Of a stretch of 44,406 nt of DNA, positions 1 to 44,406 are shown in pieces. Position 1 is the stretch's first letter. Each line of letters starts with the position of its first letter. Position numbers and translations under genes: made by a program. This DNA comes from a virus: IMG/VR virus record IMGVR_UViG_3300028590_000037, positions 1 to 44,406 of that record. One strand, given 5' to 3'. Under the pieces are notes generated by a model that ran no database searches, was not told where the DNA came from, and saw only the letters and a list, made by a program, of their open reading frames with translations.

Positions 1-2
1 TC

Positions 3-95
3 AAGCTAGAAGAACTGCGAGCAGAACTAGGTGAGCGTCAAAGGCAGAACAGTGCTGCGGCGGTAGTCCATCTGGAGGAGGAACGCAAGAAATGA
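3..95 (+). CDS. 3' end of a coiled-coil-like protein (partial)
   Basis: This is the tail of an open reading frame that enters from the left edge; the last 30 codons are visible and stop at TGA 93-95. The residues are dominated by Glu, Arg, Leu and Gln, as in a charged helix or coiled coil. The stop overlaps the ATG of the next gene (ATGA at 92-95), a typical translational coupling. Function cannot be assigned from this fragment. Confidence 0.6.
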   Translation, partial: KLEELRAELGERQRQNSAAAVVHLEEERKK

Positions 96-271
96 CGCTG
101 CGAGAGATTGTGGACGAATGCTGGAAGCTGGAGCGTAGTCTCTCGCGCCGTCAGGCAGACTCACCGGCAACTGTCCGTGAGGTAGAGCAACTGTCCTCCT
201 TGCTGCGGGAGGCAGTTGCGAGTATCGTGCGTGCAGCAGAAGTGTTCAAGGGTAACGGCGACATCAACTAG
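92..271 (+). CDS. Small hypothetical helical protein
   Basis: A 59-residue frame starting at ATG 92 inside the ATGA overlap with the preceding stop and ending at TAG 269-271. A GGAGGAGGAA stretch just upstream (about 74-83) is a strong ribosome binding site. The product (MTLREIVDECWKLERSL...) is predicted to be mostly helical and charged, without recognisable motif or membrane segment. Its position ahead of the ADP-ribosyltransferase and portal genes suggests a small phage protein of the late region, possibly between terminase and portal. Function unknown. Confidence 0.6.
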   Translation: MTLREIVDECWKLERSLSRRQADSPATVREVEQLSSLLREAVASIVRAAEVFKGNGDIN

Positions 272-298
272 TGAAGCTAGGGGAGAGGATACGCAAAA

Positions 299-477
299 TG
301 CGCAGATGGGGTATGGCTAATGAGACTACCTGCTGGCGCTGCGGCGGCACCAGCTGGATAGATGATGGTGCCGACGACGAAGCTGGTACTGGGCGTGCGC
401 AGAAGCCTTGCCCAGTGTGCGGTGGTACGGGTAGACTACCCGACGACCATGAGCGGGTGCTGCAAACATGCCAGTAG
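299..477 (+). CDS. Small zinc-ribbon protein (two CxxC knuckles)
   Basis: The product carries two cysteine knuckles, CWRCGGT and CPVCGGTG, spaced by about 25 residues. The second matches the CxxCxGxG element of DnaJ-type zinc-binding repeats. I chose ATG 299 because GGGGAGAGGA lies about 10 bases upstream; the frame stays open to GTG 271 (overlapping the preceding stop) and another in-frame ATG is at 314. The stop at 475-477 overlaps the start of the ART gene at 468. Seen: the paired CxxC motifs. Inferred: one structural zinc. A role in nucleic acid binding or in folding a large neighbour is possible but not shown. Confidence 0.6.
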
Positions 478-2987
478 GGATTCTCAAGCTCCCTGAAGGG
501 TTGATCAATAAGGCAGGCTTCAATCCCGAGCAGCCACGTGATGAAGGCGGTAAGTGGGTCGTTGGGGGTGGGGGCTCCTATAAGCCTGGCAAACCTATAG
601 ATGCCGCAACGATCATGACTCCCGAGGGACTAGCCCGGGCCAGGCAGATTATTGCCGACCAACCCAAGATACGTGCTCGTATAGACGAACTAAGTGCCGG
701 TATGAAGGCCATCCCGGATATTAACGACCCTGAGCATAAGCGTATGCTGGCAGAATGGAACCAGCAGGTCAAGCTCAATTTAGACATTAAGGACGAGTTG
801 GAGAACCTGACTTATCTGGAGCCAACGCGCAAGGTGTGGGTCTCCCTACCAGAGAACAGGATCGAGCTACCAGAGGTCAGTCCTAAGCCCGGGGATATTG
901 CTCTATTGCGTGAGATACCCAATGCCCGGGACTTCCTGGACGCGGCTAGTGAGTACCGGTCCAAGATGCTTAGGTTCGACCCGCTAGAGCGTGGGGAGCT
1001 AGCTGACTATGCTATAGCAGGGTCGGACTCGGTGAACGACTACCTTAGGTACGGGGTGTCCAGTTCCTTAGGTAAGGACGGCATGGTGAAGGCGATTGAT
1101 AAGTCGTTCGTAACAACTGACAAGCCAATGCTGCTGTTCCGGGGTGTTGACTTGGATATGCTGGATCATATTAAGAACTCTGCGCAAATACTCGACCGTA
1201 GCTACATGTCTGCGTCACTGGATAAGGACGTGGCGGTGGATTTTGCTACTGGTGGAGTTATGAAGCAGGCCCCGGACGAGGTTAGGGACGGTATACTGCT
1301 GAAGATTATGGTACCGCGTGGTGGCAAGTACTCTGTCCCTTCGGTGGCAGTGTCGGGTAAAGTGGAGCCCAGTGAGGAGAGCGAGATTATCCTACCCCGT
1401 AATACAATCCTGGAACCAGTTAAGTACATCCCTCGCAAGCGTACTGTAGCTATAGATGCGAAGGGTACGCTTAAGGAATACACCCTTCATGAATTCATTG
1501 TGCGGGCTAAGATCCCCACAACGCCCAACCCACTGCCTAAATTTAACAGCAGCAATCAGATACAGGTTATCAAAGCAGGCTTCGACCCCAACCAACCCCG
1601 TGGCGAGGACGGCCAGTGGTCGGAGTCTGGGGGTGGGGGTGGTGCTAGCAGTGGGAGCAGCGTCCCACGAGTGTCTGGGGGTAGCGCACCCAACCAGTAC
1701 AAGGACTGGTCCCGGACTGACGATGTTGTTAACGTCTTGAGTAGCATTGCTAAGTCCCAGAAGGTCAAGGATGCTATCTCAAAAGGTATTGCTGCCATTG
1801 TGGACCAGGCCTCAGGTAATCTGGGTGGTACTGAGAATATCACTAATCAGTATATTGACGAGGTGATTAACAACATAGGCGTGGTGGCGGCCGTCACGAA
1901 GGCAGACGCCAAGAAGCTACTGAAGCGGAGTGTTGATGCCTTGGTCAACCTACGCAAGCAACCCATAAAGAAGGCCCACAACGGGGGTGGGCCTGTTGAG
2001 GAGGACGACCCGGTCCTGGAGGTGTTGCTAAGGATACAGCGCCTGCTCGAAGAGATGGGCGACGAGGACGAGCCTGTAGAGAAGGCCGGTTATGATCCCG
2101 ACCAGCCCCGGGACGATAGCGGTCAGTGGACTAGCTCGGGTGGTGGGTTAACCGAAGGAGAGTTACGGGCCAAACTGAAAGATTTGGAGTTGGAGGAAGC
2201 ACGATTAATGGATGAGTCGAGACGTTTGTGGCAAGCCAAACCTGCAAGAGGCGCTTGGATGCCAGGCACACCAGAGTATGAAGCCAACGCGCGCCTAAAT
2301 GCCCAGTTGGATCGTGTCTACGACGAGAAGGACAGTGTTAAATTTAATCTAAATGTCTTCACGGACCCCCGAGCTAAGGATGGGGGTGGAGTTTGGGGTC
2401 AGGTTCCAGTTACAGCAATACAGGCAGTTACAACCTGGGATCCGGAATCCCGTAGAGACCGTATCAACGAGGACCAGCTAGAAGAGATTGTTCGTAACTT
2501 TGCTCTACCAGAGGACAGTAAGTTGTACCGTGGGGTATTTGGGGACTATGCAGAACAGGTTGCTAGCGCAAAGCCTGGTGAAATATTTGAATTAAGCAAA
2601 TCGGCTAGTACTAGTGACGACGAAGGTGTAGCTGTTAGCTACGCCTTGCGAACAAATGCTGATATAGATGTTATGCCTATTGCGGAACTAACCCAACGCT
2701 CGACCAGGGGGGTTCTGTTGGAGGTGACTGCACCGAAGGGCACTCCGGGTGTGCGGGCCGTAGCTGTTACGGACCCAGAGCTACTTGAGGACGAGGAGGA
2801 AATACAAGACATTATTGAAGGGGAGTGGATTTTACCACGGGGTACTAAATTGCGTGTAGATAGTATCACTAACGTACCCAAGAAGGCATCAAGTCAGTAC
2901 AGTACCTACGGACAGCTTCGCGATCCCAACTTCAAGCTGGAAGGAAGTGTGACCGTTATCAAGACCACGGTCGTAAAGGATAAATAG
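468..2987 (+). CDS. Dual-domain ADP-ribosyltransferase, candidate ejected virion protein
   Basis: The 839-residue product has two R-S-E class mono-ADP-ribosyltransferase domains, which transfer ADP-ribose from NAD+ to a target. Domain 1 (about residues 160-320) has Arg225 in LFRG, the SYMSAS motif at 245-250 (STS equivalent) and the ExE motif E304-S305-E306 followed by IILPRNT. Domain 2 (about 660-810) has Arg688 in LYRG, SASTS at 712-716 and E784-G785-E786 followed by WILPRGT. Both triads look complete. Each domain, and a middle helical segment (about 395-530), is preceded by a conserved linker of the type KAGFDPNQPR...GQW..GGG (from residues 15, 369 and 539). T4 Alt is a known precedent of a packaged ART injected with DNA; packaging here is inferred from the linker shared with two other proteins near the head genes. 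It lies just before the portal gene. Target unknown. Confidence 0.8.
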   Translation: MPVGILKLPEGLINKAGFNPEQPRDEGGKWVVGGGGSYKPGKPIDAATIMTPEGLARARQIIADQPKIRARIDELSAGMKAIPDINDPEHKRMLAEWNQQVKLNLDIKDELENLTYLEPTRKVWVSLPENRIELPEVSPKPGDIALLREIPNARDFLDAASEYRSKMLRFDPLERGELADYAIAGSDSVNDYLRYGVSSSLGKDGMVKAIDKSFVTTDKPMLLFRGVDLDMLDHIKNSAQILDRSYMSASLDKDVAVDFATGGVMKQAPDEVRDGILLKIMVPRGGKYSVPSVAVSGKVEPSEESEIILPRNTILEPVKYIPRKRTVAIDAKGTLKEYTLHEFIVRAKIPTTPNPLPKFNSSNQIQVIKAGFDPNQPRGEDGQWSESGGGGGASSGSSVPRVSGGSAPNQYKDWSRTDDVVNVLSSIAKSQKVKDAISKGIAAIVDQASGNLGGTENITNQYIDEVINNIGVVAAVTKADAKKLLKRSVDALVNLRKQPIKKAHNGGGPVEEDDPVLEVLLRIQRLLEEMGDEDEPVEKAGYDPDQPRDDSGQWTSSGGGLTEGELRAKLKDLELEEARLMDESRRLWQAKPARGAWMPGTPEYEANARLNAQLDRVYDEKDSVKFNLNVFTDPRAKDGGGVWGQVPVTAIQAVTTWDPESRRDRINEDQLEEIVRNFALPEDSKLYRGVFGDYAEQVASAKPGEIFELSKSASTSDDEGVAVSYALRTNADIDVMPIAELTQRSTRGVLLEVTAPKGTPGVRAVAVTDPELLEDEEEIQDIIEGEWILPRGTKLRVDSITNVPKKASSQYSTYGQLRDPNFKLEGSVTVIKTTVVKDK
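510..2147 (+). repeat. Three copies of the QPRD-GxW-GGG linker motif in the ART protein
   Basis: Copies begin at 510, 1572 and 2082 (residues 15, 369, 539). Each reads K-A-G-[FY]-[DN]-P-x-Q-P-R-(D/G)-x-x-G-(K/Q)-W and then a glycine run. They mark the starts of the two ART domains and the middle helical part. The same motif occurs three times in the protein at 33143-35245 and twice in that at 39870-41846. Motifs of this kind are known in many phage head-associated proteins; their function is not established to my knowledge. Confidence 0.8.
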
Positions 2988-2989
2988 AC

Positions 2990-3178
2990 ATGCCTAGGAC
3001 TCCCAAGGTTAACCTGCCCATGCTGCTGCGCACCGGCTTCGAGGTCGTGCGCGTGCGCGATAAGCCTATGGAGCCAGAGGCGGATCCCGAGGATACCCTC
3101 AACGACCTGCGGGCGCGGGTGAAGAAGGTTGAGAAGCAGCTAGTCGCTGCGCTCAAGCGTAAGAGGAGCGGAAAATAA
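2990..3178 (+). CDS. Small coiled-coil protein upstream of portal
   Basis: A 62-residue basic protein that begins three bases after the ART stop. The second half (EDTLNDLRARVKKVEKQLV...) has a heptad-like spacing of Leu and Val and ends in a Lys/Arg-rich tail. The TAA stop overlaps the portal ATG (TAATG at 3176-3180), so the two are probably translationally coupled. No motif is recognised. It may be a portal- or capsid-associated small protein, but this rests only on position. Confidence 0.65.
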   Translation: MPRTPKVNLPMLLRTGFEVVRVRDKPMEPEADPEDTLNDLRARVKKVEKQLVAALKRKRSGK

Positions 3179-4776
3179 TGGCTAGCGTACCCCGCCGCAA
3201 CGTTGGCTACGTCACACCGCCCCGGCGGGAAATCCACAGCTTCATGCCGGGACCAGCCCCGTCCAACCGGTTCTCCCCCTTCAAGGAACTGGGTACGTCC
3301 GGCATCGCGGTGTTTGGTGGGCGACCAGTCACCCACGAGAAGAGCGCCCAGGTCCGGGGGCCACAGCGCTGGATCACCTACTCGGAGATGGTGTCCAACA
3401 CGTCTATCATTGCGGCAGGGGTTAGGTACTTCCTGAATATTGTTGCCAACGCTGACTGGACCATGACGCCTGCAAACGACACGCCTGAGGCGCAGGAGAC
3501 CTCCGACCTGATCGAAGAGATCATTAACGACATGGTTACCCCCTTCCGGCGTGTTGCTCGGCGGGCGGCCATGTACCGCTTCCAGGGCTTCGGTATTCAG
3601 GAGTGGACAGCTAAGAAGCGGGCTGATGGCAAGATAGGCCTGGAGGATATTGAGGTACGGCCTGCCCACACCATCGATCGTTGGCAGATGGACGACAGGG
3701 GTTCGCTGGAGGGAGTGTGGCAGCTAGCCCCGCAGACTAGTGAATTTATCTACCTGCCCCGAGGCAAGATCCTGTACCTGGTGGAGGATACGCTCACTGA
3801 CTCCCCAGAGGGTATGGGGCTGTTTAGGCACCTGCTCGAACCCTACGAACGGCTCAAGAAATACCTGGTCCTAGAGGGTAGGGGTTTTGAGCGTGACCTG
3901 CGCGGTATTCCTATTGGGCGCGTCCCTTATAGGGCTATCGCGGGCTGGGTGGCTGACGGGGCGATGACGGCCGATGAGGGCCGTCGTATTACCAACGCTA
4001 TCGAGGACTTCGTTAAAATCCAGAGCAAAGCCGAGGATACCAGCATCGTTCTGGATAGTGCACCTTACGTAGTGGAGACCGAGGGTGGTAAGTCCGTCTC
4101 TGGCGTACCGCAATACGGCCTCGAGCTTCTAACGGGGCAGTCGCCTGACTTCCCCGGTCTGGCTAATGCAGTGCAGCGCATCAACGAGGAGATGGCACGT
4201 ATTATAGGCACGGAGCATCTTATGCTCGGGGGCGCGGGCGCGGCTAATAGAGCATTGTCGGAGGACAAGTCTAGGAATTTCTACCTGACAGTGAACGGCT
4301 CCCTGGACGATATCGGGGATGCTATGGACAAGGATATTGTGGCAGTTATCTGTGACCTTAACGGGATCAAGGACGAGCTCCGTCCCGAGGCCGCGCACTC
4401 CGACGTATCATTCCGCTCAGTGCTGGAGATAACCTCGGCACTGGGTCAGATGGCGGCGGCGGGCGCGGTGCTCACCCCGGATGATCCTGCTATCAATGAC
4501 GTGCGTGAACTCCTCGGCCTGCAAATGCCACCGGAGCCCACTCCGGAGCGTCTTGGCCTGTTGGGCTTCGGTCAGCAGGAGGAGGTCCCTGGTGAGGAGG
4601 GTGAGGGCTTCCCCAAGAAGGAGGAGTCCGTGCCGGGCAATGAGGAGGTTGATGAAATCGAGGACGAGGACCAAGAAGACCCCCGGCCTGGGCGGGGCAA
4701 GTTTGGCGCTAAGAAAGCAACTGTACGGCCCAATGGACGCAGCAAGGCAACTGTTCCTACCCTAAGAGGTAAGTAG
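3178..4776 (+). CDS. Portal protein (DUF935/Mu gp29-like)
   Basis: A 532-residue protein with features of the DUF935 portal family: the early SNTSIIAAGVRYFLNIV helix, the AMYRFQGFGIQEW segment, the IYLPRGKILYLVEDTLTDSPEGMGL region and the clip/wing part LLTGQSPDFPGLANAVQRIN with an RIIGTEHLMLGG motif. Portals form the dodecameric ring at one capsid vertex through which DNA is pumped and where connector proteins dock. Length is normal for the family. The C-terminal 60 residues are acidic then basic (Glu/Asp runs followed by Lys/Arg), as often seen in flexible portal tails. The terminase genes expected upstream are outside the window. A Mu gpF-like minor head gene normally follows closely but here lies about 26 kb downstream. 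Confidence 0.88.
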   Translation: MASVPRRNVGYVTPPRREIHSFMPGPAPSNRFSPFKELGTSGIAVFGGRPVTHEKSAQVRGPQRWITYSEMVSNTSIIAAGVRYFLNIVANADWTMTPANDTPEAQETSDLIEEIINDMVTPFRRVARRAAMYRFQGFGIQEWTAKKRADGKIGLEDIEVRPAHTIDRWQMDDRGSLEGVWQLAPQTSEFIYLPRGKILYLVEDTLTDSPEGMGLFRHLLEPYERLKKYLVLEGRGFERDLRGIPIGRVPYRAIAGWVADGAMTADEGRRITNAIEDFVKIQSKAEDTSIVLDSAPYVVETEGGKSVSGVPQYGLELLTGQSPDFPGLANAVQRINEEMARIIGTEHLMLGGAGAANRALSEDKSRNFYLTVNGSLDDIGDAMDKDIVAVICDLNGIKDELRPEAAHSDVSFRSVLEITSALGQMAAAGAVLTPDDPAINDVRELLGLQMPPEPTPERLGLLGFGQQEEVPGEEGEGFPKKEESVPGNEEVDEIEDEDQEDPRPGRGKFGAKKATVRPNGRSKATVPTLRGK

Positions 4777-4924
4777 CAATTTCGGTGTTGTGTAATACAG
4801 CGATGCGTCGTATTGTGATAAACGGGCCAGCTTGGCCCTAAACTAAAAAACGTGCCGCTAGAAAATACCAAGGAATAATGAGCGCGGCACATGCTCACAT
4901 TAAAAAAGCGCAGGAGTCGGGAAG
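4777..4924 (+). other. Intergenic region with two hairpins
   Basis: This 148-base gap follows the portal gene. It contains a short stem (GGGCCA 4824-4829 with TGGCCC 4833-4838) and a second perfect 7-bp stem, GTGCCGC 4852-4858 with GCGGCAC 4884-4890, around a 25-base AT-rich loop. Neither is followed by a T-run, so classical termination is not supported. A weak sigma70-like pair (TTGTGT ... 17 bases ... TATTGT, about 4786-4814) is visible but poor. It marks the junction between portal and the accessory region. Confidence 0.4.
4852..4890 (+). repeat. Inverted repeat GTGCCGC/GCGGCAC
   Basis: Perfect 7-bp inverted repeat with a 25-base loop, just after the portal gene. The same stem core forms part of the terminator at 32468-32509. 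The two sites bracket the fibre and sugar-enzyme region plus the minor head gene. Function unknown. Confidence 0.4.
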
Positions 4925-5143
4925 ATGGTTACTAAGGTTGGAGCACAAACGTATCCACCCAGTGTCAGTGTTGGCCCCGCGAAGGTCCCAACCCTTGAGG
5001 ATATGGAGGCTGAGGTCGCGCGTCTGCGCGCCAAGCTGGACGCCACCACTGAGTCCAAGCGCCGCAACCGCAAGGTGGCCCGCGAGTTGCTGTCGGAGCT
5101 CAAGAAGCTTCGCATCCATAAAGCCCAGCGGAGCCCCGTATGA
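4925..5143 (+). CDS. Small coiled-coil protein
   Basis: A 72-residue protein with a central coiled-coil-like stretch (LEDMEAEVARLRAKLDATTE, then a basic helix RELLSELKKLR). The ATG at 4925 is preceded by CAGGAG (about 4911-4916). The stop overlaps the next ATG as ATGA at 5140-5143. A longer frame over the same bases (4878-5156) is a Ser/Arg-rich shadow. No specific function can be given. Confidence 0.6.
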   Translation: MVTKVGAQTYPPSVSVGPAKVPTLEDMEAEVARLRAKLDATTESKRRNRKVARELLSELKKLRIHKAQRSPV

Positions 5144-5721
5144 TACACATCGTTGACGGGGCTGCTCAGGAACGCGACAAGTACGCGGAGATTTGGGCTT
5201 TTGAGCAGTACCGCAAAGCCAACTCCCCTGGCGAGGAGAACGTTGCCCGCTTCATGAGTGTCATGCAGCCGGAGCAGGGTTCTGTTATCCTGGACATTGG
5301 TTGCGGCTCGGGCATCGCCGGGCAAAAGTTCGGCGAGCATGGCCTAGACCCCTGGTGGTTGGATATCACGCCTGCTGCACTAAACCCGGACATCGATAGG
5401 CGGCGTTTCATCGAGGCCCCCCTCTGGGCGGACTGGCCCTCAAAGCATGGAAGTTGGGACTACGGGTTTTGCTGCGACGTCCTCGAGCACATCCCGCCTG
5501 TGTACACGATGCTGTGTATAGAGCGCATACTGTCAGGCTGTCACGTCGCCTGGCTACAGATCAGCAATCTCCCTGACAAGTTTGGCCCTGCGCTATTCGG
5601 GCAACCCTTGCACCTAACCGTGCAGCCCTATAGCTGGTGGCTGGTTCACCTGGCCACGGTTGGTGTCGTCATCGACGCTCGTGACCTGTGTGGTTCCTCA
5701 TTGTTTGTGGTGACGCGATGA
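5140..5721 (+). CDS. Class I SAM-dependent methyltransferase
   Basis: A 193-residue Rossmann-fold methyltransferase. SAM-binding motif I is VILDIGCGSG at about residues 49-58, and FCCDVLEHIPP is the usual motif IV/post-motif region. The C-terminal half has HLTVQPYSWWLVHL, similar to the HLSVYSHEWWGEHL segment of the methyltransferase at 22520 and to SEEWWRAQIA in the fusion at 25990, so these three form one subfamily. Substrate is not evident; neighbours suggest a sugar or small molecule rather than DNA, since no target-recognition domain is present. It overlaps genes on both sides by ATGA. Confidence 0.8.
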   Translation: MIHIVDGAAQERDKYAEIWAFEQYRKANSPGEENVARFMSVMQPEQGSVILDIGCGSGIAGQKFGEHGLDPWWLDITPAALNPDIDRRRFIEAPLWADWPSKHGSWDYGFCCDVLEHIPPVYTMLCIERILSGCHVAWLQISNLPDKFGPALFGQPLHLTVQPYSWWLVHLATVGVVIDARDLCGSSLFVVTR

Positions 5722-6629
5722 GCCTCTCAGTTGTAAAAGACTTTACGCGCATGAAGCGGGTGGAGTTCTCCGATGATAAGGGGAAGTGTAACACCCCTAA
5801 CGAGATCATCCTCGAGCAGGTGGCTAGCAGCATACGGCGTGGCCTGCCGCAGATCAGCCCCCACCCGGTTAATCCCAACATCGCCCTTCTGGTCTGTGGA
5901 GGGCCATCCCTGGAGAAGACCGAGAAGGAGCTACGGGAGGCCGTGTGGCGCGGTGGCAAGCTTATCGCCACCAACGGGTCGTACCAGTGGTGTATGGACC
6001 GCAACCTTAAGCCCACGGCGATGATCATGCTAGACGCCCGGGAGTTCAACTCCCGCTTTGTGGCGGAGCCCGTACCGCAGTGCCGCTACATCCTGGCCTC
6101 GCAATGCCACCCCAAGACCTTCGACCTGTGCAAGGACCGCGAGGTGTTTATCTGGCACGCAATTACAGGCGGCCAGCCGGAGTTGGATATGGTCAACGCT
6201 TTCTACTTCGAGCGTTGCTACCCCATTGTGTTGGGGACCACGGTAGGAATTCGTGCCATTTCGCTACTACGAATGATTGGCTTCACTTCCATCGAGATAT
6301 TCGGACTGGACAGCTGCTGGATGGACGACAAGCATCACAGCTACGACCAGCCCGAGAACAACCGTGACAGACGTGGGGAGGTGTGGCTTCGCGCCAAGGA
6401 CCGTGACGACTTGGCTAAGAAGTTTCTCTGCGCACCCTGGCATATGAAGCAGGCAGACGACTTCATGGTCCTGGTAAAGGATCGTGGGGATCTCTTCCAG
6501 CTTAACGTGCATGGCGACGGCCTGCTGGCAACTATCATCAGGACCGGAGCAGAGATCGAGATGTCCAAATCACTAGAGGAGGCGGTCAATGAAGACCAGC
6601 TACGAATGCCTGCGCACCCAACTGCGTAA
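5718..6629 (+). CDS. DUF115/Maf-like protein (MptE-like fold), putative glycan transferase
   Basis: A 303-residue protein with the core of the DUF115 family: NIALLVCGGPSLE (GGPSL at residues 61-65), LIATNGSYQWCMDRNLKPTA, then IVLGTTVGIRAISLLRMIGFTSIEIFGLDS. Family members include Maf flagellin glycosylation factors, which handle nonulosonic acid sugars, and 6-hydroxymethylpterin pyrophosphokinase MptE. ATG 5718 (ATGA overlap) is preferred to the in-frame GTG 5688, which would run far into the upstream gene. The context of glycosyltransferases favours a sugar role. The exact reaction is unknown. Confidence 0.72.
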   Translation: MSLSVVKDFTRMKRVEFSDDKGKCNTPNEIILEQVASSIRRGLPQISPHPVNPNIALLVCGGPSLEKTEKELREAVWRGGKLIATNGSYQWCMDRNLKPTAMIMLDAREFNSRFVAEPVPQCRYILASQCHPKTFDLCKDREVFIWHAITGGQPELDMVNAFYFERCYPIVLGTTVGIRAISLLRMIGFTSIEIFGLDSCWMDDKHHSYDQPENNRDRRGEVWLRAKDRDDLAKKFLCAPWHMKQADDFMVLVKDRGDLFQLNVHGDGLLATIIRTGAEIEMSKSLEEAVNEDQLRMPAHPTA

Positions 6630-7230
6630 CGAGGGTGCCCAATTCCACCTGGAGTTCTGCCCAGAACTCTTCCAATCCCGCCCCACGCTGCGCAAGCGGC
6701 TTATCAGTGGGGTGGCGGCCCTGGCCCTCGTGGTCGCGGCTATCAGCACGATGCGCAATCCCGCCGTCGCCATGGGTGCCGAGATGTACCTGGGCGCGGC
6801 CACAGCCTGGGCCTTCTACTACACGGCTAAGAAGTACCTGGGTACTGGCGACATCGACCTCGACAATGACTCCTTCCGTATGGCGCTGTTCACTTCGGCG
6901 TCCAACGCGGCGTCGTCAGCCAACCTTAGCGTGCTCGGTTCAGTCACGAACCAGATCGCGGACGGCAACGGCTACTCGACCTCGGGCAAGGCTCTGAGCA
7001 CCCTGTGGTCGACTGGGGCCTCGGCCTCGGAATACCGCTGGAATGCGGACGCTGTCATCTGGTCGGCCAGCGGTGGCAACATTGCCAACGTTCGGTACGC
7101 GGTGATCTTCGAGGTTGGTCAAGGTAAGTTGGTCTGCTGGTCGGCTCTGAGCACGGCCCAGTTCACGGTCAACGACGGCAACACTCTGACGGTGACCCCG
7201 AGCGCGAACGGGATCTTCGAACTGAACTAA
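6589..7230 (+). CDS. Virion-type beta protein with an N-terminal hydrophobic segment
   Basis: From about residue 78 (DIDLDNDSFRMALFTSAS) to the end the protein matches a family common in phage structural modules, with the familiar order SFRMALFTS, VTNQIADGNGYSTSGK, AVIWSASGGNIANVRYAVIF, and a C-terminal NDGNTLTVTPSANGIFELN. The first 63 residues are unusual for that family and contain one hydrophobic stretch (LISGVAALALVVAAI, about 38-53), followed by a short region that could be a signal-peptide end. The ATG at 6589 has a very good ribosome site (GAGGAGG, about 6574-6580) and overlaps the previous gene by 41 bases. Internal starts (ATG 6772 or 6784) would give the domain alone. It directly precedes the fibre genes, so a tail-fibre or decoration role is plausible. 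Confidence 0.6.
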   Translation: MKTSYECLRTQLRNEGAQFHLEFCPELFQSRPTLRKRLISGVAALALVVAAISTMRNPAVAMGAEMYLGAATAWAFYYTAKKYLGTGDIDLDNDSFRMALFTSASNAASSANLSVLGSVTNQIADGNGYSTSGKALSTLWSTGASASEYRWNADAVIWSASGGNIANVRYAVIFEVGQGKLVCWSALSTAQFTVNDGNTLTVTPSANGIFELN

Positions 7231-7275
7231 GCGGACGGTGGGCTAACAACTGGCACACGTCGTTTGCCTAAAGCA

Positions 7276-7308
7276 GGGGTGTGATTGCGCTAAAGCGTAA
7301 CACACCCC
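7276..7308 (+). terminator. Strong hairpin upstream of the fibre operon, terminator-like
   Basis: GGGGTGTG (7276-7283) pairs perfectly with CACACCCC (7301-7308), and the interior TTGCGC/GCGTAA continues the stem after one bulged A, with a G-T wobble and a 4-base loop. Only two T residues follow, so intrinsic termination is uncertain. It sits in the 153-base gap between the virion-type gene and the first fibre gene and could limit read-through or protect an RNA end. Confidence 0.5.
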
Positions 7309-7383
7309 TTGCCGCCATCTGGTGCCTAAGTGGCGATATTGGTCTTCAGCCAGTGATGGCCCGCTCGGTGAGGACCGAGGGCG

Positions 7384-10122
7384 ATGGCATTCGGCGATCT
7401 TATCGATATTGCTACCGACGGTGAAGACCCGCGCTCCGGGTCTCTGGTTGTAGGCACCGGACTCTCGGCCACGGTTGCGATTGGCGATTTGGTTGTCGTT
7501 GTCGTCAGCGAGGAAACGAACAACACCACTTCGGCCGTCAACGACAATCTCGGCAACAGCTACACCCAGCAGAACGCCGGAACCGACGCCGGTACATTTA
7601 CCGGAAAGATGTATTGGGCGCGCGTCACCACGGCTGGCACGCTCAGTTCGGTCACTGTTACGCAAACTGCCCACGCTTCAGACGGCGCAAACTGCGGCGT
7701 TGCGGTTTTCGCGGGGCCGTTCAGGGCGTCGCCGCTCGATCAAAATCCGGCGAACGTTCAAGACGCCACTAGCTCCTACAGCGCCCCGGCGACCGGCACG
7801 CTGTCGCAGGCCGCCGAGTTGGTCATATCGTGGGCCACGGCCGGTTTGCGGGGTAGTGGCACCGATTACGTTCCAACCTCGCCGCTAGTCCAGGCGGTAG
7901 AGTACGCCCCCGGTTCTGGTCCTTTTTGCCGAGTGATGATCGGCTACAAGGTTGTCGCGGCAACAACCACGACAACGCCAGCGTGGACTGAGGCGGCCAA
8001 CCAGAACACCATCCTCGGCACCGCGACCTTCATGCAGGACTTGTCGGTCAGTGTCAGTCCGGCAGCTGCTAACCTGACGCTGTCTACTACCCGCCCGCTG
8101 TCCTTTGGCAGCATAATGGCATTTGCTGCTGAGCAAGGGACCGCCATTACTGATCCTGTAACCATCGATGGTAGTTCTGACCAGCCGCTTAATAGCACAG
8201 CGGTGGAGGTGGGTGATCTTATTATTGCGACGTTAGGGCAGCAAACTGCACTCACTCTAACGGCGGTCACTGATAATCTTGGAAACACCTACGTTGCTCA
8301 GAATGCCGGAACTGATACAGGCAACGTAACAGGCAGAATGTTCTACGCGCGGGTGACGGTCCCTGGAAACCTTACCAGCGTTTCATTCGACACAACCTCC
8401 TCAGTAAATAACTACGCGGCAACGGTGGTCGTGTTTAAGGGACCGTTTATTGTGAGCCCACTGGATGAAAATCCGGTAAACCTAGAGGGTGATATTACAT
8501 CGCCGGTGACCTGCCCAGACCCAGGTTTCACAACAATCTCTAAGGAAATTCACTTCAGCTGGGTGGTCAGTGAAGGTGGCAACCGCCCGACCGGTATGGG
8601 TGTCGGGACGTTCCTAAACTCTATTGTAGATTCTGAGAGCTTGGTGAGCGTTGGGCAGGGCTACACGCTGGCGGACGCCACTGGTGAATCAGTTCATACG
8701 TTCACCTACGGCTCTAACCCTACCGACACGATTACTGGTACTGCCACCTTTATGGGGGATATTAACGACACCCCATTCCGAACAGACAATAACATCGGTC
8801 GTCCCGGCCAAGCTAATCTAACGATTTCGTCAGTAGCCCCTAACTTTTCTCACTACACGCTGATCCCGGACGCCGATGTGAGCGACGGTACTTGGATTGA
8901 CCAGGCTAGCGGTACAGTCCTCTTCGAAGGGGTGAATGACTTTGATGATAATACTTATATCCAGTCCAACCCGGGGGTGCGCGCGCCGGGTCCGGTCACT
9001 GATATTGCGCAGGTAGGATTTAGCAACCCGACTGGCACGCTGGGGGCTCCATTCGAGGTTGAGTACCGTTACAAAAAGACGGGGGACGGGATTGTAAATC
9101 TAAACGTGCGGCTGATGCAGGGTGCGGTTGAGATTGTTGAATGGAACCACGTTAACGTGTCCGCGTCGGTAGTGCAGGCTACCCAGACGCTGACTGCCCC
9201 GCAGTTGGCCTCTATTACGAACATGAACGACCTACGAATAGAGTTTGAGGCGGTTGTGGTCGCGCCCCCACCTGGGGGTCAACTCAGGCTTAGTTCGGAG
9301 CCCCCGGTTGTGGTAGGTGGCTTCTCGCCATCTCAGTTCGGGTCTGATCTGGTCGCGTGGTTCGACGCCACCCCTCCATACGTGCAGGATGAAAACTGGG
9401 CGGAGTGTACAGACGGTGTAAAAGTTGGGCGCTGGATAGATCGTAGCAACAACGGCTTTCATGTCCGGCAAGGCTATGATCCGGAACGACCGACCTATCG
9501 AACTGCCAGCAGCGTGATGAATGGTAAGCCTGCAGTAGAGTTCGCGCCTTACGAGCACTATCTACGAACCAAGGTCGGCGCTAATGGCGTCAAGCTCGGC
9601 ACGGGTGTTACAGCAGTGTCGATGTTTGCTGTCGTCTCTGCTGGAAATGGTATAGGCTTCGCAAACGACAACCGCATAATTTCGTACAGGACCGCAGGCG
9701 ACCTGAACGACTATACGTCGGCTGGTGGCTTTATGCTTGTTCTAAATAGTTACTATACTCCTAGTTTAATGCAGCTGTCGCCGTATAGGCGTGATGATTC
9801 GCTCCCCACCACCGGACAATATTTGATGAGGCCGGTTAGTTTGGATGTTCCATACCGCTTCGGTGCTGTGTATACTGATGCCGGTACACGCAAGAGCTTC
9901 CTCAATGGAGTTGAGCAATCCGAGGCGGCGAGTACGTTGGGAAACTACGCGGCCAGTGGGGAGATGAGTGTCGGAAGCAATCCACATATGGCTGGATCGA
10001 GTGACACGGCGCAATGGGGAGGCTGGATTTCCGAAATTATATTCGTCAAGCGTGCGCTAACGGCGAACGAGCTTCTTGCCCTCGATGCTTATTTTAGAAG
10101 CAAGTGGGGCTTCTCGTCATGA
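7384..10122 (+). CDS. Large tail-fibre-like protein 1 with C-terminal LamG/lectin-like domain
   Basis: A 912-residue protein. Two N-terminal copies of a beta-rich domain (about 1-220 and 250-460) share VGDL(I/V)(I/V)..., TAVTDNLGNTYVAQNAGTD and VVVFKGPF. A jelly-roll-like domain follows (about 490-640, IPDADVSDGTWIDQASG ... TNMNDLRIEFEA). From residue 647 (FSPSQFGSDLVAWFDA) to the end is a LamG/concanavalin-like lectin domain with WIDRSNNGFHVRQ and a C-terminal LDAYFRSKWGF. Two copies of the repeat that is amplified in the next two proteins are present (about 222-235 and 477-490). The architecture fits a receptor-binding fibre that recognises glycan. The start ATG is preceded by GAGGACCGAGGG. 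Confidence 0.75.
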   Translation: MAFGDLIDIATDGEDPRSGSLVVGTGLSATVAIGDLVVVVVSEETNNTTSAVNDNLGNSYTQQNAGTDAGTFTGKMYWARVTTAGTLSSVTVTQTAHASDGANCGVAVFAGPFRASPLDQNPANVQDATSSYSAPATGTLSQAAELVISWATAGLRGSGTDYVPTSPLVQAVEYAPGSGPFCRVMIGYKVVAATTTTTPAWTEAANQNTILGTATFMQDLSVSVSPAAANLTLSTTRPLSFGSIMAFAAEQGTAITDPVTIDGSSDQPLNSTAVEVGDLIIATLGQQTALTLTAVTDNLGNTYVAQNAGTDTGNVTGRMFYARVTVPGNLTSVSFDTTSSVNNYAATVVVFKGPFIVSPLDENPVNLEGDITSPVTCPDPGFTTISKEIHFSWVVSEGGNRPTGMGVGTFLNSIVDSESLVSVGQGYTLADATGESVHTFTYGSNPTDTITGTATFMGDINDTPFRTDNNIGRPGQANLTISSVAPNFSHYTLIPDADVSDGTWIDQASGTVLFEGVNDFDDNTYIQSNPGVRAPGPVTDIAQVGFSNPTGTLGAPFEVEYRYKKTGDGIVNLNVRLMQGAVEIVEWNHVNVSASVVQATQTLTAPQLASITNMNDLRIEFEAVVVAPPPGGQLRLSSEPPVVVGGFSPSQFGSDLVAWFDATPPYVQDENWAECTDGVKVGRWIDRSNNGFHVRQGYDPERPTYRTASSVMNGKPAVEFAPYEHYLRTKVGANGVKLGTGVTAVSMFAVVSAGNGIGFANDNRIISYRTAGDLNDYTSAGGFMLVLNSYYTPSLMQLSPYRRDDSLPTTGQYLMRPVSLDVPYRFGAVYTDAGTRKSFLNGVEQSEAASTLGNYAASGEMSVGSNPHMAGSSDTAQWGGWISEIIFVKRALTANELLALDAYFRSKWGFSS

Positions 10123-12512
10123 GTTATTGGACCAATGTTGCATTTAACGGTGTAGGAGCGAAGGGTGCTTCCGGTACATCGTCAGTCACGCTTGGCGCAC
10201 CGTCGTCGCCTGTCGTTAACGATATGTGGATTGCGGTCATTCACTCGAGTGACAACGCTACGATCTCTTTCACAGATTGGACGCAGATTGTTCAAGGCAA
10301 CGGCGGCGGCACAGATAGTCGCCTGTCAGTCTGGTATCATCGCTACGCGGGCGTAACACCAAATCTAACAGCAACGCGCACGGGCACGTCTGGTGATGCC
10401 TTCATAGGTGGCATCGCAGTCTTTCAAGGCGTCAAACCGGGTGGCACGCCGGTCCACGTCAACAGCACGATCAGCACCGGCACCGACGGCTCGATTGAGC
10501 ACACTGGCGTCACGATCACGCAGCGGGGTTGTGCGCTGCTGGCAATCAATGGTAGTGCGGACGATAACAATCGCACGGCGCTCGGTGGGCGCTGGATAAG
10601 TGCCTTCGATGAGGCCGGAACACTAAATTACGAAACCACGCTAGGTACGGTCGATGGTTCGGTTGCACTATCCTATGATCTAGATGCGTTTGTCGCCGCG
10701 ACGGGCACGGTAACGCAGACGCAAGACGCCAGTGATCAGTGGGCCGGTGTGCTGATTGCGTTGTCGCCCAGGGTGGACATCGATCCAACGTCCTCCAATC
10801 TCACGCTCTCGACGAGTGCACCTTTGGTTACCGTATCGGCAACACCGCGCGCGGTCGTCTATTCGGCGGTTGTCCGGGCGGTGACTGTCCAAAACACCAC
10901 TATAACTCCGGCGCGGGTTGACCTGCTGCTTAGTACTGCTGCCCCGGCGGTGGTACGTACTGATAATCACGCGCGCACGCCTGCGCAGGGTAATCTGACA
11001 CTTTCGTTCTTTGCGCCCACGAGGGTGGTTTCAGATAACCATATGCGCACGCCTGCGCAGGGGAACCTAACCCTCTCGACTACAGCACCCACTGACGTAC
11101 AGAATATTATCCGGACGCCTGCGCAGGGGAACTTGACGTTAACAACTGTTGCGCCAACCGACCTCCAGGATGATCCCACTGTACCGGCTCAGGGTAACCT
11201 GGCGCTCTCGACCACCGCACCTGTGGTTGTCCGTACTGATAATCACGCGCGGTCCCCAGCCCAGGGGAATCTGACCCTATCGTTCTTTGCACCAACGGCT
11301 GTTACCACCGTCAATACTACGGTCACGCCCGCGCAGGGTAATCTGACCCTGAGCGAGGTCACGCCCGAGGTCATGCTCAATGCCTACCTGCGGCCTGCTG
11401 CGGACGTGACTGATGGTGGGTGGACAGACCAGGATGGAGGTACCAGCCTATTCGCGGCGATTGATGAGGGCGTGATCAACGATGCTGATTATATCCAGTC
11501 CTCCGGTAACCCGGCTGCTGATATCTGTACGATTGCCCTTAGTGATCCTGTGGTGACCCTAACCCAGCCGTTCGAAGTGAGGTATCGCTATAAGAAGAGT
11601 GGGACTGGACAGATCGATTTAACGGTCAGACTTATGGAGACCGCTGTTGAGATCGCGGAGTGGGTGCATACTGATATTAGTACCACCTTTGTGACGGCGA
11701 ACCAGCCCCTCACCGGGCCGCAGTTCGCGGCGATCACTAACATGAATAATCTGCGAATAGAGTTCGAGGCGAACTCTGGTGGCTTCTCCCCGCTCGATTT
11801 CGGTGCCGATCTGGTTGCTTGGTATGACGCAAACGAGGGTGTCTACGTTGACGCTGGCTCGACGCTCGCCACTGACGGGCAGACGGTGCAGCAGTGGAAC
11901 GATCAGAGTGGCAACGGCAACAATCTCTCGCAGGCAACATCTGGTCAGCGCCCGACTTTCGATACGACGGGATTAAACAGTCTCAAGGCGGTGGTGTTCT
12001 CTGCCGCTGCCAGCACTTGGCTGAGAGGCGTCACCAACGCGGCGGACATAACGGGCACCGCTGTATCCGTTTTTGTCGTCGGACAGATGAACACTGCCAC
12101 GCCAGGAAATGGTCGCTGCGTGTCATTCGCCGCCAATGCCGCGAATGATTACGGCAACACGGCAAGCTGGACCTTTACGCGATCTTCCTCTGGAGATTTC
12201 ATACGTCTCACCATGAACACCCCTGATGCCCTAGCAGACGGGGCCATAACACTTGATACCGAATACAGGCTTGGCTTCACTCTGGAGACGGGTGAAGCAA
12301 TTGTGTACGTCAACAATGTTGCTGATGGCACTGACACTGCTGATGTAGCGCCAAATTTCACTGTCGGGACTCTCGCGATAGGGGAAATGGCCAACGCAAA
12401 TTCGGACTTTTGGGATGGGCCAATCTCAGAGGTTGTGATCGTCAAACGGGTGCTGACGACGCAAGAGCGCAACGATCTGGACGCCTACTTTGTAGCGAAG
12501 TGGGGGTTCTGA
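10119..12512 (+). CDS. Large tail-fibre-like protein 2: repeat region plus LamG-like domain
   Basis: A 797-residue paralogue of the preceding fibre. The start ATG 10119 overlaps the previous stop (ATGA); GTG 10104 in the same frame is less likely. The N-terminal domain (about 1-215) is a beta-rich fibre domain. About eight copies of the PAQGNLTLSTxAP repeat follow (about 220-420). Then comes the same jelly-roll-like domain as in fibre 1 (about 425-550, with EVRYRYKKSGTGQIDL and ITNMNNLRIEFEA) and a LamG-like domain from residue 556 (FSPLDFGADLVAWYDA, WNDQSGNGNNLSQ) to the end. The shared second half suggests duplication followed by repeat expansion. Confidence 0.75.
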   Translation: MSYWTNVAFNGVGAKGASGTSSVTLGAPSSPVVNDMWIAVIHSSDNATISFTDWTQIVQGNGGGTDSRLSVWYHRYAGVTPNLTATRTGTSGDAFIGGIAVFQGVKPGGTPVHVNSTISTGTDGSIEHTGVTITQRGCALLAINGSADDNNRTALGGRWISAFDEAGTLNYETTLGTVDGSVALSYDLDAFVAATGTVTQTQDASDQWAGVLIALSPRVDIDPTSSNLTLSTSAPLVTVSATPRAVVYSAVVRAVTVQNTTITPARVDLLLSTAAPAVVRTDNHARTPAQGNLTLSFFAPTRVVSDNHMRTPAQGNLTLSTTAPTDVQNIIRTPAQGNLTLTTVAPTDLQDDPTVPAQGNLALSTTAPVVVRTDNHARSPAQGNLTLSFFAPTAVTTVNTTVTPAQGNLTLSEVTPEVMLNAYLRPAADVTDGGWTDQDGGTSLFAAIDEGVINDADYIQSSGNPAADICTIALSDPVVTLTQPFEVRYRYKKSGTGQIDLTVRLMETAVEIAEWVHTDISTTFVTANQPLTGPQFAAITNMNNLRIEFEANSGGFSPLDFGADLVAWYDANEGVYVDAGSTLATDGQTVQQWNDQSGNGNNLSQATSGQRPTFDTTGLNSLKAVVFSAAASTWLRGVTNAADITGTAVSVFVVGQMNTATPGNGRCVSFAANAANDYGNTASWTFTRSSSGDFIRLTMNTPDALADGAITLDTEYRLGFTLETGEAIVYVNNVADGTDTADVAPNFTVGTLAIGEMANANSDFWDGPISEVVIVKRVLTTQERNDLDAYFVAKWGF
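10780..11390 (+). repeat. About eight PAQGNLTLSTxAP repeats in fibre 2
   Basis: In-frame repeats of 22-24 residues with the core (T/S)PAQGNLTLSTTAP, from DPTSSNLTLSTSAP to TPAQGNLTLSEVTP. Spacers of the DNHARTPAQ type recur. The unit is the same as in fibre 3 (13240-16155). DNA similarity between units is high around the codons for PAQGNL. Confidence 0.85.
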
Positions 12513-12513
12513 G

Positions 12514-15500
12514 ATGGCATTCGCATCAGTAGGAAACATCGGTTCGGCGCTAAGTTCGGGCAACAACCAAGCCTCGCTCGCGATCACCACCAGTGCCGCC
12601 GCTGAGGCCGGCAATTTTCTCATTCTGCTCGTCGCGGTTGACAACAACCAGACCACGGACGGTGCATCCACCGCAGTCAGCGGCATCACCGACTCGGCGG
12701 GTGGAAATACTTGGACGCGGGCAATCGGCTACGCCAACTCGCTCGGTTCCACTCAAGACGGCGCTGACATCTCGATCTGGTACTGCCGCGTAACCAACAC
12801 CATCGCGAGCGGCGGAACGATCACCGCCACCTTCACTACGCAGGCCCAGGCCGATGCCACGGCGATGTCGTGCTGGGAGTTCACGGTCGCTGCTGCCGCG
12901 ACGATCGTGGTGGAAGGCACGCCGGTCGGGCAGTCTGGCGACGGCGTCAGCATCACGACGCTGGCGGCGCTGAACGTCACAACTAGAAATATACCTTGCC
13001 TTCGCGTTCGTGCAATCGCCAGTGAGAGCAACTCCTCGACGGCGCTGACGCCCACGGCGGGAGGCTGGGCGATCTTTACGCAGGCGGTCTCTGGTGCCGG
13101 TACGTCGGCGACAGAGATGGGCGTGCGTGGCGAGTGGTTGATTAGTACAGGGACAGGTGGGTCATCTGACCCGACTGCCGCTATTACTGCTGACCACGCT
13201 TCTGCTTATGTTGCGTTTAGTGAGTTCGTTCAGACTAACATCACTCCGGCGCAGGGCAACCTTGCCCTGTCGTCTGCAGCGCCCACCATCCAGATTACTA
13301 CTAATCGTGTTATTACTCCGGCCCAGGGTAACCTGGCGCTCTCAACTCTTGCACCTATACGGGCTATTAACTTTAGCAGGCAACCTGCCCAGGGTAACCT
13401 AGCCCTCTCAACGACAGCCCCCAGTGTCTCTGCCGGTATAGGCAGGCAACCGGCCCAGGGTAATCTGGTACTCACGGGCACTGCCCCCGGTGTGGTGGTG
13501 GCGGCCCCGGGGTCAAAGGCCATCGTCTCCTGGATGGAGGTGCGGGCTGGTGTTTCTGATAGCATCAGCAAGGTCCCGGAGTTTGCTAATCTAACACTAA
13601 CCACGACGGCCCCCACGGTCCAGCGGACCCAGCACCAATTCCGTACTCCCGCGCAAGGCGACCTTACACTAACGACCGTTGCGCCATCCCGGTCGGTGGA
13701 CGTGCGCCGCACCCCGGCCCAAGGGAATCTCACCCTCTCTACGGTCGCACCCGTTGTTGTCTGGACTGATCATCACTTCCGGTTCCCGGCGCAGGGGAAC
13801 CTGACCCTCTCGACCACCGCCCCTGCCGTCGTACAGAATAGCATCCGGACGCCAGCCCAGGCGAACCTGACGCTGACGACCACGGCTCCCTCGATTGTAC
13901 TGGCCACGAATAGGCAACCGGCCCAAGGGAATCTCACCCTCTCCACGGTGGCCCCCGCCCGGACCGTCAACTTTAATAGGCAACCTGCTCAAGGGAACCT
14001 AACACTCTCTACGGCCGCCCCCACCGTTGTTAGGACTGATAATCATAATCGGTTCCCGGCTCAGGGTAATCTGACATTAACGACTGTTGCTCCTAATAGG
14101 CAGATAGACCTACCACTCTCCCCCGCGCGAGTGGATTTGACGCTCACCAAGTTCGCACCCTCGGTGGTGCGTACAGAGCACCAATTCATTGAGGTTGATC
14201 AGGGTGATCTGACGCTAACGACCACGGCCCCAACTATTAGTGTTGGGATGGCCATGGCTCCGGCCAGAGTTGATCTAACACTTTCCACGACCGCGCCTGT
14301 TGTTGTTTGGACTGATAATCGTGTTATTACCCCAGCCCAGGGTAACCTGACGTTAACGACAGTTGCTCCTAGCGTCTCTGCTGGCACTGGACGACAGCCT
14401 GCTCAGGGGAATCTAACTCTCTCTACATTCGCACCAACTGTCTCTGCTGGTATTGGACGACAGCCCGCTCAGGGTAATCTAACTCTCACCACGGTAGCAC
14501 CCATACGCTCGCTGGGTATCCAGCGAACCCCTGCCCAGGGGAACCTAACCCTCTCTACTTTCGCACCTACTGTCCAGCAGACGTTCAATCACTTACGATT
14601 CCCGGCCCAGGGTAATCTGACCTTATCCACGTTTACACCAAGCATCCAGGCTGGTGATAATCGTAACCTAACGCCAAACAGCGCAGACCTAACACTTTCT
14701 ACGTTCGCGCCAACTGTCCAGCAGACGTTCAATCACTTCCGGTTCCCGGCTCAGGGTAATCTTACCCTATCCACGGTGGCTCCCAGCGTCTCAGCTGGTA
14801 CGGTACGACAACCTGCGCAGGGCAACCTAACACTCTCTACATTCGCGCCTAGCGTCTCTGCTGGTACAGGGCGGCAACCGGCACAGGGTAATCTAACCCT
14901 ATCCACGGTAGCACCTACTGTCTCAGCGGGTACCGGACGACAGCCTGCGCAGGGGAACCTGACACTCACAACGTTCGCCCCAAGTGTCGTACGGACTGAT
15001 AACCACTTCCGGTTCCCGGCGCAGGGCAATCTAACCTTATCCACGTTCGCACCGAGCGTCCAGGCTGACGATAACCGCAATATAACACCGAACCATGCGG
15101 ACCTGACGCTCACCACGGTCGCCCCCACCCGGTCGATCAACTTTAATAGGCAACCTGCTCAAGGGAATCTAACCCTATCCACGGTGGCTCCGACCTTCGT
15201 GGAGGATGATCCGGCGTTCCCGGCGCAGGGTAATCTTACACTCTCCACGGTTGCTCCTACTACGTATATAGACCTGCCGCGCACGCCCGCGCAGGGGGAC
15301 CTAACTCTTACGACAGTTGCACCGAGCGTCGTACGGACTGATAATCACGCTCGGTTCCCGGCTCAGGGTAACTTGACCCTGTCCACGTTTACCCCGAGTG
15401 TGCAGGCGGGTGATAGCAGGAACATCACCCCGAACAGTGTTGACCTAACGCTCACGACCTTTGCGCCAATTCTGTCCTTCAGCTTTAGCAGGCAACCGGC

Positions 15501-16287
15501 GCAGGGCAATCTCACGCTCTCGACCGTCGCACCTATACGGGTGGTCAATTATGTAAGACAGCCCGCCCAAGGGAACCTGACCCTCTCGACGACAGCACCA
15601 ACCGTCTCTGCGGGTACAGGACGGCAACCTGCCCAAGGGAACCTCACCCTTAGCACGGCTGCGCCCACTGTTGTAAGGACGGACAACCACTTCCGGTTCC
15701 CAGCCCAGGGGAACCTCACCCTCTCAACGGTCGCACCCACCAGGCAGGTAGACCAACCCCGAACGCCTGCACAGGGGAATCTAACACTCTCCACCTTCGC
15801 CCCAACGATAACGGCGGTGCTCGCCCCGGCAGCGGGCCAGCTAACGCTGACGACCACTGCACCGACCCGAACGCTAAATCATATAATCACGCCAGCCCAG
15901 GCGAACCTGACGCTCTCCACGCAGGCTCCGTCCGCCGTCCAGAATATTATCCGGACGATAGCGCAGGGCAATATTGTACTTAGCAGTTCCGCGCCCTCGG
16001 TTACTAGCACGATCCAGATAACCCCCAATGCTGGGCAGCTGGCACTAACCACCACTGTACCGGTCGTTGATTTTGGCGACCGGCTAATTATGCCAGATGC
16101 AGGGCAATTGATCATAAATGGTCATGCGCCTATAACTACTCCGGCGTGGCGCATTGTCCATGTGCTAGCCGAATATCGAGTTGTTGTTGTGGCCCCGGAG
16201 GATAGGACGGTTACGGCTGCGTCCGCATTCCGTGTTGTAGAAGTTCTGCTCGAAGATCGAGAGGTTGAGACATCCGCGCCGCTGTAA
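12514..16287 (+). CDS. Giant repeat fibre protein 3 with about 42 PAQGNLTLST repeats
   Basis: A 1257-residue protein. Residues 1 to about 240 form a beta-rich domain (NFLILLVAVDNN, GITDSAGGNTWTRA, ASAYVAFSEFVQ) of a type frequent in phage fibre proteins. Residues about 243 to 1214 are almost entirely a tandem array of about 42 units of 22 or 24 residues with consensus (x)PAQGNLTLST(V/F/T)AP(T/S)V plus a variable 8-10 residue spacer such as SAGTGRQ, VRTDNHFRF or QAGDNRNLT. The last 43 residues (AEYRVVVVAPEDRTV, FRVVEVLLEDREVE) form two short repeats like those seen near fibre-tail adaptors. Unlike fibres 1 and 2 it has no lectin domain. The regular unit suggests a long beta-rich shaft. Many units contain an N-L-T tripeptide. 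The ATG lies just after the previous stop (TGAGATG). Confidence 0.75.
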   Translation: MAFASVGNIGSALSSGNNQASLAITTSAAAEAGNFLILLVAVDNNQTTDGASTAVSGITDSAGGNTWTRAIGYANSLGSTQDGADISIWYCRVTNTIASGGTITATFTTQAQADATAMSCWEFTVAAAATIVVEGTPVGQSGDGVSITTLAALNVTTRNIPCLRVRAIASESNSSTALTPTAGGWAIFTQAVSGAGTSATEMGVRGEWLISTGTGGSSDPTAAITADHASAYVAFSEFVQTNITPAQGNLALSSAAPTIQITTNRVITPAQGNLALSTLAPIRAINFSRQPAQGNLALSTTAPSVSAGIGRQPAQGNLVLTGTAPGVVVAAPGSKAIVSWMEVRAGVSDSISKVPEFANLTLTTTAPTVQRTQHQFRTPAQGDLTLTTVAPSRSVDVRRTPAQGNLTLSTVAPVVVWTDHHFRFPAQGNLTLSTTAPAVVQNSIRTPAQANLTLTTTAPSIVLATNRQPAQGNLTLSTVAPARTVNFNRQPAQGNLTLSTAAPTVVRTDNHNRFPAQGNLTLTTVAPNRQIDLPLSPARVDLTLTKFAPSVVRTEHQFIEVDQGDLTLTTTAPTISVGMAMAPARVDLTLSTTAPVVVWTDNRVITPAQGNLTLTTVAPSVSAGTGRQPAQGNLTLSTFAPTVSAGIGRQPAQGNLTLTTVAPIRSLGIQRTPAQGNLTLSTFAPTVQQTFNHLRFPAQGNLTLSTFTPSIQAGDNRNLTPNSADLTLSTFAPTVQQTFNHFRFPAQGNLTLSTVAPSVSAGTVRQPAQGNLTLSTFAPSVSAGTGRQPAQGNLTLSTVAPTVSAGTGRQPAQGNLTLTTFAPSVVRTDNHFRFPAQGNLTLSTFAPSVQADDNRNITPNHADLTLTTVAPTRSINFNRQPAQGNLTLSTVAPTFVEDDPAFPAQGNLTLSTVAPTTYIDLPRTPAQGDLTLTTVAPSVVRTDNHARFPAQGNLTLSTFTPSVQAGDSRNITPNSVDLTLTTFAPILSFSFSRQPAQGNLTLSTVAPIRVVNYVRQPAQGNLTLSTTAPTVSAGTGRQPAQGNLTLSTAAPTVVRTDNHFRFPAQGNLTLSTVAPTRQVDQPRTPAQGNLTLSTFAPTITAVLAPAAGQLTLTTTAPTRTLNHIITPAQANLTLSTQAPSAVQNIIRTIAQGNIVLSSSAPSVTSTIQITPNAGQLALTTTVPVVDFGDRLIMPDAGQLIINGHAPITTPAWRIVHVLAEYRVVVVAPEDRTVTAASAFRVVEVLLEDREVETSAPL
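13240..16155 (+). repeat. Tandem array of about 42 units of 66-72 bp in fibre 3
   Basis: Coding repeats, each near 66 or 72 bases, with a conserved core for PAQGNLTLST. I count 42 units from ITPAQGNLALSSAAP to MPDAGQLIINGHAP. About 26 units carry N-L-T; around eight have Asp instead of Asn, and the first and last units are degenerate. One unit (about 13500-13580) is interrupted by an extra 20-odd residues. Such arrays are prone to length change by recombination. Confidence 0.88.
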
Positions 16288-16299
16288 AGGATCACACTC

Positions 16300-16578
16300 A
16301 TGCTAGCTTGGCCCTATAAAGACCCCGAAGAAGTTCTGGACTATCAGGTTGACTGGTCCGACCGGCTGGGGGCAGACGACATCGTCGCTTCTACCTGGAC
16401 GATCCCAGTGGGTGGAGCGGCACTAACCATCAACAGTAACTCCTTCACCGTCACCCATACGCTGATCTGGTTGTCGGCTGGTACGCTAGGTATAACCTAC
16501 CAGCTGACTAATCACATAACTACGCTGGGTGGGCGGCAGATGGAGCAAACCGTCAAGCTCAAGATAAAGACAAAGTGA
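16300..16578 (+). CDS. Small fibre-tail adaptor-like protein
   Basis: A 92-residue protein with a conserved phage pattern: WPYKDPEEVLDYQVDWSDRLGADDIVASTWTIP, a beta-rich middle (NSFTVTHTLIWLSAGTLGITYQLTN) and the ending GGRQMEQTVKLKIK. I recall proteins with this pattern being annotated as phage fibre-tail adaptors. It sits directly after the third fibre gene, which fits. It would form an Ig-like beta sandwich. Function is by family resemblance only. Confidence 0.6.
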   Translation: MLAWPYKDPEEVLDYQVDWSDRLGADDIVASTWTIPVGGAALTINSNSFTVTHTLIWLSAGTLGITYQLTNHITTLGGRQMEQTVKLKIKTK

Positions 16579-16585
16579 GGTAGCT

Positions 16586-17140
16586 ATGGCAGAAGTAGAT
16601 GTCGGTACCGAAACGTACGAGGTGTATGCTGACCTTGATACGGCGGATTTGTACGCGGGCGCGGCGCTGCACGGGACCACGTACCGGGATGCTAGCAACG
16701 ATGACAAGGGGCGGGCGCTGACGACGGCTACACGCACCCTGGACCGGCAGCGTTGGAAGGGTGTCAAGACTGACGAGCTCCAGACGCTGGCCTGGCCCCG
16801 GACCAATACGGGTGTGGAGGGGGTGGACGTTGATGAGGTTCCTCTTAATATCATCAATGCCTCCATCGAGCTCGCCTTCGCACTGCTGGACGGCAGCGAG
16901 GTGCAGAACCAGCAGACTACGGCGGAGCGCGTGCGCAGCATGTCAGCGGGCTCGGTGTCTATCAGCCACTTCCGGGGCATCGACAACCCCACCCGCTTCC
17001 CGCTCATCGTCCAGGAGCTCATCCGGGACTACCTGGCTGGTAGCCTGGGTGTGGATGAGGGCTTCTACGCGACGGCCGAGGGCGTCGATGACGAGACGAG
17101 CTTCCCCGTGGAGGCAGGCTACCTACGAGGGATTCTATGA
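16586..17140 (+). CDS. Head-tail connector-like protein (DnaT-like family)
   Basis: A 184-residue protein with YADLDTADLYAGAALHGTTYRDASNDDKGRALTTATRTLDRQRWKG followed by LAWPRTNTG and a helical second half. This pattern is typical of a phage family often labelled DnaT-like ssDNA-binding but usually found in head-tail connector gene clusters. The RBS is GAGGTAGCT before ATG 16586. It lies far from the other connector genes (38-40 kb), which is unusual. An adaptor role at the portal or fibre is the best guess. Confidence 0.65.
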   Translation: MAEVDVGTETYEVYADLDTADLYAGAALHGTTYRDASNDDKGRALTTATRTLDRQRWKGVKTDELQTLAWPRTNTGVEGVDVDEVPLNIINASIELAFALLDGSEVQNQQTTAERVRSMSAGSVSISHFRGIDNPTRFPLIVQELIRDYLAGSLGVDEGFYATAEGVDDETSFPVEAGYLRGIL

Positions 17141-17265
17141 TCAGCTTGCAGGTAGGATCAGCAGGGTTAAATCCTTGGGGTGCCCCACGCCGCACCTTAA
17201 ACGGAGAATGGGAGTCCGGGCGCTTGGGCGGTTCCGGGTGGCCTCGGAACCGTGCCTGGATATAG
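17137..17265 (+). CDS. Possible small protein
   Basis: A 42-residue frame whose ATG forms an ATGA overlap with the previous stop (17137-17140). The product is Gly- and Trp-rich (NPWGAPRRTLNGEW near residues 12-25). There is no other gene in the 161-base gap before 17302. The overlap favours translation, but there is no recognisable motif and the frame is short. Confidence 0.35.
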   Translation: MISLQVGSAGLNPWGAPRRTLNGEWESGRLGGSGWPRNRAWI

Positions 17266-17301
17266 ACCTCACCGGCCTGCAAACATAGTGGAGATGTTTT
17301 A

Positions 17302-17493
17302 ATGGCAAGACGATCTGAGGTTGACCGGCGAGCTAGCCGGGGCTGGGTCCGCCAATCGGTTAGTGATTATGGCATGCACAAGGACGCCCCCGCGCCGGTG
17401 TTACCAATGGCGTTGCTACCACGTGGGGTGGTGAGGGTCCGCCCCTTGCAGTATGAGTTGCGCCGTGCGCAGAGCAGGGGCCAGCGACGCTGA
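17302..17493 (+). CDS. Small basic hypothetical protein
   Basis: A 63-residue, Arg-rich protein (about 15 Arg). The ATG is preceded by GTGGAGATG about 8 bases upstream. Its TGA overlaps the next ATG (TGATG at 17491-17495). No motif is recognised. It links the virion gene cluster to the sugar-enzyme island. Confidence 0.5.
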   Translation: MARRSEVDRRASRGWVRQSVSDYGMHKDAPAPVLPMALLPRGVVRVRPLQYELRRAQSRGQRR

Positions 17494-18278
17494 TGGAAAC
17501 CGTACGTATATTCGTGGGGTGTGCGTCTAACAATGAGGACCTAGAGAGTCAGGTCGTCCTTGAGTACACCCTGCGCAAGTTTGCGTCGCAGCCGTTGCAG
17601 ATCACCTGGATGCAGTTATCCAGGGATCCCTACAGCCCCTTCTACTCGTCACCGGAGCGCGGCCAGGGCTGGCGCACGCAGCAGTGGGCCACCCCGTTCT
17701 CTGGATTACGGTGGGCGATACCGGCGTTGTGCAAGTTCCACGGAAAGGGTATTTATCTGGATAGTGACTTTATCTTTCTAGATGATATTGCCAAGCTTTG
17801 GAACCAACCTATTGCCGAAGGTCGGCTAATCATTGCTGCTGACCGCAGTCGTCTAGATTGCTCAGTGTGGAATTGCGCGAAGTTCGCAGGCGAGACCTGG
17901 GACCTGACCTGGCTCCAGCGCAAGGAGGGGTCAGCGACGGCGGCGGCCAGCCGTCTGAACGCTAACACGATACAGCCCTTTGCGGACGGTAACTGGAACG
18001 TGATGGATATATCGATGCCGGCGGATATTAATACTCCTTCAATTAAGGCTATTCATTACACGCAGATGCATACCCAGCCCCAACTCAAGTACGCTATCCC
18101 GCGCCTGCGCGCGGCCGGTACCAAGCACTGGTACACTCGGGCGACCAAGCCCCACCCGCGCGAGGACCTACAAGCCCTGTTCGACCGTGAATATGAGGAG
18201 GCTCAGTCTAAAGGCATCACGATTGCTAAGTACCAGAAGGAACCCTACGGGAAGTACACTATTCGAGGAATAGGCTGA
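17493..18278 (+). CDS. GT-A type glycosyltransferase (GT8-like)
   Basis: A 261-residue protein with a Rossmann-like start (VRIFVGCASNNEDLESQVVLEYTLRKF) and a DxD motif at Asp90-Ser91-Asp92 within GKGIYLDSDFIFLDDI. The region between (FSGLRWAIPALCKFHGKG) matches the acceptor-side helix before the DxD of GT8-like enzymes. The DxD binds a divalent metal and the nucleotide-sugar diphosphate. It overlaps genes on both sides by TGATG. Donor and acceptor are unknown; the surrounding genes suggest stepwise glycan assembly. Confidence 0.75.
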   Translation: METVRIFVGCASNNEDLESQVVLEYTLRKFASQPLQITWMQLSRDPYSPFYSSPERGQGWRTQQWATPFSGLRWAIPALCKFHGKGIYLDSDFIFLDDIAKLWNQPIAEGRLIIAADRSRLDCSVWNCAKFAGETWDLTWLQRKEGSATAAASRLNANTIQPFADGNWNVMDISMPADINTPSIKAIHYTQMHTQPQLKYAIPRLRAAGTKHWYTRATKPHPREDLQALFDREYEEAQSKGITIAKYQKEPYGKYTIRGIG

Positions 18279-19354
18279 TGCTGCGGGAATGCTTCCAGCA
18301 CCTAGGCACCTTGGAACGCAAGCGTATAAGCACAGCACCGAACGTGGTGCTAAGGCTAAACCGGGGGGAACGGGTGGAACCCCTGCCCCGGGACCTACTA
18401 ACGGCTATGACGTACGCTGTGAGGGCCTCGAGCATCCAACAATACCCGGACTATGCCCCCTTCTATACCCGGCTAGGGCTGCACGTGGGAATGCCCCCCT
18501 CACAGCTGGTGGTGGGGGCGGGTATAGAAGAGTTTATCCGCACGTTAATGTTCCTTTGCTGCGAGCCTAAGGAGCGGGTGGCGGTACTGTGGCCCACCTG
18601 CGCTATGTACGAAATCTACTCCCGGGCCTTTGGGCTGCGGCTAATGAAGATGCTGACAGAGCCCGGTACCCAGACTCCTATGTCGTCATTGATTCATGTG
18701 TTCAAGGCAGTCGAAGGCCTGAAGCTGATCTTCATACCCAACCCTGGCCAGCCGGTGGAAACCTGCTACAACCTGGATGACCTAGAGGCACTAGCCGCCT
18801 GGACGGCCAGCCAGGGTATCACGCTCGCGATTGACGAGGCCCACTACGGCTTTGGTGCGCCCACGGCCCAGGCGTTGATACAGCGTTGGGGGCATGTGCT
18901 CGTCCTGCGCACGTTCTCCAAGTTCTTCGGGGGCGCGGGCCTGCGCGTGGGATTCGCGATGGGACAGGAGCCCTTGATTAAGGCATTACACGCGGTGCGT
19001 CCCTCCGGAGAAATCACTGGTCCCTCGCTGGCTATGGCGACCGTAGCACTAGATCGGTTTACGGAGTTTGAGACGAACGCCTTATACGTGATCGCAGGGC
19101 GTGACTATCTACGCAAGGCTGTACGAAGTCTAGGTCTGCGGGCTTGGGGCAGCTTCGGCTTCTCAGTACTGATAGAGTTTGCTTCAGAGGAGGTGGCTGT
19201 ACTGGTGGCGCATCGGTTGGAGGAGCAGGGCATCTACGTTAAGGCAGGTCTTCCACCCCCGGTGGAGAAGTGCATGCTGGTGGCCTGTGGTTACGTTCCA
19301 ACGATGCAGACATTCTTTACAGCGTTACGTGATGTCGTACACAACGTCAACTAA
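18278..19354 (+). CDS. PLP-dependent aminotransferase (class I/II, HisC-like)
   Basis: A 358-residue fold-type I aminotransferase. The PLP site is recognisable: Asp186 and Tyr190 in AIDEAHYGF, the Schiff-base Lys215 in RTFSKFF and Arg223 in GGAGLRVGF. SSIQQYPDYAPFYTRLG and VVGAGIEEFIRTLM are typical of the histidinol-phosphate aminotransferase and threonine-phosphate decarboxylase group. It would transfer an amino group to a keto sugar or phospho-substrate, or decarboxylate an amino acid phosphate. The start overlaps the upstream stop (TGATG). Such an enzyme is rare in a phage virion region; together with the glycosyltransferases it suggests synthesis of an amino-group-bearing precursor. Confidence 0.82.
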   Translation: MLRECFQHLGTLERKRISTAPNVVLRLNRGERVEPLPRDLLTAMTYAVRASSIQQYPDYAPFYTRLGLHVGMPPSQLVVGAGIEEFIRTLMFLCCEPKERVAVLWPTCAMYEIYSRAFGLRLMKMLTEPGTQTPMSSLIHVFKAVEGLKLIFIPNPGQPVETCYNLDDLEALAAWTASQGITLAIDEAHYGFGAPTAQALIQRWGHVLVLRTFSKFFGGAGLRVGFAMGQEPLIKALHAVRPSGEITGPSLAMATVALDRFTEFETNALYVIAGRDYLRKAVRSLGLRAWGSFGFSVLIEFASEEVAVLVAHRLEEQGIYVKAGLPPPVEKCMLVACGYVPTMQTFFTALRDVVHNVN

Positions 19355-19364
19355 GGTGGTAGTC

Positions 19365-20060
19365 ATGCGAGGCGAATTTGTCTTTAAGGAAGACGGTATC
19401 GGAGGGTTGAAGTTCGTAGGGGACTTCGAAGGTCTATACCAGGCCGAGGACGATCCCTGGCAGCAGGTGGGGGCAGAGGGGCCCATGCCTGACTACAACC
19501 GGCACTCGCGTGCGCGCCTGCTAGCGGTGGCACGGCGTCATGCCAGCAATTTTGATGCCCTACCTATCAAGGGCCTGGAGGTGGGGTGTGGGCTCGGGGC
19601 CGTCACGACCCTGTTGAACGCAGCCGTGCCCTGCTCTGAGTGGGACGGTACTGACATATCACAGTCGGCAATTACGCAGGCCGCCAAGACTAATCCCGAC
19701 CGGCGGTTCTGGGTGGGTGATATAACTAATCCAGGCTTTGTCCCCGATGGCGCACCCGGGCGGGGCTGGTACCATATGGTCGTGCTGGGGCAGCTGCTGT
19801 GGTATATCCTACACCGTATAGATCCGGTTGTGGTTAACTGTCACCAGCTTATTCGTCCAGACGGTTTGCTGATTATCAGCCAGGCCTTCCTGAACCACCA
19901 GCGCTACGGTCGGGAGATGTGCGACGGGTTCCCTGGGTTACTACAGTTCTTCCTGTCGCCCGACAACTGCGCCCGGTACTTTAGGATTATCGAGGCCAGC
20001 TACGACGACAGCGGCAAGTATATCCATAATGACGGACTACTCGTTTTGCGAAGGATCTAG
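19365..20060 (+). CDS. Class I SAM-dependent methyltransferase
   Basis: A 231-residue methyltransferase with motif I GLEVGCGLGAVTTLL (about residues 70-84), motif II WDGTDISQSAI, and a later segment MVVLGQLLWYIL and LIRPDGLLIISQAFL, which follow the usual Rossmann order. I chose ATG 19365 (after AAGGTGG) since the longer frame from 19179 would read through the end of the aminotransferase gene. The substrate is unknown; the FLNHQRYGREM segment is seen in small-molecule methyltransferases. Confidence 0.75.
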   Translation: MRGEFVFKEDGIGGLKFVGDFEGLYQAEDDPWQQVGAEGPMPDYNRHSRARLLAVARRHASNFDALPIKGLEVGCGLGAVTTLLNAAVPCSEWDGTDISQSAITQAAKTNPDRRFWVGDITNPGFVPDGAPGRGWYHMVVLGQLLWYILHRIDPVVVNCHQLIRPDGLLIISQAFLNHQRYGREMCDGFPGLLQFFLSPDNCARYFRIIEASYDDSGKYIHNDGLLVLRRI

Positions 20061-20061
20061 C

Positions 20062-20331
20062 ATGACACCGATCGTAGGATACTTTAATTGGCGGCAGACC
20101 CTGAACGGTGGGGTGACGTACGAGAAGGTTCTTAAGGAGCATGTGGATCATTGGCGGGCCAGTAACAAGCACTACTACGATCAGGTGTACAAGGCCCGGT
20201 TGCTGGCGACTACGGAGTTGACTGCAGAGCAATGGATACTCCCGCTCCATGAATTGGCAAAGTTGTTTCCAGATTACAACGGAGTTCCTGATGCCACTAA
20301 ACGAAGCGACGAAGAAGAACCTTCAACGTAA
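20062..20331 (+). CDS. Hypothetical protein preceding radical SAM enzyme
   Basis: An 89-residue protein (MTPIVGYFNWRQTLNGG...) with a helical centre (YEKVLKEHVDHWRASNKHYY) and an acidic tail. ATG 20062 is two bases after the previous stop and follows AAGGATC; the frame extends to 20029 but would overlap. Its end overlaps the radical SAM gene by 41 bases. It has no recognised domain. Close coupling suggests a partner of the radical SAM enzyme. Confidence 0.55.
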   Translation: MTPIVGYFNWRQTLNGGVTYEKVLKEHVDHWRASNKHYYDQVYKARLLATTELTAEQWILPLHELAKLFPDYNGVPDATKRSDEEEPST

Positions 20332-21202
20332 GTCCGCCTACGTTGATGTTGTGCAATTAAAAGACGGCGTGCCGCTGCCGTCCTGGATCGACATCTCTCT
20401 GACGGAGTTGTGTAACCGTTCGGCGGGACACGCCAACGCTTGTCCGTTCTGCCCACGCATAGATCCGAAGTGGGTCCCCAATCAGAACCTACACATGTCA
20501 ATGCAGACGGCATCTAAGATCGCTACGGAGCTAGACGAGTGGGGGTTCCTGGGCTCGGTAGTGTTCTGTGGGTTTGGGGAACCGCTGCTACATCCTAAGC
20601 TCGCTGACGTGGTATCCTTGTTCACGTGCCGGGTCGAGGTCGTCACCAACGGGGATTTTCTAGGGCCTGAGAAAATTGCCAAGCTGCGGAACTCCGGTGT
20701 GGATTATTTCGTGGTTAGTATGTACGATGGTCCCCAGCAGATTGCGAAGCTCCAGAAGGCCTTTACGGACGCGGAGTGTCCCCCGGAGTACTACCTACTC
20801 CGGGATCGCTGGCACTCAGAGGCCGACGCCTTCGGCCTAAAGCTGACTAACCGGGCCGGAACTGTGACGGTAGGGGATCAGGAACCAGTGGACACGAGCC
20901 ACCCCTGCTGGTATACGACCTACATGATGCAGCTGGACTGGAACGGGGACGTGCTACTCTGCCCGCAGGACTGGCATCGGCGGGTGAAGTTCGGGAACGT
21001 GAACACTGAGAGCCTGCTCGATATTTGGACCTCCAAGCGTTTACACAAGCGTCGTACTAGCTTGTCACGCGACCGCACGGGGTTGGAACCGTGTAAGGAT
21101 TGTAACTGCGACGGTTGTTTGCACGGGCATAACCACTTGGAAGCTTGGGGCTTAAATAAGCCCGTGCGTCGCGAGGACGCAGTGGAGGAGGCCCAGTTAT
21201 GA
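20291..21202 (+). CDS. Radical SAM/SPASM enzyme with unusual cysteine spacing
   Basis: A 303-residue protein. The iron-sulfur cluster cysteines appear to be Cys41, Cys51 and Cys54 in TELCNRSAGHANACPFCPR, giving C-x9-C-x2-C instead of the standard C-x3-C-x2-C. Then come the GGE-equivalent FCGFGEPLLHP, VEVVTNGD and YFVVSMYDG, all in the right order for a TIM-barrel radical SAM enzyme. The C-terminal part has SPASM-type cysteines (LLCPQDW, CKDCNCDGCLHG). Such enzymes modify peptides, sugars or small molecules by radical chemistry. I prefer ATG 20291, which follows CGGAG, over 20249. It overlaps the oxygenase gene by ATGA. Confidence 0.82.
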   Translation: MPLNEATKKNLQRKSAYVDVVQLKDGVPLPSWIDISLTELCNRSAGHANACPFCPRIDPKWVPNQNLHMSMQTASKIATELDEWGFLGSVVFCGFGEPLLHPKLADVVSLFTCRVEVVTNGDFLGPEKIAKLRNSGVDYFVVSMYDGPQQIAKLQKAFTDAECPPEYYLLRDRWHSEADAFGLKLTNRAGTVTVGDQEPVDTSHPCWYTTYMMQLDWNGDVLLCPQDWHRRVKFGNVNTESLLDIWTSKRLHKRRTSLSRDRTGLEPCKDCNCDGCLHGHNHLEAWGLNKPVRREDAVEEAQL

Positions 21203-21861
21203 ACGTAGCTGTAGGATGCGGTATGCAGACAGCTGTTAAGCAGGCTGTCAAGGCGATCCGCAACGCCGAGGTTCTGGACGACCCTTGGCCACATCTTATC
21301 GTCAACGACTTGTTCCCCAACAGCTTCTATCTGCTGATGGTCAACAAGCTCCCTCCTACCAGCGCCTGGAAGGCTTTCAACCAGTTCCGATCCTTCTACT
21401 GGCTGGAGTATAGCGAGGGCGACCGGCCTAACGGAATTCATACGCGCCCACCTGTGGATGGGTTCTGGGATGAGTTTCGGGAAGCCCTCTTCGACTCATT
21501 GTGGATGGAGTTGGAGAACCGGCTAGATGTGGTGGGTACTAGCATCGGTGCGCAGCTAATGCACGATCGCCCTGGCTACCAGATTGGCCCTCACACTGAT
21601 ACGTCCAACAAGCTGGTCACGGGCCTGCTCTACCTTCCCAAGACGGGGTCGGACGCGAAGCAGGGCACGGTGCTGTGTAAGGGTAGGGTTCCGGACCCGT
21701 CCGGCAAGGGCCACAAGCCTGGTCCTGACTATGCACCGGTCAAGACAGTTCCCTACGTCCCCAACAGCGCTTTGTTCTTTATGCGGACGGACGTCTCCTA
21801 CCATTGTGTTAAACCCTCCCCAGTAGAGCGTTGGCTGCTGGCGTTTGACGTGTTCAGGTGA
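21199..21861 (+). CDS. 2-oxoglutarate/Fe(II)-dependent oxygenase
   Basis: A 220-residue double-stranded beta-helix oxygenase. The iron triad is His132 and Asp134 (GPHTDTS) with distal His202 (SYHCVKPS); Arg211 (ERWLLAF) is placed to bind 2-oxoglutarate. The pattern GYQIGPHTDTSNKLVTGLLYLP is typical of prolyl 4-hydroxylase-like and sugar-associated hydroxylases in phages and cyanobacteria. It hydroxylates or demethylates a substrate, using oxygen and 2-oxoglutarate. A strong RBS (GGAGGAGG) precedes the ATG in the ATGA overlap with the radical SAM gene. Confidence 0.8.
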   Translation: MNVAVGCGMQTAVKQAVKAIRNAEVLDDPWPHLIVNDLFPNSFYLLMVNKLPPTSAWKAFNQFRSFYWLEYSEGDRPNGIHTRPPVDGFWDEFREALFDSLWMELENRLDVVGTSIGAQLMHDRPGYQIGPHTDTSNKLVTGLLYLPKTGSDAKQGTVLCKGRVPDPSGKGHKPGPDYAPVKTVPYVPNSALFFMRTDVSYHCVKPSPVERWLLAFDVFR

Positions 21862-21865
21862 TGCT

Positions 21866-22507
21866 GTGCATGATGTCGCAATTATCGGGCATGGCCTGAC
21901 TCCAGAGGGCCAGGGCTGGGGCCACCGTATAGATGCGACTCCAGTGGTGGTTCGTATGTGGAACTATCACTGGCAGAACTTACTGGACTATGGGGAGCGT
22001 TACGACTTTGGGTTCTACGAAATCTCCCCAACGGAGATGGCCCGCTTCTACAAGCATAATTGTCGCACGCCCGCGCGAGGCTGGGTTGCGACCCGGCTGC
22101 TAAAGCCGTATGAGGGACCGCTACCGGAGAATACTACGGTCTGTGACGCCTCTAGCTGGGACGACGACGGACGGCGGCTAGGTGGATTAGGGATGAAGGG
22201 TAGGTTGCTGTTGACGCGGGGAGTGCGGGCGGCCTGCTGGGCGCTGACAAAGTTCATGTCCCCGGGCCAGTCTATGGTACTGGTGGGCTTCGATAACGTG
22301 TACACAGGCCGTACGCTGTCCTCTAAGGAGGGCTTTCCGCAGAGCTACATTGAGTTTCCAGCTGCTTATCCAATGGTGCGTTACGACAACGCCCCACATA
22401 CGGAAACCAAATCAGGTAATCATGATTTTGCTGTTGAAGGACCGTTGCTTAATCTGTTGGCGAAGCGTGCGGGCATCAAGCTCGACCACGCTCAGGATGT
22501 CTGGTGA
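21866..22507 (+). CDS. GT29 (sialyltransferase)-like protein, copy 1
   Basis: A 213-residue protein starting at GTG 21866 (AGGTGA upstream). The start VAIIGHGLTPEGQGWGHRIDATPVVVRMW resembles the nucleotide-sugar part of GT29 sialyltransferases (sialylmotif L style: V.G.g.....G..ID..d.V.R.n). VLVGFDNVYTG and a C-terminal NHDFAVEGPLLNLL follow. It is a clear paralogue of the protein at 24385. If it is a real transferase, CMP-sugar would be the donor. Its relationship to DUF115 proteins of similar shape also needs considering. The frame is open to TTG 21845, which overlaps the oxygenase gene. Confidence 0.6.
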   Translation: MHDVAIIGHGLTPEGQGWGHRIDATPVVVRMWNYHWQNLLDYGERYDFGFYEISPTEMARFYKHNCRTPARGWVATRLLKPYEGPLPENTTVCDASSWDDDGRRLGGLGMKGRLLLTRGVRAACWALTKFMSPGQSMVLVGFDNVYTGRTLSSKEGFPQSYIEFPAAYPMVRYDNAPHTETKSGNHDFAVEGPLLNLLAKRAGIKLDHAQDVW

Positions 22508-22519
22508 GGGAGGCTAGCT

Positions 22520-23101
22520 ATGTCATTTGATGCTATCTGGGACTCTGAGCGTCTTAAGTACGAGACAGTCTGGGGTGGCTATCCAGAGTATCGTACGCAG
22601 GCGGATGGGGACCCTGTGGTCGACTTGGCGTTCAAGCAGCTGGGGTGTAAGCCCGGGGAGTCGCTGATCGACTGGGGCTGTGGGAAGGGTACGCCCGCCC
22701 AGCGGCTACAGGCTAAGGGACTAAAGGTAACCGGCTTCGACATCGCTCGGAACTGCCTAGACAAGGATGTCAAGATCCCGCTGATTGTTGGGAGCATGTG
22801 GGATCCGCCACCGTGGGTTCAGCAGGCCGACTATGCTTTTTGTACGGACGTGCTCGAACACCTACCACCTGACCGGTTGGAGCTAGCCCTCTCGCAAATG
22901 TGCCGCCTAACGCGCAAGGCGGCATTCATACAGGTATGTACTGTATTGGATACGTCCGGGCCCAAGATGAATCCACCCATGCGCCTCCACCTAAGTGTGT
23001 ACTCCCACGAGTGGTGGGGTGAGCACCTAGCGGCGTACTGGACGATCGAGGACTCCGGCAAGCGTGGCAAGGCCCGATCCTGGTTCGTCTGTAGGAAGTG
23101 A
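22520..23101 (+). CDS. Class I SAM-dependent methyltransferase
   Basis: A 193-residue methyltransferase. Motif I is SLIDWGCGKGTPAQRL (residues 48 on), followed by VTGFDIARNC and the ADYAFCTDVLEHLPP motif. HLSVYSHEWWGEHL near the C-terminus links it with the methyltransferases at 5140 and in the 25990 fusion; similar proteins are seen in phage and capsule loci. The RBS is GAGGGAGG. The product would methylate a sugar or small molecule, by context. Confidence 0.78.
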   Translation: MSFDAIWDSERLKYETVWGGYPEYRTQADGDPVVDLAFKQLGCKPGESLIDWGCGKGTPAQRLQAKGLKVTGFDIARNCLDKDVKIPLIVGSMWDPPPWVQQADYAFCTDVLEHLPPDRLELALSQMCRLTRKAAFIQVCTVLDTSGPKMNPPMRLHLSVYSHEWWGEHLAAYWTIEDSGKRGKARSWFVCRK

Positions 23102-23104
23102 GTC

Positions 23105-23764
23105 ATGCATGTAGAACTCTACGGTCGTAAGATAGACTTAGGCGAACATCCCTCTAAAATGTGCCAGGCGCGTTGGGCGGGGCGCTATTCTCCTGAGCCC
23201 GAAACGGTTGGCTGGATCGAGACCCTCAGCCCCACGGGGGTGTTCTACGATATTGGGGCTAGTGTGGGGACGCATTCTATACGCGCAGCAGTTCATGGTC
23301 TATCGGTCGTGGCCTTCGAGCCTCAGTCGGATTTGGCCGAGGAGCTTCAGGAGACTGTTAGGCGTAACGACCTACCCATCGTAGTTCTCCCCCTAGCACT
23401 AAGTAACACACTGGGACGTGGCGTGCTCGGAGCAGGCCGCTCGACGCATACCTTCTATCACAAGGTCGGGGGTACAGTTACGGCCTCGACCGTGGACGAG
23501 TGCGTGGTCGCGTTCGGCTGTCCGAACTACATCAAGCTAGACGTGGACGGTAACGAGTTTGCTATCCTGCGAGGGGCAGCGGAGACCCTGCCTTTGGTAC
23601 GGTCGCTACTGGTCGAGATTGATCCGGCTATCCCCGGCCAGGATGACATTCCTAGCTATTTGGAACGGTTTGGGTTTACCTACAATCCCGCGCAGATTAA
23701 GCGGGACAAGATTACTACCGGTAAGTATGCCGGCACCGCCAATTGGATTTTCTACAGACCCTAG
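23105..23764 (+). CDS. FkbM-family methyltransferase
   Basis: A 219-residue protein with FYDIGASVGTHSIRAA (motif I), VVAFEPQSDLAEEL (motif II), and the FkbM signature NYIKLDVDGNEFAILRGAAETL followed by SLLVEIDP. FkbM enzymes O-methylate sugars or polyketides and are common in capsule and LPS gene clusters. It begins three bases after the previous stop. A second FkbM enzyme lies at 28460. Confidence 0.85.
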   Translation: MHVELYGRKIDLGEHPSKMCQARWAGRYSPEPETVGWIETLSPTGVFYDIGASVGTHSIRAAVHGLSVVAFEPQSDLAEELQETVRRNDLPIVVLPLALSNTLGRGVLGAGRSTHTFYHKVGGTVTASTVDECVVAFGCPNYIKLDVDGNEFAILRGAAETLPLVRSLLVEIDPAIPGQDDIPSYLERFGFTYNPAQIKRDKITTGKYAGTANWIFYRP

Positions 23765-23820
23765 ACATTGTATGTAACGGTGGGTGGCTGGAGTGCCAAA
23801 AAACACGAGGAGCTTAAGTT

Positions 23821-24327
23821 ATGGGAAGACGGGATGTTGCTACGAATACTGGGAATGGGAACCGGCAGATTACGGATATAGGTGCGACGGCCGAGCGGGT
23901 CACTCCTGATGACCCCCGGGTGGTATCGTTCCTTAACGATTACACGTCTATGCAGCGCCATCGGGACCAACTCCTGGGTATCGTCGAGCATCGGGACCTG
24001 GAGATTGCACGGCTCAATGATCGGGTCTCCCTACTCCAGCACGACCTGACGCGGACGCAGACCGCCCGCGATGAGTTCCAGAAGGGCTACTTCGAACTCA
24101 AGGCCCAGCTGGCTATTCTCACCACGTCAGCTATCTCAGCATGCGATCAGGTGCGGGTGGTGGCGGAACGAGCGTTGAGTTCGGCTAAGTCCGCGATGCT
24201 GGAGAACGGCATCGTGGAGGACGTCAATCAGGACGGGTCCCCCAAGCTGACCGATGTGGAGACGGAAATGGCATCGTTGGCGGCAGTAGCCAACGCAACC
24301 GGCGTTCCCGAGCGCGAGCAGGCGTAG
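23821..24327 (+). CDS. Coiled-coil hypothetical protein
   Basis: A 168-residue protein. The middle (RHRDQLLGIVEHRDLEIARL, NDRVSLLQHDLTRTQTARDEF) is predicted as a long coiled coil; the N-terminus is polar and the C-terminus acidic. The RBS GAGGAGC precedes ATG 23821. No enzyme motif is seen. Set among enzymes, it could scaffold them or be an independent phage protein. Confidence 0.6.
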   Translation: MGRRDVATNTGNGNRQITDIGATAERVTPDDPRVVSFLNDYTSMQRHRDQLLGIVEHRDLEIARLNDRVSLLQHDLTRTQTARDEFQKGYFELKAQLAILTTSAISACDQVRVVAERALSSAKSAMLENGIVEDVNQDGSPKLTDVETEMASLAAVANATGVPEREQA

Positions 24328-24332
24328 TACTA

Positions 24333-24371
24333 GCCTGGGCGGTGTGTACCCGCGCGCACCGCCCGGGGCTG
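24333..24371 (+). repeat. Strong GC hairpin before GT29-like copy 2
   Basis: GGGCGGTG (24337-24344) pairs with CACCGCCC (24357-24364), extended outward by AGCCT/GGGGCT with a wobble and one bulge, around a 12-base loop. No T-run follows. It separates the coiled-coil gene from the GT29-like gene and could be a transcriptional attenuator or RNA-stabilising stem. Confidence 0.5.
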
Positions 24372-24384
24372 GGAAAGGATTCCT

Positions 24385-25026
24385 ATGACAATAGCGGTGA
24401 TTGGGCATGGGCGTTCTCCGGAAGGTAAGAGTTGGGGCTCTAGGATAGATGTCTGTTCTACTGTGGTTCGGTGTTGGGACTGGCACTGGCAGCACCCACG
24501 TGACTTTGGATACCAATATCATTACGGGTTATTTGTACTCACCCCTAGAAACTTTCGACTATTTAGTGAGCACAATCAAAGACGTCCCGAGCGCGGGTGG
24601 CTTGTATACCTGGGTAAACCAACCTCCTGTCATCTACCGGATAGCTCGCAACTGGTCGACACCACCCGATGGTGTGACCTTGGACGGGCGCTAGGCGGGC
24701 AGGGGCTTAGTGGGGGCTTCACGCTCACGCGCGGGTGCGCTATGGCGGCCTGGGCTATAGAGCACGCTGGTAAGGGGGAGGAGGTTATCCTGGTCGGATT
24801 CGATAACGTGCTGTGTGGGATCAACAAGCCGATAGAGGAGTCCTTCTGCCCAGAGTACTGGGCTATGCAGAGTCTCTACTGGGACGAAAAGAAGACCGAC
24901 AAGATTTATCCTGTTGGCGAGGCCAAGACGGCCACGCATGATATGTCGGTGGAGAAGCCTTTGCTAGAAGCACTGGCATCTAGTAACAATGTGCCACTAA
25001 AATTCGCACAGGAGGTTTGGGAATGA
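24385..25026 (+). CDS. GT29 (sialyltransferase)-like protein, copy 2
   Basis: A 213-residue paralogue of the protein at 21866. The N-terminus IAVIGHGRSPEGKSWGSRID and VVRCWDWHWQ align with the sister's IIGHGLTPEGQGWGHRID and VVRMWNYHWQ; both keep EEVILVGFDNV-type and HDMSVEKPLLEAL-type segments. The second copy may act on a different acceptor or sugar position. The RBS is GGGAAAGGATT. Its stop overlaps the next gene (ATGA, 25023-25026). Confidence 0.62.
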   Translation: MTIAVIGHGRSPEGKSWGSRIDVCSTVVRCWDWHWQHPRDFGYQYHYGLFVLTPRNFRLFSEHNQRRPERGWLVYLGKPTSCHLPDSSQLVDTTRWCDLGRALGGQGLSGGFTLTRGCAMAAWAIEHAGKGEEVILVGFDNVLCGINKPIEESFCPEYWAMQSLYWDEKKTDKIYPVGEAKTATHDMSVEKPLLEALASSNNVPLKFAQEVWE

Positions 25027-25862
25027 AAGTAGCAGCATACATCTTGACTGGCAACGGTCACGCAGCGCTGACGTGCCCTGCTATGGTGGCAGGCGCACGG
25101 GCGCAAGGTGAGACGGTGGACATCCTGTCCGAGAAGCAATACAAAAAGGACCACGCTGACACGTACGACGCGGCTATCTTCTGGGGCTACGTCGAGATCA
25201 TGCAGACCATCATGAACGATTTTAACGCCCGCGAGAAGCCAGTGGTGTACCTGGACCTGGCCTATTGGGAGCGTGGCACCCACTACAAGGTATCTATCGG
25301 TGCTCGCCACCCCACCAAGTACTTCCAGAACTTCCCCCACAACGACTCCCGGCTACAGCGTTGGGGTGTGAAGCTAGAGTCCAAGTGGGTGGACGATGGC
25401 ACTATCCTGCTCGTGGGCATGGGGCCGAAGGCGGCCTGGGCCGAGAAGCAGGAACCGGTGGAGAGTTGGGAGAAGAACGCTATCGCCAACCTCAAGCGGT
25501 GTACCGACCGCCCCATTATCTACCGCCCCAAACCCAGCCAGCACTACGGCAAGCCTATTGCGGGAACTACGTTTGACGTTACCACCCCACTCGAAAAGGC
25601 TCTGCGGAGCAGCTGGGCGACTGTTACCCACCACTCGAACGTAGCTGTGGAGGGGGTGGTCCTAGGCGTACCCACGTTTGCGTGGAGCGGGGTGGCGGTG
25701 CCTATGGGGCTCCAGGACTTCGGTTGTATTGAGGTCCCCTACCGTCCGGACATCGACACGGTGCAGGAGTGGTTGAACGATGTCAGCTACTGCCAGTGGT
25801 CCATGGACGAGATGAAGGACGGTACCTGCTGGCGGCACCTTCGGTCGGAGGGGTTGGTGTGA
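25023..25862 (+). CDS. Capsule-synthesis-like GT-B protein
   Basis: A 279-residue protein related to capsule polysaccharide synthesis proteins (Kps-type), seen in IYRPKPSQHYGKPIAG and the donor-site-like ATVTHHSNVAVEGVVLGVPTFAW. It starts at ATG 25023 (ATGA overlap). The N-terminal third has VVYLDLAYWERGTHYKVSIGARHP, matched in the fusion protein at 25990 (FIYFDKGYFDRDKYWRLSIDGWQP), so the two are paralogous. It may transfer a sugar or sugar phosphate. Confidence 0.65.
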   Translation: MKVAAYILTGNGHAALTCPAMVAGARAQGETVDILSEKQYKKDHADTYDAAIFWGYVEIMQTIMNDFNAREKPVVYLDLAYWERGTHYKVSIGARHPTKYFQNFPHNDSRLQRWGVKLESKWVDDGTILLVGMGPKAAWAEKQEPVESWEKNAIANLKRCTDRPIIYRPKPSQHYGKPIAGTTFDVTTPLEKALRSSWATVTHHSNVAVEGVVLGVPTFAWSGVAVPMGLQDFGCIEVPYRPDIDTVQEWLNDVSYCQWSMDEMKDGTCWRHLRSEGLV

Positions 25863-25993
25863 CAGTGACCCTCTTTATCGCATACCTACTGCTATACATC
25901 CACGACTACTCGGTGTTGTGGTATATAGCCGTGTTCCTGCTGTGGCTCCTCCATCTTTCCGTAACGCACTCCGGAAGGATAGGTCACCAGTGA
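25859..25993 (+). CDS. Small membrane protein
   Basis: A 44-residue, highly hydrophobic protein (TLFIAYLLLYIHDYS, VLWYIAVFLLWLLHLSVTH) that spans the membrane once or twice. GTG 25859 overlaps the previous stop (GTGA) and follows GGAGGGG by about 7 bases. Its own stop overlaps the next gene's GTG (25990-25993), so it is tightly coupled between two GT-B genes. It may anchor these enzymes at the membrane, by position only. Confidence 0.55.
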   Translation: MTVTLFIAYLLLYIHDYSVLWYIAVFLLWLLHLSVTHSGRIGHQ

Positions 25994-27441
25994 ACTACCG
26001 CTTCGCGTTCTACCATTCGTCTAAGATACGTACCCAGATGTTTGGTAGAATGCTGGCGGAGGGTGCACGCCGTCACGGCGATACGGTAGATTTAATCCTA
26101 CAGGAGAACTTTCAACTCGACCACCTAGAGAAGTTCGACGGCGGGGCCAACCTGGGGATGGCGCTGGCCTGCAAACGGCTCATGGACGCCTACCGGGGAG
26201 CAGGACGACATTTTATATACTTTGACAAGGGCTACTTTGATCGCGACAAGTACTGGCGGCTGTCGATTGATGGTTGGCAACCGCTGTCCTACTTCCAGCG
26301 CTTTAAGCGCGGCCCAGACCGCATGAAGCGGCTCAACATCAAGCTTGGTGATCGTCGCAAGAGTACTGAAGGTATGAACATCGTGCTGGCGGGGGCCTGC
26401 CAGAACTATCATAACTTCTGTGACTTGCCTACGGTAACCGAGTGGTGCACGGATATTGCGAGAGAGCTCGGTGCTCACTCCTCGCATCCGGTGGTCTATA
26501 GGCCCAATCCCTCCTGGGCGATACGTCACGAGGACGAGTTCGCACCTATAGAGGGGACCACGTTATCACCCCCACAGGAGCCCTTCGCGCAGACGTTGGC
26601 CCGCTGTCATCTATTGGTCACCCATGGCTCGTCCGCAGCACTAGCTGCGCTGGCCCGGGGCATTCCGGTCTTTATAGTGGGTGACGGTATCTGTAAGCCC
26701 ATGAGCCCGAGTTGGCCGCAGTGGTGGCAGAGCGATGTTATTACACGTTGTACGATGCTGGAGCATCCGCACTGGCCTCATATGCGGTTAATCGAGCAGT
26801 TCTTTCAGGATGTGACCTACTGTCAATGGACCCCGGAGGAGTACCGCTCCGGGGTGGCTTGGGAGGAGGTGCGGTTGGCCCTGGCCTACCTACGGGGGAA
26901 GCCAGGGGAGGACACCCCCAATCAGATTATTCGCCAGTACCAGATCATGCATAAGTCCCAGAAGTACTTCCGGGGCCTAAGCGTCATGCAGTATCGGGAC
27001 GTTATCCAAAGTCTAATTAAGTCTACTAAGTCCCGTACCCTGCTGGACTACGGCTGCGGTAAGGGTGACCAGTATCTGCATCCCTACAAGGTTAACGAGA
27101 CTTGGGGCGTGAGTATTGCCCTCTACGATCCGGCAATAGGTCCCTATGCGGCACTACCTGCCGGTCGGTTTGACGGTATAATTTGTGTGGACGTTATGGA
27201 GCATGTTCCGGAGGCCGTGGTCCCGGATACCTTGCGGCAGATTATTGGCCTAGCGGACAAGTTCGTGTTCTTTGCGATAGCATCGGCCCCCGCAAACAAG
27301 AGCCTCCCGGACGGGCGCAACTGTCATGTCACTGTGCGATCAGAGGAGTGGTGGCGAGCACAGATTGCGGCTGTGGTACCTAAGCGCAGCCCCGTGCGGG
27401 TAGAGGTGATCGTGGTAGGGGCGGATGACGCCGATGACTGA
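25990..27441 (+). CDS. GT-B/capsule-synthesis-like domain fused to a methyltransferase
   Basis: A 483-residue bifunctional protein. Residues 1 to about 310 parallel the protein at 25023 (IYFDKGYFDRDKYWRLSIDGWQP, VVYRPNPSW, LLVTHGSSAALAALARGIPVF). Residues about 340-483 are a class I methyltransferase with LLDYGCGKGDQY (351 on), IICVDVMEHVPE and VTVRSEEWWRAQI. The methyltransferase subfamily is the same as at 5140 and 22520. The start is GTG 25990, preceded by GGAAGGATAGG. Fusion suggests transfer and capping methylation of the same glycan. Confidence 0.72.
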   Translation: MNYRFAFYHSSKIRTQMFGRMLAEGARRHGDTVDLILQENFQLDHLEKFDGGANLGMALACKRLMDAYRGAGRHFIYFDKGYFDRDKYWRLSIDGWQPLSYFQRFKRGPDRMKRLNIKLGDRRKSTEGMNIVLAGACQNYHNFCDLPTVTEWCTDIARELGAHSSHPVVYRPNPSWAIRHEDEFAPIEGTTLSPPQEPFAQTLARCHLLVTHGSSAALAALARGIPVFIVGDGICKPMSPSWPQWWQSDVITRCTMLEHPHWPHMRLIEQFFQDVTYCQWTPEEYRSGVAWEEVRLALAYLRGKPGEDTPNQIIRQYQIMHKSQKYFRGLSVMQYRDVIQSLIKSTKSRTLLDYGCGKGDQYLHPYKVNETWGVSIALYDPAIGPYAALPAGRFDGIICVDVMEHVPEAVVPDTLRQIIGLADKFVFFAIASAPANKSLPDGRNCHVTVRSEEWWRAQIAAVVPKRSPVRVEVIVVGADDADD

Positions 27442-28243
27442 TTTTACGGTGGTTACATCCTGCTCGCTGGAGGGTTGGGCTAGCTACGGTGCTAAGTTCG
27501 TAGATACGTTTTTGCAGTACTGGCCCAAGGAGGTTGCGCTTTTAATTATCTCCGAGGATGCGATTCCAGTACGGGAGTATACCACCCATTCCGTCTGTCA
27601 CCTGGACCTGGTTGGTAATTCAGCGCGGGCCAGGGACTTCCTAGCCCGCCATAGGGAACATGGCTGGACCCAAGGTGAGGCCGCCTCACCCCGCCCCCCG
27701 GGGATAGCTAGGCGGTGGCCTACCAACGCCGGTAAGAACTTCCGCTATGACGCCTATAAGTTCAGCAAGAAGGTCTTTGCCATAGAACTGGCTGCTGGTC
27801 GGCTGGATAGCGGTCGCCTGCTCTGGGTGGACGCTGACGTGATAACCTTCGCCCCGGTGCCTGCTGATTTAGCCACCACGCTCCTGCCGTGGGATGCAGC
27901 AATCTCCTGCCTCGCGCGCCCGGGTTATCACTCTGAGTGTGGCTTCGTAGGTTACAACTTGAACCACGTGGCTTGCCGTCCGTTTATTACTACCTTTGCG
28001 GATCTCTACGCAACGGATGCTGTGTTCGCCCTAGACGAATGGCATGACTCCTGGGTGTTCGATTACGTACGTAAGCTACTTAACACTCCTACCCACCATA
28101 TTCCGCACCGCTCCCAGTCGCATCCGTTTATCAACTCCGAGCTCGGTAAGTACATGGACCACTGTAAGGGCAAGCGGAAGAAGCTCGGTCGCAGCGTAGC
28201 CGTCGAGCAGGTAGTCCATAAGAAGATCACCTACTGGCAATAG
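27425..28243 (+). CDS. GT-A-like glycosyltransferase
   Basis: A 272-residue protein with the start FTVVTSCSLEGWASYGAKFVDTFLQ and DxD motif Asp136-Ala137-Asp138 in GRLLWVDADVITFAPV. FRYDAYKFSKKVFAI before it and SECGFVGYNLNH after it are typical of GT-A phage and viral transferases. It overlaps the previous gene by 17 bases; a second ATG at 27434 is an equal candidate because spacing to the AGGGG element is 3 bases for one and 12 for the other. Substrates are unknown. Confidence 0.68.
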   Translation: MTPMTDFTVVTSCSLEGWASYGAKFVDTFLQYWPKEVALLIISEDAIPVREYTTHSVCHLDLVGNSARARDFLARHREHGWTQGEAASPRPPGIARRWPTNAGKNFRYDAYKFSKKVFAIELAAGRLDSGRLLWVDADVITFAPVPADLATTLLPWDAAISCLARPGYHSECGFVGYNLNHVACRPFITTFADLYATDAVFALDEWHDSWVFDYVRKLLNTPTHHIPHRSQSHPFINSELGKYMDHCKGKRKKLGRSVAVEQVVHKKITYWQ

Positions 28244-28254
28244 AGGAGCACATA

Positions 28255-28488
28255 ATGTCTAATCCTGCACTAAACGTCGGTTTGTCCGTTGATCTGGTTG
28301 TGGGCCGGATCATAGACCCCCCTCTACAGGTACAGGCCAGTGTGCGGGGCCAGGTTATCATCCTGGGCTTCAGCAACCGAGAGACACAACAGGGGGTGGA
28401 GGTGTCATTCTCGGAGAAGGCAGCATCCGATTTGATTCAGCTACTAATGGAGACGGTTAATGTGGCAAAAGGTCAAGTTGGGCATTGA
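28255..28488 (+). CDS. Small hypothetical protein
   Basis: A 77-residue protein, apparently beta-rich (VGLSVDLVVGRIIDPPLQVQ, then VRGQVIILGFSN). GAGGAGC precedes the ATG. Its end overlaps the next start by 29 bases if that gene begins at 28460. No recognised family. Confidence 0.6.
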   Translation: MSNPALNVGLSVDLVVGRIIDPPLQVQASVRGQVIILGFSNRETQQGVEVSFSEKAASDLIQLLMETVNVAKGQVGH

Positions 28489-29146
28489 GGGACCTATGAA
28501 GATCGTGGGACAGTGGTACCTACCGGCAGCGGACAACTACTTTGGGCCCTTGCTCGAGCGCACGCCCGAGGGCTTTGAGATCGACCATCTAGAGTGTGCT
28601 CTTACGTTCGTGGAGAAGTTCGACGTTGCGATGGATGTGGGGGCACACATCGGTACCTGGACGGTTAGGCTGGCCAGGGATTTCAAGCAGGTCTACGCCT
28701 TCGAGCCCGCCCCCGACACCTACGAGTGTCTATCCAAGAATTGTGAGAGCTACGCCAACATTTCCCTAAGCCAGTCGGCGATAGGGGCTTATGGAGGTTA
28801 CGGGCGGTTGGATAACGACCCCACCCGTCAGGGTAACACGGGTGCGCGTATCCTGCGTGGAATTAAGGGGGAAGGTAGTGTTAAGGTATCTACGTTGGAT
28901 AGCTTCGGGCTTAAGGTGCTGGATTTTCTCAAGATTGACGTGGAAGGATACGAAATCGGAGTATTACAAGGGGGCGTACAAACCCTACGGCGCTGCCGTC
29001 CGGTGGTGTTGCTAGAATGTAAGGAGTTTGTGCCTCCACGCTACGGCGGTGTTATGGCAGCTGTAAAATTCCTGGGGGCCTTGGGCTTCACCAAGGTGGG
29101 AGGTATTCGTAATGACTGGGTGTTCCGGCATCAGCGGTTGGAGTAG
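28460..29146 (+). CDS. FkbM-family methyltransferase
   Basis: A 228-residue protein with VAMDVGAHIGTWTVRLA, VYAFEPAPDTYECL and the FkbM signature VLDFLKIDVEGYEIGVLQGG, then PVVLLECKE. It is the second FkbM enzyme in the window and only moderately similar to the one at 23105 (family motifs shared). ATG 28496, after GAGGGA, is an alternative start. It probably O-methylates a sugar; the presence of two suggests two methylation positions. Confidence 0.83.
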   Translation: MWQKVKLGIEGPMKIVGQWYLPAADNYFGPLLERTPEGFEIDHLECALTFVEKFDVAMDVGAHIGTWTVRLARDFKQVYAFEPAPDTYECLSKNCESYANISLSQSAIGAYGGYGRLDNDPTRQGNTGARILRGIKGEGSVKVSTLDSFGLKVLDFLKIDVEGYEIGVLQGGVQTLRRCRPVVLLECKEFVPPRYGGVMAAVKFLGALGFTKVGGIRNDWVFRHQRLE

Positions 29147-29866
29147 ATGCGAGAATCGATCTTTGTTGGCTTTGATCCTCGGGAGGCTGCGGCCTTCTTG
29201 GTGACGGTGAGCTCTATACGTCGTCACCTATCCCGCCGGATAAGTATTGTGGGGTTGGAGCTAGATGACCTACGGCGTTCAGGCCTCTATACCCGCCCCA
29301 CAATCTTTAATAACGGTCGGTTACTTGATACTATTTCCGAACATCCTATGTCCACCGAATTTGCTATCTCCCGCTTCCTGGTACCTACGCTTGCTGGGAA
29401 AGGTTGGGCATTGTTTCTAGATTGCGACATGCTGGTATTATCGGACCTGGCAGATTTGTTTGACCTTGCGGACGATCGCTACGCCGTGATGTGTGTTCAG
29501 CATAACCACGACCCCAATAATACTACCAAGATGGGTGGGCAGTTGCAGTCTACCTACTTCCGCAAGAATTGGTCGTCAGTCTGCTTATTCAACTGTGACC
29601 ATCCGGCTAATAAATCATTGACTACGCATTTGGTTAATTCCGCACGGGGGCTACACCTCCATCAGTTCTGCTGGCTGGAGGATAAGGATATTGGAGCCCT
29701 ACCATCAGAATATAATTTCCTGGTAGGAACCGACACACCTACCGACATCCCGCCTAAGATTGCTCACTATACGGAGGGAACGCCCGATCTACCGGGATAT
29801 GAGACGGCTCCCTATGCGGATTTGTGGCGTTCTGAACTTAGAAAATCAGCGCATCTATTTCTGTGA
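29147..29866 (+). CDS. GT8-like glycosyltransferase
   Basis: A 239-residue GT-A enzyme with IFVGFDPREAAAFLVTVSSI, the DxD motif Asp92-Cys93-Asp94 in GWALFLDCDMLVLSDL, WSSVCLFNCDHP, and the C-terminal HYTEGTPDLPGY that matches the conserved His of GT8 family proteins. The metal-binding set looks complete. It follows the FkbM gene directly. It is the clearest glycosyltransferase of the island. Confidence 0.85.
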   Translation: MRESIFVGFDPREAAAFLVTVSSIRRHLSRRISIVGLELDDLRRSGLYTRPTIFNNGRLLDTISEHPMSTEFAISRFLVPTLAGKGWALFLDCDMLVLSDLADLFDLADDRYAVMCVQHNHDPNNTTKMGGQLQSTYFRKNWSSVCLFNCDHPANKSLTTHLVNSARGLHLHQFCWLEDKDIGALPSEYNFLVGTDTPTDIPPKIAHYTEGTPDLPGYETAPYADLWRSELRKSAHLFL

Positions 29867-29987
29867 TAAGGGGCTTTACGGGTATAGTGATCCAGGGTAC
29901 ATGCGGTAATGCTGACCTAGTGTATAAGCAAAAGCAAGAAAACGTCGTTAGGGTCTCAGCGCGTGCGGTAGCATCTAAATTGGTATC
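29867..29987 (+). other. Intergenic gap
   Basis: This 121-base gap is AT-richer than the flanking genes. I see no strong hairpin, T-run or convincing promoter in it; a GGTATAGTG segment near 29880 is the closest to a -10 box. It ends the glycosyltransferase operon proper and may hold a promoter for the genes that follow. Confidence 0.3.
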
Positions 29988-30179
29988 ATGATCTCCATGT
30001 GGGCCGGCAAACCGTTCTCGGAGCTTAACGATACTGAGCTTGAAGAAGCTACGGCGTTCTTTCAGGCTGCTCACGATCGCTTGATTGATTTTGCGCCCAC
30101 CCCGGTGTGGGTGTTCCTGGTGGATCAGATTTCCCTCCTCACGGTGCTTAAGGTACAGCGCCTGAAGCCCGCTGCATGA
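29988..30179 (+). CDS. Small hypothetical protein
   Basis: A 63-residue protein (MISMWAGKPFSELNDTELEEA...) with an N-terminal helix and a hydrophobic second half (TPVWVFLVDQISLLTVL). No good ribosome site precedes ATG 29988 (an ATG at 29997 is also in frame), but its stop overlaps the next ATG (ATGA, 30176-30179), which favours a real gene. Confidence 0.5.
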   Translation: MISMWAGKPFSELNDTELEEATAFFQAAHDRLIDFAPTPVWVFLVDQISLLTVLKVQRLKPAA

Positions 30180-30730
30180 AAGCGCTGGTCTTCGGGCGCG
30201 GGCGTGGGGTGTGGGATGAGATGGCTGCGGCGCAAAAGCTAGCAGCGTTTGATTGTATAATCGGGGTAGGTTCTGCTGCCGTAGACTATTCGGGTCCACT
30301 GGATCACTGGGTGAGCTTTCACCACAGCGTATTCCCGGAGTGGGCCGCCGCGCGTTCCCGCAAGGGTCTTCCCCCAGCGCGAGTCTATTGGTCATCAGTC
30401 TATCGCGGCTCACAGTCGGTACGCCTTGGGGCCGCCTACCCCGTCCGGTTCGTCCGCCAGGAGGGTGGATCGTCGGGACTGATTGCTGTGATGGTGGCCT
30501 TTGAACTAGGGGCCCATCGCGTGGTCCTAGCGGGAGTGCCCATGGATGGGGACTATGGGCAGTATGATACTAAATTGCCTTGGAAGGAAGCTTTGATCCA
30601 CCGAGAGATATGGCGTAGGGATTTACATAAGTTACTAGGTCGGGTGCGTTCGATGTCAGGCTGGACCCAGGAGCAGCTAGGCACCCCGACCACTAAATGG
30701 TTGCTGGAAAATGACTGTACTGCAGTTTAG
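30176..30730 (+). CDS. DUF115-like short protein
   Basis: A 184-residue protein with ALVFGRGRGVWDEM, FDCIIGVGSAAVDYSGPLDHWVSFH, and GGSSGLIAVMVAFELGAHRVVLAGVPMDG. This order is that of the DUF115/Maf-like fold: a phosphate-binding glycine loop, then a GxxA helix, then a GxxMD loop. It is much shorter than the protein at 5718. It could help move an activated sugar; the reaction is unknown. Its last 20 bases overlap the minor head gene. Confidence 0.6.
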   Translation: MKALVFGRGRGVWDEMAAAQKLAAFDCIIGVGSAAVDYSGPLDHWVSFHHSVFPEWAAARSRKGLPPARVYWSSVYRGSQSVRLGAAYPVRFVRQEGGSSGLIAVMVAFELGAHRVVLAGVPMDGDYGQYDTKLPWKEALIHREIWRRDLHKLLGRVRSMSGWTQEQLGTPTTKWLLENDCTAV

Positions 30731-31721
30731 CAAAGCCCAGAGCCTAGATCCGTTGGCGCACTGTGAGCGTAGTATTTATACTGCGCTCGCACAGTTCATG
30801 GTCAACGTCCGGGCAGGGTCTACGCAGCGTGACATTAAAGCGCTCCTGGATCAGGGAAATATCACCGGAGCGCAAAAGATTGTTGGAGATCATATTGTAG
30901 CCCTGAGCGGGGTGATCCCACGCTCCTTCGTCCAGTGCGCGCATCAGGAGATGACACGCCAAGTCCCGGCCGGACGGCGAGCTCGCATAGCGAAGGCTGT
31001 CCCGCATCGGAGTGTGGCACTGAACTTTGATCCCTCCGACGATCGGGCCGCGCGCCTTATGCGTACGACCCGCCTGCGCTTCGTCCAGCAGTTCGACACG
31101 GCCCAACGGGATGCGACCCGTTACGCGATGGCCACTGCCTTCCAGCGTGGAGAGGGTCCGCTGGAGGCGGCCCGCGCGTTCCGGGATGCCATTGGGTTGA
31201 CCCGTACCCAACTTCAATCGGTAGAGGCCTACCGCGACTTGCTGGAAGCCAATTCGGCCGAGGCCCTGAAGCGGGAGCTACGGGACCGTCGGTTCGATCC
31301 AACGATTGAGCGGGCTCTGACAGAGGACACTCCCCTGACGGAGGACCAGATTGATAGGATGGTGGAGCGCTACCGAGAACGCTTCCTGACCTATCGGTCC
31401 GAGAATATAGCCCGTACCGAGGCGTTACGAATCGTCTCCCTGGCCCGTCACGAGGCCACTCAGCAGGTTCTAGACCAGCTAGGTATAGACCCCTCCCGGG
31501 TCCGGCGAACATGGGTAGCCGTTAAGGACAAGCGTACCCGCGACGCGCACCTGGAGATGGATGGGCAGACGGTCGGCTTCGACGAACCCTTCGAGGCTCC
31601 GGACGGTACACTGATGATGTACCCTGGAGATTCGTCTGCGCCCGCCAACCTGGTAATCAACTGCCGCTGCTCAGTCACTACTGAGATCCTTGGCGAAGAC
31701 GAGGATCAGGACGCGGCATAA
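30711..31721 (+). CDS. Minor head protein (Mu gpF-like)
   Basis: A 336-residue head morphogenesis protein. The C-terminal domain has RRTWVAVKDKRTRDAHLEMDG, PDGTLMMYPGDSSAPANL and VINCRCSVT, which define the Mu gpF family. The N-terminal half is helical. Such proteins sit inside the procapsid near the portal and are needed for correct head assembly. It normally follows the portal gene; here the gene is separated from it by about 26 kb of fibre and sugar genes. Confidence 0.88.
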   Translation: MTVLQFSKAQSLDPLAHCERSIYTALAQFMVNVRAGSTQRDIKALLDQGNITGAQKIVGDHIVALSGVIPRSFVQCAHQEMTRQVPAGRRARIAKAVPHRSVALNFDPSDDRAARLMRTTRLRFVQQFDTAQRDATRYAMATAFQRGEGPLEAARAFRDAIGLTRTQLQSVEAYRDLLEANSAEALKRELRDRRFDPTIERALTEDTPLTEDQIDRMVERYRERFLTYRSENIARTEALRIVSLARHEATQQVLDQLGIDPSRVRRTWVAVKDKRTRDAHLEMDGQTVGFDEPFEAPDGTLMMYPGDSSAPANLVINCRCSVTTEILGEDEDQDAA

Positions 31722-31734
31722 AGAGGAGGATGCT

Positions 31735-31965
31735 ATGGCACAGGTTCGTCATTTTTTAGGTCCGATGGTGATCGTACGGCTGCGCCAGGCGGGTTTCACG
31801 GTGGACGACAGTGGACCCCCGCCCGGTACCAACACGATCACCTGGAACGGAAGCCCAGTGCTGCCATCGGACGGCGGTGGCCCCAGTGGGTTGCTGGCCA
31901 AGCTGCTAGTCGGTGGCAAGGCCAAGGTCGCCCGTCTGCGTCAGCTAGGAATCTGGTCGTCGTAG
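31735..31965 (+). CDS. Small hypothetical protein
   Basis: A 76-residue protein (AQVRHFLGPMVIVRLRQAGF ...) with a central PPPGTNTITWNGSP segment and a basic helix (LLAKLLVGGKAKVARLRQLG). ATG 31735 has an excellent ribosome site (AGAGGAGGA) ahead; the longer frame from 31690 is unlikely. It lies between two head-region genes. No recognised family. Confidence 0.6.
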   Translation: MAQVRHFLGPMVIVRLRQAGFTVDDSGPPPGTNTITWNGSPVLPSDGGGPSGLLAKLLVGGKAKVARLRQLGIWSS

Positions 31966-32011
31966 AGGGGCTCTAGCACAGTAACGCCACTCACATACAG
32001 GAGGGTTCGGC

Positions 32012-32449
32012 ATGTGCGACTACAGCCTTCAAAACGTCAAGTCCCGTCCTGCTACAGTGGACGACAAGCTCGTTACGAAGAACTTCGGTACGGGTACCAT
32101 CGGCTTTGCGGCGGTGGACAACCCGGAAGTGGCAGTCTGCGTACTGCCCGGTACCGAGATTGCCTTCGAGGAAGCTATCGTCCGCAACACGTCACTGCCC
32201 TACACGATGAAGTACGAGCACGCCGCGTATACCACCGGCCGCTTCCGGCAGATCAACCGGCACACGGAGAATATGCACCACGACGCGCTCGAGCTCCCGG
32301 ACGGTGAGGTCGTGATGCTGACCATGCTATCCCCTGGCCAGCGGGCCAAGGTGCTCCAACTCCCGGCCGCGCCCAAGAACGATAAGGAAGCCGAGGAGCA
32401 GACGCGCCTGTCCTACACCGAGGGCCAGCCCGAGGTCCTGTTCGGCTAA
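32012..32449 (+). CDS. Conserved 'MCDYSL' protein
   Basis: A 145-residue protein beginning MCDYSLQNVKSRPATVDDKLV and continuing NFGTGTIGFAAVDNPEVAVCVLPGTEIAF. I recall bacterial, mainly alphaproteobacterial, chromosomal proteins of this pattern with no known function. The strong RBS AGGAGGG precedes the ATG. It is the last gene before a terminator. A host-derived gene in the phage head region suggests adaptation to that host. Confidence 0.65.
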   Translation: MCDYSLQNVKSRPATVDDKLVTKNFGTGTIGFAAVDNPEVAVCVLPGTEIAFEEAIVRNTSLPYTMKYEHAAYTTGRFRQINRHTENMHHDALELPDGEVVMLTMLSPGQRAKVLQLPAAPKNDKEAEEQTRLSYTEGQPEVLFG

Positions 32450-32467
32450 GAGGTCTTCCTCCCGACT

Positions 32468-32509
32468 GCCGTGCCGCATTCCTCCCCGACGGCGGCACGG
32501 CCTTTTCTT
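32468..32509 (+). terminator. Rho-independent terminator
   Basis: GCCGTGCCGC (32468-32477) pairs with GCGGCACGGC (32492-32501) around a 14-base loop, followed by CTTTTCTT. This is the only clear intrinsic terminator in the window. It ends the transcript through the minor head protein and the MCDYSL gene. Confidence 0.85.
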
Positions 32510-32520
32510 AGGTGGAACCG

Positions 32521-32706
32521 ATGGGTAAGTCAGATTTGAAGGCTACCAAGTATATTGCTATAGTGGCACTCACCACAGACCGCAAAGTTACGAAGGCGGC
32601 GGTGGCAGAGCATTTGTTGAACTGTTTGCTAGACGCTCCGGCGCGTGGTGTCTTGAAGCTCGCCAAGGTGAAGAAGGCCAAGGTTCGCACGGTCGATGTT
32701 GACTAA
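32521..32706 (+). CDS. Small basic hypothetical protein
   Basis: A 61-residue, Lys-rich protein (GKSDLKATKYIAIVALTTDRK... LKLAKVKKAKVRTVDVD). It starts at ATG 32521 after AGGTGG, just beyond the terminator. A GTG at 32512 is also in frame. It begins the protease-scaffold-capsid operon. Function unknown. Confidence 0.6.
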   Translation: MGKSDLKATKYIAIVALTTDRKVTKAAVAEHLLNCLLDAPARGVLKLAKVKKAKVRTVDVD

Positions 32707-32715
32707 GGTGGTATT

Positions 32716-33150
32716 GTGACCGAAGAGACGGACGTGCACCAGTTCGAGGTTGTGAAGGTCGAGCCCTCCCTGGGCTTGGTCTTCGGCTGGGGTATTATCT
32801 GCAAGGTCGACGGCCAGGACTACTACGATCGCAATATCGATAAGGATACCGGTAAGCGCGTACCGGAGCACATCCCCGAGACTACTATGCTGGAGGCCGC
32901 CTCCGATTTCATGGAGAACTCCCGGGTCGCCAAGGAGATGCACAAGGGTGAGCCCAAGGGTAGCGTGGTGTTTGCCTTCCCGATGACCACGGAGATTGCT
33001 AAGTCGCTTAAGATCGCTACGCCGATCACGGGTCTGCTGGTGGCGATGAAGCCCACGCCCGAGGTGCTTAAGAAGTTTGAGTCCGGGGAGTTCACCGGCT
33101 TCTCGATCGGGGGCTCGACCTCCAAGTTCGAGGACATCGACAGTGAGTGA
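32716..33150 (+). CDS. XkdF-like prohead protease
   Basis: A 144-residue protein of the XkdF family of putative phage serine proteases: LGLVFGWGIICKVDGQDYYDRNID, IPETTMLEAASDFMENSRVAKEMH, SVVFAFPMTTEIAKSL and GLLVAMKPTPEVLKKFESGEFTGFSIGG. XkdF-like enzymes process head proteins during procapsid maturation. GTG 32716 follows AAGGTGG. It overlaps the next gene by 8 bases. The protease next to a motif-bearing protein is relevant to the idea that the motif is processed. Confidence 0.82.
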   Translation: MTEETDVHQFEVVKVEPSLGLVFGWGIICKVDGQDYYDRNIDKDTGKRVPEHIPETTMLEAASDFMENSRVAKEMHKGEPKGSVVFAFPMTTEIAKSLKIATPITGLLVAMKPTPEVLKKFESGEFTGFSIGGSTSKFEDIDSE

Positions 33151-35245
33151 TAAAGCCAAGCGCCGCATCCTACACAAGATCAAGCTCACCGAGATTAGTG
33201 CGGTGGACCGGCCTTGTCAGGAACACGCGCGCATGGTCATCATGAAGCGTGAACTGTCCGACCCCCCGGTGACGGTGGAGACTTCCTCGCTCGAGGCTCG
33301 TATTAAGAAGCTCAATACGGCTACCACCAGCATAAGCCTACAGAAGGTATTGGTTGGCTTGCAGGAGGCTGAGCGCACGTTATACAAAGCGGGGTTTCGC
33401 TCAGACCAGGTGCGGGACGAAGAGGGTCAGTGGACTGATGAGGATTTTGGCTTTAATGAATTGAACGACGAAATCCGTGATGATGAGATCAACTTCGACT
33501 TTGATTCGATTGATGACGCGGGTTGGGAGCGTCTAAGCAAAATCATAGACGAGGATGACGGAACGTTCCAAGGTCGGCGCGTACTGCCTGATCTGTCCGA
33601 CAGCAGCTGGTCGGGAGACTCCTCGTTCGACAGAGTGCTGGACAAACCTACTGCGAAGCCTGCTACGGCTGCGCCACCCACACGGGCTAATACCAATTAC
33701 AAGGGCAAGCTTAGACGGGTTGCGGTGGCGGTTGGGCGGAGCACTGTTGCGGCATTGAAGGTCCTGGGTCTGCTTAGTGCGGCAGGAGTTGTCACGTTTG
33801 CTACTATTAAGGCAGCAGGCGTAATACGAACAATGAAGGTCGCCCCCTCTCAGATGCTTAAGCGTAAGGGCTTAGACTTAACGGGAATCACTGAAGAGCA
33901 GGCCAAGCGGGTGTTGGCCCAGCTTCCCGAGTTGTTGTCCAACGCGAAAGCAGCAAAAGCCGTGTCAGTCATCCGCTACGCTGGTCGTCGAACTAAGATG
34001 GTGGGCAAGGTGGAGATAGTCCGTCGCGCCGATCAACTCCTACAAAAGTTCGACCCCAACCAGGCCCGGGACGATTGGGGGCGTTGGTCGGACGAAGGCG
34101 GCGGGGACGGACCGGGCGGTCGGTTCCAATCTGATTTTGATGATGTCTTTGGTGGTGAAGCTCCCAAGAATAGTAAGGGCCGCTTCCGCCGTGTGGTGAG
34201 CAGCATCGCGCGTGGGGGAATGACAGCTGTTAGGATTATCGGTGCCCTGGCCACGGCCGGGGTGCTCGGGGCCTATGTGGTACAGCAGTCGGGTCTACTC
34301 CGTAGTAGGACACCGTCAAATAGTAGCAAGAAGCCAGAGTTTAAGTCAAATTTTCCTGAGCGCCAGCCCAAGCCCACGTCGGTGCCGAGTGTCGGTGGCA
34401 AACCAAAAGGTTCTGTGGCCTACCCAGATACTCCTTGGGGCAGCGCTAGGGCTGTAGGTGGTCTTGCTAGAGATCTTTACAATTTTAATCGGCATTTATC
34501 TAAGTTTGACACGTCCGGTATTACCGAGGAGCAGGCTCGCAAGCTCCTAGAGGAGATTGCGGACCAGATCACGGAGGAGGACGCGGCCAAGGTGTTGGCG
34601 GCGTTGAAGGGTAAGGACCTGGGCAAGTTCGATCCTGATCAACCTCGCGCCGATGACGGTAAGTGGACCGATAGTGGTGGTGGATCGAGCAGCACCGCTA
34701 GCGGTGGGGGTGCGAAGGGTGGGGCTAGTAAATTAACTGGCAAAACCAGAGAAAACTTTAGAACTTTTCTAACCTCGGTGGGCGGTGGGAATCCGGGAAG
34801 TGAAGAGGATATAGATAAGGCGTGGGGGTACTTATCCGCAAAGGATAAGCAGTATTTTACTGTTGGTAGGTTTGACCGCGTGCGGCACGTATTACGACAG
34901 ACTGGCAAGACCGCTAAGATTGCCGTGGGCGTACTAGGAGCTCTAATGTGGGGAGTAATAGGACTTGCGATGTATGCGCAGTCGCGGCAGCAACGTGGAT
35001 TAGGACGAAGGGGTCCCAGACCGGCTAATTATGGTGGTCCGTGGAAAGGGCCAACGATGGACCTGAAGTCAACGAGCTCCCGGCTTATGGGCAGGGACCT
35101 GGTCCCGTATCGATCAATGTCTAAGCAACTTAATCTTGAGCAGTTGTCTGAGGGGGAGGCCGAGCAAATTTTGATGGAAGTACTTAGCCGTGCTACTCCC
35201 CAACAGATTGCGGAGTTTGAGGCTGCTTTGAAGAAGGCAGCTTAA
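33143..35245 (+). CDS. Large modular protein: three linker motifs and three hydrophobic segments
   Basis: A 700-residue protein starting at GTG 33143. The N-terminus has KLTEISAVDRPCQEHARMVIMKR, commonly seen next to XkdF proteases. Three modules follow, each opened by a linker motif at residue 82 (degenerate: FRSDQVRDEEGQW), 302 (FDPNQARDDWGRW) and 495 (FDPDQPRADDGKW). Each module has a basic region and one hydrophobic helix (AALKVLGLLSAAGVVTFATI, IIGALATAGVLGAYVV, IAVGVLGALMWGVIGLAMYA) and ends with an ITEEQA-type helix pair (ITEEQAKRVLAQLPELL, ITEEQARKLLEEIADQI, LSEGEAEQILMEVLSRA). I know no family with this build. A head protein whose membrane-active parts are delivered with the DNA is an inference. 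Confidence 0.7.
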   Translation: MSDKAKRRILHKIKLTEISAVDRPCQEHARMVIMKRELSDPPVTVETSSLEARIKKLNTATTSISLQKVLVGLQEAERTLYKAGFRSDQVRDEEGQWTDEDFGFNELNDEIRDDEINFDFDSIDDAGWERLSKIIDEDDGTFQGRRVLPDLSDSSWSGDSSFDRVLDKPTAKPATAAPPTRANTNYKGKLRRVAVAVGRSTVAALKVLGLLSAAGVVTFATIKAAGVIRTMKVAPSQMLKRKGLDLTGITEEQAKRVLAQLPELLSNAKAAKAVSVIRYAGRRTKMVGKVEIVRRADQLLQKFDPNQARDDWGRWSDEGGGDGPGGRFQSDFDDVFGGEAPKNSKGRFRRVVSSIARGGMTAVRIIGALATAGVLGAYVVQQSGLLRSRTPSNSSKKPEFKSNFPERQPKPTSVPSVGGKPKGSVAYPDTPWGSARAVGGLARDLYNFNRHLSKFDTSGITEEQARKLLEEIADQITEEDAAKVLAALKGKDLGKFDPDQPRADDGKWTDSGGGSSSTASGGGAKGGASKLTGKTRENFRTFLTSVGGGNPGSEEDIDKAWGYLSAKDKQYFTVGRFDRVRHVLRQTGKTAKIAVGVLGALMWGVIGLAMYAQSRQQRGLGRRGPRPANYGGPWKGPTMDLKSTSSRLMGRDLVPYRSMSKQLNLEQLSEGEAEQILMEVLSRATPQQIAEFEAALKKAA
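33386..34684 (+). repeat. Three copies of the linker motif in the modular protein
   Basis: Copies begin at 33386, 34046 and 34625 (residues 82, 302, 495). The second and third are preceded by a lysine (Q-K-F-D-P or G-K-F-D-P) and end in GGG. The second follows IVRRADQLLQK, nearly identical to the ALRRADRLLVK before the first motif in the protein at 39870. Confidence 0.8.
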
Positions 35246-35255
35246 GCGTGAACCT

Positions 35256-35272
35256 GCCGGTGGTTTACCGGC
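35256..35272 (+). repeat. Short hairpin before the scaffold gene
   Basis: GCCGGT (35256-35261) pairs with ACCGGC (35267-35272) around a 5-base loop. It lies in the 54-base gap between the modular protein and the scaffold gene. Possibly an RNA stability element; no T-run follows. Confidence 0.4.
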
Positions 35273-35299
35273 GACACACCAGTAACAAAGGAGCATCCT

Positions 35300-36136
35300 A
35301 TGCCTGGTGAAAATGAGAAGGTCGCTGAGCTCGAAGGGCAGGTGACCGATTTGGAGAAGCGGATCCAGGACTTGACCGAGAGCGGTGAGAACGCCGACCT
35401 CGCCAAGGCTTTGGCCGATCAGAAGGAACTGCTGGAGAAGATGGACCAGCTTTCCGACGCGCTCGAGACCTCGTTGGTCGAGAGGGAATCCTTGCAGACC
35501 GAGCTCAAGATCGCCAAGGAAATGAGCGACGATGAGAAGGAGTACTGCAAGGACATGGAGTTCGGCGAAAAGATGTCCTTCATGTCTAAGAGCCCCGAGG
35601 AGCGCAAGGCCGCGATGGCGAAGCGTGATGAGAACGACGAGTCCGTCACCATCTCCGGCCGCACCATCCGCAAGTCCGTGGTTGGTGAGGATGCCTTCGT
35701 GATCATGAAGGCGCAAGCCGATGAGATCGCCGCCAACAAGAAGCAACTCACCGATGAGATCGCCAAGCGCGAGATGGCCGAGTTGCTGAAGCGGGCGGAC
35801 GAGGAGTTCTCGCACGTGCCGGGAACGCCCGAGGAGCGTGCCAAGCTGCTGCAGGTTATCGCCAAGATGGATGAGCCATTGCGCAAGTCCTTCGAGACGG
35901 TACTCACCCAGGCCGAGAAGTTGTCGAAAGCTGGCTTCGCGACGCTGGGTGGCGGCGACGGTGGCAGGGGTCCCGATACTCGGAACGTCGCGAAGGCCGT
36001 CCAGGACTTCGAGACCAAGATCGCCGAGATCAAGAAGCGGGACAGCTGCTCCAATGCGGAGGCCCTCACCAAGGCGCGGAAGGCCCACCCGGATCTCTTC
36101 AAGGTGTATCAAGAGGTGGAGAACTCGGCTTCCTAG
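35300..36136 (+). CDS. Capsid scaffold-like protein
   Basis: A 278-residue, very acidic and helical protein: a coiled-coil N-terminus (VAELEGQVTDLEKRIQDL), a middle with FGEKMSFMSKSPEERKAAMAK and a C-terminal helix. Placement just before the decoration and major capsid genes fits a scaffold that fills the procapsid. The segment LSKAGFATLGGGDGGRGPD near residue 210 starts with KAGF and a glycine run, recalling the shared linker motif; it may be a protease site. The RBS is AAAGGAGC. Confidence 0.72.
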   Translation: MPGENEKVAELEGQVTDLEKRIQDLTESGENADLAKALADQKELLEKMDQLSDALETSLVERESLQTELKIAKEMSDDEKEYCKDMEFGEKMSFMSKSPEERKAAMAKRDENDESVTISGRTIRKSVVGEDAFVIMKAQADEIAANKKQLTDEIAKREMAELLKRADEEFSHVPGTPEERAKLLQVIAKMDEPLRKSFETVLTQAEKLSKAGFATLGGGDGGRGPDTRNVAKAVQDFETKIAEIKKRDSCSNAEALTKARKAHPDLFKVYQEVENSAS

Positions 36137-36163
36137 TCCCTGCCGGGTATTCCGCCTCCCTCC

Positions 36164-36191
36164 AGCCGGTGCCTCCTCCCGGGCACCGGCT
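36164..36191 (+). repeat. Perfect 10-bp hairpin before the decoration gene
   Basis: AGCCGGTGCC (36164-36173) pairs with GGCACCGGCT (36182-36191) around an 8-base loop. There is no T-run. It lies between scaffold and decoration/capsid genes, which are needed in very different amounts, so it may act as a partial terminator or RNA stabiliser. Confidence 0.55.
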
Positions 36192-36231
36192 GGGTTAAGC
36201 AAACTCCAAATCAACGAAAGGAAAGCCGATC

Positions 36232-36603
36232 ATGGCTTGGGAATCAGTAGTGGATGGCCTGCAGTACGCCCGCAATGCTGGGGCTGACCTCAGCGCCAAG
36301 CTCTTCTACATCGCGAAGCTCGACACCGACGAGGATGTCAACTTGGCGACGGCGGCGTCCGATAAGATCATCGGCGTCATTCGTGAAGCAGCGCTCGAGA
36401 ACGCTCCGGTGACGGTGCAGTTCGGCGGCGTCGGTAAGGTCATCGCTGGTGGCGCAATCGCGGCTGGCGACCTGATCACCGCGGACGGTAGCGGTAAGGG
36501 TATTGCCACGACCTCAACCGGTAACCGCATCCTGGGCATCGCCCTCGAAGCGGCCGCGACGAACGAGATTTTCTCGTGCATGCTCTCGCCGGGATCGGTC
36601 TAG
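36232..36603 (+). CDS. Capsid decoration protein (DUF2190-like)
   Basis: A 123-residue beta-rich protein. AGADLSAKLFYIAKLDTDEDVNLA, KIIGVIREAALENAPVTVQFGGVGKVIAGG, IAAGDLITADGSGKGI and RILGIALEAAATNEIFSCML follow the DUF2190 pattern of capsid cement proteins. It would bind the expanded capsid and stabilise it. It directly precedes the major capsid gene. RBS AAAGGAAA. Confidence 0.85.
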   Translation: MAWESVVDGLQYARNAGADLSAKLFYIAKLDTDEDVNLATAASDKIIGVIREAALENAPVTVQFGGVGKVIAGGAIAAGDLITADGSGKGIATTSTGNRILGIALEAAATNEIFSCMLSPGSV

Positions 36604-36620
36604 TCTAGACCGTTCCTCCT

Positions 36621-36645
36621 CGTCTCAACGGGCCGTCGCGAGACG
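36621..36645 (+). repeat. Hairpin before the major capsid gene
   Basis: CGTCTC (36621-36626) pairs with GAGACG (36640-36645) around a 13-base loop. With the stem at 36164-36191 it brackets the decoration gene. It may help set capsid gene expression. Confidence 0.4.
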
Positions 36646-36673
36646 CCCCTATCCTTGGAAGGGATAACCAACA

Positions 36674-37666
36674 ATGCCCGAAGCTAGCAACATTCAAGGC
36701 ACGTTGCACATCGACCGCTACCTGACAAACTACTCAGTGCGGTTCGTGCAGGACGCCAACAACTTTGTAGCGCAGCGCGCTGCAAGCTTGATCCCGGTGC
36801 TGAAGGCGACCGACAAGTACGTCGTGTACCCACGCGGCTACTTCTGGCGGGACGAATCGGCACCCCGCGCTCTGGGCAATCGCCCTAGGCAAATCGGCTA
36901 CAAGGTCGACGAGGGCAGCTACTCCTGCACCGAGTACGCCTTGGAGCACGTGGTTGATGATCGGCAGTATGCCAATACCGACGATCCCATCAACCTCGAC
37001 GAGAACGCAACCGTCCTGCTCACCGGCAAGAACGTCATCAAGCAGGATCGCGTTTGGGCGCAGAACTTCTTCACCACCGGCAAGTGGACAAGTGAAGTGG
37101 TTGGCGTCGTGTCGTCCCCCGTGGCAGGAGTCTCGCTCCTGAACTGGACGGACGCCAACTCGGACCCGATCGGCGACATCGACTACTACAAGGACTACAT
37201 GCACGAGCGCACCGGCTTCATGCCGAATACGCTGGTGCTGGGCGCCAACGTCAAACGGCGTCTGCGGTCCCATCCGGACATCGCCGACCGCATCAAGTAC
37301 ACCCAGATCGGTATCGCGGACGAGGCGATGCTGGCTGCGTTGTTCGAAGTCCAGAACGTGATGGTCGCTCGTGGCATCTACAATGCTGCAGACGAGGGTG
37401 CTACCGACGACTTTCAGTACATCGCGAACAAGGACTCGATGCTGCTGGCCTATATTGAGCCCAATCCGGGCCTCGACCGGCCGACCGCCATCGCGAACTT
37501 CGCCTGGACTGGGCTGTTGCCCGGTGCCACCAATGCCATCGGTGGTGTGATGGAGCGCGGCCGGGATGACCGAGCCCACTCCAACTACTTCCAGAACCGC
37601 ATGGCCTGGGATCTGCGTCAAGTCTCTGCCGACCTGGGCGTGTTCTTCAACGACGTCATCGCCTAA
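36674..37666 (+). CDS. Major capsid protein
   Basis: A 330-residue protein with the order of many siphovirus capsid proteins of the HK97 fold: LTNYSVRFVQDANNFVAQRAASLIPV, DKYVVYPRGYFWRDE, a helix-rich middle (VVDDRQYANTDDP, LLTGKNVIKQD), then GFMPNTLVLGANVKRRL, HPDIADRIKY and ending near GVMERGRDDRAHSNYFQNRM. It is placed after decoration and scaffold. It forms the icosahedral shell. RBS GGAAGGGA (about 36657-36664). Confidence 0.87.
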   Translation: MPEASNIQGTLHIDRYLTNYSVRFVQDANNFVAQRAASLIPVLKATDKYVVYPRGYFWRDESAPRALGNRPRQIGYKVDEGSYSCTEYALEHVVDDRQYANTDDPINLDENATVLLTGKNVIKQDRVWAQNFFTTGKWTSEVVGVVSSPVAGVSLLNWTDANSDPIGDIDYYKDYMHERTGFMPNTLVLGANVKRRLRSHPDIADRIKYTQIGIADEAMLAALFEVQNVMVARGIYNAADEGATDDFQYIANKDSMLLAYIEPNPGLDRPTAIANFAWTGLLPGATNAIGGVMERGRDDRAHSNYFQNRMAWDLRQVSADLGVFFNDVIA

Positions 37667-37699
37667 GTTTAGGCGAGCCCACCGTAAGGAATGATAAAA

Positions 37700-38107
37700 A
37701 TGACGGTAGCTCGTGGCAGGTTCTTTCGACCCGATTTTGACCGGGGCCAGGACTTTGTAGTAGTCCGACCGTTCCAGTTCAACGGCAAGGGCTACCACCC
37801 CGGTCAAACTCTCGACAAGGGTCTGTTCGTCATGCGGAGGCTACGGCAGCTTTACGATCAGCGTGTGATCAATCAAGTTGACCCAGCCCCCGCAGAGACG
37901 AACGGCTTCGATCATGAGTTCAACCGTGGCGCACCTCAAGAAGGGCCTCCTGCTCCCAGCCCGGGAGTGGAAGAAGCACCTACGCCTGATCGGCAAGAGG
38001 ATCTTCTGGAAGCGGCACCGCTCGAGGGAGCGGCGCATCAGCCAGGACGAGTCCCGCGCCGCGCCCCGGGAGGACGTGTCCCGCGCCGTAGGGTTGGGGC
38101 GGGATGA
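37700..38107 (+). CDS. Hypothetical protein after capsid gene
   Basis: A 135-residue frame. ATG 37700 is about 9 bases after AAGGA; ATG 37691 is one base after it and so less likely. The N-terminal 70 residues (RGRFFRPDFDRGQDFVVVRP, LRQLYDQRVINQV) look like a folded protein; the rest is Pro/Arg-rich (GGRVPRRRVGAG) and low in complexity. The stop forms ATGA with the next ATG (38104). Another frame opens at 37914 inside it and has more natural codon use, so the C-terminal half may not be the main product there. Confidence 0.55.
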   Translation: MTVARGRFFRPDFDRGQDFVVVRPFQFNGKGYHPGQTLDKGLFVMRRLRQLYDQRVINQVDPAPAETNGFDHEFNRGAPQEGPPAPSPGVEEAPTPDRQEDLLEAAPLEGAAHQPGRVPRRAPGGRVPRRRVGAG

Positions 38108-38141
38108 TGGTCTCTCTACTCGAGAGCCAGTTCAAGGCTAG
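37914..38141 (+). CDS. Nested overlapping frame encoding a basic protein
   Basis: A 75-residue frame (MSSTVAHLKKGLLLPAREWK...) overlapping the preceding gene by 194 bases in another frame and the next gene by 38 bases. Codons use G or C at the third position almost throughout, as in neighbouring genes, and the product looks like a compact basic helix protein (LRLIGKRIFWKRHRSRER). There is no strong ribosome site, which lowers confidence. It could instead arise by frameshift from the upstream gene. Confidence 0.45.
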   Translation: MSSTVAHLKKGLLLPAREWKKHLRLIGKRIFWKRHRSRERRISQDESRAAPREDVSRAVGLGRDDGLSTREPVQG

Positions 38142-38502
38142 GATTGCCAAGGCTTTCAAGGGCAAGTTGTTGCGTGGCACCTTCCGCCGATCGGTGGAGT
38201 CCACGCAGGACTCCTTCGGGGACTTGGCCACACCCACCGTGACGTCCTTCAGCTTTGAAGGCATCCGGGAAAGCTTCTCTGCGCGCTACAAGGCACAGTC
38301 TGGCATACCGGAGTCGGACGTCTCCATCCTGATCCTCGTAGGCTCGGTTAAGCCGCCGACGGTCTTCACTGAAGCCGACCAGGACCAGATGGTCTTCATG
38401 AGTACGCCGTGGAACGAGTGGTACAAGATCCGGCGCGTGCTCGAGATTGATCCAGCGGGGGCCAGCGTTCGGCTGCAGTGCTATGAAGTCCCTGCCCCAT
38501 GA
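38104..38502 (+). CDS. Head-tail connector/head closure-like protein
   Basis: A 132-residue protein with LLESQFKARIAKAFKGKLLRGTFRR, SFSFEGIRESFSARYKAQSGIPESDVSILILVGS and WYKIRRVLEIDPAGASVRLQCYEV. These fit the small beta-barrel proteins that follow the capsid gene in siphoviruses and close the head or join the tail. ATG 38107 is an equal start. It overlaps the GcrA-like gene by ATGA. Confidence 0.7.
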   Translation: MMVSLLESQFKARIAKAFKGKLLRGTFRRSVESTQDSFGDLATPTVTSFSFEGIRESFSARYKAQSGIPESDVSILILVGSVKPPTVFTEADQDQMVFMSTPWNEWYKIRRVLEIDPAGASVRLQCYEVPAP

Positions 38503-39020
38503 CAATCGAATTCCTACCGCTAGCCCCAGTCCACCCGGCCTATGATCCTAAGGCTGGGGTCTGGTATCTGGAGGAGAATGGAGTGGTCTCGCTCGAGGCT
38601 CCAACGTTGATGGCGTTGAGCCTGCTCCTACCGGAGGGTACGGCGATTGTCGACTACCATCCCGATGGCTACAAGACGACCCGGGGTGCCCAACCGCTAG
38701 GACGACCTAGTCTTAGACCACTGCTTACCAAGTTCCGCTCTCGGGGTGTACCCAAGCCCCGCCCCGCGTGGGTTCAGCCCAAGGTGGTGGTTCCTAAGCT
38801 GGCAACCGGAACCCAACTGGTGACTAAATGCGGGGTGCCCCGCATAGATAGAGGGGTCTTCCCCTGGTCCCCAGCAGAGTTGGGAATCCTACGGTCGATG
38901 CGCGCGGACGGGTGTTCGGCCACGGTTATTGCTGATGAGCTTGGTCGCTCCCGCAACAGTGTAATCGGTAAGATGTTCCGCCTAAAGCCCAAGGTCAGTG
39001 ATGTCTGTCAAGTGGAATGA
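38499..39020 (+). CDS. GcrA-like helix-turn-helix protein
   Basis: A 173-residue protein. Residues about 123-163 (WSPAELGILRSMRADGCSA, TVIADELGRSRNSVIGKMFRL) match the N-terminal DNA-binding domain of GcrA, the alphaproteobacterial cell-cycle regulator that works with CcrM methylation at GANTC (WT....LW..G.SA..IA..LG..SRNAVIGK...L). Residues 1-120 are unrelated and proline-rich. Here the domain is C-terminal, not N-terminal as in GcrA. It lies between connector genes, so late expression is likely. It could modulate host cell-cycle genes, or be a connector gene with an added DNA-binding domain. Confidence 0.7.
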   Translation: MTIEFLPLAPVHPAYDPKAGVWYLEENGVVSLEAPTLMALSLLLPEGTAIVDYHPDGYKTTRGAQPLGRPSLRPLLTKFRSRGVPKPRPAWVQPKVVVPKLATGTQLVTKCGVPRIDRGVFPWSPAELGILRSMRADGCSATVIADELGRSRNSVIGKMFRLKPKVSDVCQVE

Positions 39021-39408
39021 CGCAGCGCTACGGGCGCGGGTTGAGCGAGCCACCATGCGCGGGGTCGTGCGCGTGACCGAGGCCGTGCGAAACGAGGCTA
39101 TTGCTTTGATCCTTAACACCCAGAAGACCGGCCGGATCTATACACGTCGGGGTGTGACGCACCAAGCATCAGCCCCCGGGGAGCCTCCGGCTTCCAACAC
39201 TGGCCGCTTGGTGAACTCGATCCAGACGGTCTACGACACCAAGAACCTCACTGGTACGGTCGGTACATCGGTGGAGTACGGTGGCTACTTGGAGTTTGGT
39301 ACGCAAACGATAGAACCGCGCCCCTTCCTACGGCCTGCTCTAGCGACCCATCGCAGGTCGTTGTCCAGGATTATTAAGGAAGAGATTGCCAGAGAGTTGA
39401 GGTCATAA
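39001..39408 (+). CDS. HK97 gp10-like tail completion protein
   Basis: A 135-residue protein of the HK97 gp10 family: VTEAVRNEAIALI, HQASAPGEPPASNTGRLVNSI, and VEYGGYLEFGTQTIEPRPFLRPAL. These bridge head and tail in siphoviruses. It overlaps the GcrA-like gene by 20 bases. ATG 39001 is preferred over GTG 38998. The stop overlaps the next ATG (TAATG). Confidence 0.85.
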   Translation: MSVKWNDAALRARVERATMRGVVRVTEAVRNEAIALILNTQKTGRIYTRRGVTHQASAPGEPPASNTGRLVNSIQTVYDTKNLTGTVGTSVEYGGYLEFGTQTIEPRPFLRPALATHRRSLSRIIKEEIARELRS

Positions 39409-39854
39409 TGAGTGCGGCGGACCTGGCTGTTCCATTGCGTTCGGCGTTGATTGGGGCGAGCGCTATAACGTCCCAGCTGACAGCCTACGCAGGCTCCTGG
39501 CCGGTGTTTACACGGCGACCGATGCCATCGTCGCCCTTGCCGGTCTATCCAGTGATTATGGTTAGTCCGGACGTTAGCCTGACCGATCAGGATGGCATCG
39601 ACGACTTCCGCCCCATCCAGGAGCGGGACATCACGGTCTACGGCCTGAATGACACGCCCACGCGCTACCGAATAGTTGAGGGGTTAGGCTACGCAATCCG
39701 AGAAATGTTCCATGGCCAGCGCGCGTCTATATCGGTCTCAGGCTGGAACGTCATCCAGATCAACGCGCGTGGGCCCATTCCAGCACCTACGGACGATGAC
39801 CAGACGGTGGCTAGGATGGTTTCGCTATCTATCGAGCTTGCTCGGCTTCCCTAA
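39408..39854 (+). CDS. Tail terminator-like protein (DUF3168-like)
   Basis: A 148-residue protein with LAVPLRSALIGASAITSQLT, PVYPVIMVSPDVSLTDQDG, ITVYGLNDTPTRYRIVEGLGYAI and a C-terminal MVSLSIELARLP. This is the pattern of the DUF3168 tail terminator family, which caps the tail tube and controls its length. Its position between gp10-like protein and tail tube gene supports this. Confidence 0.78.
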   Translation: MSAADLAVPLRSALIGASAITSQLTAYAGSWPVFTRRPMPSSPLPVYPVIMVSPDVSLTDQDGIDDFRPIQERDITVYGLNDTPTRYRIVEGLGYAIREMFHGQRASISVSGWNVIQINARGPIPAPTDDDQTVARMVSLSIELARLP

Positions 39855-39869
39855 ATAGGGAGTGGAAAA

Positions 39870-41846
39870 ATGACTGCTAGCGTCGCACTTCGTCGCGCTG
39901 ATCGGCTGCTGGTCAAGTACGACCCGGACCAGCCCCGTGCCGATGACGGCAAGTGGTCGGAGACCGGTGGTGGCGGTAGGAGCGGTAAGACCCGTAAGAA
40001 TCCACACACCCCGAGAGGATATAAGTCTGATGAGCATGGCATCTATATCGAAGTAAAGCCAGGCATGTCAGAGACAAAAAAGACTTTGTTGCACCTAGGC
40101 TTGGCAGCTGGAGTTGGCTACGGGGTGTTTGGTCCTCCTGGCGCGGTAGCAGGGGTGGCGTGGGTTGGTACGGCACTTGGTGTCAAGTATCTTTGGGACA
40201 AGGCCCACCAGCGGCGTTGGCAAAGGGCTTATGCCAAGTGGGAAAGCTGGGAAAAGGAGCACGGTAAAAGAGAGAAGATGCTGTACCGACCGTTGAGCAA
40301 AGCTGAGGATTTGCGAGCCAAGATTCGCTCGTTGAACACTGATCAACAAAAGAAGATTTGGGAGTTTTTTGTTGAGGAGTTGTCTGAAGACGAGGCCACT
40401 GACTTGGTGGGACGTCTGAAGAAGTTCGACAAGGGTGGAACCAAGCGTGCGGACAAGTTGCTCCGTCTCTCCAAGACGCTGGGCAAGGACGCCACGGTCA
40501 AGGATTGGATTGACGATTTTGTTAATTCTGACAACCCACGCTTCGACGGCAAGTCCAAGAAGGAGCGGATCCGCATGGCGTTGGGCGCTTACTACAGCAA
40601 GCGCCTGGAGAAGGCAGGCTTCAATCCTGACCAGCCCCGTGATGCGGAGGGGCAGTGGTCGGACGCTGGTGGGGCCGGTAGCCTGCTCGGTAGTGCCGAG
40701 GCCAAGGCATCGGGGCGGATGAATATACTCGATCCGAACTCCATCTTTGAAGATGTGCTTGGTGGAGGGCCTCGGCAGAAGCCGTTAAGTGAAAGAGATT
40801 TTGAGGGTATGAATGAGCGTGAAAAAAGCATCGTTCGCTCCGATGTCTATAATGAATTGGGCAGGCTTAAGGATAGTCGTGATTATCAAAAGCAGCGTGA
40901 GGCAAGAGCAACTCTAACAAGGTTAGATGAGGCGTATAACCAACGCAATCGAGCAAAACAAGATCAGATTATCGGTGACTATTGGAAAGAATGGAATAAG
41001 TCGAAGACAGAGACACTCGCACGTACTCGAATGGAAAACGCTGATGTCATCGAGTCGTCGGTTCGTGAGTCCGGCAATCTTGGCTTCGATAAGCCACTTA
41101 AGTTTTTTGAGGACAGGGAGCTAGGCGCGCTACGTAGGGGTGCATCGGACTCATCGGCGAAGGTAGCTCAAGCTTCCACGGCCGGTCGGGTCTTGCTGGA
41201 TGTACTACGCACGGCGGCGGGTGAGACCACTCCTGAAGTGGTTGGCAGGGCATCGGCTGTATTGGGGGCACTGACGATTCTCGCAGCTGGTATAAACGTC
41301 GCTTCCAAAGCCAAAAACGTTGACACTGGTGCGGCGGCCGTTCGTACCATCCACGATGGTGTTGGGCTTGTGCGTAGCTCCATACCAGGGTTGATAAGTT
41401 CATCGAAGACGGCATCCGCCGACCTTCAAAACAAAATTAGCTCCTGGGCTAGCCGCGCAACGGCTGCGCTTAAGTCCGCAGAAACTACGCTCAGCCGGTC
41501 ACAGGCGTTAACGTCTATGCGTCGAACAGCAACCCAGGCAACGGGTGGCTCGTTCTCTACGGTTCCTTCGATAAGCGTACCCCGCATCAGCCGTTCCTAC
41601 ACCCCACCGCCACCCCGGCTTCCAACTTCAACTAAAACATCGACGATTACGATGACCCCCTATTCTTCCCCATATTCCTCATTGTACACCACCCTAAGTC
41701 CAAGAGTAGCTAATACTATCAATCCACCTACGGTGATTCATAAACCATCCTACATGCGGCCGTACAGCGTAAGTGGGAGTCGTAAGTACACGCTAAAACG
41801 CCTTGAAAAGCTTCTCGCCCGTGCGCAGGGGCGAGCACGGGCCTAG
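39870..41846 (+). CDS. Large modular protein with two linker motifs
   Basis: A 658-residue protein with linker motifs at residue 16 (KYDPDQPRADDGKW) and 248 (KAGFNPDQPRDAEGQW). Between them is a glycine-rich hydrophobic helix (LGLAAGVGYGVFGPPGAVAG), a basic helix and LSEDEATDLVGRLKKFD, like the ITEEQA helices of the protein at 33143. After the second motif comes a charged, AT-rich segment (40760-41060) with RNRAKQDQ, and a hydrophobic stretch (ASAVLGALTILAAGINVA, about 465-482). The tail (530-640) is Ser/Thr/Pro-rich. Base composition shifts sharply within it, so the parts may have different origins. Unknown family. Confidence 0.68.
   Translation: MTASVALRRADRLLVKYDPDQPRADDGKWSETGGGGRSGKTRKNPHTPRGYKSDEHGIYIEVKPGMSETKKTLLHLGLAAGVGYGVFGPPGAVAGVAWVGTALGVKYLWDKAHQRRWQRAYAKWESWEKEHGKREKMLYRPLSKAEDLRAKIRSLNTDQQKKIWEFFVEELSEDEATDLVGRLKKFDKGGTKRADKLLRLSKTLGKDATVKDWIDDFVNSDNPRFDGKSKKERIRMALGAYYSKRLEKAGFNPDQPRDAEGQWSDAGGAGSLLGSAEAKASGRMNILDPNSIFEDVLGGGPRQKPLSERDFEGMNEREKSIVRSDVYNELGRLKDSRDYQKQREARATLTRLDEAYNQRNRAKQDQIIGDYWKEWNKSKTETLARTRMENADVIESSVRESGNLGFDKPLKFFEDRELGALRRGASDSSAKVAQASTAGRVLLDVLRTAAGETTPEVVGRASAVLGALTILAAGINVASKAKNVDTGAAAVRTIHDGVGLVRSSIPGLISSSKTASADLQNKISSWASRATAALKSAETTLSRSQALTSMRRTATQATGGSFSTVPSISVPRISRSYTPPPPRLPTSTKTSTITMTPYSSPYSSLYTTLSPRVANTINPPTVIHKPSYMRPYSVSGSRKYTLKRLEKLLARAQGRARA
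39915..40682 (+). repeat. Two copies of the linker motif
   Basis: Copies begin at 39915 and 40611. The first is preceded by RRADRLLVK, also found (RRADQLLQK) before the second copy in the protein at 33143. The second copy is nearly identical to the first motif of the ART protein (KAGFNPxQPRDxxGxW). Confidence 0.8.
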
Positions 41847-41999
41847 CGCAGTGATGCGCCAGCACCCCTAGATGGACGCCCCACACTTATTCGCAGCGCG
41901 CTAACGCTCGGCGGGCGCGCGGCACCCGGAACTATCGCCTGAGCAACTTCCGCACCGTCGTGATGACGGGGCTTCTTCCTGTTGAAAGGAGACTGAATC
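41847..41999 (+). other. Intergenic gap with small hairpin
   Basis: A 153-base gap before the tail tube gene. CCGTC (41955-41959) pairs with GACGG (41965-41969) and is followed by GGCTTCTTCCTGTT, which is partly T-rich, so a weak terminator is possible. Ribosome site GAAAGGAG lies near 41984. No ORF of interest is seen. Confidence 0.35.
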
Positions 42000-42479
42000 A
42001 TGGCAGGTATCTTCGCAACTGCTGGTGCACGACTGTACATCGGCGGCTCGCTGGCGGCTCAGACTACGGACTTCGTCCTCGGTGACTTCTCAGGCCAGTC
42101 CTGGGTAGCGGTCAACTGGATGGAGAATATCGGCTCGTTCGGCGACGAGGCCACTTCCATCACCTTCGACGCGATCGAACAGCAGCGTACCCAAAAGCTC
42201 AAGGGTACCCGTAACGCTGGCGACATGTCGCTGGTTTGCGGTATCGATTATGAGGACGCCGGTCAGATCGCGATCCGGGCGGCAGAGGCCACCCCCAACA
42301 ACTACGCCTTCAAGGTGCAGTTCAATGACGCGCCGCAAGCCGGCACGCCCTCCGAACGCTATTTTATCGGTCTGGTGATGACCGCACGTGAGGTGTTGGA
42401 TACAGCCAACAACGTCATGAAGTTGAATGCCACCATCGGCATCAACTCCAATATCGTGCGGGTGAATGCTGCCCCATAA
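42000..42479 (+). CDS. Major tail tube protein
   Basis: A 159-residue protein: ATAGARLYIGGSLAAQTTDFVLGDF, a middle EDAGQIAIRAAEATPNNYAFKVQF and a C-terminal ERYFIGLVMTAREVLDTANNVMKLNATIGI. This is the beta-sandwich tail tube family seen in siphoviruses and gene transfer agents. It polymerises into hexameric rings. It lies between terminator and chaperone genes, as expected. Confidence 0.83.
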   Translation: MAGIFATAGARLYIGGSLAAQTTDFVLGDFSGQSWVAVNWMENIGSFGDEATSITFDAIEQQRTQKLKGTRNAGDMSLVCGIDYEDAGQIAIRAAEATPNNYAFKVQFNDAPQAGTPSERYFIGLVMTAREVLDTANNVMKLNATIGINSNIVRVNAAP

Positions 42480-42540
42480 TACGGGTAGCCTGACGTAGAG
42501 TGCCAATAACCGTGCCACGCCAACCTTAAGGAATAGCAAC

Positions 42541-42963
42541 ATGGCAAAGACCAAGCGACCCGAGCACTATCCGGGCTCTGGGGACGTGGAGCTCGTTCTA
42601 GGTCCCCATACACTGCTGCTGCGTCCCACGCTTAACGCCGGTCTAGGCATTTCCCGCCAAGCCGGTGGTATTCGTGGGGCGATCGACAAGGTCGTGAATA
42701 TGGACCTTGACACCATCGTGAGTGTCATCCGCCTAGGGATCGGTCCGGAAGAGGCTAAACGCCTCAAGAACCTGGACCGGTTGGTCTATGAGAACGGCCT
42801 GATGGACGCCCAGGGCGAGCTACTGGGCCGCTGCGTTGAGTTCCTAAGTAACCTGGCGCGCGGTGGGCGGCCCGCCCCGCCAGAGGGTGAGGAAGCGAGT
42901 GAGGGCTCTGGAGAGGAGGATGACTTAGAGGACCCTCCGAAACCGCACGCCGTCAAGATGTAA
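42541..42963 (+). CDS. Tail assembly chaperone, GTA-type (first frame)
   Basis: A 140-residue protein of the gene-transfer-agent-like tail chaperone family: VELVLGPHTLLLRPTLNAGLGISRQAGGIRGAIDKV, VSVIRLGIGPEEAKRLKNLDRL, YENGLMDAQGELLGRCVEFLSNL. The end is acidic and poorly conserved (EEASEGSGEEDDLEDPPKP). Two-frame chaperones are usual here: part of the product continues into the second frame by -1 frameshift. Stop at 42961-42963; the second frame opens at 42924. Confidence 0.82.
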   Translation: MAKTKRPEHYPGSGDVELVLGPHTLLLRPTLNAGLGISRQAGGIRGAIDKVVNMDLDTIVSVIRLGIGPEEAKRLKNLDRLVYENGLMDAQGELLGRCVEFLSNLARGGRPAPPEGEEASEGSGEEDDLEDPPKPHAVKM

Positions 42964-42986
42964 AGTTCCAGGATTACCTCCAGCAG

Positions 42987-43259
42987 TTGTTGCGTTTTGC
43001 TGGAGGCTGGCTGTGCCTGACAGAGAATCAGGCACTAGACCAGGATCTTGGATACTTGGCAGCAGCGCATTACGGCTTCTACGACGTGATGGAGACCATC
43101 TTCGGCTCCTCGGAAGATAATGAGGAAAAGAGGGTCTACAAATCGGCTAGTAGAACTAGCAAGGATGCGCGCGGTAGGCCGATAGTCCTCTCCCCTAACA
43201 TCTTCGATGTACAGTTTGGTGGCGAGAAGCCTCCCTCCAAGCTGCGTCGAAAACACTAG
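42987..43259 (+). CDS. Second tail assembly chaperone reading frame (-1 frame)
   Basis: Frame of 90 residues from TTG 42987, but coding-like sequence extends upstream in the same frame over VKFQDYLQQL (from 42960), ahead of any ATG. The frame is -1 relative to the first chaperone gene and open from 42924, so a frameshift product is likely, as with gpG-gpGT of lambda. I see no canonical slippery heptamer; CCGAAACC near 42937-42944 is the closest. The product has LLRFAGGWLCLTENQAL and a basic end. Confidence 0.6.
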   Translation: MLRFAGGWLCLTENQALDQDLGYLAAAHYGFYDVMETIFGSSEDNEEKRVYKSASRTSKDARGRPIVLSPNIFDVQFGGEKPPSKLRRKH

Positions 43260-43267
43260 GAAGTCTC

Positions 43268-44406
43268 ATGGCCCCCGCCCAAGCCGAGACGATCGGTACT
43301 GCGGACGTTGAAATCCGCGCCCGTACCGAAGCCTTCGAGCGTGATCTGGTGCGCGTGCGCCAGATCCTAGACAAATTTGATAGCTCGGCTAAGGGGACCG
43401 CCGAGAACGTAAAGCGATTTGATACGGCGACGCAATCCGCTTCGCGTACCGTCAGTGATTATGAGCGTACGCTCTCCGATGCAGAGCGTGCCGCCCGGGC
43501 CGCCGCAGCGGCCAACGATAACAACTCCAGAACCCAGGCCGAAATGGTGCGCGCGATCCTCGCGAGCAACGAGGCATTGCGTAAACTATCCACGACCCAA
43601 TCGGCTGTGAATGATAACGCTATCCAGACACAAAAGACCTGGAAGCAGACCGCGACCGGTGTGGCGGAGGCAGGCTCTAGCTTCGTATCAACTGGTAAAG
43701 CCCTGCTCGATATTGCCGGGCATCTGAAGCTAGCACTAACCGTGGCAACGGTTGCTAGTCCAGCCTTCCGGGGGTTGGTGGCCTCTGGCTTGGAGAAATG
43801 GGCACAGCAAGTCACACCGCGCGTGGAGGCGATGCGGAATACCTTCACCGCCATGGTGCCCGCCGCGTCCAGGCTCGGCATGGCGATGGGACAGGCTAGC
43901 GCAGCCACCTCCAAAGTTGTTGAGACCATCAAACCGTTCCACGAGATTGACTCGGCTATTGGCTTGGTCAAGTTGGGGGCGGCCTTCCCAGCCGTTACGG
44001 CTGGTGCGCTAGCATTGTCCCCGGCTCTACGTCAAGTAGCTGCCAAGGAGGTCAAGGAAGGCATTAAGTCTGTTGGTCCTGCCATCGGTACGATTGCTGT
44101 TGGTGCGAACACGGCTACCAAAGCCTTGACTGGTGGCAGTGGGTTGGTGTCGGTGTTGGGTGGAGCGTTGGGCTTTATTTCCCGTATTGCCATCCCAATT
44201 GGAATTGCCGTAGCCGCTTTTGATACGTTAAAGCTGTCTATTAGCCTCGCAGGTGAGCAGATGGCCAAGGCGGCTGTGCTCACGAAGATGGCGACCGAGA
44301 CTGGGTTCGGTGCAGAGTTTATCCAGCGCATGACGCTGGCTGCTGAAAAGATGAAAGAGTCGGTCACTTCGATGGTCGACCAGTTGAACCGATTTAAGAA
44401 GGCCGT
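43268..44406 (+). CDS. Tail tape measure protein (partial, continues past the window)
   Basis: An open frame from ATG 43268 (after GGAAGTCTC) to the window end, at least 379 codons. The start TIGTADVEIRARTEAFERDL, helical Ala/Gln/Arg-rich sections and hydrophobic glycine-rich stretches (SVLGGALGFISRIAIPIGIA) are typical. Tape measure proteins set tail length and pass into the host membrane at injection. Directly after chaperone genes, as expected. Confidence 0.85.
   Translation, partial: MAPAQAETIGTADVEIRARTEAFERDLVRVRQILDKFDSSAKGTAENVKRFDTATQSASRTVSDYERTLSDAERAARAAAAANDNNSRTQAEMVRAILASNEALRKLSTTQSAVNDNAIQTQKTWKQTATGVAEAGSSFVSTGKALLDIAGHLKLALTVATVASPAFRGLVASGLEKWAQQVTPRVEAMRNTFTAMVPAASRLGMAMGQASAATSKVVETIKPFHEIDSAIGLVKLGAAFPAVTAGALALSPALRQVAAKEVKEGIKSVGPAIGTIAVGANTATKALTGGSGLVSVLGGALGFISRIAIPIGIAVAAFDTLKLSISLAGEQMAKAAVLTKMATETGFGAEFIQRMTLAAEKMKESVTSMVDQLNRFKKA

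Follow-up and report, generated by a model that had tools for sequence, protein, structure and literature searches.

Why does a phage carry, between two genes for connector proteins, a gene whose product ends in a domain resembling the DNA-binding domain (DBD) of GcrA? We addressed this question in the virus record IMGVR_UViG_3300028590_000037 (positions 1 to 44,406), and the window referred to throughout is this whole stretch of 44,406 bases. The answer that we consider rather likely is that the gene is an acquired, accessory one, placed between the head closure gene Hc1 and the tail completion gene Neck1 in the late operon, and that it most plausibly encodes a DNA-binding regulator. We refer to it below as the cargo gene.

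The cargo gene overlaps both of its neighbours

The gene lies 3' of the gene for the major head protein and 5' of that for the major tail protein, in the following setting:

36674..37666, + strand: major head protein, the query for finding relatives (phrog_1005, E 3e-77)
38104..38502, + strand: head closure Hc1 (phrog_161, E 8.5e-6)
38499..39020, + strand: inserted cargo gene, 173 aa, ATG start, with a C-terminal GcrA-type helix-turn-helix (HTH) (open frame; absent at the junction in relatives)
39001 (or 38998)..39408, + strand: tail completion protein, Neck1 (phrog_5, E 5.9e-18; start from alignment with relatives)
42000..42479, + strand: major tail protein, end of the connector cluster (phrog_158)

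The codon-usage log-odds of the annotated frame was 0.09, against -0.14 to -0.46 in the five other frames over 38499-39020. A contig whose DNA is identical to the window (L001/L055) encodes the full 173-aa protein unchanged, and two near-identical contigs (L015 and L056) each cover the gene in part only. The first-pass annotation had placed the gene between two connector genes, and the profile matches agree, with Hc1 (phrog_161) upstream and Neck1 (phrog_5) downstream. In the window sequence, the Hc1 stop and the start of the cargo gene overlap as ATGA, and Neck1 starts inside the 3' end of the cargo gene, giving an overlap of 20 bases. With both neighbours overlapped, the gene does not have the promoter and terminator of its own that define a classical moron. 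Since these overlaps leave no intergenic room on either side, we regard it as cargo within an operon rather than as a classical autonomous moron.

Other features of the window were recorded along with this locus. An FDPDQPRDxxGxWxxxGGG-like motif is found in three otherwise different large proteins, encoded at 468-2987, 33077-35245 and 39870-41846 (3, 3 and 2 copies, respectively), where it may serve as a tag for processing or for targeting to the capsid. The protein encoded at 468-2987 matched an ADP-ribosyltransferase family (PF03496, E 9.6e-8) and the Alt-like RNA polymerase ADP-ribosyltransferases (phrog_802, E 2.5e-8). Enzyme-like genes form a long run (17493-30730) within a region of structural genes. 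One of them encodes an aminotransferase (18278-19354) and another a radical SAM/SPASM protein (20249-21202), and several more look methyltransferase- or glycosyltransferase-like by eye. Three large proteins are encoded within 7384-16287, two of them with many near-identical TPAQGNLTLSTxAPxV-type repeats.

The C-terminal domain is closest to the DNA-binding domain of GcrA

The cargo protein divides into three parts:

38499..38678, + strand: acidic N-terminal region, residues 1-60 (low-confidence model, beta-beta-alpha-beta-beta; without detected relatives)
38679..38858, + strand: basic proline-rich linker, residues 61-120, predicted unstructured (composition, AlphaFold2)
38859..38987, + strand: GcrA-type HTH, residues 121-163 (Pfam, PDB sequences, AlphaFold2 helices, Foldseek)

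In Pfam, residues 123-163 aligned to positions 3-44 of GcrA (PF07750) with E 2.2e-4 and 22.1 bits, below the curated cut-off of 26.9 bits; the runner-up families were HTH_20 (E 0.024) and HTH_38 (E 0.045). GcrA was the sole match in NCBIfam, at a score of 19 vs an equivalog cut-off of 280, and phmmer against PDB sequences returned GcrA only, over residues 122-162 (5yiu, E 0.0018; 7ye1, E 0.023). AlphaFold2, run on the single sequence, predicted helices at residues 125-136, 141-148 and 152-161 with pLDDT of about 76-84, the remainder of the model lying below 50. Foldseek against the PDB ranked the GcrA DBD (5yiu) first, with a probability of 1.00, a TM-score of 0.78 on the target, an rmsd of 1.0 A, 40% identity and an E-value of 0.12, which is weak because the HTH domain is short. 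Judged by eye on the phmmer alignment, the recognition helix reads SRNSVIGKMFRL and closely resembles TRNAVIGKVHRL of GcrA, and the turn ahead of it has one residue fewer than in GcrA. Among the phage protein families of PHROGs, the cargo protein matched phrog_16311 (E 1.3e-7) as well as phrog_323, a D5-like regulator (E 1.2e-5), and weak matches in BFVD include phage proteins labelled GcrA-like and SANT-like.

The likeness of this HTH to GcrA exceeds chance. That the C-terminal residues resemble the GcrA HTH had been proposed in the first-pass annotation, as had the placement of the domain at the opposite, C-terminal end of a larger protein. Both proposals stand: the domain occupies residues 122-163 of 173, and the HMM search assigned it to no other HTH family, GcrA being the best match by Pfam, NCBIfam, PDB sequence and PDB fold.

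The weaker matches include the HTHs of the Tc3 and IstA transposases and HTH_38, and the insertion sits at a gene junction. These observations would fit a gene left behind or carried along by a mobile element, its HTH having once been part of a recombinase or homing endonuclease. However, GcrA outscores the transposase-type HTHs, a Pfam search of the cargo protein for a nuclease or recombinase domain found none, and the gene is intact, with clean overlaps with its neighbours. We regard such an origin as very improbable.

The layout of the protein is reversed relative to GcrA

Caulobacter crescentus GcrA (PF07750; 5yiu, 5yiv, 5yiw, 7ye1, 7ye2) has the same length as the cargo protein, 173 aa, and the two HTHs are ~40% identical over 42 residues. 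GcrA consists of a DBD (residues 1-45), a linker (46-107) and a sigma-interaction domain (108-173) (PMC7403470). In the cargo protein, by contrast, the HTH is C-terminal and only ten residues follow it, the N-terminal region is unrelated to C. crescentus GcrA, and the sigma-interaction domain has no counterpart. No sequence match between that domain and the N-terminal part was found by Pfam, NCBIfam or PDB sequences. The cargo protein shares the HTH with the GcrA family but has neither the N-terminal DBD nor the sigma-interaction domain, and it scores below the family cut-off. Because the order is reversed and so little follows the HTH, we do not class the protein as GcrA; rather, it carries a GcrA-type DBD.

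The remainder of the protein consists of the linker, which holds 13 K/R, 1 D/E and 9 P over residues 61-120, and the N-terminal region. The N-terminal 118 residues gave no Pfam match, and the N-terminal part matched nothing in named phages or viral contigs. The whole protein and both halves found only copies of the window phage among viral contigs and nothing among genome contigs, in scans that depend on exact peptide words and may therefore miss distant relatives. A tblastn search of phages and plasmids gave only weak matches, either to the HTH or by chance. A HicB/DUF1902-type N-terminus was a by-eye impression that no test supported, and it is not claimed. No relative is known for the N-terminal two thirds, and the regulator reading draws on the HTH.

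GcrA homologues of phages have been proposed to act as sigma70 cofactors, as host GcrA does (PMC3556154), and the cargo protein might be an activator of this kind, with the N-terminal region in place of the sigma-interaction domain. It has the length of GcrA and comparable parts (a folded part, a basic linker and a DBD) in reverse order. Set against this are the failure of the N-terminal part to match the sigma-interaction domain and an NCBIfam score far under the equivalog cut-off, and we find a GcrA-type activator highly doubtful.

A phage gene of the GcrA type is not in itself new, since such homologues are in the literature: gp222 of phiCbK, among the phiCbK-like phages, reported as a homologue of GcrA proper that belongs to pfam07750 (PMC3556154), gp5 of Agrobacterium phage Atu_ph08 (PMC6630229) and gp57 of cyanophage Pam5 (PMC9382816). 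All three resemble the cargo protein in being phage-encoded with a GcrA-type domain. Unlike phiCbK gp222, the cargo protein falls below the pfam07750 cut-off, has the reversed layout and is encoded in the connector cluster. What is new is this reversed layout and the place of the gene as swappable cargo in a connector operon. The HTH is also held in common with phrog_16311, phrog_323, phrog_20648 (dCMP deaminase) and phrog_16747 (weak, E 0.094), and the likeness is confined to it in all four; by profile position, it is internal or near the C-terminal end in the last three.

Relatives carry varied genes, or none, between Hc1 and Neck1

The first relatives found were five contigs whose major head proteins share 69-76% identity with that of the window, and more were added through head and neck alignments. 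In 19 sampled relatives, Neck1 comes directly after Hc1 with no cargo gene, joined by an ATGA or GTGA overlap in 14 of the 19 and by slightly different joins in five. Two of the relatives (L010 and L013) have the Neck1 start overlapping the Hc1 stop as ATGA, and this same ATGA starts the GcrA-like gene in the window. Since Hc1 runs straight into Neck1 in these 19 relatives, we take the cargo gene to be an insertion in the lineage of the window phage. A search with the HTH profile covered the ORFs of 128 loci, which overlap in part and so represent fewer independent phages; it found only the window-phage copies and the named phages that had been chosen for such an HTH. A single phage lineage is so far known to carry the cargo gene, and its presence there and absence at the same junction in relatives is the pattern of moron-like cargo.

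Other relatives have other genes at the junction: a weakly methyltransferase-like ORF (L019), a DUF6716 glycosyltransferase with a methyltransferase (L021), two small ORFs (L012) and a predicted Arc-like DNA-binding protein (L058, 6682-6978; 19.4 bits vs a cut-off of 20.4). In a further four (L037, L040, L041 and L047), tail genes precede Neck1. The Arc-like protein is like the cargo protein in its predicted DNA binding and in its place between Hc1 and Neck1, whereas its fold, a ribbon-helix-helix, is unrelated to the HTH.

The first-pass annotation had also suggested DNA binding at the head-tail joint, and a virion protein binding phage DNA there would suit both the position of the gene between Hc1 and Neck1 and the predicted DNA-binding domain. 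A connector or virion gene should be kept at the junction in relatives that have the same connector genes; this one is missing from relatives that retain Hc1 and Neck1, such as L010 and L013, and enzymes or other regulators stand in its place elsewhere. This varied, non-structural cargo and the relocation of Neck1 in some relatives argue against a structural role at the joint, and we give that suggestion next to no weight. Judging from sequence comparison, the gene is probably optional and its product is probably not part of the virus particle.

The gene annotated 'endonuclease VII' just before Neck1 in Erythrobacter phage ZS04 was set aside, since its product fell into no Pfam family and no likeness could be seen. 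The loci L037, L040, L041, L047 and L012 have mutually similar small ORFs (about 61 aa) directly 3' of Hc1, of which that in L012 weakly matched phrog_6725. Near the tail genes of L037, L040 and L047 are minus-strand ORFs of a CNKHYxxxxxYGDPL type, HNH endonuclease-like by eye.

The host context fits GcrA biology

By major head and portal proteins, the nearest named phages infect Erythrobacter, Roseobacter and Rhizobium, all of them Alphaproteobacteria; a search of genome contigs with the major head protein returned nothing. In Alphaproteobacteria, GANTC is methylated by CcrM and GcrA responds to it (PMC3667746), and the host context, as judged from the nearest named phages, fits GcrA/CcrM biology. 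GANTC occurs 82 times in the window vs about 165 expected, making it the most depleted of the 16 palindromic pentamers, and it is likewise depleted in related loci. The intergenic gaps of the window hold 10 sites vs 6.7 expected, a slight excess that is not significant. In Roseobacter phage RDJL Phi 2 (L132, 41756-54787), one GANTC was observed vs 71 expected in the stretch examined.

One special case of a late-operon DNA-binding regulator is a GcrA antagonist, which would bind methylated GANTC promoters by means of its HTH, be unable to recruit sigma70 because it has no sigma-interaction domain, and displace host GcrA late in infection. The nearest domain being the GcrA DBD (by Pfam, PDB and Foldseek), the similar recognition helix, the missing sigma-interaction domain, the alphaproteobacterial hosts of the nearest named phages and the depletion of GANTC are all consistent with it. 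On the other hand, the turn before the recognition helix is one residue short, GANTC is not significantly concentrated in the intergenic gaps, and its depletion is general across the phage group and requires no such protein. We hold an antagonist to be unlikely.

A candidate late regulator in a slot for optional genes

We infer DNA binding, late expression and a regulatory role for the cargo protein from its sequence and setting. The overlaps with Hc1 and Neck1 lead us to expect late transcription and co-translation with the structural genes. As a regulator encoded in the late operon, the protein would thus be made late, alongside the structural proteins; its C-terminal HTH would dock onto DNA with the help of the basic, flexible linker, and the small N-terminal domain may add a second function, perhaps dimerisation or partner binding. 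Late in infection it would then adjust transcription of the host or of the phage, and it would not become part of the virion. An adjustment of host cell-cycle transcription is possible; the missing sigma-interaction domain, the match below the family cut-off and the finding of no GANTC-specific evidence speak against it. A bolder version, which we think quite unlikely, is that of a mirrored GcrA-like protein with a new N-terminal domain, a linker and the DBD at its C-terminus, made late and without a sigma-binding domain, that would read methylated GANTC and block or redirect the host GcrA/CcrM programme. The Hc1-Neck1 junction would then be a slot in which this phage group exchanges regulators of this sort, of the GcrA type here and of the Arc type in L058.

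If methylated GANTC were bound, an epigenetic cell-cycle mark of the host would be read by a phage protein that has no activating domain, a testable case of a phage GcrA antagonist. The junction between Hc1 and Neck1 is a site for optional genes in the head-tail gene cluster of this phage group, which explains why a seemingly out-of-place gene is found among connector genes.
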